IMG/VR virus record: IMGVR_UViG_3300026518_000670
Span: 1 to 55,640 of that record
Source: a virus
Direction: 5' to 3' (one strand)
Length of the DNA: 55,640 bases
The stretch's first letter is position 1. Each line of letters opens with the position of its first letter. The notes beneath the pieces are model-generated. The model saw only the letters and a list, made by a program, of their open reading frames with translations, did no database searches and was not told where the DNA came from. Below are positions 1 to 55,640 of the stretch, piece after piece. The translations under genes and the position numbers were made by a program.

Positions 1-693
1 TCAGAAGGATCTGCCGATACCGAGCGTGGTATGCCAGCGCCAGATCGGAGGCCACGCGCCAGCGTGGCCGGGAAAGCCGCCGCCGTCCCTGTACCAGTCC
101 AGCGACACGGACCACTGGCCGTGGCGGATGTACGTGCCTGCCGTGTAGCCGAAGGCCCAGCGCAGGTCTGACGTGCTGACGGGGACACGGTACTTGACGA
201 CGTAACTGCCGTCCGGCTGCAGGACGGGAAGATACCAGTCCGGTACGCGCAGCCGCCATGCCTGCCGGTAGTAGATGGGGCCTGCACGCACGCCCCACTG
301 CCACGGTCCCGATGTGTGCCAGCCTGCGGTGAGCGCGAGCGCGCCGATCCAGCCTCTGCCCATGTAGTGGGCGCGTGGCAGGCACGGGCCGACACATGAG
401 CGCGTGGCAGGGTCGTAGTTGCTGTCCGCCGGGACTGCGTAGGCATCGGAACTGTAATGCCCGAACCATATGGCCTTCCCGGTTGTCGTCCAGTGCTGGT
501 TGATATCCCAGCGAAGCCCCAGAGAAACCTCGGGATGGTTGAGCTTGAGGCTGTGCGGGAAAGCGCGCTGATACCACGTCCCATCGTGGCGCGCGGTCGC
601 GTGGGCAAAGCCGACGCCAACAACAGGCCGCACCTGAGCGGAGCTACCAACAGGGACGAGCAGAAGTGCCATAATATATGACTTATTTTTCAT
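1..693 (-). CDS. Outer-membrane beta-barrel-like protein (candidate moron)
   Basis: This 230-residue protein starts with a short basic stretch and a hydrophobic segment ending in SSAQ, consistent with a Sec signal peptide cut near residue 19. The mature part alternates polar and aromatic/hydrophobic residues (Trp/Tyr-rich beta strands) with short turns and one longer loop holding a Cys-x4-Cys pair (RSCVGPCLP). The chain ends in Phe (GIGRSF), the C-terminal residue preferred by BAM-assembled outer-membrane barrels. The start ATG overlaps the stop of the upstream Kelch gene (ATGA), so it is the last gene of the tail operon in this window. I infer an outer-membrane protein made by the phage or lysogen, perhaps for receptor masking or superinfection exclusion. 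A virion-associated adhesin is the alternative. No exact family was recognised. Confidence 0.6.
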   Translation of the reverse strand: MKNKSYIMALLLVPVGSSAQVRPVVGVGFAHATARHDGTWYQRAFPHSLKLNHPEVSLGLRWDINQHWTTTGKAIWFGHYSSDAYAVPADSNYDPATRSCVGPCLPRAHYMGRGWIGALALTAGWHTSGPWQWGVRAGPIYYRQAWRLRVPDWYLPVLQPDGSYVVKYRVPVSTSDLRWAFGYTAGTYIRHGQWSVSLDWYRDGGGFPGHAGAWPPIWRWHTTLGIGRSF

Positions 694-1751
694 GTTATGT
701 GATAAAGAGTGGAAGAAATGTTCGCATAATTATCTTCCCCGCCGTATGTCAATGCTGAGTTGTCTGGTAGCTGGCAGGTCCCGAAGTTGAAGATGTATGA
801 GGGATTCCAGTATGCGACCAAGCTAAATGTGCCAGCTATGGTATCGTACTTCATGATTCTATCATTATAGGTCGTTCCGTCCTTACCTCCCCAATAATAC
901 ACATCAGTGCCTATTGCGACTGCACCATTCTGCCCAAAAGCATGCAATTCGGTAAGATAAACGTAAACGTATGTGGGCGCTGCACCGCTGGTATATTTAT
1001 ATTTTTGCACTTGATAACTTGTCCCGCCCGAACGTACATTCCCGCCAACTATCCACAGATTCCCGTCCGATGTACGTGCTAGCGCCCCGCCCCAAACCCC
1101 GCCTGTACTATTGCCTGTGGCACCGTATGCTCCGTCAGAAAGTCTATAAGCGAATGTCTGGAATGTAGTCAGGCTATCTGGCGGGGGGAGACACACATAT
1201 GCCCACGTGCCGTCACAATAGGCTCCCGTAGCCGCTTGGGAGTACCCATATGGAATCGGGGCCAAATCAGTGAATGTCATCGCCACAGGGTCATAGGCAA
1301 AAACGGTGGATACATAATACCCTCCACCATCCCTACCGCCCATGATGTAGATCTTGGATCCATCCGTGAACTGTATATGCGCGACACGCTCGTACCCTGT
1401 ACGGGTAGCTTCCAGCGTCCATGCTTGTGTCGCTACGTCGTAGACCCACATCTGCGCAGCCGAGCCAGTAGGACCGTTCGCGCCGCCATACATGTAGACC
1501 TTTCCGTTCAAGTAGGTCAGTGAATTTGCTGCGCGCGCCCCAGGAGATCCTGTGTACGATATGGATGTCACTGTCCCTGACAGTGACGTAAGCGCGGTGG
1601 ATACCTCGCCTATCATGCCAGACGGCAGAATATCGAGTACATACGGGTTCGTGCTTGGCACCTCGACAATGCGATTTGTGCTGTCGATGCCAAGCACGTT
1701 GCCACTCGATACCTGGCCGAGCTTGCCCGACGAGAGGATGCCGATAGCCAT
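690..1751 (-). CDS. Kelch-repeat tail-tip/adhesin protein
   Basis: 353 residues. Residues 1-60 hold two copies of a short [IL]LSSGK[LM]G-type motif (SSGKLGQVSS, LPSGMIGEVS) typical of phage fibre N-termini. Residues ~75-350 form a Kelch-type beta-propeller: repeated units with a Gly pair followed by Tyr/Trp, such as YMYGGANG, YIMGGRDGGG, WIVGGNVRSGG and YYWGGKDG, each followed by a Trp/Tyr-containing strand. Such propellers bind glycans or proteins, so a receptor-recognition role at the tail tip is likely. Its start overlaps the end of the upstream gene (TAATG) and its stop overlaps the barrel-protein gene. The coding sequence looks more AT-rich than the neighbouring tail genes, which suggests recent acquisition of the distal domain. 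Confidence 0.7.
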   Translation of the reverse strand: MAIGILSSGKLGQVSSGNVLGIDSTNRIVEVPSTNPYVLDILPSGMIGEVSTALTSLSGTVTSISYTGSPGARAANSLTYLNGKVYMYGGANGPTGSAAQMWVYDVATQAWTLEATRTGYERVAHIQFTDGSKIYIMGGRDGGGYYVSTVFAYDPVAMTFTDLAPIPYGYSQAATGAYCDGTWAYVCLPPPDSLTTFQTFAYRLSDGAYGATGNSTGGVWGGALARTSDGNLWIVGGNVRSGGTSYQVQKYKYTSGAAPTYVYVYLTELHAFGQNGAVAIGTDVYYWGGKDGTTYNDRIMKYDTIAGTFSLVAYWNPSYIFNFGTCQLPDNSALTYGGEDNYANISSTLYHIT

Positions 1752-2263
1752 TATGCGCGGGTGATGGGGTCGTCGATCGACACTTCTAGCGCGCCGGCAG
1801 CCGTGGCCACTCCGAGGATCTGACGGATATTGCCGGTAGCAGTCGGCCCGCTGGCCAATGGCACCGCGCCGCCTGCGGTGGCGGCCGATAGCACATAAGT
1901 CCCGGCGGTCAGCCCAGCTACTTGGTTGTTTGTGCCACGGAAGTACACGGTAGCCGTGCCCGCAGCCGCAACCGCTGACAGTACGAAGCCGTGAGCAGGT
2001 TTAGTGCTGTCTGTAGCATTAGCCTTGCGGCAATTCGGAGTGCTGGCATTGTCATAGACATTCACGAAATCGCCTGCGGCAAGGGCCTCGCTTGCAACAA
2101 TGGCCTGCGTGTCCGCGCCTACGCCAGTTGGCAGCAACGAGGTATCCAGCTTTCCGTTAGCGTCAAGTGCCGGAATCTTTCCGGCGTCTGCCGCTCCTGC
2201 ACTTGTCACCAGACCCGCAATTTCATTGATCTTGTTTGCGATGAGACCAAGATAGTTTGCCAT
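1751..2263 (-). CDS. Tail-fibre/baseplate-type structural protein
   Basis: 170 residues. The segment GKIPALDANGKLDTSLLP near residues 28-45 is a phrase common in phage tail fibre and appendage proteins, where the trimeric stalk gives way to a beta-rich head. The C-terminal two thirds are Ala/Gly/Thr-rich, with alternating hydrophobics (AGDFVNVY, GTATVYFRG, AGTYVLSAA) expected for a beta-sandwich or stalk decoration. The gene lies 5 bp after the collagen-like gene and overlaps the Kelch gene by one base, so the three are co-transcribed and probably form one receptor-binding assembly. Precise role unknown. Confidence 0.55.
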   Translation of the reverse strand: MANYLGLIANKINEIAGLVTSAGAADAGKIPALDANGKLDTSLLPTGVGADTQAIVASEALAAGDFVNVYDNASTPNCRKANATDSTKPAHGFVLSAVAAAGTATVYFRGTNNQVAGLTAGTYVLSAATAGGAVPLASGPTATGNIRQILGVATAAGALEVSIDDPITRA

Positions 2264-2268
2264 GATCG

Positions 2269-2751
2269 TTATCCTCTGTGGATGGGTTGCTCGATATTGA
2301 TGTTAACAGTCGTCGCGCTCAACGCGACGCCAACCTGAAGAAGCCATCCGGTAGTCGGTGGCGATTGTGTGAGTGCTCCACTGGCAGCACAAAAGACTGG
2401 ACCCTCGGAAAAACTCCAACCAGGGTCATTCACGGAGCCACCTAGGCGCACACTGACACTTGCACCTACAGTGGATGTGGATTGTAGGGCGACGCCTACT
2501 ACCTGCTCTGCGTGGGTGCTTACCGACGTGTCTACTGGATACAGATTGCCGCCCGATGCGCGGACTACGTACATGGCGAGCACGGTTGCACCCGCTGGGA
2601 AAGACACGTCAGGCGCAGAACCTGGCGCACCGTCAGGACCAGGCTTTCCCATAATCCCTGGTGTTCCTGCCTCTACTTTCGTTGACCCCGTCTTGACTTT
2701 CACAAGCGACGGTTTCGAAACAACGGTGATGGATCCGCTTGTTGAGCTCAT
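2269..2751 (-). CDS. Collagen-like tail appendage protein
   Basis: 160 residues. Residues ~28-46 carry a short run of Gly-X-Y triplets (GTPGIMGKPGPDGAPGSAP), the signature of phage collagen-like trimerisation segments. It is preceded by a beta-rich N-terminus (ITVVSKPSLVKVKTG) and followed by a beta-rich domain similar in pattern to the next gene's product (AGATVLAMYVV, QVVGVALQS, GASVSVRLGG). A GGAG ribosome-binding site lies about 8 nt upstream of the ATG. It is the first gene after the giant polyvalent-protein gene, across an 80-bp AT-rich gap, so it may head its own transcript. Probably a fibre or spike adaptor. Confidence 0.55.
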   Translation of the reverse strand: MSSTSGSITVVSKPSLVKVKTGSTKVEAGTPGIMGKPGPDGAPGSAPDVSFPAGATVLAMYVVRASGGNLYPVDTSVSTHAEQVVGVALQSTSTVGASVSVRLGGSVNDPGWSFSEGPVFCAASGALTQSPPTTGWLLQVGVALSATTVNINIEQPIHRG

Positions 2752-2831
2752 TTATAGGACTCCAAAATCGTTCGTTAGGCCAGTATTCAAAATCTGTTTT
2801 ATCCGATAACTATTTTCGTACTTGGTGTCAG
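2752..2831 (-). promoter_or_regulatory. AT-rich gap before the tail-appendage genes, possible promoter
   Basis: This 80-bp spacer separates the giant gene's stop from the collagen-like gene and is much more AT-rich than its surroundings, in a strand where most neighbouring genes overlap. On the minus strand it has T-rich hexamers and a GAATACT-like box, but no convincing -35/-10 pair. No terminator hairpin is visible. A local promoter for the appendage genes is possible but unproven. Confidence 0.3.
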
Positions 2832-5800
2832 TTAATGCACTACCGAAATACCGGCCTCTCGCTGTGCCATCTGGCGCACACGTTGACTCAAGACCACGCC
2901 ATGTTCGGCTTGTGCGCTGAGGCGCGCACGTTGCCGCAAGGACTGAACCAAGGTCTTCGTGGTGATGGCAATCGCTGGATTTTTCGCGTTGAAAGACCGG
3001 ATCTTTTTCAGAGCTACCTGTCGTGCCTGGTCATCGTGTTCATGCACGGCCATGGCAAAAGCATTCATCAAAGAAGTGCGTCGGTTCTTTATCTGGTCCG
3101 AATAGTTGTACAGCGCACTGTTTATGCGGTACTGGTCAGCAAGGTTGGTCGGTGTGAATCCCAGGGCCTGGACCAAAGCATTTTCAGCACTCGGATCTTC
3201 CAGAATGGGGTCGCCGCGCAACGTGTTGACTCCGTGCGCCGCGTAACGGAGTGCCTTCATGCCGCTCTTTGCTGCAGTCGGGATCATGCGCTCAACGCCA
3301 CGCCAAATATGCCCCTGGGTTATATATTGCTGGCCGATAAACCAGTTTTTCACCATGCCACCCATGGGTCCGGCAATCGACTCGAGCATGTTGTAGTAGG
3401 CATCCTTGCCTTCCAACTGACGATCTGCGTCACGGAACCAGAGGTTGGACAGAGAAACTCGACTGGAAATATGCAGTCCGAGACGATCAACCGCGCCATC
3501 GGCGATGACGTCAGCACCAGTTTGACCGAAATGCTCAGCCAGCCACTGCCGAAATTCGGTCTCGAAATCCCACGGCTCATCGTCATCGCCGGCCGCGGCG
3601 TGTGCTGCATTGGCCACCATCTTCATGAGATTGAACAGGGGTAGGCCTACCGTGCCTGCGAGCAAGGCCGTCATCCCCAACATGCCGGTCAGGGTGCGCC
3701 TGGCCAAGCGCCGGACTTCCGGTGACTGGCCACGTACCGCCTGATACAGATTGCGGTACATCAGCCAGGTCATGCCCACCGAGTAGTTTTTGAACTGCAG
3801 CAGCACCTTCGATACACCGTTTTGCATGAACCGAGGCCGGTTTGCATTGCTGTAGTCGAAATGCGTCCCGTTGATGGTGTCCGAGGCATGCCGTACCGCT
3901 TCATCGAAGCTCTTTCCGTCGGCACGAGCCAAGCGGAACGCCGCCACGCCGGCGGCCTCGCGGTTGACCACCTCGGCCTTGTGGAACATCCACGACATGA
4001 CATTCATGACCTTGGCCCAGCCAGGGTTCGACGTCAGCACGTTGCCCTCGGCCGTTCCGGCCAGGGTGTGCGCATTGGTCCGGTCGATGTCGCCGCGGCG
4101 CTCCAGCACCTTGTAGGCACGCTTCTCCTCCTCATTGAGTGTGCGCATGATGTTGCCGCCGGTCCGCAGCGCGGCCGCTGTGGCGCGCCCAAGCTCGCGC
4201 GAGGCCTTGCCCCAGCCGTGCTTGGCGGCCAGCACCGGGAGCGTCACCTGGGCGCCCTGCGTGAGGTTCACGAGGGCCGAGGCCGGGCTGGCGCCGAGGT
4301 AGTACATGAATCCGATCGAAGTGGCCATATTGGCAAGCTGGCTGTCCTTGGGCGACATGATCCAGTCGTGCCGGCGCTTCAGTTCGGTGAGCAGCGCGTC
4401 GCCCTTGGCCGCGGACAGGCCCTCGGCCTTCGTGCTCTCGCCGAATTCGCTGCTCCGGCGGTAGTTGTCCAGGCTGATCTGCATCGCCTCGAGGACGGTG
4501 CTCATCTGCTGGCTGTAGCGCAGGCGCGCCAGTTGGTGCGCTCCATGGAACCCGTTCTTGGCGAAGGCGCGCAGCGCATCGTCACTGAAACCAGGGACAG
4601 ACCGCCGATGGATGCTGCGCTTGCGCATGCTCATCTCGGGCAGGCTCTTCAGGAACATCTGATAGATATCGTCCTGCACCTTCTCCGAGACTCGCGCCTT
4701 CTGCAGCATCCCGATGATGTCCTTCACGAACGTACCTGATGGTGCATCCTTGGCGCGTGCCGAGCTGTCACGCCGGCCGGTGGCCTCGATCGTGAATCCG
4801 GCCTTGCGCAGCTTACTTTCAGCGGCCTTCAGCTCCGCAGCCGACTCGAACATCTTGAACGCGTACTGGTTGTTCGAATCGGTTGCCGACAACCAGTAAT
4901 CTCCGTTGCGATCGAGCGGGAAATACACACCCTCGCGCCGGTTCGATTCGAACTGGAAGCGAATGCGGTCCTTCATGCTGCGTCGATAGGTTTCCGGCAC
5001 ATCCATGGCATCGATGCGTTCCAGTAACGCGCGCTCGGTGGCATCGGCATGTTCGCGGTACCAATTGCGTACTTGACGGTATGTTTCCCTGGCTGATTCA
5101 GGCAATGCATTCCAACGCGCCACCAAGGTTGGCCAGCGTTTTTCACGCAGCTTCTCGCGCGCAGGGATGGCGCGCAGGCGCTTGACCTCGTCCATCATCA
5201 GGGTCTTGTCGTCACCCGGCCGACCGCGCATCTGGCCGCGCAAGGCGCGAATGCGGTCCTTGATCTTCTCCGGCGTCCATTCGGACAGTTCACCACGGCT
5301 GTCCTCCATCGACAGTCTCGTGTATTCCTCGGACGGATCCAGTCCAAGAATCGTGGCGTCATGCATCAGTTTGTTCAGGCGCTTGGCATGTTCGGTCAAA
5401 CCCCCACGCATGCCCTTGATGCCCTTGTGGAAGGCCCATCCTCGCCATTGGTCGGCGATCGGCGCCACGCCCTTCATCAGCATGCTGTTCGGATGCTCGC
5501 TGGCATCAGGAGATCCGGTCATCAACTGATTGCGATCGGCATCCATGCGCTGGTTGATGTCGGCATATTGCCTGGCGCCTTTGAGCGCCGGGTGCTCTTC
5601 GGCAAGCTCAAGGACGTGGCGCAACTGCAGCGCACCAAGGGTGGCCGGCTTGATGTCCTCCCATTTTCCCGTCAGCCAACCCTTCGCACGCTCCCAGGCG
5701 GACTGGTCCGGCGTCTCCAGCACCGAGGACATGGTGTTGACGCTGGCATCGGGTAGGCTGAAGTTGCGGCGCCCAGAACCAGAAACCCCGCCATTCGGCG

Positions 5801-8800
5801 GGGTCTCGGTAGTCGTGCTCAGGATGTCTTGTGGCGCTTCTTTGCGAAGGCCTTTCGCGCGTATGCGCTCACTGCGCGACCGTGCTGCCGCAGCTGCTCG
5901 ATTTCGGAGCTCGCCAGCTGATCGGAAGCCGATGAGGTAGCGGGCCTCATCGGCTGTGAGCGCGGCGGGGTCGACGTGGAACTGGTTTCTGATTTCATCG
6001 CCGTACCTCCCTTCAATTTGCTGCTTCAGCTTGGCATCGGCCCGCAGTGTACCGGATCGGCTGGCATTGGTCAGCACGGCGGTACCCACGACCTCTCCGC
6101 CATTGGCCTGAATGTAGCTGGCCAGGTCGGCCAGCGTGCCGCCCATCGTGGTGACGTCATCCACCAGCACGTAACGGCCACCTTCCTTCACCGGACCAGA
6201 GAAAGTGGAACGCGCAATCATTCGCTCCATGGCGTTGGCACCGGTGTGCAGCGTCCTGTTGGTCTGGACGATTTCCGTGTCATCGGTGCCACCTGTGTGT
6301 TCTGCAAGGTAGGCAGCCAGGGTTCTGGGTATGGCGTTCTTGCCCGTCGCTTCCTCGGCATGGGGCGCCACGAAGATCGCATCTGAGCCAAACTTCTCAG
6401 CCTGCTTGGCCAACGGTGCAGCCACCTCAGTTACTAGGTCCACGGCTGCCTGCATATCGCCGGCTTTGGCAGCGGCATAGTGTGGGTTTCGCTTGAGTGG
6501 CTGCATGTTCCGCCACAGGGCTATCGGATCTGATGCCTCGTCCGGGATGCCCTTGGACCGGGTCTGGTCTGGCAGGGAGAATCGAATGTCCGGATTATTG
6601 GAGTCAAATGTCCCGCGGTTTTCCGTTGCACTCTTGATCTGATTGGCCTTGAAAGCCACCCACTGCCTGGCTTCGGGAATGTGGATGCCGTCATAGCCTT
6701 GGGACTGAAGCTTGTCTCTCAGCGCCCGCGCCTCTTTCTGGCTGTCGATTGCCATCAATTCGTCGAGTGTCATGGACTTCGGTTTCTTGATCGACAAGTA
6801 GGCGTCAATCACGCGCTCATCTGCCGGTACGCCTTGGCTTGCGGTTTCAGCATAGCGCTGAGCACTGGACCTTTTTTCGGCAAAGAAATGCCCGAGTGGC
6901 GCTGTCATGTGCCCGGTATTGTTGCCAAGGCTTGCGTCATCGAAGGTGTAGAAGCCCTCGGATGTGCCGTGATAGACCATCTTCGGCTGACCGTCTGGCG
7001 TCGTGACCTTGGATCCGTCGAAGAACTTGCGGAACGCCGGCGACGACGTGGGCTCGGCCTGCGCGAACGAAATGGCGCCCCCGCCGGCGACCGGCCGCGA
7101 GTCGATGGTATCGCCGGTCTGTAGGAAGCGCTCCGAGCGCACCAACAGTTGCCGCAGCTCATCCTCGGACAGCTTCAGTGAGGGCATGAAGCGGCGCACG
7201 AACGCGTGCACGGCCGCGACGACCCGGTCCATTATGCCGTTGCGCACGCCCTTTTCAGCCATGACCGCCAGGGTTTCCTCCGCGAAGGTGCCGGGGTCGA
7301 CGTCGCCATACCTGCGGCTGACCTCTGCCAGCACGTCCCGCATGGCCTTGCTTCCCTTGCCCTGCTCGCGAAGATCCTGGATGGACTGCGCAATCTTGTC
7401 CCAAGCGCCGGCGCCCAGCGCGTCGTCGACGATGCGGTCGATGCCATAGTGGCCGATCGCCTCGTGCGCGAGTACCTGGTGCACGCGCTCGGAGCTCTTC
7501 AAGTTCGGCGCGACCAGGTAGATGGTGCGGCCGTCATAGAAGCCCTCGGCCGAACGCCAACGCGGATCCGTCTTGGCATCGGCCGGGAGCTGGCGCGCGC
7601 TTTCCAGGACGTGCACCTTCGGCATGTCTCCGCGCCATTTCTCGGTGACCTTGTCGACCGCCGCTTGCGCGCGCTTGTAGGTGTCCGATCCGACCGGAGC
7701 CGTAGCCACACCCACCTGTTGCGCCTCGCTGGGCTCCTGGAAGCTGTAGAAGTGACCGGCCATTGTCTGCTGGCCACGTGCAGCTGCGGAATTGAAGAAT
7801 TTGGTCGTGGACGTGGTCTTCCCGTCTTCGGGGGTAAACACGTCCAGCGCACGAATCCCCATGTCATTGATCAACCGACCGAGATTCTGGGCGGGCTCGA
7901 GTTTGTCGGCCATGATGATGCCGGCGCTGGCATTCGCCTGCGTCAGAATGGATGCAATCCGCGCGCTGCCCGAATCGGTACGGCCGGTCCGGAGCTTCGC
8001 CATTTCACTCATCGACACCGGCATGAACCCGATGACGTTGTGCCTGTTGTTCAGCAGGATGACCCCGGGTTCCTTGAACTTGCGCGCAATTTGGGGCGCA
8101 TCTTCGGGCGACGTGATCTTGAACGCTCCGAACTGCTTGGTGATCCGGCGATATCGGCGTTCCAGGCGCGGCACGGTCCCGGTGCGCGCCGCAGTCGTGA
8201 TCTTGGACCGGAAGCCGCCCACCGCGCCACCTTCCTGATAGAACGACGCATCGGTTTCCCCGGGCGCCACGGTAATCATACCGTGCGCAGTGATCCCGCT
8301 TCCTTTCATCAAGTCGATCAACGTGTCCGTGATGTTCTTGTCGGCGCGGCTCTGGTCCACATTTCCGCTGGGGTGGTTGTGCGCGAACCAGACGTCAGTG
8401 GCACCGGGAATCTCTGCCACGGAACCGAAGACCAGGCCGGGATTGACTGTGGCGCCGTCCGCGATTCCGATTGTGTGCCGGAGCACAGCCAAGGGCCGGC
8501 CGTCGGCATCGGCCACGACGGCCAGGAACTGTTCCTGGGGGGATTTGCGCAGGGGCGCGATGATGTGCGCGGCATCTTCCCAGCGCGTGATGCGCTTGAT
8601 GCCCGACCGGAACTGGCCGGTGGCGACCTGCTTTACGTGCTGGGTGAGCTCGAGTGCTCCGCGTCGGGTTGCGGCCTCGGACTCGGGGTTTCCGCTCTGG
8701 GCGAATAGGTCGAGCTGACCAGGTACGGGGCTTCCGGCCCGCCGTCCAGACGGAGCGGTAGATTCAGATACACCAGATTGCCGTACCTTGCTGAGCTTTC

Positions 8801-11800
8801 CATAGGATGCGCCTCCGGCGGGTAGCGTGGTGGTGGCGTCGGGGAAACCAGATGCTCGGACATCACGCGAGAAGGTCATGGCCTGGATACGGGAGACCCG
8901 GGTGTGGTAGCTATCGCGCGCGCGCAGGTACTGATTCGAGCGCACAAGGAGCTGCTCGAGCTCGGCCCGCCCGACCTTCCAGCTGGGCATGATCTTGCGG
9001 ATGAACTTGTGAATGGCACTAATTGCCCGATCCAGCCAGGCGTTTCGCACACCCCACTCGGCCAAAACAGCCAGTGTTTCAGCGGCGAATTCAGACGATC
9101 CTGTGCTGGAACCGTACCGTCTCTGCACCTCGGCGATCACACTCTCGATGCGGCTGAGACCTCGATTGATGTCCTTGCCGGCGGCAGCGTTCTGTTCCTG
9201 CTTCTGCAGCACGCGATCGCGCATGCCCTGCACCGAGGTGGCGACCCTGTCCCATGCGCCAGCGCCCAGCTCGTCATCGATGATACGGTCGACTCCGTAA
9301 TGGCCGACCGCCTCGTGCGCCAGCGTGCGCTGCACGTCGGCCTTGTCGAACAGGTTGGATGCGACCAGGTAGAGCGTGCGTCCATCGTAGAAGCCCTTGG
9401 CGCCTTTGTAGCGCGGATCCGTCTTCGCCGAGCCCGGAAGTGCCTCGCCATCATCGACCACGTGAACCTTGGGCTGCTGATTGCCCCACGCGCGCGTCTG
9501 CTGTGCGACGACGTCCTGCACCTTTCTGGCATGCGCGGCACGTGCATTGCGTGCCTCCGCATCGACCCCGGAGAGATTGTCACGACTCAGCGAGAACAGC
9601 TTCACGTTTCCTTCGGGCGTCTTCTCGCTGTCGATGGTGTTGAAGAATTCGTCGTAGGCCGCACGGATCGCGGGGATTTCGTCGGCCGTGGGATACGGGT
9701 AATCACCGTTGCGATCGAATGCTTCTCCGCTTACCACGTTTGCCAGGTAGTCATTGGCAGCGTTCTGGTCCTTGAGCTTGCCAATCACGTACGATTCGAA
9801 TGCCCGCGCCGACATTTCGCGCCCGGTCGACCAGTATTTCTTGCTCTTGATCTTGTCCAGGCGTTCGGAGCGCCGACGCACGTCGCTTTCAGCGATCGTG
9901 TTCTTGATGCGCACGAATGCGCGCGTGAGCTCGTCGCGCACACCCGGGACAGACTGGCGGCCGGACTCCGTCATGAATCCATCGGGGGATCGACGATCGG
10001 TTCGGCGCTTCTGGAAGTGGTTGTCCAGGGCGTGCCACCATTCGTGCGCCAGCGATCCCGGACCGCCATGCTTGGTGAGGTTGATCACCACGGCACGGGA
10101 CTCGAAATGTGCCGCCGCTGGGTTCTTTCCGCCCTTGCCGCGCGCCCCGAAGGCCAGACCGAGCTCACCATTCAGCGAGAGCGCGGCCGGGGGGATTTCC
10201 AAGACACCGGCCATATCCATCAGCGCGTCGTAGGCATTGTTGAGGTCCTGCTGCCTACGCGCGTACTCCACATAGTTGCCGAACTGGACACCACGGAAAC
10301 CGAAGGTGTCGCTGAACTGCTGCGGCGTGACGTCAGCACCATCGCGGTGATCAATGCCGATGCGGGTCTCGTTTTCGGCGCGGCGCACGGCCGGCTTCTC
10401 GCGCATCTTGGCCACGCGCTCAATGAGAGCTTCGCGATTTTCGTTCAGATAGGCGCGAGCCTTCTTCAGCGCTACGCTCTTATCCGCATCGTCGAAATGC
10501 TCCATGTCGATCGCGTCGCGCGGGATCTTCAGGCCGATGAAGTATCCTAACTTTCCCGGTCTGGCGTAGATGATCAGTGGCGGCTGACGCTTGGCCTTCT
10601 GCTTCTTCTGCTTCAGCTCCGGCAGCTTCTTCTTGAATTCCGCCAGGGCCTCTTCGCGCGTGTTTCCGACGGCCATCTGGTTGGGCCAGTTGCCGAAGAC
10701 ATTGCTGCGTCCCTTCTTCTCGATGGACCATTTCGAGACGTTCTCCTCCCCCCTGAATAGGGCGTAATGGTTCTGTTGGAAGGTCACCCCCTGAAGCGAT
10801 ATGTCGTGTCCGATTTCCTGGTACAGCTCCATTCGGCCTCGGATGCCACGGTTCAAGACTTCGCGTTCGGGTTTGCTCATTTCCTCCCGCACGCGCTCCC
10901 ACGACACATCGCCAGATAGAAGGTCTTGGGCAAACCCACGCAGCAGCTTCACTGAATCAACCCATCCCCTGAGCTTCCAGCCGCGCGGCTTCCGCGGAAT
11001 TTCGTCGCGGATGGCGTGTACGAAAGACACAACCTCGGGATCGACGCCGTTCTCGAGCAACTTCTCGTATTTCGGAGCCGGCCAGCTCTCCGAGAGAGGC
11101 GTTTCGGCAATGTCTGCTTCGCCAGCCCTTTTCAAGGCATCGACGTACTCGGTGCCGTAGTGCTTGCGCGCGCCGTGCAGGGTCTGGCCGAAATCTTCGA
11201 TCTTTTCGCCCTTTTCGGTCGCTGTCTTGTCGGTACCGGGGTCCTTCACCGTCTGCTGCGGCGCGGCCTTGTTGTTGCCGGCCGGGATCAGGGCATTGAT
11301 CGCCTTGTTCGCGGCCTTGTCGTCCATGTGCATGTAGTAAAGGTCGTCGACGGCTGCCGCGATCTGCTGCGCCGAGACGCCGGCGTCGACGGCGCGCTCG
11401 ATCAGGCTGCTGTCAAGCCGGTCGTACTTGTTGGCCAGGGTCATGGCCATGTTGTCGTGCGCGTTGTTCGCCATGAAGAACGAATAGGCAAAGCCCTCGG
11501 GGGTCACGCTGCGCGCGTTCTTCGTGGCCTGGCTCTTGCCGCCGTACTTCTGATGCATCTTGGAGCCTTCGGTGGGCTCCACGGGCGCGATCGGCAGATC
11601 CGCGTTGAAGCGGCCCCACAGCAACGTCTTCTTCGTGTACGGGTCGCCCAGATCGTTAGGGTTGAACGACAGGCGCCACGGCGGCAGGCCGCCAAGCTTT
11701 TCGATGCGCCCGACCGGGTTCTCGATCGCCCAGACCGCAGGCTTGAAGTATTCGATGGTCCGCAGGGTCTGATGCACCAGCTTGACGCTTGAGACGGTGC

Positions 11801-14800
11801 GGCCGTCAGCGTCTTTCGCCGCAAAATGGCGGGCGCCGGACACGGCGAAGTCCGTGCACGGGCATGCCGCAAGAATGGCGTGCACGTCAAGGCCGTCGAA
11901 GCTTCCGAACAGTTCGTTGAAAAAATCCACGCTGAAGTTATGGATGTCCCCGACCTTGCGTTCCTTGCCGTTCGCATCCGTGAAAGTGCCGGTGTCCTGG
12001 ATGTCGAAGCGATAGACCTGGTAGCCGGCTTCCTCCCACGGCTTTGACCACTGACCTGTCAGGTCAAACAGCGACAGCACGATCTTCTGGCTGTTTTCGT
12101 TGCGTATTTCCGTGTCCGCGCCTTGCGCGGCGGCGTGCGCTCGCCACTTGGCGATCTTCTGCTTGGCTTCCTTGACCGACATCCAGCCGTGCTCGTCCGT
12201 GTAGACCTTGGCCTTTTTGTCGAGGCGTTCAATCTCGGATTTTGCCGGCGGCTTGAAGATGTTCGTTACCGCCTGGCCGTCCTCCATCATGCTCTTCTGA
12301 GCCTGATTGAACTCCTGAACGATCTGGCCCAGCTCGCGATCGTCGGCGCCGACATGGACATGCTCGGGGGCGGTGGCGTTGTCGAGCGACTTCTCGTATT
12401 TCTCTGACGGCCGCGAGTACATGATGCCATCGGGCGTTTCGGCGCGCGTCCATCCGTCTTGGGCCTGCCGGCGCTTGAGCGCGTACAGCAGGCGATTTGT
12501 ATCGCCCTTGCTATTGCCCTCTTTCCAACCCTTCTTGAGCATGACAGAACGGACGAAATCGCCCGAATTCTCGCCTTCTCTTGGCAAGATCAACAGCTCG
12601 GCCTGACCGCTTGTTTCGATCATGCGCCGTGCGGTGGGCATGGAAAGGTTAAGCCGCGCATCAAATCCGGCCGGATCCAGGTGCAGCATCACACCACGGT
12701 TCTGTCCCTGGCCAAGAGCCAGATCCCGCGTGCTGGCGGCAAACTTCTCGTTTAGCCCGGGGCCGGAGCTCCTGCGCATGCCTTCCATAAGCTCCACGGC
12801 GCCATGCGCGTTCGTTTCCCGGTACAGGTCCGTGGTGACCTTGTCCGCCGGACGCATGGGGTTGTACTTGGGTATCTCGTGCCGTTCGAGCTCGGTTTGT
12901 GCCGAAGGGTCGGCCGCGCTCGCATCCGGCGCGCGCTCGCTGACCGGATTCGATGTGTCGCCGTTGTGCAACCAGTCCTTGAATTCGGCCATGGACATGT
13001 CGTTCACGGGTCCGACCTTCCAGCCCTTGTCGAAGTTGGACAGGTACGCAGCTATGGCCTGTTTCTCGCTGTCAAAGCCGATCATGGCTTTGTGCTCGTC
13101 GAACTTGCCAGTCTTCTGGTCGATCTGATCGACCACATAGACGCGATCGCTGTCCGGGTTCGGGCCCACGTAGACGTCGACCTGTTCGTTGTCGGCTCCC
13201 ACGGTGCGTTTCACGTATCCGTAGTGATCGCTCATCGTGTTCGACCAGGCCTTGCCGTCCTCACTCACACCGCTGCGCGTGGATCCGCGCGGGTTCTCGA
13301 TGCTGATGTCCAGACCCTGCACCGAGACGTGGCCTTTCTTGTAGTTGCCCGCATCCTTCTGGGCATCCGTGGGCTCCGGCGCTTCGTTATTCGGCGATGA
13401 GGCTGCTTCTTTGGCTGCCGATTCGACCTTCGCGGCCGTGTCAGCTGGCTTGGCATTCTCCTTGGCCGGTGCCTTGATCTCGGTTTCCGGCACAGCTTTC
13501 AGGCCCTGTTCGATATCGTCCGGGTGCTGCTGCATCAGGACGGATTGCGGATCCCTGAGCTGCGCCGGTTTTGTCTCACCGATCGCTTTCAGCGCTATGC
13601 GTGCCTGCTCATCGCTGAGCGCCTGCACCTTCGGACGCAGCGCCTCAGCGCGCGCGCTGAGCTCTTGGCTGGCCTGGGACGGGTTTTTCTGTTGTTCCTG
13701 GTATCTGGCATGCGCAGCCTGCGCTTTAGGGGAAGGCTGGGCCGGATTGAGCGCCTTCTCAATAGCTGCATGGTCCTTGGCATCGAAGCGCAGGCCTCCG
13801 GCCTTGAGCGCGCGGCCCTTCTTCTTGAATCCCGCCTTGCTGAGCGCGGCACGAATCGCCGCCGGGTCGCCGTGCACGACCAGCCCCTTTGGTCCCTTCT
13901 GCGTGATCTTGAACGACTGGCCGGCGGACTGAGGCGCGGCATTCTCGGACGACTGCGTCTTGGCTTCCTCGGGCGCCGGCGCCGGTGTCGGCGTTTTCTC
14001 CGGAATCGGGGGCTTGGCTACTTCCCGGGCTTTCTCGCCGCCGGCAGAACCAGCTTGGGTTCCTGCACGTCGAGCTTGTTCCCCGCCGACACCACGGCCT
14101 GCATCATGGCCCTGTCGAGCTCGGGGCTCGCTTGGTTTGCCTGCCGCGTTGAAGAGGGTTCCTGCCTGCTTCGGGGCGCTTTCTTCGCTCCCATACCGTT
14201 TCTCCTGGTCCCTGCGGACCATGTCGATGACATCGGCGGCCGCGAGCTTCGGTGCACCGAACATATCATCATTGCTGGCGTGCTGCTGGTGGCGTTGCAC
14301 AATCTCTCCGGCATACCGCAAGCCTTCGGCCATGCGCTTGGCCGATCGCGCGTTCGCCGCGAAGAACTCGGCCCAGGCATCGCCTGACGTGTCGCGCCCG
14401 ACAAGATCGCCCTGCGCGAGCAGCTTCCCGACCTTCTGGCCATTGTTGTGGGCCTGATGGATGACGTTCATCGCCGCAGCGAAGCGCTGCGCGTAATCGC
14501 CCATCGGCCCCTTCGGGTCGATTTTCGCCCACGTCGGCGCGGCGATGACCAGTGCGTTGAGTGCGTTCCTGGCATCGGGGTTCGTTTCCTCGGCCTGCGC
14601 GGCGATCAGCTTCGGATCCCCGTACGCCTTGGCGAAGATCGCGGCGCGGAGCCGGTCGAAGTACGCCTTGTTGGCCGCGCCGTCGGCCGTGACCAGTTGT
14701 CCGCGCTCGGCCGGGCCAAGCGCGTTCAGGAACTTGCGGTGGAAGGTGGCGCTCATGTTGGTGGAGATTCCACCATCGGCTGTCAGCGGCAGGTCGGCCA

Positions 14801-17126
14801 GGTCTGGGAGCGCGCGCGCATCGGTCTGCGCTTGTTCGGTAGGGGAAAGTCCCAGGCTCGTCGAGGCATTCGATGCCGCACCCATGTCGCCCTGGTTGTG
14901 CTTGGCGTCGTACAGACGCACGACCATCGGCCGTTCCTTGGACTGGATCGCGGACGGCGAAATGCCAAGCATTTGCGTATCGTCGATCAGGCCCTGCTTG
15001 TAGTCCTTGCCGTTTCCGCGCTTCCACGCGGCCTGGATGCCTGCGGTGCGGCCGTTGTTCAGGGCCTGCAGTGGAGCATTGGCGTAATCGCTGTTGACGG
15101 TGCCATCTGCGTGATGGGATGCGGCCACAGTGTTGGCGTCGACGACCGCGTACTGCACCGGAATGGATCGGCCATCAGCCAGCCTCACCTGGTCGGTCTT
15201 GCCTCTGTCCTCGGCCGGCACGGCCTCGTCAGGCGTCTTCGACGCTACCATCGGCGCGCCCGAGTTGGCGTCGCGCGAGAACGACAGACGCGTCGGGTCC
15301 GGGTTCTTGGCGATTTCCTGCATCTGGACGACGCTGGCTGCCCTCGATCGGTCACGGTTCTGCAGCGTGGCTCCCTCCGGCGCCGCGCTCTGTTCTGTGC
15401 CTGCGGCTACCGCCTGTGACTGCTCGGCCTTGGTGGCCGCCGTGGCGGTATCGGGCGAGGACTGCAAATCTGCCTGCATCTCGTCGAAGTTCCGTGTCGC
15501 CGGCTCAAGCGGACGGTTTGCTTGCAAGGCCTCCCCCATCATGCGACTTGCCGGGCGACGGGCTTTCTTGATTTCGGATTCGGATACGCCCCATGCCTTG
15601 GCCAGCTCGGGCACGTTGATGCGGGTGGACCGATGCGCGCGCCACTGCGCATCGATTTGGTGGGCCAGCTGCCGCACCAGCTGGCCTGGATGCGGAGCAT
15701 GGGCTTCTCCGGTGTCTTGATCGATCCATGCGGCCGGTAGCGGCTCTACCAGGGCCGGCTTCTCAGCTTTGACTGAATTTGCTGCGGGGCGGGTTGTTTC
15801 GCCAGCCTGATTGTCTGGGCCGGCCACCGTGCCCGTCACCTTTGCACCCTCAGCTGCTGTCTTTGAGGCTGCTTCGGCCAGTGGATCGATTTGATTGGCC
15901 ACATCGCTGATACTGCCCGGTGCGGCGCCAGGGAAGCGTTCAACAACGGGTTCACCGGCATGATCTTGGGTGTGCGAAGTGCGATGCAAAACACCTGCCG
16001 GCGCATCGAAGACACCACCACCCAGCGCACCGGCTGCGCCACTTTCGAAGTAATCGCGCCAGGCATCCGGGCCCGTGGTTGGTGCACCGCCGCCCACACG
16101 CTCAAGGTACGACTGGGCCACCTCCGTACTGCCCTCACGCGCAGCGCCGCCAAGTGCCTCGCGCGCCACACGTCGCAAGACGCTGCCGCCCTTCGGGCTG
16201 GCATGCAGAAAGCGCCCGAGATTGATGGCTTCGGCAGCGGTATCAATGGAGCCCGCAACAATGCCAGCCCCGACTGCCTGCGCGGCCTGGCCGCGCGATA
16301 TGTCTTGCGGGTTCACACCCTGATCGAGACGATTTTCCACCGCCTGACCCGTTTCCAGCGCTGAATTGAGTCCGGTAGCGCCAAGCACACCGCCCAGCTT
16401 TCGAGCCTCGGCGGTTCCGGCATCGCGGATGAGCTTTGCGGCTCCTGCCTCTGCCACATCCTTGCTGACACCCTTGGCCAGTTGATTCTCGACATAGCGT
16501 TCGGCAAGTTGCCTGGCCTCATGCAAAAGAGCCTTTTTCCCGACCAGACCCGCAGCTCCGCCAGTGATGGCGCCGGCGACATTCCCCGCCCCTGGCACAC
16601 CCGACCCAACTGTGCCTCCGATGGCTGCTCCTCCAAGCGCCGTAATAGCTGACTGTAGGGCCTGACCGGAAAGGTTGCCAAGCGTCGATCCGGCCCAGTC
16701 ACCGAATTTTGCTTTGCCCTTGAACACATCTTCCAGGCTGGGGCCAGCCAATGGCTCGCCTTGCTTTTTCCCGTACCGGTACAGACTCGCGCCGTAGCGG
16801 GTGAGCTTGGGGCTATCAATCAGCTGGCCGGCCGCGATACCGGCCGCACCCAGCAATTCCTGGTCCTGTGGAATGGTTTGCTGCAACCCGCGCTTGAAGG
16901 ATGTCCCGAACCCACTCGAGCGCGACTCATCGACCGATGGTGATGCAGGCGAGCCCGACTCCAGCATCGTGAAACCTTGAGGTGGCGTAGGACGCTTGAG
17001 CGTAGGTGGCGACGATGCAGAAGGCTTCGAAGTGCGGGCGCTGGTATCAGTGTTGTCTTGCTGTACGGGATCGAGGACACGAAACCCGGATGGCGGAGCA
17101 AGGAGGTCAGTCACAGCGGTATCCAT
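2832..17126 (-). CDS. Giant polyvalent virion protein (4764 residues, multi-enzyme)
   Basis: One uninterrupted frame of 14.3 kb. Modules visible in order (approximate residues): Pro/Ser-rich N-terminus; Gly/Ala-rich possibly membrane-active stretch (150-215); DdrB-ParB-like domain (613-980); inorganic-pyrophosphatase-like polyvalent domain (1265-1390); C5-cytosine-methyltransferase-like domain with PC (AACPCTDFA, ~1754) and ENP (~1803) motifs; LPD1-type domain with HEWWHALD (~2361); zincin-like domain with HEAVGHYGVD (~2602); RadC/JAB-type MPN domain with HNHPSG (~2915); a second zincin copy with HEAIGHYGID (~3220); ART-type domain starting YHGTSEGF (~3382); phosphoribosyltransferase motif VLVDDVTTMGGT (~3652); long helical LPD38-like C-terminus (4200-4700). 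Polyvalent proteins are thought to be packaged and ejected with phage DNA to counter host defences. It overlaps the upstream structural gene by 16 bp. Individual activities are inferred from motifs. Confidence 0.85.
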   Translation of the reverse strand: MDTAVTDLLAPPSGFRVLDPVQQDNTDTSARTSKPSASSPPTLKRPTPPQGFTMLESGSPASPSVDESRSSGFGTSFKRGLQQTIPQDQELLGAAGIAAGQLIDSPKLTRYGASLYRYGKKQGEPLAGPSLEDVFKGKAKFGDWAGSTLGNLSGQALQSAITALGGAAIGGTVGSGVPGAGNVAGAITGGAAGLVGKKALLHEARQLAERYVENQLAKGVSKDVAEAGAAKLIRDAGTAEARKLGGVLGATGLNSALETGQAVENRLDQGVNPQDISRGQAAQAVGAGIVAGSIDTAAEAINLGRFLHASPKGGSVLRRVAREALGGAAREGSTEVAQSYLERVGGGAPTTGPDAWRDYFESGAAGALGGGVFDAPAGVLHRTSHTQDHAGEPVVERFPGAAPGSISDVANQIDPLAEAASKTAAEGAKVTGTVAGPDNQAGETTRPAANSVKAEKPALVEPLPAAWIDQDTGEAHAPHPGQLVRQLAHQIDAQWRAHRSTRINVPELAKAWGVSESEIKKARRPASRMMGEALQANRPLEPATRNFDEMQADLQSSPDTATAATKAEQSQAVAAGTEQSAAPEGATLQNRDRSRAASVVQMQEIAKNPDPTRLSFSRDANSGAPMVASKTPDEAVPAEDRGKTDQVRLADGRSIPVQYAVVDANTVAASHHADGTVNSDYANAPLQALNNGRTAGIQAAWKRGNGKDYKQGLIDDTQMLGISPSAIQSKERPMVVRLYDAKHNQGDMGAASNASTSLGLSPTEQAQTDARALPDLADLPLTADGGISTNMSATFHRKFLNALGPAERGQLVTADGAANKAYFDRLRAAIFAKAYGDPKLIAAQAEETNPDARNALNALVIAAPTWAKIDPKGPMGDYAQRFAAAMNVIHQAHNNGQKVGKLLAQGDLVGRDTSGDAWAEFFAANARSAKRMAEGLRYAGEIVQRHQQHASNDDMFGAPKLAAADVIDMVRRDQEKRYGSEESAPKQAGTLFNAAGKPSEPRARQGHDAGRGVGGEQARRAGTQAGSAGGEKAREVAKPPIPEKTPTPAPAPEEAKTQSSENAAPQSAGQSFKITQKGPKGLVVHGDPAAIRAALSKAGFKKKGRALKAGGLRFDAKDHAAIEKALNPAQPSPKAQAAHARYQEQQKNPSQASQELSARAEALRPKVQALSDEQARIALKAIGETKPAQLRDPQSVLMQQHPDDIEQGLKAVPETEIKAPAKENAKPADTAAKVESAAKEAASSPNNEAPEPTDAQKDAGNYKKGHVSVQGLDISIENPRGSTRSGVSEDGKAWSNTMSDHYGYVKRTVGADNEQVDVYVGPNPDSDRVYVVDQIDQKTGKFDEHKAMIGFDSEKQAIAAYLSNFDKGWKVGPVNDMSMAEFKDWLHNGDTSNPVSERAPDASAADPSAQTELERHEIPKYNPMRPADKVTTDLYRETNAHGAVELMEGMRRSSGPGLNEKFAASTRDLALGQGQNRGVMLHLDPAGFDARLNLSMPTARRMIETSGQAELLILPREGENSGDFVRSVMLKKGWKEGNSKGDTNRLLYALKRRQAQDGWTRAETPDGIMYSRPSEKYEKSLDNATAPEHVHVGADDRELGQIVQEFNQAQKSMMEDGQAVTNIFKPPAKSEIERLDKKAKVYTDEHGWMSVKEAKQKIAKWRAHAAAQGADTEIRNENSQKIVLSLFDLTGQWSKPWEEAGYQVYRFDIQDTGTFTDANGKERKVGDIHNFSVDFFNELFGSFDGLDVHAILAACPCTDFAVSGARHFAAKDADGRTVSSVKLVHQTLRTIEYFKPAVWAIENPVGRIEKLGGLPPWRLSFNPNDLGDPYTKKTLLWGRFNADLPIAPVEPTEGSKMHQKYGGKSQATKNARSVTPEGFAYSFFMANNAHDNMAMTLANKYDRLDSSLIERAVDAGVSAQQIAAAVDDLYYMHMDDKAANKAINALIPAGNNKAAPQQTVKDPGTDKTATEKGEKIEDFGQTLHGARKHYGTEYVDALKRAGEADIAETPLSESWPAPKYEKLLENGVDPEVVSFVHAIRDEIPRKPRGWKLRGWVDSVKLLRGFAQDLLSGDVSWERVREEMSKPEREVLNRGIRGRMELYQEIGHDISLQGVTFQQNHYALFRGEENVSKWSIEKKGRSNVFGNWPNQMAVGNTREEALAEFKKKLPELKQKKQKAKRQPPLIIYARPGKLGYFIGLKIPRDAIDMEHFDDADKSVALKKARAYLNENREALIERVAKMREKPAVRRAENETRIGIDHRDGADVTPQQFSDTFGFRGVQFGNYVEYARRQQDLNNAYDALMDMAGVLEIPPAALSLNGELGLAFGARGKGGKNPAAAHFESRAVVINLTKHGGPGSLAHEWWHALDNHFQKRRTDRRSPDGFMTESGRQSVPGVRDELTRAFVRIKNTIAESDVRRRSERLDKIKSKKYWSTGREMSARAFESYVIGKLKDQNAANDYLANVVSGEAFDRNGDYPYPTADEIPAIRAAYDEFFNTIDSEKTPEGNVKLFSLSRDNLSGVDAEARNARAAHARKVQDVVAQQTRAWGNQQPKVHVVDDGEALPGSAKTDPRYKGAKGFYDGRTLYLVASNLFDKADVQRTLAHEAVGHYGVDRIIDDELGAGAWDRVATSVQGMRDRVLQKQEQNAAAGKDINRGLSRIESVIAEVQRRYGSSTGSSEFAAETLAVLAEWGVRNAWLDRAISAIHKFIRKIMPSWKVGRAELEQLLVRSNQYLRARDSYHTRVSRIQAMTFSRDVRASGFPDATTTLPAGGASYGKLSKVRQSGVSESTAPSGRRAGSPVPGQLDLFAQSGNPESEAATRRGALELTQHVKQVATGQFRSGIKRITRWEDAAHIIAPLRKSPQEQFLAVVADADGRPLAVLRHTIGIADGATVNPGLVFGSVAEIPGATDVWFAHNHPSGNVDQSRADKNITDTLIDLMKGSGITAHGMITVAPGETDASFYQEGGAVGGFRSKITTAARTGTVPRLERRYRRITKQFGAFKITSPEDAPQIARKFKEPGVILLNNRHNVIGFMPVSMSEMAKLRTGRTDSGSARIASILTQANASAGIIMADKLEPAQNLGRLINDMGIRALDVFTPEDGKTTSTTKFFNSAAARGQQTMAGHFYSFQEPSEAQQVGVATAPVGSDTYKRAQAAVDKVTEKWRGDMPKVHVLESARQLPADAKTDPRWRSAEGFYDGRTIYLVAPNLKSSERVHQVLAHEAIGHYGIDRIVDDALGAGAWDKIAQSIQDLREQGKGSKAMRDVLAEVSRRYGDVDPGTFAEETLAVMAEKGVRNGIMDRVVAAVHAFVRRFMPSLKLSEDELRQLLVRSERFLQTGDTIDSRPVAGGGAISFAQAEPTSSPAFRKFFDGSKVTTPDGQPKMVYHGTSEGFYTFDDASLGNNTGHMTAPLGHFFAEKRSSAQRYAETASQGVPADERVIDAYLSIKKPKSMTLDELMAIDSQKEARALRDKLQSQGYDGIHIPEARQWVAFKANQIKSATENRGTFDSNNPDIRFSLPDQTRSKGIPDEASDPIALWRNMQPLKRNPHYAAAKAGDMQAAVDLVTEVAAPLAKQAEKFGSDAIFVAPHAEEATGKNAIPRTLAAYLAEHTGGTDDTEIVQTNRTLHTGANAMERMIARSTFSGPVKEGGRYVLVDDVTTMGGTLADLASYIQANGGEVVGTAVLTNASRSGTLRADAKLKQQIEGRYGDEIRNQFHVDPAALTADEARYLIGFRSAGELRNRAAAAARSRSERIRAKGLRKEAPQDILSTTTETPPNGGVSGSGRRNFSLPDASVNTMSSVLETPDQSAWERAKGWLTGKWEDIKPATLGALQLRHVLELAEEHPALKGARQYADINQRMDADRNQLMTGSPDASEHPNSMLMKGVAPIADQWRGWAFHKGIKGMRGGLTEHAKRLNKLMHDATILGLDPSEEYTRLSMEDSRGELSEWTPEKIKDRIRALRGQMRGRPGDDKTLMMDEVKRLRAIPAREKLREKRWPTLVARWNALPESARETYRQVRNWYREHADATERALLERIDAMDVPETYRRSMKDRIRFQFESNRREGVYFPLDRNGDYWLSATDSNNQYAFKMFESAAELKAAESKLRKAGFTIEATGRRDSSARAKDAPSGTFVKDIIGMLQKARVSEKVQDDIYQMFLKSLPEMSMRKRSIHRRSVPGFSDDALRAFAKNGFHGAHQLARLRYSQQMSTVLEAMQISLDNYRRSSEFGESTKAEGLSAAKGDALLTELKRRHDWIMSPKDSQLANMATSIGFMYYLGASPASALVNLTQGAQVTLPVLAAKHGWGKASRELGRATAAALRTGGNIMRTLNEEEKRAYKVLERRGDIDRTNAHTLAGTAEGNVLTSNPGWAKVMNVMSWMFHKAEVVNREAAGVAAFRLARADGKSFDEAVRHASDTINGTHFDYSNANRPRFMQNGVSKVLLQFKNYSVGMTWLMYRNLYQAVRGQSPEVRRLARRTLTGMLGMTALLAGTVGLPLFNLMKMVANAAHAAAGDDDEPWDFETEFRQWLAEHFGQTGADVIADGAVDRLGLHISSRVSLSNLWFRDADRQLEGKDAYYNMLESIAGPMGGMVKNWFIGQQYITQGHIWRGVERMIPTAAKSGMKALRYAAHGVNTLRGDPILEDPSAENALVQALGFTPTNLADQYRINSALYNYSDQIKNRRTSLMNAFAMAVHEHDDQARQVALKKIRSFNAKNPAIAITTKTLVQSLRQRARLSAQAEHGVVLSQRVRQMAQREAGISVVH

Positions 17127-18505
17127 TGTCCATTGACGTTGACGATTCGATGCCCCTGCTTGTCGGCGGCCACGGGCAGGCCCATCAGCTGTGCCGACTG
17201 CAGCCTGGCATCGGCAATCGCCATCGGTTTTCCAGACAGCGCTGCATTCTTCACGGCATCATTGGCATACTTGGTGATATTGTCGAGAACCGTCTGCGCT
17301 CGCTTTTGCCCCGGCGAGTCCTTGGTGATCCGCAAGCGTACCGGCTTACCATCAGCGCCCAGCGCACGGCGTACGGTGCCATTGGGACCAATCAGGCCCA
17401 GAGAGCCATCATCGAGTGTGACTTCCTTGGGTTGGCGTGACAGCAGTGCGCGGCTTTGATTGCCTTCGGCGCGCACCATTTCACGCTGCAGGGCACTCTC
17501 ATCCGAAGCACTCTGGCGCGCACTGGCAGACGTATCGGCAGCATGTTGACGGGCCGATGCAGCCTGGTTTCGTGCGAGCTGCGCCAGCCCTTTTTCAGCC
17601 GACCGGCGCTGGCGTACGGTTCCTGCGTCCATTTCCACGCCAAGGTTGTGCGCTGCCGTTCCCAGTGGAGATCTCCAATCCTGGTTGGCTATCGACACGG
17701 CATCGGACTGATCCAGCTTGCGTTGCCAGGCCGGGCTGGTGTTGTCGAACATCGGTCCCTGTCTTGCGCGAAGGATGCGATCGGCCATGTCGCTGCTTGA
17801 CTGCGTGCCTCCATATACGTCGCTGGCCAGCGGCCGCATCAGGTTGGAAGCCGGAGCCACATTCAACTGCTTCGCGGCATCGGCAATGTCTTGCTGTGTA
17901 AGGGTGCGCTTGATGCCGGCACTTCCATCGCTGAACACAGCCACCGGTGTACCGTCGGCATTGGTTTGCTGCACGGGTGCAAGGTTTCGGTGCAGATATG
18001 TATCGGTTTGTTTGCTGATATCACCGGCCAATTTTTGGTACGCCGGGCTGCCGACTACCTTGGATGGGTCGACCGTTTGGGGTGGGGATGCATTCGTATC
18101 CTGACCCGGGTGCACCACCATGGCCGTCGGTGGCGGCGTGCCTGTGGCTTGTGGGGCCTGTTCTGGTTTGAGGACACCGGCATTTTCCAGATCAGACGTT
18201 GTGGGATTGAAGGTGGGAAACACGACACGCCCATTGACGTCGAGCGTGGGTTTGCCTTGTGCCCACCCCTGTACCCGGTGCGATAGGTTGAGAAAATCGC
18301 GCGCTCCCTGCATGGGTTCGCCATAACGTGCGCGGATGTTGGCCTTGACCGCGGCCATATCGTCCTTTGGCAGACCCACGGTACCCATGTTCGGGTCGGT
18401 GTTGACTTGCCGTGGCGCGGGCGCCGGTGCAGGACGGGTCAGCTTGGATGCCTCGCGCATCTTTTTCGGATCGCTGCGCGTGTCATCGGGAAGTACCAGT
18501 GCCAT
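17111..18505 (-). CDS. Putative internal virion/ejection protein
   Basis: 464 residues, mostly helical and Ala/Gln/Arg-rich. The N-terminus is Pro-rich (RPAPAPAPRQV). A long heptad-like stretch at ~300-365 (QRRSAEKGLAQLARNQAASA and on) predicts a coiled coil, and a short beta tail ends IVNVNGQWIPL. It sits between the 637-residue coiled-coil protein and the giant polyvalent protein, where podoviruses keep internal or ejection proteins. The last 16 bp overlap the giant gene, suggesting coupled translation and a joint role in the virion. I do not recognise a named family; the role rests on position and composition. Confidence 0.5.
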   Translation of the reverse strand: MALVLPDDTRSDPKKMREASKLTRPAPAPAPRQVNTDPNMGTVGLPKDDMAAVKANIRARYGEPMQGARDFLNLSHRVQGWAQGKPTLDVNGRVVFPTFNPTTSDLENAGVLKPEQAPQATGTPPPTAMVVHPGQDTNASPPQTVDPSKVVGSPAYQKLAGDISKQTDTYLHRNLAPVQQTNADGTPVAVFSDGSAGIKRTLTQQDIADAAKQLNVAPASNLMRPLASDVYGGTQSSSDMADRILRARQGPMFDNTSPAWQRKLDQSDAVSIANQDWRSPLGTAAHNLGVEMDAGTVRQRRSAEKGLAQLARNQAASARQHAADTSASARQSASDESALQREMVRAEGNQSRALLSRQPKEVTLDDGSLGLIGPNGTVRRALGADGKPVRLRITKDSPGQKRAQTVLDNITKYANDAVKNAALSGKPMAIADARLQSAQLMGLPVAADKQGHRIVNVNGQWIPL

Positions 18506-18517
18506 CTGCGTTCTCCG

Positions 18518-20431
18518 TTACACCAGGGGTGTCGTGTCATCGAGCGAGCCGGAATAGCTGAAACTTGTGCCGCACGAGGACGACTCGCTGCGTCCCGAGT
18601 GCACGCCGGCAGAGAAGTTCACGGCGCTCATGCTCGAAGCGGCCAGCTGCGTGGAGGTCTGGGCGATACCTTGCAGTTTGGCCACGATGACCCGGCCCAG
18701 TTCCACGACTTGATTGATCGCCAGCTCGGTATTTTTCAGCTGCGTGTCCACCCGCGCGCGCTCGGCTTCCAGGCCAACACTCACCTTGCGCAGGTTGGCA
18801 TCACTGGCAATACCCTGAACCCGGGCTGAGGTCTCATACACACCGAGCCGGGTGCGGTAGATGTCGGCCGTCGCCGTCAGACGCGTTTTCTCTGCTTCAA
18901 GGTCTGCCAGCAGCTTGTCGCGCTGTGTTTGCCAGCTATCCAGGCGCAGCTTGTTCTGATCGATCTCCAGCTGCGATCGCCGCACTTTCTGATCCTGGGC
19001 ATTCCCCCATGCCTGAATGCGCGTGGCGTAGCCCTGCTCGACCAGCCCGTACAGCTGGGCACGGGTGTTGTTGCTCTCCAGCTTGCTGCGGAAGGCATCC
19101 CATTCGGTTTTGTAGGCGTTGACACGCTCGGCATAGGCTTCGATCCGGGAGCGCTGGAGCTGGATCTGGGAATTGTTCTGCTCAATCACCGCACTGGCGG
19201 CCTGAACGTCCGCCTTGTACATGTCAATCAGCGACTGGACGCCGGCCAACTGGGCATTGTAGACACGCACCTTCTGTTCATTGAGCGTCCCTTTCAGACG
19301 TTCACCTTCCAGTTGCGCGCGGTATTTCTCCAGTTCAAGCAATTTCCCCTGCAGCTGCTCACGCCATACCTGTGCCTCGGTCTGGTAGGCCTGCAGGTCC
19401 AGGGTCGCCAGGGAAACGCGTGCATCAAAGATCCGGATGCGCACATCCTGTACCGCCTGCGCTGTGGCCAGGCTGACACGCATGAACTCGGCGTGGTCTT
19501 CCATCATCCTTGACTCAAGCGCCACACCTTCGGTAACCGCAAACCGAAGGTTCTCGATCGCAATCTGCTGGTCCTGGATATGGATGTCACGCGACAGTTT
19601 GTTGCGCTCGTTCTGGCTGTTCTGGCGCACCATGCTCAAGCGCTTGTTCAGGAGCCCACTTGGCTCGGAGAATCCGCGCGCCGCGTACTCGTCGACCGCC
19701 TGTTGGGTGGCACGCTCTTCTTCGGCATCGACCGCCGAAAAAGCACGGTCGCGCAGAGCCTGCGCAACATTCGCCGGCAAGCCTGTACCCCCATCGAGCA
19801 TGCTACCAACTCGCGTTTTCACGCGGTTGAGCAGGTCGGAGGTGTACTTCTCCGGCGTGAAAGCGAAGGTCTCAAGCGGTGCCTCAATGCTTGATATATC
19901 CGGCTTTTTCGCCGTGAAGGGTTCGAATGTGATGGTTGGAAGGGTTGGAAGATTGAGGCTGTCCAACACCGGGACATCCGGCAGTACCAGTGTAGGTCGA
20001 ACCGACGTGGGTACAGGCGCCAAAGCCACCGTGTCCGAAGGTGGCTGCGCGCTCAATGGCGCCGGCTCAGTGTAGTTCCTCAGCGCCGGCAACGGATTGA
20101 CCGGAGCTGTTGGGACCGGGTCAAACGCAAAGGGTGTCAGGGCGATGGAAGGGGCATCGGGCAGTGTGCCAGGATCCCTGAATGTCAGGTCTTTGGGCTC
20201 AGCCGGAGCTGGCGGCAGTTTGATCGAGAACAGGTCCTCATTGAAATTGAACCCGACATTGAACTTCACAGGTGTAATTTGAAATCCATCCAGGCTGGAT
20301 ATTTCATCTCGTGCCAGCTTGTAGGCTTCGGTGGCGAACTGGGTGTATTTGTCATACGCCAGAGCGACCATATTCACGGCCGGGTCGCCCAGTTGGATCG
20401 CACACCCTGTTTGCGTGATGTTCGGTGCCAT
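18518..20431 (-). CDS. Coiled-coil tail/internal virion protein
   Basis: 637 residues when started at the ATG that overlaps the upstream stop (TAATG); a longer frame begins 36 bp earlier but runs into the upstream gene. Residues 1-170 are Pro-rich with many valine/leucine strands, and residues ~200-620 form a very long helical region rich in Gln, Arg, Glu and Ala (such as EKYRAQLEGERLKGTLNEQ), predicting an extended coiled coil. This architecture suits a tail-needle, tail-sheath-like or ejection-conduit protein. It follows a 559-residue repeat protein and precedes the internal-protein and giant genes. No named family recognised. Confidence 0.5.
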   Translation of the reverse strand: MAPNITQTGCAIQLGDPAVNMVALAYDKYTQFATEAYKLARDEISSLDGFQITPVKFNVGFNFNEDLFSIKLPPAPAEPKDLTFRDPGTLPDAPSIALTPFAFDPVPTAPVNPLPALRNYTEPAPLSAQPPSDTVALAPVPTSVRPTLVLPDVPVLDSLNLPTLPTITFEPFTAKKPDISSIEAPLETFAFTPEKYTSDLLNRVKTRVGSMLDGGTGLPANVAQALRDRAFSAVDAEEERATQQAVDEYAARGFSEPSGLLNKRLSMVRQNSQNERNKLSRDIHIQDQQIAIENLRFAVTEGVALESRMMEDHAEFMRVSLATAQAVQDVRIRIFDARVSLATLDLQAYQTEAQVWREQLQGKLLELEKYRAQLEGERLKGTLNEQKVRVYNAQLAGVQSLIDMYKADVQAASAVIEQNNSQIQLQRSRIEAYAERVNAYKTEWDAFRSKLESNNTRAQLYGLVEQGYATRIQAWGNAQDQKVRRSQLEIDQNKLRLDSWQTQRDKLLADLEAEKTRLTATADIYRTRLGVYETSARVQGIASDANLRKVSVGLEAERARVDTQLKNTELAINQVVELGRVIVAKLQGIAQTSTQLAASSMSAVNFSAGVHSGRSESSSCGTSFSYSGSLDDTTPLV

Positions 20432-22110
20432 TACTTGATTCTCCGATCCTTGACGAGCGGCAACCACCGGAAGCCGTCCAGGCTGAAATCAGCCCCGGCA
20501 ACGTTGGCTATTTCAAAGCCCCAGTACGCGCTTCGCAGACCGCGCCCGATCTTCGCCCTGCCATACGTAATTTCCTGCGCCGGCCGAGATTCGAGCGCAT
20601 ACCAATGTTCCTCGAGGTCACCGGCATCATTGGTGACAATGACCTTGAGCAGCATGCCGCCATCAGCGCGATAGCCCAGATACATCGATTCGGCGCCCTT
20701 GAGCGCGCTGGTGCCATAGTCTTCAAGGCCGAGACGGACCCGCGCCTCAATGGGTACACCGGCGTCATCTGGGCCTTCGAGCAGGTAGATGCCGGTATCG
20801 CTGCATCCAAAATACCGGTCACCGAACCGCGCGAACGAATTGAACGGGAAGTTGGTGTAGCTGGTGAATGCCTGCGTTTCGGCATGCAGCACCCAAGCCG
20901 TGTGCACGCCGTCGGGGAGGTGGAAGGTAGCCAGCACGCCCAGACCATCACGTATCAACGTGAACAGGTCGGCACGGGTGAGCGGTCCGTCATGCAAGCC
21001 CATGGTGTCATCGACCAGGGCCGTGAAGGTGGCTCTGCCGTACGGAACCGCATGCGCGCCGAGAGTATCCATCAGGGCCTGATAGCCCGTCAGGTGATTG
21101 GCATCGGATGCCTTCACTCCCAGCTTGGCCAGCACCGTGGCTGGCCAGACAAACCCGGTCTGGTCGGCCAGTCCAAGCGCTGACACCAGTGCATTGCGCG
21201 CATCAAGCAGGGATCCTGGCCCTGCCAGCAGGCCCAGGACATCACGCACTTCAAGTAACAACGAGCCCCAGGCACTGGGTGTGCCTTTGACGCCGATCTT
21301 TTCGGACATCAGCAGGCGCAGCACGATCCCGACAACATCGGCAAAACCGAGTTTTTCCGCGGCGTGCTGAAGACCATCGAGCAGTGTGGTCGGCGGCGTT
21401 GACACCAGACCGAGTACCGCTTTGCGCAGCATGACCCAGTCCGGCTGCGCCAACCCGGTCAGCCCAAGTCCTTGCACATACCTGGTCCCGACGGCGCCCA
21501 CTGCGCGGATCTGAAGAAAGCCAGGCGATTGCACCGCATACAGCAGGTTGTCGATGGGCCCGGAGGCAAAAGCAAAGCCTGATAGCGGCGGGAGTATTCC
21601 CCGAGCCCAGGAGCGCGGTACGTCATGTCCAATGCCCAGCAGGGACGGCAATTTTCCGCTGGCTGCACCCGATCCAATCGAATAGCTGAACCCCGATGAT
21701 TGCAGGAGCGGCAACGCACCCGAGCCGATGCTGGCGGGTGGCGTGATGGTCGTTTGATAGGCCAGCCCGGCCAGGATCGGCAATTGCCCGTACATGACGG
21801 ACTGGCTTCCGGTCCATGCCCGCGCCCGCAACGGTGGCAGTGCCCCGTTACCATGCGAGAGGATCCCGGCACGACCGCGCAGCATGGGCAGCTGCCCAAG
21901 TCCTGACGCGCTGCCAAGTACACCGCCCAGACCACGAATCTGCGGCAGCTGCCCTCTTCCCGCGGCGCCGGAACGACCCGACCCAGCAAAAACGGGCAGC
22001 TTTCCGATACCCACGGCCGACTGTGGTGCATCCATGCCGCGCCCACGAAGTACCGGTAGCGCCGCTGATCCCGAGGCTGATCGGTAATTGGTGAATTGGA
22101 TGGATGCCAT
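20431..22110 (-). CDS. Tail protein with repeated Gly-x-Leu-Pro motifs
   Basis: 559 residues. The first ~180 residues hold about eight imperfect repeats of 20-25 residues, each centred on a [GA]-x-LP-x-[LIF]-x-[GS] core: AALPVLRG, GKLPVFAG, GQLPQIRG, GQLPMLRG, GALPPLRA, GQLPILAG, GALPLLQS, GKLPSLLG and GILPPLSG. This suggests a beta-solenoid or a set of equivalent binding loops. The rest is a globular region with alternating helices and strands, ending in a positively charged tail. It starts 2 bp after the preceding small gene and overlaps the coiled-coil gene. Position implies a virion structural role; function unknown. Confidence 0.5.
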   Translation of the reverse strand: MASIQFTNYRSASGSAALPVLRGRGMDAPQSAVGIGKLPVFAGSGRSGAAGRGQLPQIRGLGGVLGSASGLGQLPMLRGRAGILSHGNGALPPLRARAWTGSQSVMYGQLPILAGLAYQTTITPPASIGSGALPLLQSSGFSYSIGSGAASGKLPSLLGIGHDVPRSWARGILPPLSGFAFASGPIDNLLYAVQSPGFLQIRAVGAVGTRYVQGLGLTGLAQPDWVMLRKAVLGLVSTPPTTLLDGLQHAAEKLGFADVVGIVLRLLMSEKIGVKGTPSAWGSLLLEVRDVLGLLAGPGSLLDARNALVSALGLADQTGFVWPATVLAKLGVKASDANHLTGYQALMDTLGAHAVPYGRATFTALVDDTMGLHDGPLTRADLFTLIRDGLGVLATFHLPDGVHTAWVLHAETQAFTSYTNFPFNSFARFGDRYFGCSDTGIYLLEGPDDAGVPIEARVRLGLEDYGTSALKGAESMYLGYRADGGMLLKVIVTNDAGDLEEHWYALESRPAQEITYGRAKIGRGLRSAYWGFEIANVAGADFSLDGFRWLPLVKDRRIK

Positions 22111-22112
22111 GG

Positions 22113-22601
22113 TCAGGCCGCGCTCGGTACGCTGTCACCGGCGGCATACAGACAGCTGCCGGCAAATACCACGCCACTGTGCAGCGCGGGTCGGGTGGCC
22201 ATCAGCTGACCCTGCAGCCAATACTGCACCTGCGTACCGAGCCGGCGCACCTCAAGCAACTGGCCTACGCCGTAGGACACCGGTGAGCCGACCAACACGC
22301 CTTTCTCGAGCTGTTGGGCATACCCCATATCTGCTTGCGAATAGACGTACCAGCCGTGCAGGATGGTGCTAGGAAACAGTGGCTGTGCTCGATTCGCGCG
22401 CAGGCCCACGATGATCCCGACGGGCAAGGTATCCAGACTCCAAGCCAGTCGCACGTCACCCGGCAATTCAATGATGCTGTCGGCACCGGCCGTCCATCCG
22501 ATATCTGGATCCACCTGGGTGTGAGGCGCAATGTAGGGAGTAGCAGGATACTGCGGACAGACATAGCACCCCGCGCTGTCGAAATAGCACCCACGGCTCA
22601 T
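22113..22601 (-). CDS. Hypothetical Cys-containing tail-region protein
   Basis: 162 residues from the ATG that overlaps the upstream stop (ATGA); a GTG three codons upstream is less likely. The N-terminus has GCYFDSAGCYVCPQYP, three cysteines within about a dozen residues that could bind metal or form disulfides. The rest is beta-rich (IGWTAGADSIIELPGDVRL, VGIIVGLRANRAQ, GWYVYSQADMGYAQ), resembling a small lectin-like or decoration domain. It lies in a run of small genes between the 887-residue structural protein and the repeat protein, all tightly coupled. No family recognised. Confidence 0.45.
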   Translation of the reverse strand: MSRGCYFDSAGCYVCPQYPATPYIAPHTQVDPDIGWTAGADSIIELPGDVRLAWSLDTLPVGIIVGLRANRAQPLFPSTILHGWYVYSQADMGYAQQLEKGVLVGSPVSYGVGQLLEVRRLGTQVQYWLQGQLMATRPALHSGVVFAGSCLYAAGDSVPSAA

Positions 22602-22876
22602 CCGAAGCACACCGTTTTATAACGCAAAATCGTGTACACGAAGGTGCCTCCTGGGGTGTAGCTGCTTGGCGTACCCGATCCAAGGTTGGATGATGCACTC
22701 GTGCTGGCCACAAACTGCCAGCCGTAAACAGGAACCTGATGGCAACCTGCAGCGCCTCCCGAACTGGCCGGCGCACCGCTTACAGGGGGCTGCGGGCACG
22801 TGCGGCTGTAGGCTTGCGCCGGCTGGGCAGGTTGCCCTGGTATCTGCCGGACTACCGGCAGCTTGATCAGGCTCAT
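22598..22876 (-). CDS. Small hypothetical tail-region protein
   Basis: 92 residues, Pro/Ala/Gly-rich in the first half (PGQPAQPAQ) and beta-rich in the second (GTFVYTILRYKTV), with scattered cysteines including the penultimate-region Cys. The ATG overlaps the upstream stop (TAATG) and the stop overlaps the next start (ATGA), so it is a real coupled member of the operon. Probably a minor virion protein. Nothing further can be assigned. Confidence 0.45.
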   Translation of the reverse strand: MSLIKLPVVRQIPGQPAQPAQAYSRTCPQPPVSGAPASSGGAAGCHQVPVYGWQFVASTSASSNLGSGTPSSYTPGGTFVYTILRYKTVCFG

Positions 22877-23325
22877 TACTGCTGCATGTACAGCTGGAAG
22901 CTGTCGATCGGCTGCACGTTGGCCGCCACCAGGCTGACACTGGACAGCTGCAGGTCGTAGGAAGCATCCAGACCAATGGTGCCCTGCACCCGATAATCAC
23001 CGGCCACCGCTGCTGCAGATCCGTTATCGGTGCCGACGCAGTACCGGTAGAAGACAGCCGTCCCTGATGTGCCGATCGTGCCCGACCAGGTTTCCGTGCC
23101 CGTTTTCTTGATCACGCCATTGGCTACCGCGCCATCGAAAGTTAGGCCCGTCGATGTGCCGTTGTTGGTAATGGTCACCAGAAGCGTGCTGCTTGGATCG
23201 ATAGCCGCATCGGCCGAGGCCGGTGTGGGTCCGGAGTAGATGTAAATCTTTCCGGTATCGAGCAATGATTTCAGGCTGCCGGTGGCCAGCATCGCGTTCA
23301 GAAGTTCGGTGGACAATTTCAGCAT
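22876..23325 (-). CDS. Structural protein, paralogue of its upstream neighbour
   Basis: 149 residues. Its first 45 residues (MLKLSTELLNAMLATGSLKS, then LLDTGKIYIYSGPTPASADAA) match the pattern of the next gene upstream, which has DLFDGGEIRLFSGPRPASSD at the same place. The C-terminal part in both ends with a beta segment on IQPIDSFQLY or LQIDSFLYTL. The pair looks like a tandem duplication of a minor head or tail protein. It overlaps the following 92-residue gene. Family not recognised. Confidence 0.5.
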   Translation of the reverse strand: MLKLSTELLNAMLATGSLKSLLDTGKIYIYSGPTPASADAAIDPSSTLLVTITNNGTSTGLTFDGAVANGVIKKTGTETWSGTIGTSGTAVFYRYCVGTDNGSAAAVAGDYRVQGTIGLDASYDLQLSSVSLVAANVQPIDSFQLYMQQ

Positions 23326-23343
23326 GTCACTATCCTCATAGCG

Positions 23344-23790
23344 TCAGATCCCTACTGGAGGCAGGGTGTAGAGAAAACTGTCAATCTGCAGGATGTCTCC
23401 TGCATTGAATGTGGTCTTGGTCAGCGTCAGGTCAGAGGGTGATGCGGTCGATCCGACATCGCCGTCAATCCGCGCCGCAGTGATCGAATCAAGCCCATCG
23501 TCCACAGGCCCTACAAGGCGCCACCACAGCACCTGCCCGGGCTTGTTGGCGAAAAGATTCCATACCTCATTGAGTGGTTTGACCACGTACGTGTCGGCCA
23601 GCACGAAACGCAATCCAGGACTGGCAAGACCGACAGTGTTGATCCTGGCCATCGGTGCCGCAGGCTCCCCCATGTCGGAACTAGCCGGCCTGGGGCCACT
23701 GAACAGACGGATTTCTCCACCATCGAAAAGATCGGCGAAACTTTTCGTCCCGAGAATCGATCGCTTGTATCCGGATGAAACGATGAGCAT
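23344..23790 (-). CDS. Structural protein, paralogue of its downstream neighbour
   Basis: 148 residues, with the FDGGEIRLFSGPRPASSD segment (~20-38) shared in pattern with the next gene, and a matching C-terminal GDILQIDSFLYTLPP. It is separated by 18 bp from its paralogue and 9 bp from the gene upstream. The two may assemble together or replace each other in the particle. No named family; assignment as structural rests on position and beta-rich composition. Confidence 0.5.
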   Translation of the reverse strand: MLIVSSGYKRSILGTKSFADLFDGGEIRLFSGPRPASSDMGEPAAPMARINTVGLASPGLRFVLADTYVVKPLNEVWNLFANKPGQVLWWRLVGPVDDGLDSITAARIDGDVGSTASPSDLTLTKTTFNAGDILQIDSFLYTLPPVGI

Positions 23791-23799
23791 GCTGTGTCC

Positions 23800-24489
23800 T
23801 CAGCAGTAGCACTGAATGCCGGAAATCAAATCAACACCCTGCAACTGCAGGGGCGTGCCGCTGGGCGTGCTGCCGTCGTAGCTGAGCGTCAGCTCGATGC
23901 TTCCGCCTGTCATGTCGACCCAGCCGGTACCTGTGCTGAATGCCGAGTCAAAATCCACTGGTTGCAGCAGGTATATCCAAGGATCTGCAGTTTCATCGAC
24001 ACTGCCGCCACCGCTCGGGTAGGTCAGGCCGGTGTTGGCGTCTTTCAGTACGGCACCGCCCGCGTCGCGCAGGGTGACATGTGTGATATCGAATGGAATG
24101 CTGTAGACCGACCCCGATACATTGATCACTTCGGAGCTTACCCAGGACGGCACCGGCGAAGGCTTGGTAATGCGTAGCCGTGCTATTCCGCTGTGCGGCC
24201 CGAGACCACAGAAACTGCAGGCGTTGGCAGCCGGTGTACGCAAGATCGCATCAGCCGGCAAAGACACCACGATGGCCGGCTGACCCGGGCCGATCGAAGC
24301 CACCACATCCACCGATCCCACATAATGGTCGCCATTGGCATCCAGGTCAGAGCTCGTGGGGTATGCCACCGTTCGGGTTGGATTGGCCGGGTCTCCCAGT
24401 GCCAGCAGATTGAGTGCTGGCGCCAGCACCGGCAGTGTACAGTCCTCACGGCAGCGCACCAGATCGGTCCAGAAACAGTTTCCGCTCAT
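23800..24489 (-). CDS. Cys-rich hypothetical structural protein
   Basis: 229 residues, beta-rich and Gly/Ser/Thr-rich. Cysteines cluster at the N-terminus (CFWTDLVRCREDC), in the middle (ACSFCGLG) and at the very end (GIQCYC), a pattern compatible with disulfides or metal binding in an extracellular virion protein. The start overlaps the stop of the 887-residue gene (ATGA). Located among tail genes. I do not recognise a family. Confidence 0.45.
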   Translation of the reverse strand: MSGNCFWTDLVRCREDCTLPVLAPALNLLALGDPANPTRTVAYPTSSDLDANGDHYVGSVDVVASIGPGQPAIVVSLPADAILRTPAANACSFCGLGPHSGIARLRITKPSPVPSWVSSEVINVSGSVYSIPFDITHVTLRDAGGAVLKDANTGLTYPSGGGSVDETADPWIYLLQPVDFDSAFSTGTGWVDMTGGSIELTLSYDGSTPSGTPLQLQGVDLISGIQCYC

Positions 24490-27149
24490 ACCGCTACCGC
24501 CTCAGCCAGCCAGTCTGCATGCAGTTTGGGGAGCGATGCATCTGACCACCATTTACCGCCGACCACGGGCCGCCCTTCCTGCGTTGTGATGGCCGTCGAC
24601 CCTGCATTGATTGCTGCGATGTAGTCATTGGGTCCAGGCATGCATTTTCCGGTGTTGTAGCCGGTTCCGGCTGCATAGCGACCGACCTGGTAGCCATAGA
24701 TGACGGCTCCGAATCGCTCGGCATAGAAGGGTTGTACAAACTGATCCATGACCACAGGAAACTGGGCCAGGATGTCTGAGCCTTGAGGTGTCGCCACGGC
24801 TGGCGGTGCCGTGTACGTGCACATGTAGTAGAAATGCCACACATCGTTGTATGGATGCGGCCAGGCCGATTCATCAATGAGCGCGCCCTTGCGATACACT
24901 CGTACCCGATGGGATGCCTCACCCGTGCTGAGAAGGCATCCAGGTCGCGCAGCAGAGAATGTGAAAGGTGCGCGCCATGGGGCGCCAGGGTAGCTCCCGA
25001 ATTGATACATCTGGGCGTAATCGATCGCGCGCACGTTGCGGGCGCCACTGACGACAAAGGTCGCGGACGACACATCCAGCACCTGAACCCCAGCTGCCTT
25101 GAAATCGAGCTCCGGAACGGCATTGTCGGTGTAGTAAAGCGCCAGCTCTTCCAGATCGCGTTCGAACTGCGCACCCATCCCGCCGATGCCGACGTATTGA
25201 TAGGCCATGCCGTCGTAGAGGTACTGCCACGTGTCGGCATAGCCCGGTTGCTGGCCGATACGCACATTGGCCACGGCAAAGGCCGCATAGGCAATGCGTA
25301 TCGAACCATGGGCGTTGTAGTCAGCAGCCAGAGGCACCAGACCGTTGTGCACGACCGGCACACCCGCTGGAAAACCCGAAGGGTGATGGGCAAGCTGCTC
25401 ATCGGAATACACGACCGCGCTCGAATACCCCAGCGCTGTGGCCTGCACCGTGACGGTCACAGCGGCATCGATGAACACCTCCAGCGCGCGTACATCACCG
25501 GCCAGGTTGTCATTGGTGCACCAGGTCCAAAAGCCGTTGCCTGCGGCCTGTGCGCTCGCATAGCGAGAGGCCATGGCATCAGCGACTGCCTGCGCATCAG
25601 CATAATCGCGCAATGCACAGGCCTTGGAGCCATCTGGTGCGAATGACCACAGACTCAGGTAATGAATGCCTGGCACAGAGATCGTCCCGGCATCCTTCCA
25701 CACCGTAACCGGTTGCTCGGCATGCAGCCGCAGCTTCGGTTTGTTCTTGAAATCTGCGTACCAGACATGCGCTACGGCCGTCAGCCCCTGGGTTGCTGAC
25801 GTCAAACCGACATTGTCTGAAGGTTGATGGGCAAGAACGATCAGCCGATCGCGATCTGGTAGTACCTGAATCCCGGCGCCCAGCACCAGGCCATCCGGTA
25901 CCGTGCCCAGCAACCGGCCCCGGCAATACACATGTGGACCCAGCGCCGGCCGTGTGCCGTAGGTGCCCGTGGCAAACCGGACGTAGAACTCACCATTGCT
26001 GTCGTACAGGCTGAGCGGCGCGTACACCGTATGGTTGTGGTAGGTGATCGGCCAGGTCAGGAACCCGATGTTCTGGCTCGGCGGCCCGTCCCAGCTGATC
26101 GGCGGCAGGCCGCCGTCCGCCGATTGAAACGTGCGCCGGCCCGCCAGTATCCAGTCCTCGCGCGGCTCGATGGTGAGCGTCGTACGGGCCTCATGCGAAC
26201 CAACATCGGCAAAAAGTGGCGTCTTGCCTGCCGTGATCTGGAGCTCGGCGCTATGTTGTGTGGTCCAGGCATTCATCACCCAGGTCACCGAACCGCCTAC
26301 CGCTACCAATTCCGTGTACGGCCCGGATGCGCTGTACCCGTTCCCGTCCTTGGAACGGCGCTCGACGGCCGTGGTGTAACCTCTCGGGAAGCTGGTCTGG
26401 CGCGCGCCAAATTGGGCAAGCAAAATGGCCAGTTCCTGCGCGGGCCTGTAATACCCCCGCGGCATCAAATAGGCGCCATCAAGCCCGGATGCAATCCGAT
26501 AGGCATTGACCTGCGCAAATACCGTGCGTCTGGCGCCGATGTTGTCGGCTTCGCTGCGCGGTCGAAAGTCAACGAATTCGGGCCGGTATCCTCCCCACGT
26601 GGGCCCCGTAGGCCGAGCATCATGCCTCGGACTGAGAAATGGCCGCGGTCCAAGATTGCTGTAGAACATAGGCGCAACCGTGGCATCTTCCGGGGGATAG
26701 CCGGCCGCGCGATCGGGCGTCATCAAGGCCTGGTTCCAGGCACCGCCGGGCGTCCACCGCGTCGGGTCGAGTCCAGGCCGAAGGTTTCCGGCGCTGTACG
26801 GGTTGGTGCCCACCGGCACGATCGGCAGTCCTCGGCCGTGCGTGGCCGATACATCTGCCGGTCGCACGACGAAGCCGCGTGGCGCCCAAATCGCCGCTCT
26901 GCCTGTGTGTACCCAGTCGCGCGCGGCTTCCCGGTCCACCTCTACAATGGGTGTCGTCCCGTCGTATCGCGCGATGATGACCGTGCCATCGGGCAATGTG
27001 CGTTGCATGCGTCCCTGTCGATTGCCGCTCAGTTCCAGTTGCCGCATCAGCGTGCCGAGCAGCTTGCGTGCCGTATCGGCATGCAGATCGGCCATTTCCT
27101 GCGTGGTCTGCGCCGACCGGCGCCGGCGCATCCATCCCGTGAACCGCAT
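24486..27149 (-). CDS. Large tail structural protein (887 residues)
   Basis: The N-terminus is basic and helical (residues 1-50), followed by a small beta domain (GTVIIARYDGTTPIVEVDRE, ~52-71). The long remainder is rich in Tyr, Trp, Pro and Gly, with many short strands, as in large podoviral tail or baseplate proteins. No catalytic motif is evident. It begins 3 bp after the preceding gene and overlaps the next one. Among the genes here it is the second largest virion candidate. A role as tail hub or adhesin-carrying protein is inferred from size, composition and place. Confidence 0.5.
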   Translation of the reverse strand: MRFTGWMRRRRSAQTTQEMADLHADTARKLLGTLMRQLELSGNRQGRMQRTLPDGTVIIARYDGTTPIVEVDREAARDWVHTGRAAIWAPRGFVVRPADVSATHGRGLPIVPVGTNPYSAGNLRPGLDPTRWTPGGAWNQALMTPDRAAGYPPEDATVAPMFYSNLGPRPFLSPRHDARPTGPTWGGYRPEFVDFRPRSEADNIGARRTVFAQVNAYRIASGLDGAYLMPRGYYRPAQELAILLAQFGARQTSFPRGYTTAVERRSKDGNGYSASGPYTELVAVGGSVTWVMNAWTTQHSAELQITAGKTPLFADVGSHEARTTLTIEPREDWILAGRRTFQSADGGLPPISWDGPPSQNIGFLTWPITYHNHTVYAPLSLYDSNGEFYVRFATGTYGTRPALGPHVYCRGRLLGTVPDGLVLGAGIQVLPDRDRLIVLAHQPSDNVGLTSATQGLTAVAHVWYADFKNKPKLRLHAEQPVTVWKDAGTISVPGIHYLSLWSFAPDGSKACALRDYADAQAVADAMASRYASAQAAGNGFWTWCTNDNLAGDVRALEVFIDAAVTVTVQATALGYSSAVVYSDEQLAHHPSGFPAGVPVVHNGLVPLAADYNAHGSIRIAYAAFAVANVRIGQQPGYADTWQYLYDGMAYQYVGIGGMGAQFERDLEELALYYTDNAVPELDFKAAGVQVLDVSSATFVVSGARNVRAIDYAQMYQFGSYPGAPWRAPFTFSAARPGCLLSTGEASHRVRVYRKGALIDESAWPHPYNDVWHFYYMCTYTAPPAVATPQGSDILAQFPVVMDQFVQPFYAERFGAVIYGYQVGRYAAGTGYNTGKCMPGPNDYIAAINAGSTAITTQEGRPVVGGKWWSDASLPKLHADWLAEAVAV

Positions 27150-27152
27150 CGA

Positions 27153-27737
27153 TCAGGGCACGTCCTGGGCTGTGATGTCGTACTCGACGTTGAGCTTGTC
27201 ACCGATCTGGAGATTTGACCGCGCGGCCGCGTCTTTCGAACAGCACAAAAGGACGCCGGTCGTGGCGTTCTTCGCCGACGCGGTCAGCATGGCAAATCCC
27301 CAGACGGTGCTGTTGATCACCGAAATGGTAAATGTGGCCGGGGTTGCCGCATTGGCTGCCGTTTTGGTGGCAATGGCATCCGGTGTCCATGCCGGTCGTG
27401 TGGTTTCGCTGTAGTCGACGAACTCGGTCTGTGTGGCATCGAAGTTGGCCGCGGTCAGCGCCGTACCGTCCGGCACCACGTTGCCTGCGAATGGCGCGAT
27501 GTAGAAAGCGGTGCGCTGGGCGCCCTGGGCCAGATACACCTTGAGGATGTCGATCAGGCCCTGATCGACCAGAACGTTTGGTGAAATGCGTGCATCTTCA
27601 CCATTGAGTGAGGACTTGAAGGCACCCCCCACGAACGCGCCTGCGGCGGGCAGCAGGATCCTGCCATCGCCAGACGGTTCATATCGGTGAGTGCGCAGCG
27701 CGCGCGCCAGATCATTGCGAAGTGATGGGTTCAACAT
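27153..27737 (-). CDS. Putative minor structural protein
   Basis: 194 residues. The N-terminus (MLNPSLRNDLARALR) is helical and the remainder mixed, with beta-rich segments such as GRILLPAAGAFVGG and TPATFTISVINSTVWGFAML. A pattern of GxxxxxLVDQGLIDILKVYLAQG suggests a small virion protein similar in feel to tail-completion proteins. It follows the zinc-ribbon gene by 12 bp and precedes the 887-residue gene by 3 bp. Function unknown. Confidence 0.45.
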   Translation of the reverse strand: MLNPSLRNDLARALRTHRYEPSGDGRILLPAAGAFVGGAFKSSLNGEDARISPNVLVDQGLIDILKVYLAQGAQRTAFYIAPFAGNVVPDGTALTAANFDATQTEFVDYSETTRPAWTPDAIATKTAANAATPATFTISVINSTVWGFAMLTASAKNATTGVLLCCSKDAAARSNLQIGDKLNVEYDITAQDVP

Positions 27738-27749
27738 GATGTCGGGCTC

Positions 27750-27932
27750 CTACCATTTGCCGATTGGGCACGCGGCCCGTTGGAAACGTGTCTTGGACAG
27801 CACGGGGCAACCGCACTTGCCGCACAGTTCCAAAGACGTGATGGGCTGAATCCGCTTGTGCGGACACTCCCTGCAGATCCCGAGGCGTTTTTCACGCACG
27901 TCCGGGGTGACCTTCTCAAGAAGATTTTTCAT
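27750..27932 (-). CDS. Small zinc-ribbon protein (60 residues)
   Basis: Start ATG overlaps the stop of the propeller-protein gene (ATGA). The sequence holds two Cys pairs, CRECPHKR (residues 20-27) and LCGKCGCPV (37-45), and ends with the CPIGKW tail that is recurrent in short phage proteins of the type CGC-x5-KTR-x6-CPxGKW. Such proteins are found beside structural genes in many tailed phages, but their function is not established; metal-dependent folding is expected. An overlapping longer frame that uses the same stop is an out-of-frame shadow of the upstream gene. Confidence 0.6.
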   Translation of the reverse strand: MKNLLEKVTPDVREKRLGICRECPHKRIQPITSLELCGKCGCPVLSKTRFQRAACPIGKW

Positions 27933-29251
27933 TGGTCGTGCCTGATGACGGTGACTTTGGCTACATCTTGAATCGCCAGGCCTCGCGCCTGGCCGCCGCC
28001 GGCGAGCGTGGTTACCACCTGATGCAGGCCATCGTGCTGGCGGAACATAGATGCACCGGTTGTTGCGGTGGGCGCCACCGTCTGCTTTTCCCGTAGCGGA
28101 AGAACGCCGCCCCCGGGGACGCCGATAACCCCGATGCCGTTGCTGGCCATCCAGTAGGCCACTTCCTCGGCATCCTGCATGCCGAAAACACTCCCGGGCA
28201 TGCGCGCCAAAGTGCCTGGCACAGCGCCATACGGGTAGACAATGCGAGGCGAGAACTGGGATGGATCCCCGGATAGGAAGTAGGTGCGATTCCCACTGGC
28301 GACAAACAGGCCCGCACCGGCTGTTCCCTGGCCCACTGAGGCCAGAAGGTCGCCAGACCCTGACAGGCGCAAACGGCTGTCGCGCGGATGGTGCAACCCG
28401 TAGCGGAGCGGCTCGGACCATACCAGCGTGCCATCGGCCTGCAGCACGAACAGGCGGCCGGTGTGCAGGCAGATGTAGCGGCCGGGCGGCATCGGCTCCA
28501 GGAACTGGGTGTCGAGCGGGCGGCCATGCCGGCCACCGCCGATATAGGCTGTCTGCAGGCCCACCGGGACGTCGATCGAGCGCTTCAACGTCTCGCCGTC
28601 CGCAGGCGACAGGTAGACCCGAACCCCGGTCACGTCCGTTGATGCCGGCTGCGGGATCTTGGCCAGCGTGATGCCGCCGCCGTTCGGCAGATCGATCGTC
28701 GCGGCCAGGCCGGTGCCCGATTCTTCGCCGGTGGCCAGCGTGTATGTGATGGCCACCTGGTAGGTGCCCTGCGCCAGCGAACCATCCGCGGCGACCAGCT
28801 GCGGCTGGCCGGCGGGGTTCGGGCAGCCCCATGGCGCCGGCGTACCATCCACCAGCACCGCGCCCTTGCGCACGCCATTGGACCAGAAAATGCGATCCCC
28901 GATGATCTCGTAACTGACACGCTTGCGCGGCTCCAGGCCGGCCTGCACGTCGAACACGCTGCCATCGGGATCGAGCGCGCGCAACGTACCGTTCTCCACG
29001 AACAGCGCGAAGGACATGGACGGTGCCTTCCAGAGCGAATGCATGCGCGTGCCGGCGTGCTGCAGGGTGTATCCCTTGCGACGGTGCGGCTTCCCCGCGC
29101 CGGTGGCCAGATCCACGTTCTCTGCCTGCAGCAGCGCTGCTTGCGCGTTCCCGTTGTCGTTGATGGTAAGTTCGTGCGGCTGGTGCTGGTTGTCGATGCC
29201 CGCTGGCCATCCGGATCGACGGCGCAGATTCTTTTCAGATATACCGGCCAC
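27929..29251 (-). CDS. Beta-propeller-type tail protein (gp10-like candidate)
   Basis: 440 residues from a GTG preceded by AGAGG at 9 nt. After a basic N-terminus, the chain has repeated four-stranded blade-like segments such as MSFALFVENGTLRALDPDG, GDRIFWSNGVRKGAVLVDG, GRLFVLQADGTLVWSEPL, NRTYFLSGDPSQF and VAYWMASNGIGVIGVPGG. This looks like a propeller similar in style to podoviral tail-closure (P22 gp10-type) proteins. Next to the gp4-like adaptor gene, as in P22-like tails, it may form part of the short tail. The exact family cannot be confirmed by eye. Confidence 0.5.
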   Translation of the reverse strand: MAGISEKNLRRRSGWPAGIDNQHQPHELTINDNGNAQAALLQAENVDLATGAGKPHRRKGYTLQHAGTRMHSLWKAPSMSFALFVENGTLRALDPDGSVFDVQAGLEPRKRVSYEIIGDRIFWSNGVRKGAVLVDGTPAPWGCPNPAGQPQLVAADGSLAQGTYQVAITYTLATGEESGTGLAATIDLPNGGGITLAKIPQPASTDVTGVRVYLSPADGETLKRSIDVPVGLQTAYIGGGRHGRPLDTQFLEPMPPGRYICLHTGRLFVLQADGTLVWSEPLRYGLHHPRDSRLRLSGSGDLLASVGQGTAGAGLFVASGNRTYFLSGDPSQFSPRIVYPYGAVPGTLARMPGSVFGMQDAEEVAYWMASNGIGVIGVPGGGVLPLREKQTVAPTATTGASMFRQHDGLHQVVTTLAGGGQARGLAIQDVAKVTVIRHDQ

Positions 29252-29255
29252 CGTA

Positions 29256-29414
29256 CTATCCTCTGCCCTGGCGAACGTTTTGGCCTGAGTTCTTGGGTCG
29301 ATGGTGATCGATCAAGGCCTTGGTATCGCGTCCGATGGGTATTGCTCTGGGCTTGATGTTGGGTATTGATACCTTCGTGTGCACGCGGTCTCTGGTGACC
29401 ACATTCACTTTCAT
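29256..29414 (-). CDS. Small basic hypothetical protein (52 residues)
   Basis: A short gene whose ATG overlaps the stop of the 144-residue gene (TGATG), ending in TAG 4 bp before the GTG of the propeller gene. The protein starts MKVNVVTRDRVHTKVSIPNI and is rich in Lys/Arg/Pro with a C-terminal GQNVRQGRG. A larger frame sharing this stop extends into the upstream gene and is not needed. Tight coupling on both sides supports its reality; function unknown, perhaps a tail or head completion peptide. Confidence 0.5.
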   Translation of the reverse strand: MKVNVVTRDRVHTKVSIPNIKPRAIPIGRDTKALIDHHRPKNSGQNVRQGRG

Positions 29415-29848
29415 CACACCGTATCCGCAGGCAGAAAAGCTACCTTTCCGGACACCACCGGAATTGCATACTTGGTAACCGGATTGACCAGCACCAAGCT
29501 CCAGCGCAACTTGGTCTTGATGTTGGTGGGACTGCCTTTCCAGGTATCTGCACCCGCCACGGACAACAGGATGGTGCCGTTGGACGGCACTGGAACGCTG
29601 AATCCCTCCACAACCGGCCATACCGGACTCACGGCATAGAAGCCGGTGCTGGTGATTTCGAAAATGGGGTCGGAGATAGGTGTGCCAGATACAGCATCAA
29701 CAAGCGGTGCACTCTCGCGAAGCTGGGCTCGAACGGCATACCCCGTGAGATCCACGGGGAGATTGGCGTCATCGAGGATCTGCAGTGATTCTTCCCACGT
29801 CACGCCAAGCGGGACAGCCGGGCTGTAGTTTCCGAATTGTCTGGCCAT
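29414..29848 (-). CDS. Structural protein, beta-rich (144 residues)
   Basis: The segment TWEESLQILDDANLPVDLTGY followed by AVRAQLRESA (residues 17-48) resembles the N-terminal domain seen in several phage baseplate/appendage proteins, where a property of the form D-[LI]-TG-[YW]-x-[AV] is typical. The remainder is beta-rich (NGTILLSVAGADTW, LRWSLVLVNPVTKYAIPVVSG). The start overlaps the gp4-like gene stop. Likely a minor tail protein; specific role not assigned. Confidence 0.5.
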   Translation of the reverse strand: MARQFGNYSPAVPLGVTWEESLQILDDANLPVDLTGYAVRAQLRESAPLVDAVSGTPISDPIFEITSTGFYAVSPVWPVVEGFSVPVPSNGTILLSVAGADTWKGSPTNIKTKLRWSLVLVNPVTKYAIPVVSGKVAFLPADTV

Positions 29849-30531
29849 CAGTACATGTGTGCCCTGCGCACGCGCGGTGGGCTGTCGGCCCAGCGCGCCA
29901 TGTCGTGGAAGGTGGGCCGCGATCCGAATCGTGATTCGAAGATCGCCAGCTGCGTCTCGGCCTTAGCCGTGTCGTAGGTTTCTGAACCCTGCTTCAGATA
30001 GGCCTCATAACAGGCCCAGTGCTTGAGGTCTTCAGCATTGGAAAGGTGGATTATCGGCTCGTCCTGAGAGGTTTCCATTTCTTCGAGCTCGACAGGCACA
30101 CGCCAGCATCGAAGCCGCAGTTCGTAGGCCACATCCGGCACCGGATGAAGCCGGATGCTCTTTTGCGCCAGATCCATAATCATGTATTCAGGCGTGGCTG
30201 GCGTCTGGTTCCCGTTGTCCCAGGCATCATTGATCTTGTCCATCGATGCCGCGGTCACCGCATGCAGCTTTTTGTCCTGCCCGGTGAGCATGCCCGAGCC
30301 TGGCACCAGGATGCTCGCATCCAGAGAGATGGATGCCACACCGGCCTGCAGAGGGAGAAGACAGCGTTTTGGATCGCTGACGGCATCCACCTTCAGCATT
30401 CGGCCCCGAATGCAGACTTCGCGAACGGCATTATTCATCCATCGCGTCAGCTCATCGTCGCCCCACAAGTAGGGCTGAACCGTATCGTCAAGCGTGCTGC
30501 GCGTGGCGGACAGAAGTTCTGCGAGGATCAT
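29848..30531 (-). CDS. Tail adaptor (P22 gp4-like) protein
   Basis: 227 residues. The N-terminus (residues 1-40, with YLWGDDELTRWMNNAVRE) is the typical opening of gp4/gp6-like head-tail adaptors, helices that dock on the portal ring. The rest contains AYELRLRCWRVPVELEE (~133-149) and a conserved-looking HLSNAEDLKHWACYEAYLKQ segment, also seen in this adaptor group. In P22-type podoviruses such a protein closes the portal and receives the tail. It overlaps the next gene by one base and lies 6 bp after the 150-residue gene. Confidence 0.65.
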   Translation of the reverse strand: MILAELLSATRSTLDDTVQPYLWGDDELTRWMNNAVREVCIRGRMLKVDAVSDPKRCLLPLQAGVASISLDASILVPGSGMLTGQDKKLHAVTAASMDKINDAWDNGNQTPATPEYMIMDLAQKSIRLHPVPDVAYELRLRCWRVPVELEEMETSQDEPIIHLSNAEDLKHWACYEAYLKQGSETYDTAKAETQLAIFESRFGSRPTFHDMARWADSPPRVRRAHMY

Positions 30532-30537
30532 GAATGA

Positions 30538-30990
30538 TCAACCCTGTCCGGCCACCTTGGCGTGCTCGATGACCGTGGCCAGATGATCGGAAACCCCTTT
30601 GCGCGGGCTATCCTTGGTCTGCTCCAGGGCATGGGCACACTTGACCACTTCGATGCTGCTGACCGCGCGAAGCAAGCCCTTGATTTCCTCGGCGGTTCCC
30701 GAAATAAGTGATTCGGCTTCATCACGCACTTCCTGCGCAAAACTGGCCAGGCCCAGACTGTCATCGTCTTCGTCTTCGTCTTGATCATTCGGCAGCGGTG
30801 GCGGATTGCGCTGCAACTTTGCGCCCGCGGGGTAGAAGTGTCCGGTCTCGATCAGCCCCTTGGCATCCTTGTCCGGTACTTCACTGACAAATTCGCCATT
30901 TTTGTCACGCTTGAAGACGTAGCGCGATCCGAAGTAATCGACGTTGCGCACATCAACATTCTTTGGCTTGATCGCACTTACAAGTTTCAT
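30538..30990 (-). CDS. Hypothetical head-region protein
   Basis: 150 residues. Residues 1-60 form a small beta-rich domain (FGSRYVFKRDKNGEFVSEVP), followed by an Asp/Glu run (NDQDEDEDDD, ~68-78) and a helical C-terminus (FAQEVRDEAESLISGTAEE). A GGGAAA box lies ~10 nt before the ATG. It stands between the capsid genes and the adaptor gene, just after a terminator-like hairpin. Possible head-completion or virion-accessory protein; no family recognised. Confidence 0.45.
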   Translation of the reverse strand: MKLVSAIKPKNVDVRNVDYFGSRYVFKRDKNGEFVSEVPDKDAKGLIETGHFYPAGAKLQRNPPPLPNDQDEDEDDDSLGLASFAQEVRDEAESLISGTAEEIKGLLRAVSSIEVVKCAHALEQTKDSPRKGVSDHLATVIEHAKVAGQG

Positions 30991-31010
30991 CTTTGATTTC
31001 CCGTGACGGT

Positions 31011-31041
31011 AATGAAAACCCCCGGCATCACGCCGGGGGTT
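31011..31041 (-). terminator. Rho-independent-type terminator
   Basis: A perfect 10-bp inverted repeat (AACCCCCGGC / GCCGGGGGTT, 31017-31041) with a 5-nt loop. On the minus strand it is followed by TTTTCATT. It lies downstream of the head-protein gene and only ~26 bp before the next start, so read-through must occur; it may tune the ratio of capsid to tail transcripts. Confidence 0.65.
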
Positions 31042-31077
31042 GGGTCGATCCTATGGTCTGCTTACCTCGACCATGGA

Positions 31078-31521
31078 TCAGTCGACAGCGTGATCCCAGG
31101 CACGCACGGCCAGGTCCAGCTGCACCTTGCCGGCGGCAGCCTGTGTGGCCAGCGCGGCGGTCAAGGTCAGATAGATCGGCACTTCCACGTCGGGATCGCC
31201 GATGGCCACATCCGGAAGCGAACCCACGTTGCGGGTAACGGCCGTCCCTGCTGTCAGGCCGGTGGCCAGTGCGGTTGGCGTGACCAACGTGCCGACGTTG
31301 TAGGTGCCGGTTGGGGTGGCATTGGAATCCAGCACCGGGAAACTCAACCGCGTCAGGTGTGGGATGAGCTTGCTGCCTGCCGGCACTACGCCGACCTGGA
31401 TCACATCACCGTTCAGGTACGCCGGCGCGCCAGACAAATCGATAGATTGACGATCGACGTACACGGCACCGGAAGTCTCCGGGGTGACCCGTGGCTTCTG
31501 CTTGGCATTGTCGTACTGCAT
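31078..31521 (-). CDS. Head decoration/structural protein
   Basis: 147 residues from the ATG preceded by AAGAGG at 9 nt; an upstream TTG in frame lacks such a site. The protein is beta-rich with many Thr/Val/Pro (GVVPAGSKLIPHLTRLSFPV, VEVPIYLTLTAAL). It follows the major capsid gene directly, the usual place for a capsid decoration or cement protein. The hairpins on both sides could make its mRNA stable and abundant. No named family recognised. Confidence 0.55.
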   Translation of the reverse strand: MQYDNAKQKPRVTPETSGAVYVDRQSIDLSGAPAYLNGDVIQVGVVPAGSKLIPHLTRLSFPVLDSNATPTGTYNVGTLVTPTALATGLTAGTAVTRNVGSLPDVAIGDPDVEVPIYLTLTAALATQAAAGKVQLDLAVRAWDHAVD

Positions 31522-31566
31522 GAGAAGGTACCTCTTGGAAGATGGAACTGCACTGAATGGCAAATG

Positions 31567-31590
31567 CCCTGCCGGCTCATGCCGGCAGGG
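31567..31590 (-). terminator. Stable hairpin after the major capsid gene
   Basis: A perfect 10-bp stem (CCCTGCCGGC / GCCGGCAGGG) with a TCAT loop, 22 bp past the capsid gene stop on the minus strand. The following T tract is weak (CATTTG), so it may be a partial terminator or an mRNA-stabilising hairpin that sets high capsid expression. Confidence 0.45.
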
Positions 31591-31611
31591 TCAGTTCACC
31601 GGTCTGATGTA

Positions 31612-32712
31612 TCAGTTCGGATCGAGCGCGTACGTGTCGACCGAATAGGCGCCGAAGCGCGCGCCCTTGAACCACGCGGCCTTGGTGCCCTTGATCGTGG
31701 ACGACGTGATTACCACCTGGTTGCCGCGATCCTCGGTCTCCTCGAACCAGTCGAAACGAAGACCCTGGCCGGGTGAACCATAGGCGTTGAGCAGCGCCTG
31801 CCGGCCCATGAATGCGGCGCGTGCGGCAGGCTGCAGCGAATCGACGCCGGCATCGTTGAACCGGATGATCGCCTGGTGGCTATGCAACACCACGCCGCGG
31901 TACTCGCCCATGGAGCCGGTATAGATCGGGTTGGATTTGCCGCGTTGGCTGGCAATCTTCTGGATGTCCAGCCACTGACCCGTCGTCGTGTTCGTACGCA
32001 GGGCATGCTCCTGGAACGGATGCATGCACATCACGTACTTGTTCTCGCCGTTGATGCGAATCGGCCGGATACGGATCTTGCCCGATGCGCCACCACCACT
32101 GGTCTGGGCCTTGGTCACACAGCGATCGACGACACGCAGATCCATGGCGTCATCGGCACCGATGTTGTTGAAGGCCGTGGCATTGCCGCCGTACACGATA
32201 TGACCGGTGTCGGGAGCCTGGAGCGGGTTGCCCGCATATCCGGTATATCCGGGATCCTCGATGAAGTCATCGTTGATGCCGCGGGCGCCTGCCAGGTAGA
32301 TCATCTGGCATTCGTCGTCCCAGCGCGCCCACCATTCGGCCATGCGTGCCCGGGCCACGGTGCGCAGGTTGTGCAGGGTGCGCTTGCGCGACATCCGGCC
32401 ACCGGCATTGACGCCACAGCGGATCTGGTCGACGTTGACCTTGTCCGTGAACGGCTGCAATGCCTCTTCCTTGCCGCGCAGCACGGCATCGCCGTACGTC
32501 GGCTTCTGGGTCAACTGACCGAACAGCGTGACGGTGATGGAGTCACCGGCTTCGGATTCGAGTTCGGTCAGCACCTGGATCGGTGTCGGCGCATCGACTG
32601 CCTTGCTCGAGAAACGTGCGCCGAAGTAACTTTCGCGCGCCATGTCCACAAACAGGGCGGCCGACCAGCGCTTGACTGCGACTGGATCATTGATACCCAC
32701 AATCGTCTGCAT
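31612..32712 (-). CDS. Major capsid protein (N4-gp56 family type)
   Basis: 366 residues. Residues ~50-120 contain the GDSITVTLFGQLTQKPTYGD segment followed by LRGKEEALQPF and a RKRTLHNLR stretch, a pattern typical of the N4-gp56/DUF4043 major capsid group with an HK97-like fold. A central region has the RIRPIRINGENKYVMCMHPF block and the C-terminus the ...IIRFNDAGVDS... strand. A strong GAGGAAAG site lies ~6 nt upstream of the ATG. It is preceded by the CsrA-like and scaffold genes and flanked by hairpins. Forms the icosahedral shell; identification is confident from motifs and synteny. Confidence 0.85.
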   Translation of the reverse strand: MQTIVGINDPVAVKRWSAALFVDMARESYFGARFSSKAVDAPTPIQVLTELESEAGDSITVTLFGQLTQKPTYGDAVLRGKEEALQPFTDKVNVDQIRCGVNAGGRMSRKRTLHNLRTVARARMAEWWARWDDECQMIYLAGARGINDDFIEDPGYTGYAGNPLQAPDTGHIVYGGNATAFNNIGADDAMDLRVVDRCVTKAQTSGGGASGKIRIRPIRINGENKYVMCMHPFQEHALRTNTTTGQWLDIQKIASQRGKSNPIYTGSMGEYRGVVLHSHQAIIRFNDAGVDSLQPAARAAFMGRQALLNAYGSPGQGLRFDWFEETEDRGNQVVITSSTIKGTKAAWFKGARFGAYSVDTYALDPN

Positions 32713-32800
32713 GAGTCTTTCCTCTTGATTTTCAGGGGTTCGGCACTCATGCGCCTGATGATGGAACGCGGGTGCTCATGCGCCCGCGGGTTCGGCCAGG

Positions 32801-33046
32801 TCAGGCCGTGATTGGTGTGCGCTGCAGGACTGGTCGCCCGGCGTGCGGCTTCTCGCTTCTTTCCGTCGGATAAACGCGCGACAGGGCCTTGCTCGAAGGG
32901 ATCTTCGCACCTGCCTTGTACGCCTGAATATCCTCGTTACTGTCAATGCTGATCCGCGCCCGCTTCCCGGATTTTTCCTCGAGCTTGATCACCGAGTCTC
33001 CGATCCGGACGGCATCGCCCGGGGCAAGATCAAGCTTCAACGCCAT
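32801..33046 (-). CDS. Small CsrA-like protein in the capsid module
   Basis: 81 residues. Residues 8-42 (APGDAVRIGDSVIKLEEKSG, then KRARISIDSNEDI) follow the CsrA layout: a GE/D-x-[VLI]-x-IGD-x-[VI] hairpin, a basic turn and an R-[VI]-[GS]-[IV]-[ND]-[AS] strand. The C-terminal half (SKALSRVYPTERSEKPHAGR) is basic and differs from cellular CsrA. It lies 4 bp after the scaffold gene and ~90 bp before the capsid gene. An RNA-binding translational regulator of capsid expression is an attractive possibility. A head protein with a similar small barrel is the alternative. Confidence 0.5.
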   Translation of the reverse strand: MALKLDLAPGDAVRIGDSVIKLEEKSGKRARISIDSNEDIQAYKAGAKIPSSKALSRVYPTERSEKPHAGRPVLQRTPITA

Positions 33047-33049
33047 CGG

Positions 33050-34045
33050 TTACTGGCCTCGGATATCCGAGCCCGGGCTGCTCGACAGATACCGCTCGCG
33101 CTCGGATTCGCTCATGTTGGCCATGGCATCTTCCAGGTCGCTGATGTCGGCATTGTCGAGTTGGGAATAGGTCGCGTTGCCGCGGGAATCCACGTCGGCA
33201 GCGGCGGGCGCGCGTTCCAGGTCGGGTGTTTTCTCACTCTTGTCCTGCCGCTTGCTGACCGCCTCAGTGATTTTGCGCGAATCCTCATGCTTGCGCGCTG
33301 GCGCCGGTGACTGTCCGGCACCTGGCTGTTGGTAGTTGAGGGCCTCGAAAGCCGTCTCTTCGGCGCGCCTGATCAGGGCAGCGGGAGTCAACGTGCCATT
33401 GGTCTGCTGATCAATGAGCGCGATGGCGTTCTGCATGGCCTGCGCACGGATGGGATTGGCCATGAAATGCTGGTTCTTGGATTCCCACTGCTTGGCTTCG
33501 GCCTCGAAATTGCTCTGTGCCTCTGCCGCTTGTTCGCTCTGAGCACTCTCCCACGCCTCATGCCTCGCCACGTAGCGGGATTCTTCGCGGTTGAGCTCGC
33601 GCAGCTGCTGCTGATACTCGAACGTGTCAAGATCGCCGTTATCGTACTTTTCAGCCAGCGACTTGAATTCGGCATCGAAATCCTTTGGTGCAGTGGGTTC
33701 GGGCTCCGCCGCGCGCGCGGTTCTCGTCTCATCGGCAGCATCGGCATCATCACCCGCGGGTTTGCCCTGGTCCTGGTCCTCGTCACCGGCATCGGGTTTG
33801 CCAGACGAGTCATCACCTGCTGTATCCGCACCATCGTCCCCGCCATCCTGCGCGCCGCTCGCGTCCGCATTGGCGTCCTTTTCGGTCTCCGACCCATCGG
33901 CATCGTCCGCGTGGCCTGCTTCGGCCTCACCCTTGTCGTCCTGATCAATCTCGCCGGCCAGTCTGGATTCTTCTTCCAAAGGCTCCAAGCCATTGTTGAC
34001 GTCGTCTTCGATGTCGTTTTCGTCGCGGTTGTTTTCGGTGCTCAT
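33050..34045 (-). CDS. Scaffold protein
   Basis: 331 residues, extremely acidic in the first ~120 residues (runs such as NRDENDIEDDVNNGLEPLEE and DAGDEDQDQGKPAGDDADAA) and helical with Gln/Ala/Glu in the centre (SEQAAEAQSNFEAEAKQWES). The C-terminal tail is short and charged (DMANMSESERERYL-type), a region that in scaffolds contacts the coat. Placed between portal and capsid genes, this is the expected position and composition for a head-assembly scaffold. The ATG overlaps the portal stop (ATGA). No protease domain is visible. Confidence 0.75.
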   Translation of the reverse strand: MSTENNRDENDIEDDVNNGLEPLEEESRLAGEIDQDDKGEAEAGHADDADGSETEKDANADASGAQDGGDDGADTAGDDSSGKPDAGDEDQDQGKPAGDDADAADETRTARAAEPEPTAPKDFDAEFKSLAEKYDNGDLDTFEYQQQLRELNREESRYVARHEAWESAQSEQAAEAQSNFEAEAKQWESKNQHFMANPIRAQAMQNAIALIDQQTNGTLTPAALIRRAEETAFEALNYQQPGAGQSPAPARKHEDSRKITEAVSKRQDKSEKTPDLERAPAAADVDSRGNATYSQLDNADISDLEDAMANMSESERERYLSSSPGSDIRGQ

Positions 34046-36222
34046 GGTGTCTCCGACATGTCCGGTAGTTGCGGTTTGTGGGCATCCGTGGTCTGCACGG
34101 CCGGCCCGTGGAATAGCCGATCAGCGGCTGGTGCGAGTGGTAGAACACGTGAAAGGATCGATGCGGTATCAATGGCGTCACGTTTGCCAGCGACCGTGAT
34201 CTGCCGTGCACGTGCAGCCGCTTCTCCGGCGCGTGCCATCTTGAGATTGACCTCGGCATTGAGGCTGGCATCTTGCAGGCCCTGCTGGCGCGCCGCTTCT
34301 TTTGCCTTCTGCTCTTCAGCTTGCTTCACTTCGGGCGAATTTTCCTTGCCCAGTGCCACCTGACCATTGATCTTGCGTATGCGCGCCGCCAGCTCGTTCT
34401 TGTTCGGCAGGTCCGTGATGTCGATGGCGATATCCAGAAGCTGGACAGCCACATCGCCTGGCAGGCGCCCAATCAACTCGAACAGAGATTCGGCCAGGGC
34501 CATGCGGATGGTCTCGCGATAGTCCATCTGGTCGACGATGAAATCGGCCTGCTGCCGGGCGATGTCGTTTTCAAACACGACCTCCCCTGTTACCGGATCC
34601 AGCTTGGGCTGGTTGATCTTGATCCATTCCAGGCCGCCATCAGGCCCAGAGATGCGGATGACCTGGGGGAGCGTCATGAATTGCTCCGTCAGGCTGACGG
34701 TCTTCTGCCCACTGATCTGGATGGATTGGCGGTAATTGTCGAAAAGCGCGGCCGTGGTCACGGCGCCCTGCTGTTGCTTGGCCAAGATCGCGCGCCCGGA
34801 TTGGTCGCCTACACTCTGGCCCGTGTTCTCGCGCGTTACCCCACTGGCTTCGAAGATGTTGTTCTTGGCCTCGGCCAACATCTCCATCTGGCCATTGGCC
34901 TTGGCCTCATTCGTGCGGATCACGAATTTCCCGGAACTCAGGGCCCCTGGCTTGAGCCGCATCTCGCCATCGGAGCGATGCGCCTCATCCAGCACAGTTT
35001 CTTCTGAGTCCTCATCGACAGCATCGGACTCATACATCACCTGCTGGGTGCTCAGATCAAACAGGATCTTCGAGCGCCTCTTGTTGTATTCGTCCTGCGC
35101 ATCACGAGCAGGCCGCACCAGTCCGTACGGCATGCCATCCCGGTGCCGGCGCTTGCACCACACTGCGGTGAACGGGAACTCGCCATGCTTGTATGGGCTT
35201 TTCTGGACCTTGAGCAATGCTCCGGGCGTCCAGAACGCCACCCACACTTCTTCCGCCACGCTGTCGACCAGACTGACCACACCCGTGCTGACGGCCTCGG
35301 CCATGTCCCGATCTTCCGGGTCATAGGTCTTGCCGTGGTAGTCATCTTCCCCATAGGCCACCATGGTCTTGGTCGGCTTGATCTTGCGGTACCACGTCTC
35401 GATGACCAGCACCCGCTGTCGCGCGCCCTGGATAGCCAGGCCGTTGATCATGCTGCCGTGGGTGATGATCCGGGAGCCACGACCGTAAAACATCTGGGGC
35501 ATGGTCCCGTCCAGCTCCATCTGCTCCTGTTCGAGCCCGTACATCGCCACGGTCTGATTGCGCAGCGCCTGCTCACGATCCGGGAACAGCGCGGTGGCGT
35601 AGTCAAGATCCAGCCACTTTGGTCGATGGATGTAACGGCAATCCTTCAGATCATTGCGGACGGAAAATGGGTCCCACCACATCGATTTCCAGTCCACGTG
35701 GCGCAAACCCACCGGGAAATCGAACTTGTCGGATCGGTAGTATTCCTCCATCCATCCCACGCCGACGATGGCAGCATCCGTGAAGGCACGGCTGCGCTCC
35801 CATCCTGCGCCGTTCTGATCTGAAACGAACTTCAGGACCTCCTTTTTGACCTGCGCACCCTTCACGTCGTCGTCTTCGCGCGGGAGCACATCCCAGTCGA
35901 TACGCGTGCGCCGTTCCGTTCCGGCCACCCAATCCACCATCATCGTGATGATGGGGAATGTCAGGGGTGCTTGGCCGCGATCCTCCAGGACCTTGGCGTC
36001 CTCCGGGGACCATTGTTCGACATCGTAGTAGTCGTGATCCTTCCACATTTCAGCCCGGTTGTCGGCATGGCCATTCAGCGCTTCGGCCCACCACGCTTCG
36101 AACTGGGCAAGATGTTCTCGATAGGGCTGCGCGTCGTACCTGTGCGTGGTCAGCGAGTCGAGCGTGATGCCTCCCCCATGCTCGGAGAACGCATCCTTGG
36201 ACTGGATCAGGTTGATGTCCAT
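34042..36222 (-). CDS. Portal protein (P22-type)
   Basis: 726 residues from the internal ATG just past the preceding gene's stop; the P22 portal has 725. An in-frame start 26 codons earlier would overlap the preceding gene. Features typical of this group: an early HYDAQPYREHLAQFE-type helix, the PLTFPIITMMVDWVAGTERR segment (~85-104), the conserved VDWKSMWWDPFSVRNDLKDC-like block (~180), and the helical crown/barrel region near the end (AEEQKAKEAARQQGLQDASL). It forms the dodecameric ring for DNA entry and exit. Next to the terminase genes, as usual. Confidence 0.8.
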   Translation of the reverse strand: MDINLIQSKDAFSEHGGGITLDSLTTHRYDAQPYREHLAQFEAWWAEALNGHADNRAEMWKDHDYYDVEQWSPEDAKVLEDRGQAPLTFPIITMMVDWVAGTERRTRIDWDVLPREDDDVKGAQVKKEVLKFVSDQNGAGWERSRAFTDAAIVGVGWMEEYYRSDKFDFPVGLRHVDWKSMWWDPFSVRNDLKDCRYIHRPKWLDLDYATALFPDREQALRNQTVAMYGLEQEQMELDGTMPQMFYGRGSRIITHGSMINGLAIQGARQRVLVIETWYRKIKPTKTMVAYGEDDYHGKTYDPEDRDMAEAVSTGVVSLVDSVAEEVWVAFWTPGALLKVQKSPYKHGEFPFTAVWCKRRHRDGMPYGLVRPARDAQDEYNKRRSKILFDLSTQQVMYESDAVDEDSEETVLDEAHRSDGEMRLKPGALSSGKFVIRTNEAKANGQMEMLAEAKNNIFEASGVTRENTGQSVGDQSGRAILAKQQQGAVTTAALFDNYRQSIQISGQKTVSLTEQFMTLPQVIRISGPDGGLEWIKINQPKLDPVTGEVVFENDIARQQADFIVDQMDYRETIRMALAESLFELIGRLPGDVAVQLLDIAIDITDLPNKNELAARIRKINGQVALGKENSPEVKQAEEQKAKEAARQQGLQDASLNAEVNLKMARAGEAAARARQITVAGKRDAIDTASILSRVLPLAPAADRLFHGPAVQTTDAHKPQLPDMSETP

Positions 36223-36223
36223 A

Positions 36224-36688
36224 TCAGCCAACCACGCGCTTGCCGCCGCGCTCAACAAAGAAATCGAGACCGTCCTGGGCACAGCGCTCCATGAATGCAT
36301 CCAAGCTCCGGTCCTTGAACATGTCTGGATCCGGCGGAGAATTCTTCAGGTCTTCCATGAAATCCATGATCGCGTCGAGTAGCCGAAAACAGTCATCCTT
36401 GGTCACAAACCCCCATATCTGACGAGCCAGTGGTGGCACCATCTCGCTCAGCGCATCGCGCTCAGCGAATCGCCACATGTCCCCCAGCTTCACATAGACC
36501 CCGGCTTGTGGATTTCCGCGTCGGCACAACCACAAGGCTGCTTCGTGACGATGATTTGGTGTGCCGAAATCGCCGTAATGCAGCTCGATGACCAGGTCGC
36601 CCTTGCCCCCCACGAACGAGTACCTGCGAGACACACTTCCGGCATGCTGTTCCTCGGCGAGATGCGATGGGACAATGATGGCACTCAT
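36224..36688 (-). CDS. Hypothetical protein between terminase and portal
   Basis: 154 residues. Mixed alpha/beta: a beta-rich N-terminal half (RYSFVGGKGDLVIELHYGDF, then AALWLCRRGNPQAGVYVKLG) and a helical C-terminal half (DDCFRLLDAIMDFMEDLKN). It overlaps the small upstream gene (ATGA) and ends one base before the portal start, so the three are translationally linked. No family recognised; the location suggests a packaging or portal-linked accessory role. Confidence 0.5.
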   Translation of the reverse strand: MSAIIVPSHLAEEQHAGSVSRRYSFVGGKGDLVIELHYGDFGTPNHRHEAALWLCRRGNPQAGVYVKLGDMWRFAERDALSEMVPPLARQIWGFVTKDDCFRLLDAIMDFMEDLKNSPPDPDMFKDRSLDAFMERCAQDGLDFFVERGGKRVVG

Positions 36689-36837
36689 GATTTTTGCTCA
36701 CCCTCTCGCGCGGTGCGAACCCAGGCATTGTGCTGAATCATTCGAGCTACAACCTGTGATCCATGGCCGTACAACGCACCTCGAATAGCAATGGCGAGGA
36801 TCCTGTGCATGGGTATCGTGTGGGTCTCCTGTTTCAT
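36685..36837 (-). CDS. 50-residue gene coupled to large terminase
   Basis: Its ATG overlaps the large-terminase stop (ATGA) and its own stop overlaps the next ATG (ATGA); a GGAAG site lies ~6 nt upstream. The product starts MKQETHTIPMHRILAIAIRG and is basic with a central hydrophobic stretch and a Gln/Lys/Ser tail. Coupling on both sides supports a real gene despite the small size. Function unknown. Confidence 0.5.
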   Translation of the reverse strand: MKQETHTIPMHRILAIAIRGALYGHGSQVVARMIQHNAWVRTAREGEQKS

Positions 36838-38408
36838 GCGGTCTTCCATCCTCGATGGCGCTCTCGGCGCCGGCTTGTTGTGGACTGGTCATTGACACCC
36901 TGCAGCGGATAGCCCTGTGCAAACTGGCGGAAAGCATCCGCACCGTTCGAGGCCCAGTTGTGCAGCGGATAGTCGTGCCAGGCCTGCACCGTGTCATTCC
37001 ACTTGTGCTGGTAGGCTGCCAGCGCCAGCAGTCCACCCCTGCCTTCCCCGGGGATGATCTCTCCGCACCGGGTAGCATCAAATCGACACCGTCCGAACAC
37101 CTGGCGCACCATGTCGATGCCATCGTTGATGTTCTCGATGCGCGGCACCATCACTGTTGGCCTGACCCCGAGGCTTTCCAGGACCTGCAGGCGCGTCATG
37201 TTGCCTTCGGCTGCCCAGTCGGTATTGACCCCGTCATGAGGCAGATAATGGCGGCCGTAGTGATAGCCGAGCTCTTGTAGCTTGCGGGCGTAGAAAGCGG
37301 CTTGTTCGCCGCTGTTTTCGTAGTAGTCGATGAAGTGATGCCAGGGACCGACCTGCTGGTGGAACCAGATCGCCGTCGTGTCGTTCATGCCGATGTCCCA
37401 GAACGTGTTTACTGGCACGCCCGGGATGACCGGTAGATCGCAGACCCGACCATCCTTGTACGCCTTGGTCAGCTGCTTGCCGTAGTACGCCCCCTCCACG
37501 TGCACCGCAAACGCTTCTTCAGGCGTGGAAGGGTGCTCCTGCTTCATCTTGTCGCCCTGCTCTTCAGACTTTTTGACGTACCATGCTTTTTGTCGCGCGC
37601 TGAGCGCGATGCCGTGATCAGCGGCCAAGGTCTCGAAGTAGGCTTCAAGCTCGCTCGGAATGGGCACTCCGTCGGGGTCCAGCACATTGACGGGATCCTC
37701 AAACCACGCGGAAAAGCTGAACCGGTAATCCATGCTGCTCAGCTTGGCCGTTCCGGCCTCGACCATGGCTTGCAGCTTCTGTGCACGCGTGCACATCCGG
37801 TAGAAATCGCCCAGCCTTCCATGGGCCGTGCTCTCGATCGTGCACAGGCAGTCCGGGGGAAGCGTGTTCAGTGCACCTGTTTTGACCTCGCCGGCGCGCA
37901 GCGGCCAGAACGCTCCCATCGGCCCGTATTCGGACACCCAGAGAAACTGCAGGGTGCCACCACGATGGCTGAGACCGACGGTGATTCGGCTTCCATTCGA
38001 CAATTCGATCTCACCGGTCATATCGCGCCTGACCAGCGTACGCACGTCCCTGAGCCACCCTGGCAACCGGTCGTAGGCAAACAGCACCTTGGTGCGGAAA
38101 ACCTTCTCGGCCTCCGAAGCCTGGTGCATCACGATGCCGCATGCGGTGTTGGATCGAAATAACGCGGTATCCAGCGCAAGGATCGAACCCAGCGTGGTCA
38201 TGCCATGCTGGCGGGACTTGAGCTTGATATTGCGTATGTGCATGTTGGCGAGAAACTCGCTCTGCACATGGTTGGGCTTGAAGACGATCTCACGCCCATG
38301 CTTGTCCAGAATCTTGTACAGGTTCGACAGGCGCCATTCCCGATCCTGCAACAGCCGCTTGAGACGATCGATCTTTGCCTGATCTATCTCATGGCTACTC
38401 GGTCGCAT
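36834..38408 (-). CDS. terL: Large terminase subunit
   Basis: 524 residues from the ATG inside the small-terminase gene; an in-frame GTG 36 bp upstream with a GGAAG site is the alternative. The ATPase part has a Walker-A-like KLKSRQHGMTTLG (~50-62) and a following hydrophobic strand with FLWVSEYG as a Walker-B-like site. The nuclease half starts with NTFWDIGMNDTTAIWF, the first acidic motif of the RNase-H-like nuclease, and later has HNWASNGADAFRQFA. It cleaves and translocates DNA into the prohead together with the small subunit. Its stop is coupled to a 50-residue gene. Confidence 0.85.
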   Translation of the reverse strand: MRPSSHEIDQAKIDRLKRLLQDREWRLSNLYKILDKHGREIVFKPNHVQSEFLANMHIRNIKLKSRQHGMTTLGSILALDTALFRSNTACGIVMHQASEAEKVFRTKVLFAYDRLPGWLRDVRTLVRRDMTGEIELSNGSRITVGLSHRGGTLQFLWVSEYGPMGAFWPLRAGEVKTGALNTLPPDCLCTIESTAHGRLGDFYRMCTRAQKLQAMVEAGTAKLSSMDYRFSFSAWFEDPVNVLDPDGVPIPSELEAYFETLAADHGIALSARQKAWYVKKSEEQGDKMKQEHPSTPEEAFAVHVEGAYYGKQLTKAYKDGRVCDLPVIPGVPVNTFWDIGMNDTTAIWFHQQVGPWHHFIDYYENSGEQAAFYARKLQELGYHYGRHYLPHDGVNTDWAAEGNMTRLQVLESLGVRPTVMVPRIENINDGIDMVRQVFGRCRFDATRCGEIIPGEGRGGLLALAAYQHKWNDTVQAWHDYPLHNWASNGADAFRQFAQGYPLQGVNDQSTTSRRRERHRGWKTA

Positions 38409-39321
38409 CGCCAGGGATCCCGGTTCCGGCCCCGTCGATGGCACTTAGCATGTCTTCCAGCGCTCGATGGTTGTGGTCTACCTTACCCTCGAACCGACGC
38501 GTGAACATGCCGATATGTTTGCCGTAGTCGATCAACGCACCCTTCTGATCGTGCGTCAGCACCTGGATACCGTGCTGGGTCATTTTCACGCCGGCGAACA
38601 GCAGCTTGGCTTCAGGGCCAAGATCGCGAGTGTCCTTGATCAGGACCGCCTCGATACCCCTGCCAAAGCACTCCGGGCAGTCTGGGTTCGGGTCGTGATA
38701 CGGGTTGAATCCGGTTCCCCCCTCTTCATCGAACTGATGTTTTGACGGGTTCTTGCAGGCTTCCTTCTGATGTTTTGACGGGTTCTTGCAGGCTTCCTTC
38801 AGTTCTTTCTCCCAGTTCTTCCTGGCCTCGACCATCTCCTGTGGCGTGCGCTGGAACCGATGACCATCGCCCCAGCAGTACCTGCAGCAGCAGCGCCATA
38901 CTTCAGTCAGCTCACGTGCATCGGCCGTGGCGATGGCCACCAGCCTGGCGGCGACATCATCTGCCTCCATACCGTTGCGCTGTGCGATGTCATGCATGCC
39001 TTCCTGAATCTTCGACTGGACCTCCGGAAGAGCAAGCAGGTCCGATGCCTGGGTTCGGGCGCTGCGCGGGCTGTACCCGGCCTCGATCGCAGCCTGACGC
39101 CCATTGTGGTGCACCAGGTAGCGCTGCACGAAGACCTCGACCCTGGAGATGCCTCGCTGCTTCTGCTTTCCTGTGGTTTTGGCAGTGTGGTTGGCGGTCT
39201 TCTTGGCCGGCGAACGCTTGGCCGCAGGCCGCTTCTTCACCGGTGCAGGACGTGCACCCTTGGCCCTACTCGATTTGACGGCCTTGGCGGTTTTCTTGGC
39301 GGTAGTTTTTTTGGTGGCCAT
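38395..39321 (-). CDS. terS: Small terminase subunit with basic tail and Cys block
   Basis: 308 residues. Residues 1-55 are a Lys/Ala/Pro-rich histone-H1-like tail. Residues ~58-125 hold the small-terminase DNA-binding domain (FVQRYLVHHNGRQAAIEAGY, then SARTQASDLLALPEVQSKI). A Cys-rich block (WRCCCRYCWGDGHRFQ, ~143-158, and PDCPECFGRG, ~213) is typical of one small-terminase group and may bind zinc. Between them, an 11-residue unit KEACKNPSKHQ occurs twice in tandem. It recognises the packaging site and recruits the large subunit. No strong ribosome-binding site is seen. Confidence 0.75.
   Translation of the reverse strand: MATKKTTAKKTAKAVKSSRAKGARPAPVKKRPAAKRSPAKKTANHTAKTTGKQKQRGISRVEVFVQRYLVHHNGRQAAIEAGYSPRSARTQASDLLALPEVQSKIQEGMHDIAQRNGMEADDVAARLVAIATADARELTEVWRCCCRYCWGDGHRFQRTPQEMVEARKNWEKELKEACKNPSKHQKEACKNPSKHQFDEEGGTGFNPYHDPNPDCPECFGRGIEAVLIKDTRDLGPEAKLLFAGVKMTQHGIQVLTHDQKGALIDYGKHIGMFTRRFEGKVDHNHRALEDMLSAIDGAGTGIPGDATE
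38734..38799. repeat. Exact 33-bp tandem duplication inside the small terminase gene
   Basis: Positions 38734-38766 and 38767-38799 are identical and in frame, giving two copies of the 11-residue unit KEACKNPSKHQ just before the second Cys cluster. Perfect identity suggests a recent duplication or an unstable repeat. Confidence 0.9.
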
Positions 39322-39339
39322 GTTCGGAAATGTTCAGGA

Positions 39340-39669
39340 TCACTGCGCGCACCGGATCGCCTGCGCGCGCAGCTTTCGATACTCCCTTGCGTCGGTGCCC
39401 TTGAGCTGGAGCAGGACCTTTGCCCGCTCGTCCTGCGACAGGCTGATGTAATTGGCGGGCAACTGGCTGAGCCACTTCTCAAAGCGCTCGAAGGCCTTGG
39501 GCATGCATTCAGCGGGTTTGACTTTGGGCGGTTGCGGCAGCTGCTGGGGCGCCACCGCGGGCGGCTTCGTCATAGAGCTGCATGAACTGGCGAGTACCAG
39601 CAGGATCAGTGCCACGCAGATCAGGAACAGCCGATACCGGCTGCATCTTTGGCAGATGGAAATGAACAT
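39340..39669 (-). CDS. Rz1-like outer-membrane spanin
   Basis: 109 residues, started at an ATG inside the Rz gene in another frame. The N-terminus has a basic start, a hydrophobic segment (FLICVALILLVLASSCSS) with a lipobox-like ASSC at its end, then a Pro-rich segment (PPAVAPQQLPQPPKVKP). These are the hallmarks of Rz1 outer-membrane lipoproteins, which join Rz to fuse the membranes at the last step of lysis. The remainder (~60-109) is helical and longer than in lambda Rz1. Nesting in the Rz gene supports the pairing. Confidence 0.7.
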   Translation of the reverse strand: MFISICQRCSRYRLFLICVALILLVLASSCSSMTKPPAVAPQQLPQPPKVKPAECMPKAFERFEKWLSQLPANYISLSQDERAKVLLQLKGTDAREYRKLRAQAIRCAQ

Positions 39670-39934
39670 TCTGGATCTGCTCCTGCAGGGCATCACCCTG
39701 CGTGTCGATTGTGTGATGCATGTCCAGCAGATTCGCAGACAGACCCTGCTCGCGTTTCTCTTCCTTGGCACGCTGCTTGATCTGTAACCCGGCGCGATGT
39801 GCAATTTCCTGCGTTTGCTGCTGCGCCTGTCGGCGCGTATCGCTGCCGTGCTTCCAACCGCACACCTTCCAACCCACGACGAACCCGAGCACAAACACGG
39901 CCATCGCGATGACAATTTTCCTGGCCAGGGTCAT
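39509..39934 (-). CDS. Rz-like inner-membrane spanin
   Basis: 141 residues. An N-terminal transmembrane segment (IVIAMAVFVLGFVVGWKVCG, ~7-26) precedes a coiled-coil periplasmic part (RRQAQQQTQEIAHRAGLQIK, then KQRAKEEKREQG), followed by a Pro/Ala-rich C-terminus. This is the Rz plan; the last third overlaps the Rz1 gene in another frame. The start overlaps the stop of the 64-residue gene (ATGA). Works with Rz1 to disrupt the outer membrane after the transglycosylase acts. Confidence 0.7.
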   Translation of the reverse strand: MTLARKIVIAMAVFVLGFVVGWKVCGWKHGSDTRRQAQQQTQEIAHRAGLQIKQRAKEEKREQGLSANLLDMHHTIDTQGDALQEQIQNVHFHLPKMQPVSAVPDLRGTDPAGTRQFMQLYDEAARGGAPAAAATAQSQTR

Positions 39935-40125
39935 TGCGGATCAACGATGGTGATGGCAATGGACAACTGCTTCACACCCGCACTCCCGCCATGCGCTTGC
40001 ACATGCTCGATGGCCAGCCGATCGGCCTCTCGACGTGTACGGCAAAGGTATGCCGGCCGCACGCCACTCTTGTCGACCACGACGCCGTAGCATTTCTCCG
40101 GGACACCATCGGTACGCATATTCAT
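39931..40125 (-). CDS. Small hypothetical protein in the lysis cassette
   Basis: 64 residues with no transmembrane segment: a short beta-rich half (KCYGVVVDKSGVRPAYLCRT) and a helical half (RREADRLAIEHVQAHGGS). Coupled to both neighbours by ATGA overlaps. The layout resembles small phage proteins that follow a SPOR-like or KTSC-like fold, but no family is assigned. Confidence 0.45.
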   Translation of the reverse strand: MNMRTDGVPEKCYGVVVDKSGVRPAYLCRTRREADRLAIEHVQAHGGSAGVKQLSIAITIVDPQ

Positions 40126-40454
40126 TTCTTGGTGCTGTTCGTGTGTTGAAGATCGCGAATGTCTTGGGTATTTCTCAGCACCTGGACCTTGATCTCTGCC
40201 GTGGTCTGTCGCATGACCGGAACATCGGAAAGCTGCTTGCTCAGGGCAGAGAGCTGGGCATTGGTCACTGCCTGCTGGGTTTTGATGTCCTGCAGATCAC
40301 TGCCCTGTCTGAGCTGTGTGTCGGAGATGCCTTGGTATGTCAGATATGCAAGTCCCATCAGAGTGGTGCCTGCGGCAGCTACGACCCACTTTTCGATCGG
40401 CCCCAGCTTGAAGTGCCAATGGCCATCATCGTGGCGTTCAATATCCATGCTCAT
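40122..40454 (-). CDS. Single-pass membrane protein with coiled coil (lysis region)
   Basis: 110 residues from the ATG after the transglycosylase end; a longer frame upstream overlaps that gene. A soluble N-terminus (DGHWHFKLGPIEKW) precedes one transmembrane segment (VVAAAGTTLMGLAYLTYQGI, ~26-45), then a helical heptad-rich tail (LQDIKTQQAVTNAQLSALSK). The plan resembles small phage membrane proteins of the holin-accessory or XhlA type. It could be an antiholin or a second holin. Position between transglycosylase and Rz supports a lysis role. Confidence 0.5.
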   Translation of the reverse strand: MSMDIERHDDGHWHFKLGPIEKWVVAAAGTTLMGLAYLTYQGISDTQLRQGSDLQDIKTQQAVTNAQLSALSKQLSDVPVMRQTTAEIKVQVLRNTQDIRDLQHTNSTKK

Positions 40455-41091
40455 TAACCACTCCCGCGGTGCATGGACAAGCAGACTTGCCCCATCCTGC
40501 TTGTACATAACGCGGTGCCAGGGTATGCAAAATCCTTCGTGGGTATCCACGATTCTCAAGCCAAGCCGAGATTGATCGTCCGGCATTGACCACTTCAGTA
40601 TTGCCCCACCATCTACCAGGATTGAGCTGCACATCGCGTGCAGTCCGTTGATCCCGGTACACCCACCCCAAGCCGCCGTTGTATGCAGATAGCGTCATGG
40701 CCCACCGGTCGCATAGTGTTTGTGCTCGAATCGCGCGGTACAGATCCGCGTCGTACCGCGCCGCGCACCGTATTGCCCATCGAGGATCGAACGGTTGTGC
40801 TGGAGCGCAGGCGGTCGGATGCAGTCGGGCCATGTCGCGGGCGGTCGCCGGCATGAACTGGGCCATGCCAAGCGCACCGGCATGTGATCGCGCATCGGGT
40901 TTCCAGGCACTTTCCTGATGCAACTGCGCTGCAAGCGTGGCAATCGGCGCGTTCAGACCAAATTGCTGATGCGCTACGGTGACCACCGTACGGCGCCAGC
41001 GCTGCGCGCCGGATGGAGGTGTCACCGCCAACACCACCACCGGCAGCGCAAGCGCCAGCGCACCCAGTAGGCGAAGGAACCGCCGATTCAT
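40438..41091 (-). CDS. Endolysin: SLT-type transglycosylase
   Basis: 217 residues from the ATG that overlaps the holin stop (ATGA); the longer frame begins upstream in the holin gene. An N-terminal hydrophobic segment (FLRLLGALALALPVVVLAV, ~5-23) may be a signal or signal-arrest sequence. The catalytic domain has AAQLHQESAW with the Glu, then GALGMAQFMPAT and a LSAYNGG motif, as in soluble lytic transglycosylases. It cuts the glycan strands of murein once the membrane is permeabilised. Directly after the holin gene. Confidence 0.8.
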   Translation of the reverse strand: MNRRFLRLLGALALALPVVVLAVTPPSGAQRWRRTVVTVAHQQFGLNAPIATLAAQLHQESAWKPDARSHAGALGMAQFMPATARDMARLHPTACAPAQPFDPRWAIRCAARYDADLYRAIRAQTLCDRWAMTLSAYNGGLGWVYRDQRTARDVQLNPGRWWGNTEVVNAGRSISAWLENRGYPRRILHTLAPRYVQAGWGKSACPCTAGVVNEHGY

Positions 41092-41381
41092 ACCGCCAGG
41101 CTCACGCCGATTATGGTGGCGGCCACGATGACCCCGAGTGTCAGTTTGTCCACCGAGCGTTCGAGCGCTGTCGCACGTTCTGATGGGTCGGTTCTTGCAA
41201 CGTTGCGCGAGATCCAGTAACCACCCCATGCGCCGCTGGCAACCTTCGCGCAGGCTCCGGCCCAGGCCACGAGATACTGCACACCGCCGAACAGCAGTCC
41301 GACAAGCAACGCGCCGATGACGGCCAGCGCCAGCCAGCCCGAAGCGCGCAGGCGCCGGGGTAAATCGATGGGTAGATTCAT
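41088..41381 (-). CDS. Putative holin (class with GYW motif)
   Basis: 97 residues with two or three transmembrane segments: SGWLALAVIGALLVGLLFGG (~13-32), a second around AWAGACAKVASGAWGGYWI and a C-terminal one (LTLGVIVAATIIGVSLAV). The central GAWGGYWISRNVARTDPSER resembles the GYWxDR motif of a known phage holin group. It is the first gene of the lysis cassette, following a promoter-like/terminator region, and overlaps the endolysin gene. It should permeabilise the inner membrane at a set time. Confidence 0.7.
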   Translation of the reverse strand: MNLPIDLPRRLRASGWLALAVIGALLVGLLFGGVQYLVAWAGACAKVASGAWGGYWISRNVARTDPSERATALERSVDKLTLGVIVAATIIGVSLAV

Positions 41382-41446
41382 GGGATGTCCTTATTGCCGC
41401 GCAGTCTGGAATGGAACCGGGTCAATGGCGCCCGTGTCCCGCGCAT

Positions 41447-41474
41447 GAAAAAGCCGGCGGATGCCGGCTCTTTC
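41447..41474 (-). terminator. Terminator-like hairpin upstream of the lysis genes
   Basis: Inverted repeat AGCCGGC / GCCGGCT with a 4-nt loop; on the minus strand it is followed by TTTTTC. It lies ~100 bp downstream of the TTGACA box and ~65 bp before the holin, the arrangement of a late promoter with an antitermination-controlled terminator. The other strand also has a short T-rich run, so it may act both ways. Confidence 0.6.
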
Positions 41475-41547
41475 ATGAGCTTACCAACAGGGGAGATGAA
41501 ATCACGATGTACTTGCTTGGGAGGCAATCCCAGACACGCACGCGAAC

Positions 41548-41576
41548 ATTCAGACCTCTCCGGTTCCCAATGTCAA
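41548..41576 (-). promoter_or_regulatory. Candidate late promoter
   Basis: On the minus strand, TTGACA (41576-41571) is followed after 17 bp by CTGAAT (41553-41548). The -35 box is perfect and the -10 is weak, which fits an activated or regulated late promoter. The -35 overlaps the last of four 11-bp repeats. It would read into the terminator hairpin and then the lysis, packaging and head genes. Confidence 0.45.
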
Positions 41577-41615
41577 CTGCGGGTCAACTGCGGCTTACTT
41601 GCGGGTCAAGTGCGG
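41572..41615. repeat. Four 11-bp tandem repeats
   Basis: Units 41572-41582, 41583-41593, 41594-41604 and 41605-41615 read GTCAACTGCGG, GTCAACTGCGG, CTTACTTGCGG and GTCAAGTGCGG. One helical turn per unit puts all copies on the same face of the DNA. The array ends 3 bp from the stop of the 171-residue gene and runs into the -35 box of the candidate late promoter. This suggests a multimeric activator or antiterminator binding site. Confidence 0.75.
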
Positions 41616-41618
41616 TCC

Positions 41619-42134
41619 TCAGTCCCCGTAGAGAAAGTCACGCGCATCGCTGGCGGCATTCTTCGCTTCGGCTTCCAGATAGGAGACCACATATCGGTAA
41701 ATCTGGCCGAAGTCCCCTTTGCGCATCTTCATGGCCTTGGCCCGGGTCGCATTGCGCTCGGCACGCTTGGGCCAGACCAAATCATTCATCACGAACTGGA
41801 TGACCAGGCGCAATCGTGCGCATCGGGGCCCTTCGAGCATCTTCGCGTACTGTGGCGCGTGCTGCAGTGCCCGCAGGTGTTCGGCATACGTCTGATCGAT
41901 AATGCTCTGAAAGCTCGCTGAACTCTGAAATACGATAGCCAGCGCGACCATCTTGCCAATCGTGTGCTGCGAACTGGCCAGCGCGTGGGCGATGTCCGCC
42001 GGCGTACCTGCTGGCGACGGCTTGCCACCGCGCCCGCCATGCGGCACGACATAGCAACCACGGCCGGCCAGGCGTTCGAGAATCTCGGCAGGCTCCAGGC
42101 GCGCGCGCCCCCAAAGATCATTGCTCTGGCGCAT
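41619..42134 (-). CDS. Candidate late regulator (171 residues)
   Basis: Last gene of the early operon, immediately upstream of the repeat array and promoter. The protein is mostly helical, with a possible helix-turn-helix near 40-60 (GTPADIAHALASSQHTIGKM) and a basic C-terminal region (WPKRAERNATRAKAMKMRKG). No catalytic motif. In lambdoid layouts this site encodes Q or an analogous antiterminator or activator. The inference rests mainly on place; I do not recognise the family. It overlaps the preceding gene by 17 bp. Confidence 0.45.
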   Translation of the reverse strand: MRQSNDLWGRARLEPAEILERLAGRGCYVVPHGGRGGKPSPAGTPADIAHALASSQHTIGKMVALAIVFQSSASFQSIIDQTYAEHLRALQHAPQYAKMLEGPRCARLRLVIQFVMNDLVWPKRAERNATRAKAMKMRKGDFGQIYRYVVSYLEAEAKNAASDARDFLYGD

Positions 42135-42381
42135 CAGCTTTCTCCCCTACAGCTTCTCGGTACGCCTCTTCGTCGAAGACGAATCCGCGGCTCTGGCTCA
42201 CGCACGCCGGGAAAGCCTTTGGCGGCTGCAGACCACACACCGCGCGCCGACCCACAGTAGCGAAGATGTGCGCGCGACGTGTGCAGTAGTTGCATCCACC
42301 ATCCCGAATGACACGCTTGCGTTGTGTCAGGCCCTGCCCGCGTGCCGTGAATCGCTCAGGTTGGGTAAACGCCTTCGTCAT
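42118..42381 (-). CDS. Small Cys-containing hypothetical protein
   Basis: 87 residues from an ATG that overlaps the nuclease gene stop (ATGA); the longer frame extends into that gene. The centre has GGCNYCTRRAHIFAT, then CGLQPPKAFPACV, giving four cysteines that could bind zinc. The C-terminus is acidic (EEAYREAVGEKADAPEQ). Operon position suggests an early DNA-metabolism or regulatory accessory. No family recognised. Confidence 0.5.
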   Translation of the reverse strand: MTKAFTQPERFTARGQGLTQRKRVIRDGGCNYCTRRAHIFATVGRRAVCGLQPPKAFPACVSQSRGFVFDEEAYREAVGEKADAPEQ

Positions 42382-42932
42382 GCCTTGTCCACATAGGCCT
42401 TCCAGACCTCGAGCGCTTCGTCGCACGAGCTGCAGCAATGTGCCTCATAGCCTTCACGCTCGGAATCGAGCAGCCACTTCACCTGGGCCTGACTGGCCTT
42501 GCCGACTCGAGACTTCATCTCGATGTAGAGGCCATGCTTGCCCCCGCGCGCGATCGCGCAGTGAATGTCTGACACGCCGGCTTTCACACCCTCCTGCTGG
42601 AAATGCCAGGCCTCGCGTTTGCCACGCCTGCCCCCATTGGGAATGGCGTAGGTGCGCTCTGCCGGTATCTTGTAGCGGTCCGGGTCGGTGCAGGACAGGT
42701 CGTAGATCCTCGCGAAGAACATCACCTGCTGTTCGTGCTCTTCCTCTTGCCGTCGGGCCGTTGCGTTGGTTGCCTTCTTGCCGCCGACATGGCCAGGCTG
42801 CATCAAAAATCCCTGATCTCCATCGGCGCTCTTGCCCATCTTCTGCTGTTTGTGGTCTTCACCCTCCTGCAAGCGCCTGCGCATCTCCGGCGGCATCGCA
42901 TCCAGGCTTCTGTAACGCAGGCCCCGGCTCAC
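42378..42932 (-). CDS. VRR-NUC domain nuclease
   Basis: 184 residues. Residues ~65-175 fit the VRR-NUC fold: an EHEQQVMFFARI helix, AIPNGGRRGKREAWHFQQEG, then VKAGVSDIHCAIARGGKHGL with the catalytic Asp, and IEMKSRVGKASQAQVKWL with the E-x-K motif, ending in the usual YEAHCCSSCDEALEVWKAYV helix. Such phage nucleases are thought to resolve or nick branched DNA in recombination or packaging. The N-terminal 60 residues are basic and probably disordered. Coupled on both sides by ATGA overlaps. Confidence 0.8.
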   Translation of the reverse strand: MSRGLRYRSLDAMPPEMRRRLQEGEDHKQQKMGKSADGDQGFLMQPGHVGGKKATNATARRQEEEHEQQVMFFARIYDLSCTDPDRYKIPAERTYAIPNGGRRGKREAWHFQQEGVKAGVSDIHCAIARGGKHGLYIEMKSRVGKASQAQVKWLLDSEREGYEAHCCSSCDEALEVWKAYVDKA

Positions 42933-43396
42933 TTGGGCACCTCCAGTCCTGCGGTAGCAAGTTGCTCACGCGCACGCGCTGTCAGGCCTTGCATGGCCTC
43001 GATGAAGCGTGATGTCTCGCTCAATATCTCATCCTGTACGCGCAGGATCACCACCAGCTGCTCGCGGTTCAGGTCGGCATAGGTACTGTCCTGGGCCCGG
43101 ATATGCGGTTCAGGCATTTCAAAGCGGGCATCGAACCCGCCCACCGGTCTGAAGGCGGATGCCTGGCGCCCGTGCGTATCTTTCTTGCCCCCGACAACCT
43201 CGACCAGTCCGGTCTTGCTCATGTGCCGCAGCCGCGCTGCGATCGACATCCTGCTGAGCTGTTCGATCACCCCAGCTGGCCAACCATGCCCCGCAGCCAG
43301 TCCCTGTGCGATGTCCTCCAGCGCCTCGCTGGTGGACGGCCTTCCTGACCGGTGCAGCGCGGCCAGCACGATCTGATTGAGCTTCTCCGATCTCAT
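42929..43396 (-). CDS. Winged-helix DNA-binding hypothetical protein
   Basis: 155 residues. The first ~75 residues resemble a winged helix: RSEKLNQIVLAALHRSGRPS, a recognition-type segment SRMSIAARLRHMSKTGLVEV and a basic wing (VGGKKDTHGRQ). The C-terminal half is helical (NREQLVVILRVQDEILSET). It lies between the helicase loader and the nuclease, with ATGA overlaps, so a replication-linked or regulatory role is likely. No specific family assigned. Confidence 0.5.
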   Translation of the reverse strand: MRSEKLNQIVLAALHRSGRPSTSEALEDIAQGLAAGHGWPAGVIEQLSRMSIAARLRHMSKTGLVEVVGGKKDTHGRQASAFRPVGGFDARFEMPEPHIRAQDSTYADLNREQLVVILRVQDEILSETSRFIEAMQGLTARAREQLATAGLEVPK

Positions 43397-44178
43397 GCCG
43401 AACCCCCTTTGCGGCGCAGGCTCGGCCAGTCACAGGCGATCACCACGCTCTGGTCGTCGGTCAGGCGGTCCCAGATTCGTCCCCCGAGGAACGTGTCCAG
43501 GCCATCCACCTGAGTTCCGTCTTCCTGCTTGCTGGCGTGCGCAGGCAGGTTTGAAATTAGGACCGTCGGCTTGCGTGCCGCGTAGCGTCCGTTCAGCGCC
43601 TCAAACAGCATCAGGATCTCGCCCTCGTTGCCGCGGTGAGCTCCGACGTCGTCCAGAATGAGCAGATCCACGTCGATCAGGTCGCGCAGCGCGTCGGTCT
43701 CGGTCTTGTCTCTGCGTTTCCAGGTATCGCGCTGGTGCCGGATGGCCGCGTATGCGGTCATGAACAGGACGGTGCGGTTGTGAGTGCGGATCAGGACATC
43801 CCCTATCGAGCAGGCCAGGCCGGTCTTTCCAGAACCCATCGGTCCTACCAGCAACAGGTTCGTCCCGCGCTTCTCGATCCTGGGCCAGTTCTCCGCGTAG
43901 CGCTCGCAGCGCTGCCTGGCAAGGCGCGCGCGCTCACGGTCTTCGGGGTCATCGATCGCATGGATGGGGAAACTATCGAAGCTGTACTCGCGGAAGCGGG
44001 CCGGCATCAGCGACGACCCGATTCGCTTCTCGAGCTCCCGGGCGCGCAGCTGGCGCTTGTGCTCGGCATCGCGTCGATGGATCGCCTCCTCATCCTCGCG
44101 TCTGCGAGCCTCGATCAGGGCTTCTCCGGTCATCTGCGGTGTCAATTCGTCAGCGCAGTGCTTGGGGTAGCTGGTCAT
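43393..44178 (-). CDS. DnaC-like helicase loader (AAA+ ATPase)
   Basis: 261 residues from the ATG inside the end of the DUF1376 gene; an upstream frame start is less likely. Walker A is GPMGSGKTGLAC (~112-123), Walker B is VDLLILDDVG (~173-182), and the sensor-I-like TVLISNLP follows at ~210. The C-terminal RIWDRL is the usual Arg-finger-region of DnaC/IstB ATPases. The protein should load the host replicative helicase at the phage origin, with the adjacent DUF1376 protein as initiator. Confidence 0.8.
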   Translation of the reverse strand: MTSYPKHCADELTPQMTGEALIEARRREDEEAIHRRDAEHKRQLRARELEKRIGSSLMPARFREYSFDSFPIHAIDDPEDRERARLARQRCERYAENWPRIEKRGTNLLLVGPMGSGKTGLACSIGDVLIRTHNRTVLFMTAYAAIRHQRDTWKRRDKTETDALRDLIDVDLLILDDVGAHRGNEGEILMLFEALNGRYAARKPTVLISNLPAHASKQEDGTQVDGLDTFLGGRIWDRLTDDQSVVIACDWPSLRRKGGSA

Positions 44179-45040
44179 CGTTGGTGCCCTGGTAGGTGGT
44201 TCCGTAGTAGTCCGATCGCATCTGTCCGGACGCGTCTGCGGCAAGGTTTCCGACCGTGGCGTTGTCACGCCGCCGGCCCTGCAGCGTGCTGAGCAGGTAG
44301 CGCAGATTCGGTGGCCGGCCCTTTTTCCGGCTGGTCAGTTCCTTCGCGGTGTCGGTGAGCTGGCGCACCGTGAACCCTTCGCCGAGGGCATCGAGCAGCT
44401 CGACCCGGCTGGGGTGCACGTCGACCATGCCCAGCTCGCGCAGCGCCTTGGCGGCGCTCACGGCCGCCGTGTGGGTCTGGTCCACTTGCTCGTGGCTCAA
44501 GGCTTCGGCAGGTGGATCCTGCGCGCCGGGCGGCGCGGTCGCATCGCCTCCCGTACATTGCGGGCTCGCAGTAGGTTCTCCTAGTTCATTGGCTCTTGGG
44601 GATTGGGGAGGTTTCGTTCCGGGTTCGTTCTGGGTTCCTTGCTGGGTTTCTTCTGTAAACCCACTGGGTTTCCCGTTGGGTTTTTGATTCGCCGGCTTTT
44701 TCTTCGGCCTTCCACCCTTGGAGCCGTTGGCGCGCGCGGCATCTAGCCTCGGCTTGGCCTTCTCAATCTCGGCCTCGCAGCGCTCATTTACCCATTCAGA
44801 ACTGGAACCGTTTTTCCCTTCACATTCGGTGTGCGAAAAGAACTCGTTCAGGACGAAATCCACGGCCCGTTTTTCGCTCGCTTTCGTCGCCCTGGCAATG
44901 ATGTATCGCTGGGCATGCGGGATTGCCCGCTCGTTCCCGTAGTACCAGTCGATCAGCCGACCGTAGGCGCCGTCCTGCTCCATCGTCAGGTGCGCGGTCT
45001 TGACCAGGTAGTGGGCCGGGTAACGCGGGTAGAAGTTCAT
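44150..45040 (-). CDS. Replication initiator-like protein (DUF1376)
   Basis: 296 residues from the ATG that overlaps the upstream stop (TGATG). The N-terminus (MNFYPRYPAHYLVKTAHLTM, then EQDGAYGRLIDWYYGNERAI) is the classic DUF1376/YdaU opening, a winged-helix domain of phage replication proteins. A Lys/Pro-rich linker (RPKKKPANQKPNGKPSG) and a low-complexity Pro/Ala region follow, then a C-terminal helical domain (VDVHPSRVELLDALGEGFTV) that may contact the loader. An origin may lie inside the AT-rich stretch near 44.6 kb. Confidence 0.75.
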   Translation of the reverse strand: MNFYPRYPAHYLVKTAHLTMEQDGAYGRLIDWYYGNERAIPHAQRYIIARATKASEKRAVDFVLNEFFSHTECEGKNGSSSEWVNERCEAEIEKAKPRLDAARANGSKGGRPKKKPANQKPNGKPSGFTEETQQGTQNEPGTKPPQSPRANELGEPTASPQCTGGDATAPPGAQDPPAEALSHEQVDQTHTAAVSAAKALRELGMVDVHPSRVELLDALGEGFTVRQLTDTAKELTSRKKGRPPNLRYLLSTLQGRRRDNATVGNLAADASGQMRSDYYGTTYQGTNDDQLPQALR

Positions 45041-45198
45041 CAGTCGCTGACCACCACACGAGCTATTTTCGCGTTGCACTGGCTGGCGATGCGTCGAGCT
45101 TCTGAACGTGATTTGCACTTCATGGCCGGCTCTCCCGTATCCGGGTCGAAAACCAGCCAATACAACACGCTGCCACGCGGAAATTTGCACTTTTTCAT
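45040..45198 (-). CDS. Small basic protein (52 residues)
   Basis: MKKCKFPRGSVLYWLVFDPD with a KCKSRSEARRIASQCNAKIA helix; four cysteines and many Lys/Arg. A very strong GGAGGTGAC site sits directly before the ATG, and the start overlaps the HTH gene stop while the stop overlaps the DUF1376 start. High expected translation suggests an abundant early regulator or host-takeover peptide. No family recognised. Confidence 0.55.
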   Translation of the reverse strand: MKKCKFPRGSVLYWLVFDPDTGEPAMKCKSRSEARRIASQCNAKIARVVVSD

Positions 45199-45416
45199 GT
45201 CACCTCCACTTTCTCTTGACTTCCCAGGTCTTTGACTGGGCACACATGTCCACGCCCTTTGTTCTCGGCAAAGGCTCGCCACCGGTAGGCAGTTGCCCGA
45301 CTGCATCCGGTCCTGGCCCTGATTTCGCCAACGCTCGGTATATACCTGAGTGAGCCCATCCAATAGGCCACTTCCACCGCAGGGGTCTGGTAAAAGCGCG
45401 CACGCGATCGAGCCAT
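45195..45416 (-). CDS. Small helix-turn-helix protein (73 residues)
   Basis: Contains a helix-turn-helix at ~27-50: IPSVGEIRARTGCSRATAYR, then WRAFAENK. The basic N-terminus (MARSRARFYQTPAVEVAYWM) and basic tail are consistent with DNA binding. A regulator of the early operon or a replication accessory is plausible. Overlaps on both sides (TGATG upstream, ATGA downstream). Confidence 0.6.
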   Translation of the reverse strand: MARSRARFYQTPAVEVAYWMGSLRYIPSVGEIRARTGCSRATAYRWRAFAENKGRGHVCPVKDLGSQEKVEVT

Positions 45417-45685
45417 CAGGAATCTTCCCTATGCGTATGACGAGGTATCGGCAGGCCTTCCAGTGCCCGGCGCGCGCGCGCGCCACGATCCTTGACTGCG
45501 GCCGGCAAGCTCCAGCGTCGGCCGTGATAGTGATTGCGCGTCCAGTGGCTGCGGTCGGCGTAGAACAGCAGCGCCTGGCGGATGCTCTCCGTGGAATGCT
45601 CGCGTCGATGTTCCCGCCAATGCGCGATCGTGCCGGCGACAGCTGCCAGCACGATCACTACCGTGAGGATCACCAGCAGAGGCAT
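45416..45685 (-). CDS. Small membrane protein (89 residues)
   Basis: One N-terminal transmembrane segment (LLVILTVVIVLAAVAGTIAH, ~3-22) followed by a basic, Arg/His-rich cytoplasmic tail (HWREHRREHSTESIR). In an early operon it may act in superinfection exclusion or host-membrane signalling. Coupled to both neighbours. No family recognised. Confidence 0.5.
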   Translation of the reverse strand: MPLLVILTVVIVLAAVAGTIAHWREHRREHSTESIRQALLFYADRSHWTRNHYHGRRWSLPAAVKDRGARARRALEGLPIPRHTHREDS

Positions 45686-46182
45686 CAGAATCCGCCGCCT
45701 TGTACGTCATCGACGCCTTCCAGCCGGAAGCGCACGGCGGGATATCCGTCCGGCGCCGGGCCTAGGTGGCGCGGCGGCGCGCCGTCATCCAGACGCGACA
45801 GCTCATGGCCCAGCGCCTCGATCACGGCCGCCGAGCGCTCATGGGCCTCAGCGATGCGCTCGAGGATGTACTGGAGGCGTTCCTCGGTCGGTATCGCAGT
45901 GGCGCGGAAGCCGAGATCCAGGGCCATGGCCTCGAACAAACCGAAGCGATGGAAGCGCTTCATCAGGGCCCAGATCTCGACGATCTTGAAGAACTCCGGA
46001 CGGCGTGGGTTCAGACAGGCATTCCAGCGTGCGATCGCCGCGTCCCAGGTCAGTTTTTCCTCGTCCCACAACCCTTCTTCCAGCAGGAACTCGATCATCT
46101 GCTTGCGCAGGCGTGGATCTACAGCGAGGGTATCGCGCAGTGCTTCCAGGCCGGCCTGCATCCAGGAATTGTCAAGCCACAT
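45685..46182 (-). CDS. Hypothetical early protein (165 residues)
   Basis: Preceded by AGGAGG at ~9 nt, an excellent ribosome-binding site. The protein is mainly helical: QAGLEALRDTLAVDPRLRKQ, a central RWNACLNPRRPEFFKIVEIW-type segment and a further helix ending in HERSAAVIEALGHELSRL. It is the second gene of the early operon after the Cro-like regulator. A DNA-binding or host-interaction role is possible, but I do not recognise it. Confidence 0.5.
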   Translation of the reverse strand: MWLDNSWMQAGLEALRDTLAVDPRLRKQMIEFLLEEGLWDEEKLTWDAAIARWNACLNPRRPEFFKIVEIWALMKRFHRFGLFEAMALDLGFRATAIPTEERLQYILERIAEAHERSAAVIEALGHELSRLDDGAPPRHLGPAPDGYPAVRFRLEGVDDVQGGGF

Positions 46183-46185
46183 GCG

Positions 46186-46479
46186 TCAAACCTCCTCGTG
46201 ATCTGTCCTCTCGGGTGCTGGACCCAAGGATTGCGATGGAACGGAGCCGACCTCACGCTTCGTATCAAGCGCCTTTTTTGCAGGCGTGGCCGAGCACTCC
46301 AGTTCCATGATGGCCTTCTCGAGGGCGTTGACAGTCGTGAAGCTGGGACGCTTCCCGCGTTTCTCGTTGGCGAACTTGCTGATCCACGAGGTGCTCAAGC
46401 CCGATACCTGGCTCACTTCCGGATATCGGCCCCTGAAGCAGCGGAGGCGGGAACGAAGGATGGCGATGTCGTTGGGCAT
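46186..46479 (-). CDS. Cro-like helix-turn-helix regulator
   Basis: 97 residues from the ATG closest to the divergent control region; a longer frame crosses the operators. Residues 10-45 form an HTH (RCFRGRYPEVSQVSGLSTSW, then ISKFANEKRGKRP). The rest is acidic and low-complexity. It is transcribed away from the CI-like gene, with two operators between them, the classical lysis-lysogeny switch arrangement. It should turn down repressor synthesis and start lytic growth. Confidence 0.65.
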   Translation of the reverse strand: MPNDIAILRSRLRCFRGRYPEVSQVSGLSTSWISKFANEKRGKRPSFTTVNALEKAIMELECSATPAKKALDTKREVGSVPSQSLGPAPERTDHEEV

Positions 46480-46490
46480 GCACGAGATTG

Positions 46491-46529
46491 GAGCACATTT
46501 GTGCTCATCTTGGCAACACAACTGTACTC
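46491..46529. promoter_or_regulatory. Divergent control region with two operators
   Basis: Operator 1 (46491-46506) is GAGCACA-TT-TGTGCTC, a dyad with perfect 7-nt arms. Operator 2 (46514-46529) is CAACACA-AC-TGTACTC, matching 11 of 14 arm positions. Their centres are 23 bp apart, about two helical turns. A TTGGCA box at 46510-46515 with a GAGAAT box at 46535-46540 could be the repressor promoter on the plus strand (19-bp spacing, imperfect). This separates the Cro-like and CI-like genes. Confidence 0.7.
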
Positions 46530-46552
46530 ACCAAGAGAATTACGCTTCGCTG

Positions 46553-46951
46553 ATGGCAAGTGATACCACTCTCGCGCTCCGCGACAACGTCAGGCGACTC
46601 ATGGATTACAGGGGGATGTCGCAGCGCGAACTTGCGAAGGAGGCGGGGATCTCACAGAGCGCAGTCGGTTTCCTTCTGCGCTATTCGGACATGAACGATC
46701 GACATCCCACCACTTCGACGGTCGAGGCAATAGCCAAGGCCTTTTCCATTCGAGCCTGGCAACTCATGATTCCCGATGCCCCACTCGAGCTGCTTTTGTC
46801 ACAGCAGCTCGAAAAGCACACCATGGATTACATGCAGGTAGGACCAGAGGGAAGAGAGGCTGTCGATCGCATTACGGAGGTTGAGGTGCGGTCTGCCACC
46901 TTGCAAAAAGGACTGAATACCGGTGACGGTTCAGTTAGGAAAGCAGGATAG
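46553..46951 (+). CDS. CI-like repressor (Xre-type, short)
   Basis: 132 residues from the first ATG after the operators. Residues 8-60 are an Xre-type HTH: NVRRLMDYRGMSQRELAKEA, GISQSAVGFLLRY and a following TSTVEAIAKAFSI helix. The C-terminal half is short, helical and lacks the LexA-type peptidase domain, so it cannot self-cleave by RecA, unlike lambda CI. No clear Shine-Dalgarno precedes the ATG. A longer in-frame start upstream would cross the operators and is unlikely. Maintains lysogeny by binding the dyads here and probably those at 47.9 kb. Confidence 0.65.
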   Translation: MASDTTLALRDNVRRLMDYRGMSQRELAKEAGISQSAVGFLLRYSDMNDRHPTTSTVEAIAKAFSIRAWQLMIPDAPLELLLSQQLEKHTMDYMQVGPEGREAVDRITEVEVRSATLQKGLNTGDGSVRKAG

Positions 46952-46980
46952 CCAGGGACGGCCAGGTTCGGGGGCAGGCC

Positions 46981-47844
46981 TTATTTTCCTTGGGATGGGG
47001 TGTAATACAGGCTGCCCCGACTCGGTCTGGTCTCTTGAAGCGAGCGACCCTGCTCGCATAATCGCTCCACCGCCCTACGCGCGCGCGCGCTGTTATGTTT
47101 TTCGGCAAAGGCCTGGGCGCCATCACAGGCGGCATCCGCGCTGACGCTAACGCCGTGGTCACGGACCACCCTGTACTGCCTCTCCCACCGGATTTCCGAC
47201 GGATCCCGGTAGCGCCCCTGCACCGGGTCGAACACCTGAGCGCCGCGGTCTGGAAGATTCTCGCGGATCTCGCGCCCTGTCTGCGCGTCGTAAGCGATCA
47301 ACTTCCCGGTCGGCACCGTGCTCGTCCAGCACTCACCCTCCGCGTAGTAGACCGCTCCGGACGGCCGCGTGCACCGCATCCCGACGATCTCGCCGCGCGC
47401 ATACGCCGATGCGCCCAGACCCGGGTCATGCGGCAACACTGATCCTGATTTGCCGATCGCCGGCCGACGAGAGCGGGCGGCTACCTTTCGTGTCTGCCAA
47501 TCTGGTCTCGCGCGCGCACGATCATAGGCGATGCGCAGCACTTCCCAATCACCAAGATCCGGTCTCGCGACTGCGTGGATTTCTTTTTGCAGCAGTCCCA
47601 GATTCGATCCCATCAGGATCTCTGGGTGGACCTGTGCAAATCCCTCGACAGCGCGCTTCCACGAGCTTTCGGTTGATGTTTCGCCATCGCGAAAGGTCTT
47701 GTGTGACACCTGGGCACGTGGGTTTTTGCAGGGGATGTTCTGGTACACAGGGACGCCATCCTTGCCCTTGCACTGGTAGATGTTGCCGGCATGAGCGCCT
47801 GCTGTCAGCAGCGCCAGGACCGCGCAAACCGCTCTGATCGTCAT
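46981..47844 (-). CDS. Secreted DUF4124-type protein (candidate lysogeny gene)
   Basis: 287 residues. A signal peptide (MTIRAVCAVLALLTAGAHAG) is followed by the DUF4124-like motif NIYQCKGKDGVPVYQNIPC (~21-39), found in periplasmic or secreted bacterial proteins. The rest is a Arg/Gly-rich region with a YYAEGECW strand and repeated Tyr-rich turns. It lies between the repressor and the right operon, on the opposite strand from both, and its start faces the second operator pair. This is a typical place for a lysogenic-conversion gene; cell-envelope function is inferred. Confidence 0.55.
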   Translation of the reverse strand: MTIRAVCAVLALLTAGAHAGNIYQCKGKDGVPVYQNIPCKNPRAQVSHKTFRDGETSTESSWKRAVEGFAQVHPEILMGSNLGLLQKEIHAVARPDLGDWEVLRIAYDRARARPDWQTRKVAARSRRPAIGKSGSVLPHDPGLGASAYARGEIVGMRCTRPSGAVYYAEGECWTSTVPTGKLIAYDAQTGREIRENLPDRGAQVFDPVQGRYRDPSEIRWERQYRVVRDHGVSVSADAACDGAQAFAEKHNSARARRAVERLCEQGRSLQETRPSRGSLYYTPSQGK

Positions 47845-47890
47845 GATCTGCTCCCTTCACATCCGATCTGTGCAGTATCTCGCTTGGCTT

Positions 47891-47937
47891 GAGCACATTT
47901 GTGCTTGACACCGTCCGTATCGAACACTAATGTGCTC
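47891..47937. promoter_or_regulatory. Second operator pair with a strong promoter
   Basis: Site 3 (47891-47906) is GAGCACA-TT-TGTGCTT and site 4 (47922-47937) is GAACACT-AA-TGTGCTC, both like the operators at the CI/Cro switch. Between them, TTGACA (47905-47910) is followed after exactly 17 bp by TAATGT (47928-47933), a near-consensus promoter for the rightward operon. Site 3 touches the -35 and site 4 covers the -10. Repression by the same repressor is expected. Confidence 0.75.
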
Positions 47938-47958
47938 GATAAGACGGGAGGGCTACCC

Positions 47959-48267
47959 ATGCTGGCCACAGAACAACACCAACCGACGAGCATCATGATT
48001 GCACCAATGACCACTGCCGACGCGGTATGCCATGCCGCACACGCCCGCTCTGTGGCACGCGCCAAGAGCGAATTCCGGCGTGCCATGGGTCAGCTGGTGC
48101 GGCTGCGTGCAGGCACGTTGTCGCAAGGGGATCTGAACGACCTGCACGGCCGCGCCCTGCGCACCTGGCCGAACCTGCAGCTCAACGAAACCGCCAAATA
48201 TCAGGAACTTTTGTTGCGCGACCTCACGGGTGCGTACGAGGCCTTGTTACGGGAGGAAGAGGCATGA
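47959..48267 (+). CDS. Hypothetical first gene of the right operon
   Basis: 102 residues. A GGGAGG site sits ~7 nt before the ATG, 26 bp past the -10 of the repressor-controlled promoter. The protein is helical, Ala/Arg-rich (DAVCHAAHARSVARAKSEFR, then LQLNETAKYQELLLRDLTGA), without recognised motifs. As first gene of the operon it may be an early regulator. Its stop overlaps the next start (ATGA). Confidence 0.55.
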   Translation: MLATEQHQPTSIMIAPMTTADAVCHAAHARSVARAKSEFRRAMGQLVRLRAGTLSQGDLNDLHGRALRTWPNLQLNETAKYQELLLRDLTGAYEALLREEEA

Positions 48268-48944
48268 ATACAGCCAAGAAGCACAGCATGGTGAACAGGA
48301 CCGCGTTCGGTATCTTCCTTTCCGTCCTGTTTGTCATGATGGGTGTGGATCTGTGGCCACACCCGCGCACGATGCAGACGCCGCTTTCCTTGCCCGCACC
48401 GGCGGCACCATCCCTGCGCGCGCACCCACAGCCGGCCGTGGCTGGGCTCCCGCTTGCCGCCACGCGCAGCGCACCCGTGCTGATGGGTCGCGCTTGCGTT
48501 GCGCTGGCTGTGTACGTCGAAGCACCGCATGCGGGATGGCTGGAACAGGCCACCATCGCATCCACCGTCATCAATGCCGCGCGCGCCCACCATCAAGCAT
48601 CCCCATGTCAAGCGATCCGTCAGCCAGGCCTCGTGCCCGGCATAGCGGCTTACCTGGACGATACGCCGCCTTGGCGGGCGCACCCTCAACGCTGGATGCA
48701 TGCGATGGACGTGGCCGATTCAGTGCTCAGCGACGACTACTCGTTTGGTACCCGGGGATGCACGACCACCACACGAATGCTGCCTTCCCGGGCCCCGCGC
48801 CCGGCATGGGCCCGGTCCATGCGGATGACATGCCGCGTCGGACAACACCTTTTTTTCACGCCAGCCATACCTCCCGTGGTTGCGGTTGCCCAGCGAACCC
48901 CCCCCCCGACGAATGGGCAGTCGATGAATGCAGCATGCATGTGA
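48264..48944 (+). CDS. Membrane-anchored cell-wall-hydrolase-like protein
   Basis: 226 residues, with a strong GGGAGGAAGAGG upstream and ATGA coupling. An N-terminal hydrophobic segment (TAFGIFLSVLFVMMGVDLWP, ~13-32) acts as signal or anchor. Residues ~75-190 resemble SleB/Hydrolase_2: ACVALAVYVEAPHAGWLEQA, IASTVINAARAHH, and a PAWARSMRMTCRVGQHLFF segment similar to the family's C-terminal end. The His-x-His usually seen before that is not present in this frame. Homopolymers (T7 at 48850, C10 at 48898-48907) lie in the 3' part. Possible murein-modifying protein of the prophage. Confidence 0.45.
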   Translation: MNTAKKHSMVNRTAFGIFLSVLFVMMGVDLWPHPRTMQTPLSLPAPAAPSLRAHPQPAVAGLPLAATRSAPVLMGRACVALAVYVEAPHAGWLEQATIASTVINAARAHHQASPCQAIRQPGLVPGIAAYLDDTPPWRAHPQRWMHAMDVADSVLSDDYSFGTRGCTTTTRMLPSRAPRPAWARSMRMTCRVGQHLFFTPAIPPVVAVAQRTPPPTNGQSMNAACM

Positions 48945-49021
48945 GGGCGATCAGGGCCGTCCCTCGCCGGCACCGGCAGCCGACTGCATAGCCGGAACCT
49001 CACCACCGCAAGGAAAGGCCC

Positions 49022-50074
49022 ATGTACAAGTCCATTTCAGTCGAAGTCGACGTCGATGTGTCTGACGTGATCGACATGCTTGACCCAGACGATCTGCACC
49101 AGTTCGGGTTATCGGAAATCGATGTCCGAAGCGCGCACAAAAGCCCATGGATCGACGTGCGCTTAGCCGTCCTCCGCGGCGATCGTGCCGGCGGCAACCA
49201 CAAGATCCTTCCGGCGTCGGTCGTCAACGCAGGCGTGGCCGACAAGGTCCGCAAGATCGCCGAGGCCGAGGGCCGGCGCGTCGGCAGCCGCGAGCGCAAG
49301 CGCATCAAGCAAGCCGTCTTCGACGAGCTCATGCCTCGCGCATTCTCCCAGCCTTCCAGTCTGCAGGTCTGGCTGGACCTCACCAACGGATGGGCCGCGA
49401 TCGATACCAGCAGCCGCAAGGCCGCCGAATCGGCAATCAGCATGGTGCGCGAGGCCCTGGGCAGCTTCCCGGCGGTGCCACTGGCGCCCGAGCGCTCCGT
49501 GCGCCAGGTGCTGACCCACTGGCTGCAGACCGGCGACCTGCCGCCCGGCCTTGTGCTGGGCGATGAATGCGAGCTGCGCGACGCGGCCAACGCCGGCGGC
49601 GCGGTCACCCGCAGCCGGCATCAGGAGCTGGAGTCGGACGAGATCCGCGAGCACCTGCGCGCCGGAAAGCAGGTCTACCAGCTGGGCCTCGAATTCGACG
49701 AGCGCCTCGGCTTTGTCTTGGACGAGGCCCTGACCGTGCGCAAGCTCAAGCTCTTCGACGTGGTGGAGGACCAGCTCGACACCAGCGGCGCCGAGACCAT
49801 CGCCGACGATCTCGGCGCGCGCGTGCGCCAGCTCGAGACCTTCATCGGCACCGAGGCTCACGCGGCGCTCACGAGATCGAGGCCGTCGACGTCAGCGCCG
49901 GTCAGAAGGACGACATCGTCGCGCTGGCCAAAGCCACCGGCGCCGACCTGGCCGCAGAATGGAAGGTTACCGAGGACTGGCTGGCCACGATTTCCAAGCC
50001 CGCCCTGCTGGCTGGCTGCCACCGGCCCTGCGCGAGAAGGAGAAGCCGCGCCGCAAGAATGTCACCGGCGGTAA
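49022..50074 (+). CDS. Chimeric RdgC-like protein
   Basis: 350 residues. Residues ~62-285 match RdgC in motif order: HKILPASVVN, FDELMPRAFS, VWLDLTNGWAAIDT, LPPGLVLGDECELRD, HLRAGKQVYQLGLEFDERLG and LKLFDVVED. RdgC is a ring-shaped DNA-binding protein that limits RecA. The usual RdgC N-terminus (a FFRNL-type opening of about 55 residues) is replaced by an unrelated acidic segment (MYKSISVEVDVDVSDVIDML). After ~284 (AHAAL) the frame reads a Pro/Arg-rich, non-RdgC tail because it has entered the remnant of another gene in a shifted frame. A deletion-made fusion is likely; DNA binding may be lost. Confidence 0.6.
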   Translation: MYKSISVEVDVDVSDVIDMLDPDDLHQFGLSEIDVRSAHKSPWIDVRLAVLRGDRAGGNHKILPASVVNAGVADKVRKIAEAEGRRVGSRERKRIKQAVFDELMPRAFSQPSSLQVWLDLTNGWAAIDTSSRKAAESAISMVREALGSFPAVPLAPERSVRQVLTHWLQTGDLPPGLVLGDECELRDAANAGGAVTRSRHQELESDEIREHLRAGKQVYQLGLEFDERLGFVLDEALTVRKLKLFDVVEDQLDTSGAETIADDLGARVRQLETFIGTEAHAALTRSRPSTSAPVRRTTSSRWPKPPAPTWPQNGRLPRTGWPRFPSPPCWLAATGPAREGEAAPQECHRR

Positions 50075-50129
50075 GGCCGCCGCAGCCAATGACCAAGAGG
50101 AGGCAGACCGTGATGCTGCAGGCGCTTGA
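49868..50129 (+). pseudogene. 3' remnant of a ParB-like gene, frameshifted
   Basis: In the frame one base off from the RdgC part, 49868 to ~50012 reads AHEIEAVDVSAGQKDDIVAL, AKATGADLAAEWKVTEDWLA and TISKPALLA, like the C-terminal end of phage ParB-like proteins. Continuing in the third frame from ~50013 it reads WLPPALREKEKPRRKNVTGG and ends at a TGA (50127-50129). The frame switch sits in a GCTG repeat (GCTGGCTGGCTG), a likely slippage point. The N-terminal ParB domain is absent. The first part is also translated in another frame as the end of the RdgC chimera. Confidence 0.5.
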
Positions 50130-50358
50130 AATGGGTGCCCGTGGGCTACCTTCACGTGGCCTTAAGCCGGCGGCCGAGTTGGCCAAAGTCCGGCCGCACG
50201 GTACGCGCCTGAAATACGTCGGTGGCTGCCGGTGTGATGCGTGCCGGTCAGCAAACTCCGCCTACGAGCGAGATCGTCAACTGGCGCGAAAGCATGGCGA
50301 CTGGAATGGCCTGGCGAGCGCTCGACGCGCGCGCCGACCCAGGGTAGTCCAGCCATGA
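50113..50358 (+). CDS. Small Cys protein with HGTR/GCRCxxCR motif
   Basis: 81 residues from the ATG preceded by GAGGAGG at ~9 nt. The core KVRPHGTRLKYVGGCRCDAC, then RSANSAYERDRQ, is a motif found in many short phage proteins, with the GCRCxxCR cysteines likely binding zinc. The C-terminus is Arg-rich and seems short relative to others of the type (it ends soon after HGDWNGL), which may reflect a truncation. Coupled to the next gene by ATGA. Function unknown; a nucleic-acid role is plausible. Confidence 0.55.
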   Translation: MLQALEMGARGLPSRGLKPAAELAKVRPHGTRLKYVGGCRCDACRSANSAYERDRQLARKHGDWNGLASARRARRPRVVQP

Positions 50359-50699
50359 GCTACTGCCGCTGGTCCACCGACTGCGACGTCTACGTCTACG
50401 AGGGCGGTATGAGCGGTTTCATGGTGCATGTGGCCGCCTCGCGCTACGTCTTCAAGGATCCGCTTCCTGATCCCGTCCTCTACACAAAGAGAAACTTCAA
50501 GGAATGGTTTGCCTGGCATGAGCGCGTGCGCGAGATGACCAATGTGGCCGCGCTAGAGACGATCGACCTTCCGCACGACGGCGAGACCTTCAACGAACCG
50601 ACACCTGCGGCATGCGCTGACCGCCTAGAGCAGCTCAAGGCGCTCGGCTACCGGGTACCGCAATACGCCATCGATGCCCTTCGCGAGGATATCGAATGA
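50355..50699 (+). CDS. Phage protein with MSYCRWS opening (114 residues)
   Basis: The N-terminus MSYCRWSTDCDVYVYEGGMS is a stereotyped start of a small family seen in many phages of Gram-negative hosts and actinobacteria. It is followed by a beta-rich segment (GFMVHVAASRYVFKDPLPDP) and a helical C-terminus (PAACADRLEQLKALGYRVP). Their function is not known. Both neighbours overlap by ATGA. Assignment to this family is from the stereotyped start and length. Confidence 0.6.
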   Translation: MSYCRWSTDCDVYVYEGGMSGFMVHVAASRYVFKDPLPDPVLYTKRNFKEWFAWHERVREMTNVAALETIDLPHDGETFNEPTPAACADRLEQLKALGYRVPQYAIDALREDIE

Positions 50700-50785
50700 A
50701 ACCGACCATCATTGTCGCCGGCCTTGGCCGCTGCGATGGCGACGCAATGGACGCTTTAATCCGCGTTGACTTGCAAGCCCTCTAA
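50696..50785 (+). pseudogene. 29-codon remnant cut by the cassette insertion
   Basis: The ATG overlaps the upstream stop (ATGA). The first residues MKPTIIVAGLGRC match the usual start of a phage sulfotransferase/P-loop-like protein, after which the reading changes to unrelated residues and stops at a TAA ~17 bp before the first cassette core site. It looks like an N-terminal stub of a once longer gene. A free 29-residue peptide gene is the alternative. Confidence 0.4.
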
Positions 50786-50828
50786 CGATCTCGGACGCAG
50801 TGTTATGCGCCACCTACCGGAAAACGAA

Positions 50829-51047
50829 ATGAAAGATGACCGTGCAACATCCATCGAACTGATACGCGACGACTACGACGATTTTGTGCACCCGTACCCG
50901 TGGCGCTTCGCGATCACCCACAAAGGCAAGAGGCACGAGTTTTGCGGGGCGCCAAACAAATGCAAAACACCTGGAGCCGCATTGCGCAGGGCACAACAAC
51001 GACTGAAATGGCTCGAAGACGGCACCTACGCCGAACGCTACAAGTGA
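50829..51047 (+). CDS. Cassette A protein (72 residues)
   Basis: Starts MKDDRATSIELIRDDYDDFV; a GGAAAA site precedes the ATG. An in-frame ATG at 50805 lies inside the core site GTTATGC and would add MRHLPENE. The product is mixed: beta-rich in the middle (WRFAITHKGKRHEFCGAPN) and helical at the end (AALRRAQQRLKWLEDG). It ends one base before the attC. Typical small cassette ORF of unknown function; I do not recognise a family. Confidence 0.55.
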   Translation: MKDDRATSIELIRDDYDDFVHPYPWRFAITHKGKRHEFCGAPNKCKTPGAALRRAQQRLKWLEDGTYAERYK

Positions 51048-51048
51048 C

Positions 51049-51108
51049 GCATAACGATTGCGATAAGCCGCCGCGCTTTTTGCGGTCGGCTTAATTAGCT
51101 GGTTAGGT
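51049..51108 (+). repeat. attC recombination site
   Basis: 60 nt: R'' GCATAAC at the left and R' GTTAGGT at the right. In between, AAGCCG-CCGC pairs with GCGG-T-CGGCTT leaving one extrahelical T, a hallmark of folded attC sites. The left half and right half (...GGCTTAATTAGCTG) resemble the aadA1 attC closely by eye. The site is intact. Confidence 0.85.
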
Positions 51109-51111
51109 GCG

Positions 51112-51291
51112 ATGATTGACTGGGCACGAATAAACGACTTGATTGAATGCTCGGCCTGTGGCGGTACTGGACAGAATGAGCGAATACCAGACGACCAGCG
51201 GAAAGCATGGATTGAGCCATGCCCCTGGTGCAAAGAGCGCGGGTATTTCCTGCCGGGAGAAAATAATGGGATACGAACCGAAACTGACTGA
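51112..51291 (+). CDS. Cassette B small zinc-finger protein (59 residues)
   Basis: MIDWARINDLIECSACGGTG, then a CPWCKERGYF knuckle: two CxxCxxxG units (CSACGGTG at 13-20 and CPWCKERG at 37-44) similar to the DnaJ central zinc fingers. The start lies 3 bp after the cassette boundary, which is characteristic. It overlaps the next ORF by 26 bp in another frame. Could bind zinc and act as a small chaperone-like or regulatory protein; function unknown. Confidence 0.5.
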   Translation: MIDWARINDLIECSACGGTGQNERIPDDQRKAWIEPCPWCKERGYFLPGENNGIRTETD

Positions 51292-51544
51292 ACGGGAACG
51301 CGGAATATGGCGCATGGCGCTAACGCTGGCGAATAATATCTGTGTGCGCGAGAGCGACAGAATGAACGCCGATGATTACACCGCCGAGGCACAGACGGCG
51401 GCGGATTGCGCGAAAGCAATACGCGACTGGCTTGACACCGATGACGAGCATCTTGCGCGGATGCTGCGTGATGCAGGGGTGCGCGAATACCCTGACCCGA
51501 TATGCGAGGCGCTGAATAGTGGTAATGGTTCATACCGGCCTTAG
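51266..51544 (+). CDS. Cassette B second protein (92 residues)
   Basis: A GGGAGA site precedes the ATG. The product is helical (MGYEPKLTERERGIWRMALT, then LANNICVRESDRMNADDYTA, a further helix CAKAIRDWLDTDDEHLARM). The stop lies 1 bp before ACCTAAC, the R'' of its own attC. Two ORFs in one cassette is less common but known. Compositionally it is less GC-rich than phage neighbours. No family recognised. Confidence 0.5.
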   Translation: MGYEPKLTERERGIWRMALTLANNICVRESDRMNADDYTAEAQTAADCAKAIRDWLDTDDEHLARMLRDAGVREYPDPICEALNSGNGSYRP

Positions 51545-51545
51545 C

Positions 51546-51570
51546 ACCTAACGCCGCCTTAACCGGCGCG
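51546..51570 (+). repeat. Truncated attC at the right end of cassette B
   Basis: The R'' heptamer ACCTAAC is followed by GCCGCCTTAACCGGCGCG, which looks like the left half of an attC, but no complementary right half or GTTRRRY core follows. Phage sequence with the AGGAG site of the next gene begins at about 51571. The break fixes the cassettes in place. Confidence 0.6.
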
Positions 51571-51587
51571 GCCACAGGAGATTGACG

Positions 51588-52061
51588 ATGTGTGACCTAC
51601 TCACAGACCCTTACATGGACGCCGCGCGCGCGCCAGCCGGCTACAGCAAGCCCCAAGTAGGCGCTCTGACGCGTTTCAGCCACAAGGGAGGCACGTTCAA
51701 CACTTACCTGTCGGATCTCCGACGAAGTGGCTTCCTGGACGAGCATGACGGCCTGCTGTTTGCCTCGGTGTACGGCATCCAAGCGCTGGGCGCCGATGTG
51801 CCGATCGCGCCGAAGAGCCACGACGACGTCATGGCGCAGTGGCAGCGCGCGCTGCGTGCCGGCGCGTTCCGGATCCTGCACAGCATCGTTGCCGCGGGTC
51901 CGGCGGGTATCAGCCGCCAGGACTTGGCCCTGGCCGTCGACATGACGGCCAGCGGGGGCACGTTCAACACGTACCTGTCCGATCTTCGCCGCAACGGCCT
52001 CATCACGGATCGGGACAGCATCTGCTATGCGAACGACATCCTTTTCCCGGAGGACCCATGA
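51588..52061 (+). CDS. Tandem winged-helix protein, probably N-terminally shortened
   Basis: 157 residues from the ATG with ACAGGAG at 7 nt. Two copies of a GGTFNTYLSDLRR-x-G motif (residues ~34-47 and ~123-136) each end an HTH-like unit: SKPQVGALTRFSHKGGTFN and SRQDLALAVDMTASGGTFN. The second copy has the full preceding helix (RALRAGAFRILHSIVAAGPA), while the first lacks it, so its start was probably lost at the cassette junction 18 bp upstream. DNA binding expected; role unknown. Overlaps the next gene (ATGA). Confidence 0.55.
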   Translation: MCDLLTDPYMDAARAPAGYSKPQVGALTRFSHKGGTFNTYLSDLRRSGFLDEHDGLLFASVYGIQALGADVPIAPKSHDDVMAQWQRALRAGAFRILHSIVAAGPAGISRQDLALAVDMTASGGTFNTYLSDLRRNGLITDRDSICYANDILFPEDP

Positions 52062-52609
52062 TCAAGGAAGCGATCCAGCGCAAGCTGGCCCTGTATTTCC
52101 AGCTCCACTACGTCCAGACCCGAATGCCCGATTTCATCATCGGAGGTCTCGACGACGCCTATCTGTTGCGCTGGTACATCACGCCGTGGACCGCCTGGCG
52201 CCGGGACGTCCCGGATAAGGACCGCAGTTGGTGGTTTCGCCTGGTCGCGCGGCTGCCGGCGATCTACCTGCACGTCTTCCTGCGCGACGACGACGATCGC
52301 GCGCTGCACGATCATCCATGGAACAACGTGAGTTGGGTGCTCCTGGGCAGCTACATCGAACACACCATCCGCGCCGGCGGCATCCATGTCCGCACGCTTC
52401 GCCCGCGCGGATCGGTGAAGTTCCGCTTCGCCAGAACTGCGCACCGCGTGGAACTGATCAATCGCGCGCCTTGCATGAGCCTGTTCTTCACTGGCTGGCG
52501 TTGGCGCCACTGGGGTTTCCACTGCCCCGACCGTGGCTGGGTGCCATGGCGTGTTTTCACTGCCGTGAATGATGGCGACCGCGGCGCGATCGGACGGGGA
52601 TGCAACTGA
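52058..52609 (+). CDS. Cupin-like phage protein
   Basis: 183 residues. The centre holds HVFLRDDDDRALHDHPWNNV and SWVLLGSYIEHTI, then HRVELINRAPCMSLFFTGWR: the HDHPW pair and later His in a double-stranded beta-helix resemble metal-binding cupins. The Trp-rich end (WRWRHWGFHCPDRGWVPWRV) is typical of a phage cupin-like subgroup found among accessory genes. Substrate unknown. The ATG follows CCCGGAGG by ~4 nt and overlaps the upstream stop. Confidence 0.6.
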   Translation: MIKEAIQRKLALYFQLHYVQTRMPDFIIGGLDDAYLLRWYITPWTAWRRDVPDKDRSWWFRLVARLPAIYLHVFLRDDDDRALHDHPWNNVSWVLLGSYIEHTIRAGGIHVRTLRPRGSVKFRFARTAHRVELINRAPCMSLFFTGWRWRHWGFHCPDRGWVPWRVFTAVNDGDRGAIGRGCN

Positions 52610-52977
52610 TGGATTTGACCAAAGCTTTTTCCATCGCAGAACAAGACAGCCCGGCTTCATGGATCGCCAAGGAAGCTCTTCGGACCATGGCCGCCGAGAT
52701 CGAACGCCTTCAGTCCCGTATATCGCCACAGGCTCACGATCCCAAAATCAGACCGATCCGTTATCTCGATTCACACGCTGACATGCTTCGTATTTGGGCC
52801 ACTGGGATCGACTCAGGCGAAATCGATCTCCCTGATTCGGTGCTCATGGTCGTAATCCATAACGACGGACGAAAACCACAACTTTTCCAAACCGCGACTG
52901 CACCCAACAATCTGATCGCCATCGGAGCATTGATGCATTCCGTCTACCGCATTCTTGGAGTTTTAGACGATGACTGA
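52609..52977 (+). CDS. Hypothetical protein (122 residues)
   Basis: Starts MDLTKAFSIAEQDSPASWIA; a helical N-terminus (KEALRTMAAEIERLQSRISP) precedes a mixed domain (DLPDSVLMVVIHNDGRKPQL, then FQTATAPNNLIAIGALMHSV). The overall form suggests a small cytoplasmic accessory. It overlaps both neighbours by a few bases. Function unknown. Confidence 0.5.
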   Translation: MDLTKAFSIAEQDSPASWIAKEALRTMAAEIERLQSRISPQAHDPKIRPIRYLDSHADMLRIWATGIDSGEIDLPDSVLMVVIHNDGRKPQLFQTATAPNNLIAIGALMHSVYRILGVLDDD

Positions 52978-53881
52978 CCGCAAACCCATCCTGTGCCTCG
53001 ACTTCGACGGCGTCATCCACGCCTACACGAGCGGCTGGAAAGGTGTTACTCGCATTCCCGACCCCCCGGTCCCTGGCGCGCTGCAGTTCATCGTGGCCGC
53101 GCTGGACCGGTTCCAGGTGGCCATCTACTCGAGCCGGTCCCGGACCTGGTTCGGACGCCAGGCCATGCGGGCGTGGCTGCTCAAGCACCTGATCGACCTG
53201 TCGCCTAACACCCCGCAGGAGGCCCCGGACTGGTGGTACCGGCGTGTCGCGCGCACGGCCTTCGCGGATCCGTGGTCCGAAGAGGTGATCTGGGCGGCAA
53301 AGAACGTGTGCCGGGAAATCCTGTGGGCCAAGCACAAGCCGCCGGCTACGGTCAGCATCGACGATCGCGCGCTGCTGTTCGACGGCACGTTTCCGTCCTT
53401 GGACATGCTGGCCAGCTTCCAGCCCTTGACCAAGCGCTTCGTAGGCGTCGACCACGGATCCGATGATCTGACATGTATGGTCACGGCCGACCGGGACGAG
53501 ATCGGAACGATCGGTCATGTTGACCACGGCAAGACGACGCTTGCGGCGGCGCTGACGAAAGTCGGAATGCAACAGCCGCCCGCTTGGGAAGACAGGAATC
53601 TTATCGAGCTCGCGGCCAAAGTTGCGGGGTACGAATCCGAAGGCTATGAAGACGGCGGTTGGCTGGTGATGCGGTACGGACTGCATACCGCTTTATGGAT
53701 TCCCGCGATCGAGCGGTATTGGAATCCCCTCGAAGATGACGGCGACGCGCTGCGCCTGGCGGTGATGCTGAATCTCAGCTTCGAATCGAGTCCGACGGAG
53801 GAACTGCACGGAACAGATCGGTACGCCGCCACCCGCAAAGCGATCGTCATGGCTGCGGTCGCCATGGCCGAGGATTGCTGA
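52970..53881 (+). CDS. Fused HAD-like / EF-Tu-type P-loop / ABA-sandwich ORF
   Basis: 303 residues in three parts. Residues ~1-160 are HAD-like: ILCLDFDGVIHAY with the catalytic Asp pair, IYSSRSRTWFGRQAMRAWL and VSIDDRALLFDG. Residues ~180-200 read EIGTIGHVDHGKTTLAAALT, the exact form of a translational GTPase G1 loop, but no G3/G4 motifs follow. Residues ~205-303 (DRNLIELAAKVAGYESEGYE to the WNPLEDDGDALRLAVML block) resemble the phage ABA-sandwich (DUF2591) domain. In other phages these tend to be separate genes, so a deletion-made fusion is likely. Function of the whole is unclear. Confidence 0.6.
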   Translation: MTDRKPILCLDFDGVIHAYTSGWKGVTRIPDPPVPGALQFIVAALDRFQVAIYSSRSRTWFGRQAMRAWLLKHLIDLSPNTPQEAPDWWYRRVARTAFADPWSEEVIWAAKNVCREILWAKHKPPATVSIDDRALLFDGTFPSLDMLASFQPLTKRFVGVDHGSDDLTCMVTADRDEIGTIGHVDHGKTTLAAALTKVGMQQPPAWEDRNLIELAAKVAGYESEGYEDGGWLVMRYGLHTALWIPAIERYWNPLEDDGDALRLAVMLNLSFESSPTEELHGTDRYAATRKAIVMAAVAMAEDC

Positions 53882-53894
53882 GGCATCGCTATCC

Positions 53895-54107
53895 ATGGCA
53901 CAAGGGATCCTTTCTACCGCTGAGCTCCTGAAGGCGACTGGCTACAAGCGGCCAGCCGATCTCGCGAGCTGCCTGCAGCGCCAGGGAGTGCGGTTTTTCG
54001 AGGGGAGGGATGGACCTTGGACGACGATCGGACTGATCGAAGCCGCCGGTGGCCTGCGACCGGCCGGGAACGATGCAGGCGAGATGTACGGAGCGACTAT
54101 CCTGTGA
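53895..54107 (+). CDS. DUF4224-like protein, possible excisionase or recombination accessory
   Basis: 70 residues: ILSTAELLKATGYKRPADLA, SCLQRQGVRFFEGRDGPWTT, ending soon after. The [LI]-x4-E-[LI]-x2-[AL]-TG-[YR]-K/R pattern and RxxQGVxF segment fit DUF4224-type small proteins that sit before phage integrases. It may be an Xis-like directionality factor or regulator. Its stop overlaps the integrase GTG (GTGA). Confidence 0.6.
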   Translation: MAQGILSTAELLKATGYKRPADLASCLQRQGVRFFEGRDGPWTTIGLIEAAGGLRPAGNDAGEMYGATIL

Positions 54108-55234
54108 AGCGCGGCCGGCCACGCAAATACGACGACACCATCCCCGCTCACATCGACCAGCGCAAGATCCCAGACGGGGTCTATTGGGACGCGCGCGATC
54201 GCATCTGGTACAACCGCCTCTCGCAGCCACGCCGTCTCGCCGGCCCGAAGGCAAGCCTGGCCGACCTGCATCGCCTGATCGAGCTTCGGCGCAACGGTGA
54301 TGCCGGCACCATACGGTCACTGCACGCGAAGTTCTGCGGCTCCGACGTCTGGAAGCACCTATCCAAGTCCACGCAGGACGACTACGACTACTGCCTGCAG
54401 GTCCTGGAGCGCCAGAAAACACGCCACGGGCAGCCCGTAGCTGCGCTGGAGGTCGACCGGCTGTCCCGTGTGCTGATCCAGCGCCTGGTCAGCCTGATCG
54501 GCGCGGAGCACCCTTCGAAGGCCGCGCACGTGCTGCGCTACCTGCGGCGCCTGATCAAGTGGGGCATGCAGCATGGCGAGTGCGCGGAGCGCGAGAACCC
54601 GGCCGCGGCCGTCGACGCGCCCAAGGAGCTCCGCGCACCAACCATACCGGACAAGGCCACCATGCGGGGCTACATCACGTTCCTGCGCGCGCATGGCGCG
54701 ATTCAAACCCGACGCAAGGGAAGTCTTCCACCCTATCTGTGGGCGCTGACGGAGATCGCCTACCGGTGCCGGCTACGCGGTGTTGAAGTGGTCAACCTGA
54801 CCGATGATCTGGAAACCAAGGAGGGACTGCGCACGGAGCGGCGCAAGGGCAGCCGGGACAACATCGTTGCCTGGTGTCCGGAACTACGGGAGGCGTGGGA
54901 TGCGCTGCACGAATGGCGGCGCGAGGTATGGGCCCGGATCCCGGGCTTCGTGATCCCGATTCAAGCATCCCGGCGCGTGCTGGTAGTCAACCAGGCCGGT
55001 CAGCCATTGCAGCGTGAGGCGCTCAAAAGTGCGTGGGATCGCGGCGTGCGCCTGGCCCTGGCCGAGGGCGTGCTGCAAAAGCGCTTCGGCATGCATGCCA
55101 TGAAGCACCGCGGCGTCAGCGACACCGCCGGCACCAGAGACGTCAAGCAGCAGGCGTCAGGCCACAAGGAAGCCCGCATGCTCGACGTCTACGACCACGA
55201 ACTGCCGCTGGTGAAGCCGGCCGGCATCGACTGA
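54104..55234 (+). CDS. int: Tyrosine integrase
   Basis: 376 residues from the GTG that overlaps the upstream stop; an in-frame start 29 codons upstream runs across that gene. Basic start (KRGRPRKYDDTIPAHIDQRK), a core-binding domain (DDYDYCLQVLERQKTRHG) and a catalytic domain with EIAYRCRLRGVEVVNL (first Arg), RRKGSRDN (Lys), FGMHAMKHRGVSD (His, with Lys where most have the second Arg), SGHKEARM (His) and YDHE (nucleophile Tyr). The HxxK variant is known in one phage-integrase group. Integrates the phage at an attB not identified here. Confidence 0.85.
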   Translation: MKRGRPRKYDDTIPAHIDQRKIPDGVYWDARDRIWYNRLSQPRRLAGPKASLADLHRLIELRRNGDAGTIRSLHAKFCGSDVWKHLSKSTQDDYDYCLQVLERQKTRHGQPVAALEVDRLSRVLIQRLVSLIGAEHPSKAAHVLRYLRRLIKWGMQHGECAERENPAAAVDAPKELRAPTIPDKATMRGYITFLRAHGAIQTRRKGSLPPYLWALTEIAYRCRLRGVEVVNLTDDLETKEGLRTERRKGSRDNIVAWCPELREAWDALHEWRREVWARIPGFVIPIQASRRVLVVNQAGQPLQREALKSAWDRGVRLALAEGVLQKRFGMHAMKHRGVSDTAGTRDVKQQASGHKEARMLDVYDHELPLVKPAGID

Positions 55235-55244
55235 GGATTTTGAA

Positions 55245-55640
55245 ATGGACAAGATAACCCTGCGCGCCATGCAGCGTCCGCCAATCACCGACATTTGGTT
55301 CGCATGGTTCCCGGTCCGTCTTGGAGCATTAGGCTCAGGGAAGCTGGCTTGGATGCAGCGGGTGTGGCGCAATCGGTGCGGCGGAGTGAAGATCTACCAA
55401 CCGCTGGATCGTCCCATGCCTTATCGCCCGGCACCGTGCCCCAACTGTGGCGTCGAGGCTGTGCGCGGATGGGTGGAGTGGATCGATGGTGAAGAGCGGT
55501 TCTTCGTCCAGCACGGCGAACCTATATGCACAACTGGCTCGCGCCGCATGGAGGCGTTCATTCTAGACGAATGGGAGGTCATGGTCTTCCGTTACTGGAC
55601 CTATCTTCACGCAGATTCCACCGAATCCACAAATGGATGA
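55245..55640 (+). CDS. Hypothetical protein downstream of integrase
   Basis: 131 residues, ending exactly at the end of the window. The N-terminus is aromatic-rich (TDIWFAWFPVRLGALGSGKL, then AWMQRVWRNRCGGVKIYQPL). A CPNCGVEA knuckle (~65-72) followed by EPICTTG may form a zinc site. Function unknown. It lies 10 bp after the integrase, so it may be co-transcribed or belong to the region next to the attachment site. Confidence 0.45.
   Translation: MDKITLRAMQRPPITDIWFAWFPVRLGALGSGKLAWMQRVWRNRCGGVKIYQPLDRPMPYRPAPCPNCGVEAVRGWVEWIDGEERFFVQHGEPICTTGSRRMEAFILDEWEVMVFRYWTYLHADSTESTNG

What the first reader, a model, noticed from the sequence alone, without database searches (positions are those of the whole stretch)
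50802..51570. Integron gene cassettes inside a phage operon
Two cassettes obey the strict rule that the 5' core heptamer is the reverse complement of the cassette's own 3' R'' heptamer (GTTATGC/GCATAAC and GTTAGGT/ACCTAAC). A full 60-nt attC with paired arms and an extrahelical base lies between them. Cassettes inside phage genomes are rare, and here they sit among overlapping early genes with no integrase of their own. They carry three unknown ORFs that may be phage- or host-protective.
Basis: partly seen in the sequence, partly recalled or inferred. Interest (0 to 1): 0.93.

Follow-up and report, generated by a model that had tools for sequence, protein, structure and literature searches.

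The report
Inverted integron cassettes in phage operons
This prophage carries the worn remnant of a small integron-style gene cassette array, and it belongs to a widespread, apparently undescribed class of phage cassettes whose genes all point the opposite way to their recombination sites, which suggests that phages keep their own swappable gene pool and borrow the host's integron enzyme.

Summary
The attC site is real: window 51049-51108 is the only hit in the window to an attC covariance model built from chromosomal integrons (23.8 bits, E 0.0016), but on the MINUS strand. Only one attC is intact; the two array ends carry a stem-deleted attC and a half site, so the locus is a decaying remnant.

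Cassette 1 has an 81%-identical copy, bounded exactly at the G|TT crossover, in an 11-attC array of a lambdoid prophage in another genus. There too every clearly called cassette ORF is inverted. Both hosts encode an intact IntI; the phages do not.

The pattern generalises. In IMG/VR arrays without nearby IntI, 97 cassettes are antisense and 29 sense; in IntI-bearing stretches 5 versus 45; in named bacterial genomes 4 versus 44. Codon-position tests confirm antisense coding. The own-cassette R'/R'' rule holds in 84/125 phage cassettes (shuffled 16). Phage cassettes encode Lar, Mom, DNA methyltransferases, NinX and similar early genes.

Phage CALINs are known (Qi 2023); a polarity-inverted phage cassette class was not found described. 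Best reading: phage accessory genes formatted as inverted cassettes, recombined in trans by host IntI.

The parts
51049..51108 (-). attC site, 60 nt, canonical on minus strand: ACCTAACCAGCTAATTAAGCCGACCGCAAAAAGCGCGGCGGCTTATCGCAATCGTTATGC
   Evidence: R1 covariance model 23.8 bits, E 0.0016 in the window, only hit; extrahelical A after GCCG as in chromosomal attC
50809..51048 (-). Cassette 1 body (cassette orientation minus), bounded by GTTATGC/GCATAAC
   Evidence: about 80% identical over its whole length to a cassette in G187's prophage array; homology starts at the R' core and ends about 12 nt into attC
50829..51047 (+). Cassette 1 ORF (72 aa, MKDDRATSIEL...), antisense to attC
   Evidence: conserved with G187 (84% aa); mismatches 28 of 44 in 3rd codon position of this frame
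50780..50808 (-). Degenerate attC of cassette 1 with stem deleted (R'' GCATAAC ... GTTAGAG)
   Evidence: alignment with the intact attC of the same cassette in G187; no model score on minus
51109..51545 (-). Cassette 2 body, bounded by GTTAGGT/ACCTAAC
   Evidence: perfect own-cassette heptamer complement
51112..51291 (+). Cassette 2 ORF a, 59 aa, DnaJ-type CxxCxGxG zinc finger
   Evidence: weak PF00684 E 8e-4 and PF15777 Anti-TRAP E 2e-3; no relatives found
51266..51544 (+). Cassette 2 ORF b, 92 aa, unknown, overlaps ORF a
   Evidence: ORF; no relatives found
51546..51590 (-). Array start: R' GTTAGGT preceded by half-attC-like CCGGTTAAGGCGGC
   Evidence: sequence compared with the attC consensus CCGCTTAACTCCAGCGTTAGGC; inference
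49022..50074 (+). RdgC-type gene upstream in the same operon
   Evidence: PF04381 E 4e-66
54101..55234 (+). Phage tyrosine integrase (not IntI)
   Evidence: phrog_1 integrase E 5.5e-19; 36-44% identical to phage integrases

Best explanation
The locus is a decayed two-cassette attC array in the accessory-gene part of a temperate phage's early operon. It belongs to a class of phage-borne cassettes in which the ORF runs opposite to attC. Phage accessory genes become bounded by attC sites whose polarity is against the operon. The host's chromosomal integron integrase, acting in trans on the folded attC bottom strand, excises, duplicates and inserts them one cassette at a time between phages; the phage supplies no IntI. 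Because attC polarity fixes insertion direction, inverted cassettes are readable in the phage operon but would lie antisense to the Pc promoter of a host integron, and host cassettes would lie antisense in the phage. The two pools are thus functionally insulated. Shown: attC, its polarity, cassette-unit mobility between phages, the class-wide inversion, host IntI presence. Inferred: action of host IntI, insulation, and the reason for the polarity (perhaps exposure of the attC bottom strand as the displaced non-template strand during phage transcription).
For: attC on minus only. Cassette 1 shared with another genus's lambdoid prophage, exactly at cassette bounds. Eleven attC there, ORFs inverted. 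A cassette duplicated at 100% in that array with unrelated neighbours. Host intI intact in G000 and G187. IMG/VR arrays without nearby IntI 97 antisense/29 sense; IntI-bearing 5/45; named bacterial genomes 4/44. Third-position mismatches in the antisense frame for five homologous pairs. Own-cassette heptamer rule 84/125 versus shuffled mean 16, maximum 28. Extrahelical bases kept in phage sites outside the scan patterns: A 26/26, C 23/26. Cargo Lar, Mom, DNA methyltransferases, NinX.
Against: No recombination was observed. In the window itself only one attC is intact, so it may be inactive. Polarity was called by an ORF heuristic (length, start, SD), with 16 of 142 ambiguous. Cassettes within an array are not independent, so significance is overstated. 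Some contigs are short and were not each proven viral, and three contigs in the no-IntI group were not screened for IntI one by one. The classic phage TJE1 has sense cassettes, so inversion is not universal. Cassette duplication could also arise by homologous recombination between attC copies.
Confidence: 0.72

Rival explanations
1. Ordinary CALIN: host chromosomal cassettes captured by the phage at a secondary (attG-like) site, with polarity incidental.
For: attC are of the same type as host chromosomal integron attC; phage CALINs and attG insertion are known (PMC9892861, PMC12444791).
Against: Host arrays of the same attC type are sense (45:5 and 44:4), phage arrays antisense (97:29). Cargo is phage-type. 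Cassette 1 was found in no chromosomal integron among 234 family genomes.
Confidence: 0.13
2. The hairpins are phage mRNA elements (terminator, attenuator or processing signal) that descend from or mimic attC and no longer recombine.
For: Folded alone as DNA, either strand of the site forms a stem more stable than most shuffles; stems separate genes that have their own SD.
Against: Own-cassette heptamer rule 84/125 versus 16 shuffled, invariant GTT crossover and conserved extrahelical bases, and exact cassette-unit exchange and duplication point to site-specific recombination. No terminator-like site was found there.
Confidence: 0.1
3. Shuffling occurs by homologous recombination between attC repeats through phage Red/Erf/RecT functions, not IntI.
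For: Recombinases (Erf, RecT, Bet-like) occur in these phages.
Against: Neighbouring attC often differ in sequence, and junctions follow the R' G|TT core.
Confidence: 0.15
4. Chance inverted repeats, no cassette at all.
For: The window's own site scores modestly (23.8 bits).
Against: E 0.0016, only hit in the window, and the homologous cassette in G187 is flanked by 49 and 73 bit attC.
Confidence: 0.02

Closest known systems
CALINs in phages (Qi et al. 2023, PMC9892861)
   Same: attC arrays in phage genomes without IntI; five of six tested phage attC bottom strands recombined by IntI1
   Different: No inversion of ORF against attC reported; TJE1's cassettes are sense. The class here is inverted and found in phage early regions
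Xanthomonadales-type sedentary chromosomal integrons (PMC12444791)
   Same: attC sequence type, extrahelical bases and heptamer rule
   Different: They have intI and sense ORFs; phage arrays lack intI and have antisense ORFs with phage cargo
Inverted sedentary chromosomal integron of Vibrio cholerae (PMC11023631)
   Same: Shows that attC strand placement controls cassette excision
   Different: A whole array was inverted relative to replication; here each cassette's ORF is inverted relative to its own attC
Phage morons and early accessory operons (Lar, Mom, NinX, methyltransferases)
   Same: Cargo and position next to replication genes and integrase
   Different: To my knowledge morons are not known to be formatted as site-specific cassettes

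Membership tests
Integron gene cassette | attC with R''/R' 7-mers, stem, extrahelical bases | tested here: met
   51049-51108 minus
Integron gene cassette | 5' R' core complementary to own 3' R'' | tested here: met
   both cassettes 7/7; class-wide 84/125
Integron gene cassette | moves as a unit bounded at G|TT | tested here: met
   cassette 1 in window versus G187
Integron gene cassette | ORF in the sense orientation to attC (usual, not strictly required) | tested here: not met
   ORFs plus, attC minus
Integron gene cassette | recombined by an IntI | not testable with these tools
   host has intact intI on contig C52; no recombination assay possible
Complete integron | intI and attI adjacent | tested here: not met
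   the own-genome search for the IntI family places the only over-cut-off hit on contig C52, none in the window
CALIN | at least two attC close together without intI | tested here: not met
   only one attC scores in the window; G187 has 11
Phage-borne inverted cassette array (proposed) | array in phage, no IntI, ORFs antisense to attC, phage cargo | tested here: met
   window and L035; class. The cargo of the window itself is of unknown function

The most novel reading that the evidence does not exclude
Temperate phages maintain their own cassette metagenome: accessory and counter-defence genes formatted as attC cassettes of inverted polarity, shuffled between unrelated phages by the host's integron integrase, and kept functionally separate from host cassettes because polarity makes each pool silent in the other's platform.
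Probability: 0.5. Interest if true: 0.9.

Novelty: new variant of a known kind. Interest (0 to 1): 0.82.

Why it matters
It would mean that phages exploit the bacterial integron, a known store of anti-phage defences, to assemble their own accessory and counter-defence operons without carrying the enzyme. The polarity rule gives a simple genomic signature for finding new phage accessory and anti-defence genes, and makes testable the open questions of how cassettes are born and why attC strand choice matters.

Tried and rejected
Rfam scan of the window: no match, so a model was built from 27 chromosomal attC. Viral-contig searches with each cassette ORF: none; GTDB contigs and phage records with cassette 1: none. 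Empty site: no close relative of this phage was found. Megablast against phage records gave only a 54-bp match, and the flanking ORF 51588-52061 matches the C-terminal part of an ATPase-like gene in G163 that has no cassettes, so an empty site could not be shown. The idea that the two array ends are halves of one attC was dropped for stem deletion, since G187 shows the intact attC of cassette 1. AlphaFold2 of cassette 1: pLDDT 73, three strands then helices, weak dsRBD/AP2-like hits only, E 0.14 or worse; not used. Literature searches found no description of polarity-inverted phage cassettes; subscription journals and preprints are not held.

Full report
Observation. The sequence at 50802-51570 holds the heptamers described. 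A covariance model was built from 27 attC sites of chromosomal integrons in a family member, G163, with the classic attC pairing and extrahelical bases. It hits the window once: 51049-51108, minus strand, 23.8 bits, E 0.0016. The plus strand scores noise. Rfam has no matching family.

Polarity. The reverse-complement heptamer rule is symmetric, so it cannot tell direction; the extrahelical base can. In the window the extra A follows GCCG on the minus strand, as in the chromosomal attC. The cassettes therefore run minus while the three ORFs run plus with the surrounding phage operon. Under the canonical arrangement, as in the G163 integron, ORF and attC share a strand.

State of the array. Only cassette 2 has an intact attC. 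Cassette 1's own attC at 50780-50808 has lost its stem. The same cassette in G187 keeps an intact 48.9-bit attC, and the two sequences agree up to about 12 bases past R'' and then diverge. The array start at 51546-51590 is a lone R' with a half-attC-like flank. The window thus fails the formal CALIN rule and is best called a remnant.

Context. The window is part of a 176-kb contig, C40. It carries terminase, portal, major head protein, helicase loader and endolysin genes, RdgC, and a phage tyrosine integrase 2.5 kb to the right of the array. The host has an intact integron integrase on another contig, with an attI-like start and at least one 72-nt attC.

A second phage with the same cassette. 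DNA search of 234 family genomes found cassette 1 at 80% in G187, and protein search found it nowhere else. There it sits among 11 attC (32-73 bits) between a C5 DNA methyltransferase gene and a phage integrase of a lambdoid prophage with terminase, portal and tail genes. Every cassette ORF with a clear call there is antisense to attC; the single sense call is the stretch before the first attC. Homology between the two phages begins exactly at the R' crossover: the cassette moved as a unit. Another cassette is present twice in the G187 array, 100% identical including attC, with unrelated neighbours.

Class. Two attC patterns scanned over IMG/VR gave about 90 loci, with 42 and 216 model hits. 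Polarity was called from ORF length, start codon and Shine-Dalgarno. Stretches with IntI (host regions and three contigs): 5 antisense, 45 sense. Without IntI: 97 antisense, 29 sense, 16 ambiguous; 34 arrays antisense-majority, 9 sense-majority. Fisher p is about 1e-16, but cassettes in one array are not independent, so this is descriptive. Several sense arrays without IntI (L058, L061, L062, L083, L102) look like chromosomal integron ends, but this was not proven and they are counted as they fall. An independent scan of named bacterial genomes (Rhodanobacter, Oleiagrimonas, Pseudomonas composti and others) gave 4 antisense, 44 sense.

Are the antisense ORFs real? In five homologous cassette pairs, substitutions pile up at the third codon position of the antisense frame (28/44, 44/71, 107/214, 42/79, 58/123) and not at the third position of the sense frame. 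Cargo includes DNA methyltransferases, Mom, Lar, NinX, Sf6 gp66-type, dATP/dGTP diphosphohydrolase and DUF4406. Neighbouring genes in the contigs are phage replication, recombination and structural genes.

Are they real cassettes? In phage arrays the 5' R' is perfectly complementary to the same cassette's 3' R'' in 84 of 125 cases, against a shuffled mean of 15.9 and maximum of 28, while the in-situ attC R''/R' pair is perfect in only 19. In that call the phage group left out the arrays thought to be chromosomal. Extrahelical bases are conserved even in 26 sites that match neither scan pattern: A in 26, C in 23.

Mechanism. Shown: attC structure and polarity, unit mobility, absence of IntI in most phage contigs, host IntI in both sequenced hosts. 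From the literature: IntI recombines the attC bottom strand, which sets insertion direction (PMC11023631), and phage attC are IntI1 substrates (PMC9892861). Inferred: host IntI acts in trans; polarity insulates phage from host cassettes. Why the phage sites oppose the operon is open. One idea is that the operon's coding strand is the attC bottom strand, which is displaced and can fold during transcription; another is replication strand.

Novelty. CALINs in phages are known. Qi et al. describe same-direction arrays and one with divergent attC but, in the text searched, no inversion of ORF against attC. TJE1 is sense by this model. No description of the inverted class was found in the held library, which lacks subscription journals and preprints.

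Function of the window's ORFs. ORF 1 is an orphan family of two members with a predicted three-strand and helix fold resembling nucleic-acid binders only weakly. ORF 2a is a CxxCxGxG zinc finger. ORF 2b is unknown. A counter-defence role is plausible from the cargo of the class but untested.

Noticed in passing
L035:15640-15926 and 16810-17096: The same 231-bp cassette plus attC occurs twice, 100% identical, in one prophage array with unrelated neighbours: recent cassette duplication.
   Followed up: yes
window 51588-52061: Tandem winged-helix ORF matches the C-terminal part of a longer ATPase-like gene in G163 (L037 about 8985-10640, minus); the ATPase part is absent next to the cassettes.
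   Followed up: partly
window 49870-50130: The 3' end of the RdgC gene seems to continue in other reading frames, suggesting frameshifts or assembly errors.
   Followed up: no
window 52985-53038: 54 bp at 96% identity to two Microcystis wesenbergii phage records (PP395639, PP438417), at the start of a HAD-like gene; otherwise no similarity.
   Followed up: no
window 2832-17126: 4764-aa ORF on the minus strand at the left end of the prophage region.
   Followed up: no
L073:326-873 (+) and 12305-13682 (-): One phage contig (IMGVR_UViG_3300024353_000004) carries two separate attC arrays on opposite strands, one scored sense and one antisense; the codon-position test points to antisense for the first as well.
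   Followed up: partly
L064:6317-7414 and 8076-8131: A phage integrase 44% identical to the window's integrase also lies next to an attC site, suggesting a conserved array position beside int.
   Followed up: partly
L008:7760-9200: The host's own integron (contig C52) ends at the contig edge after one or two cassettes, so its full cassette content is not known from this assembly.
   Followed up: no
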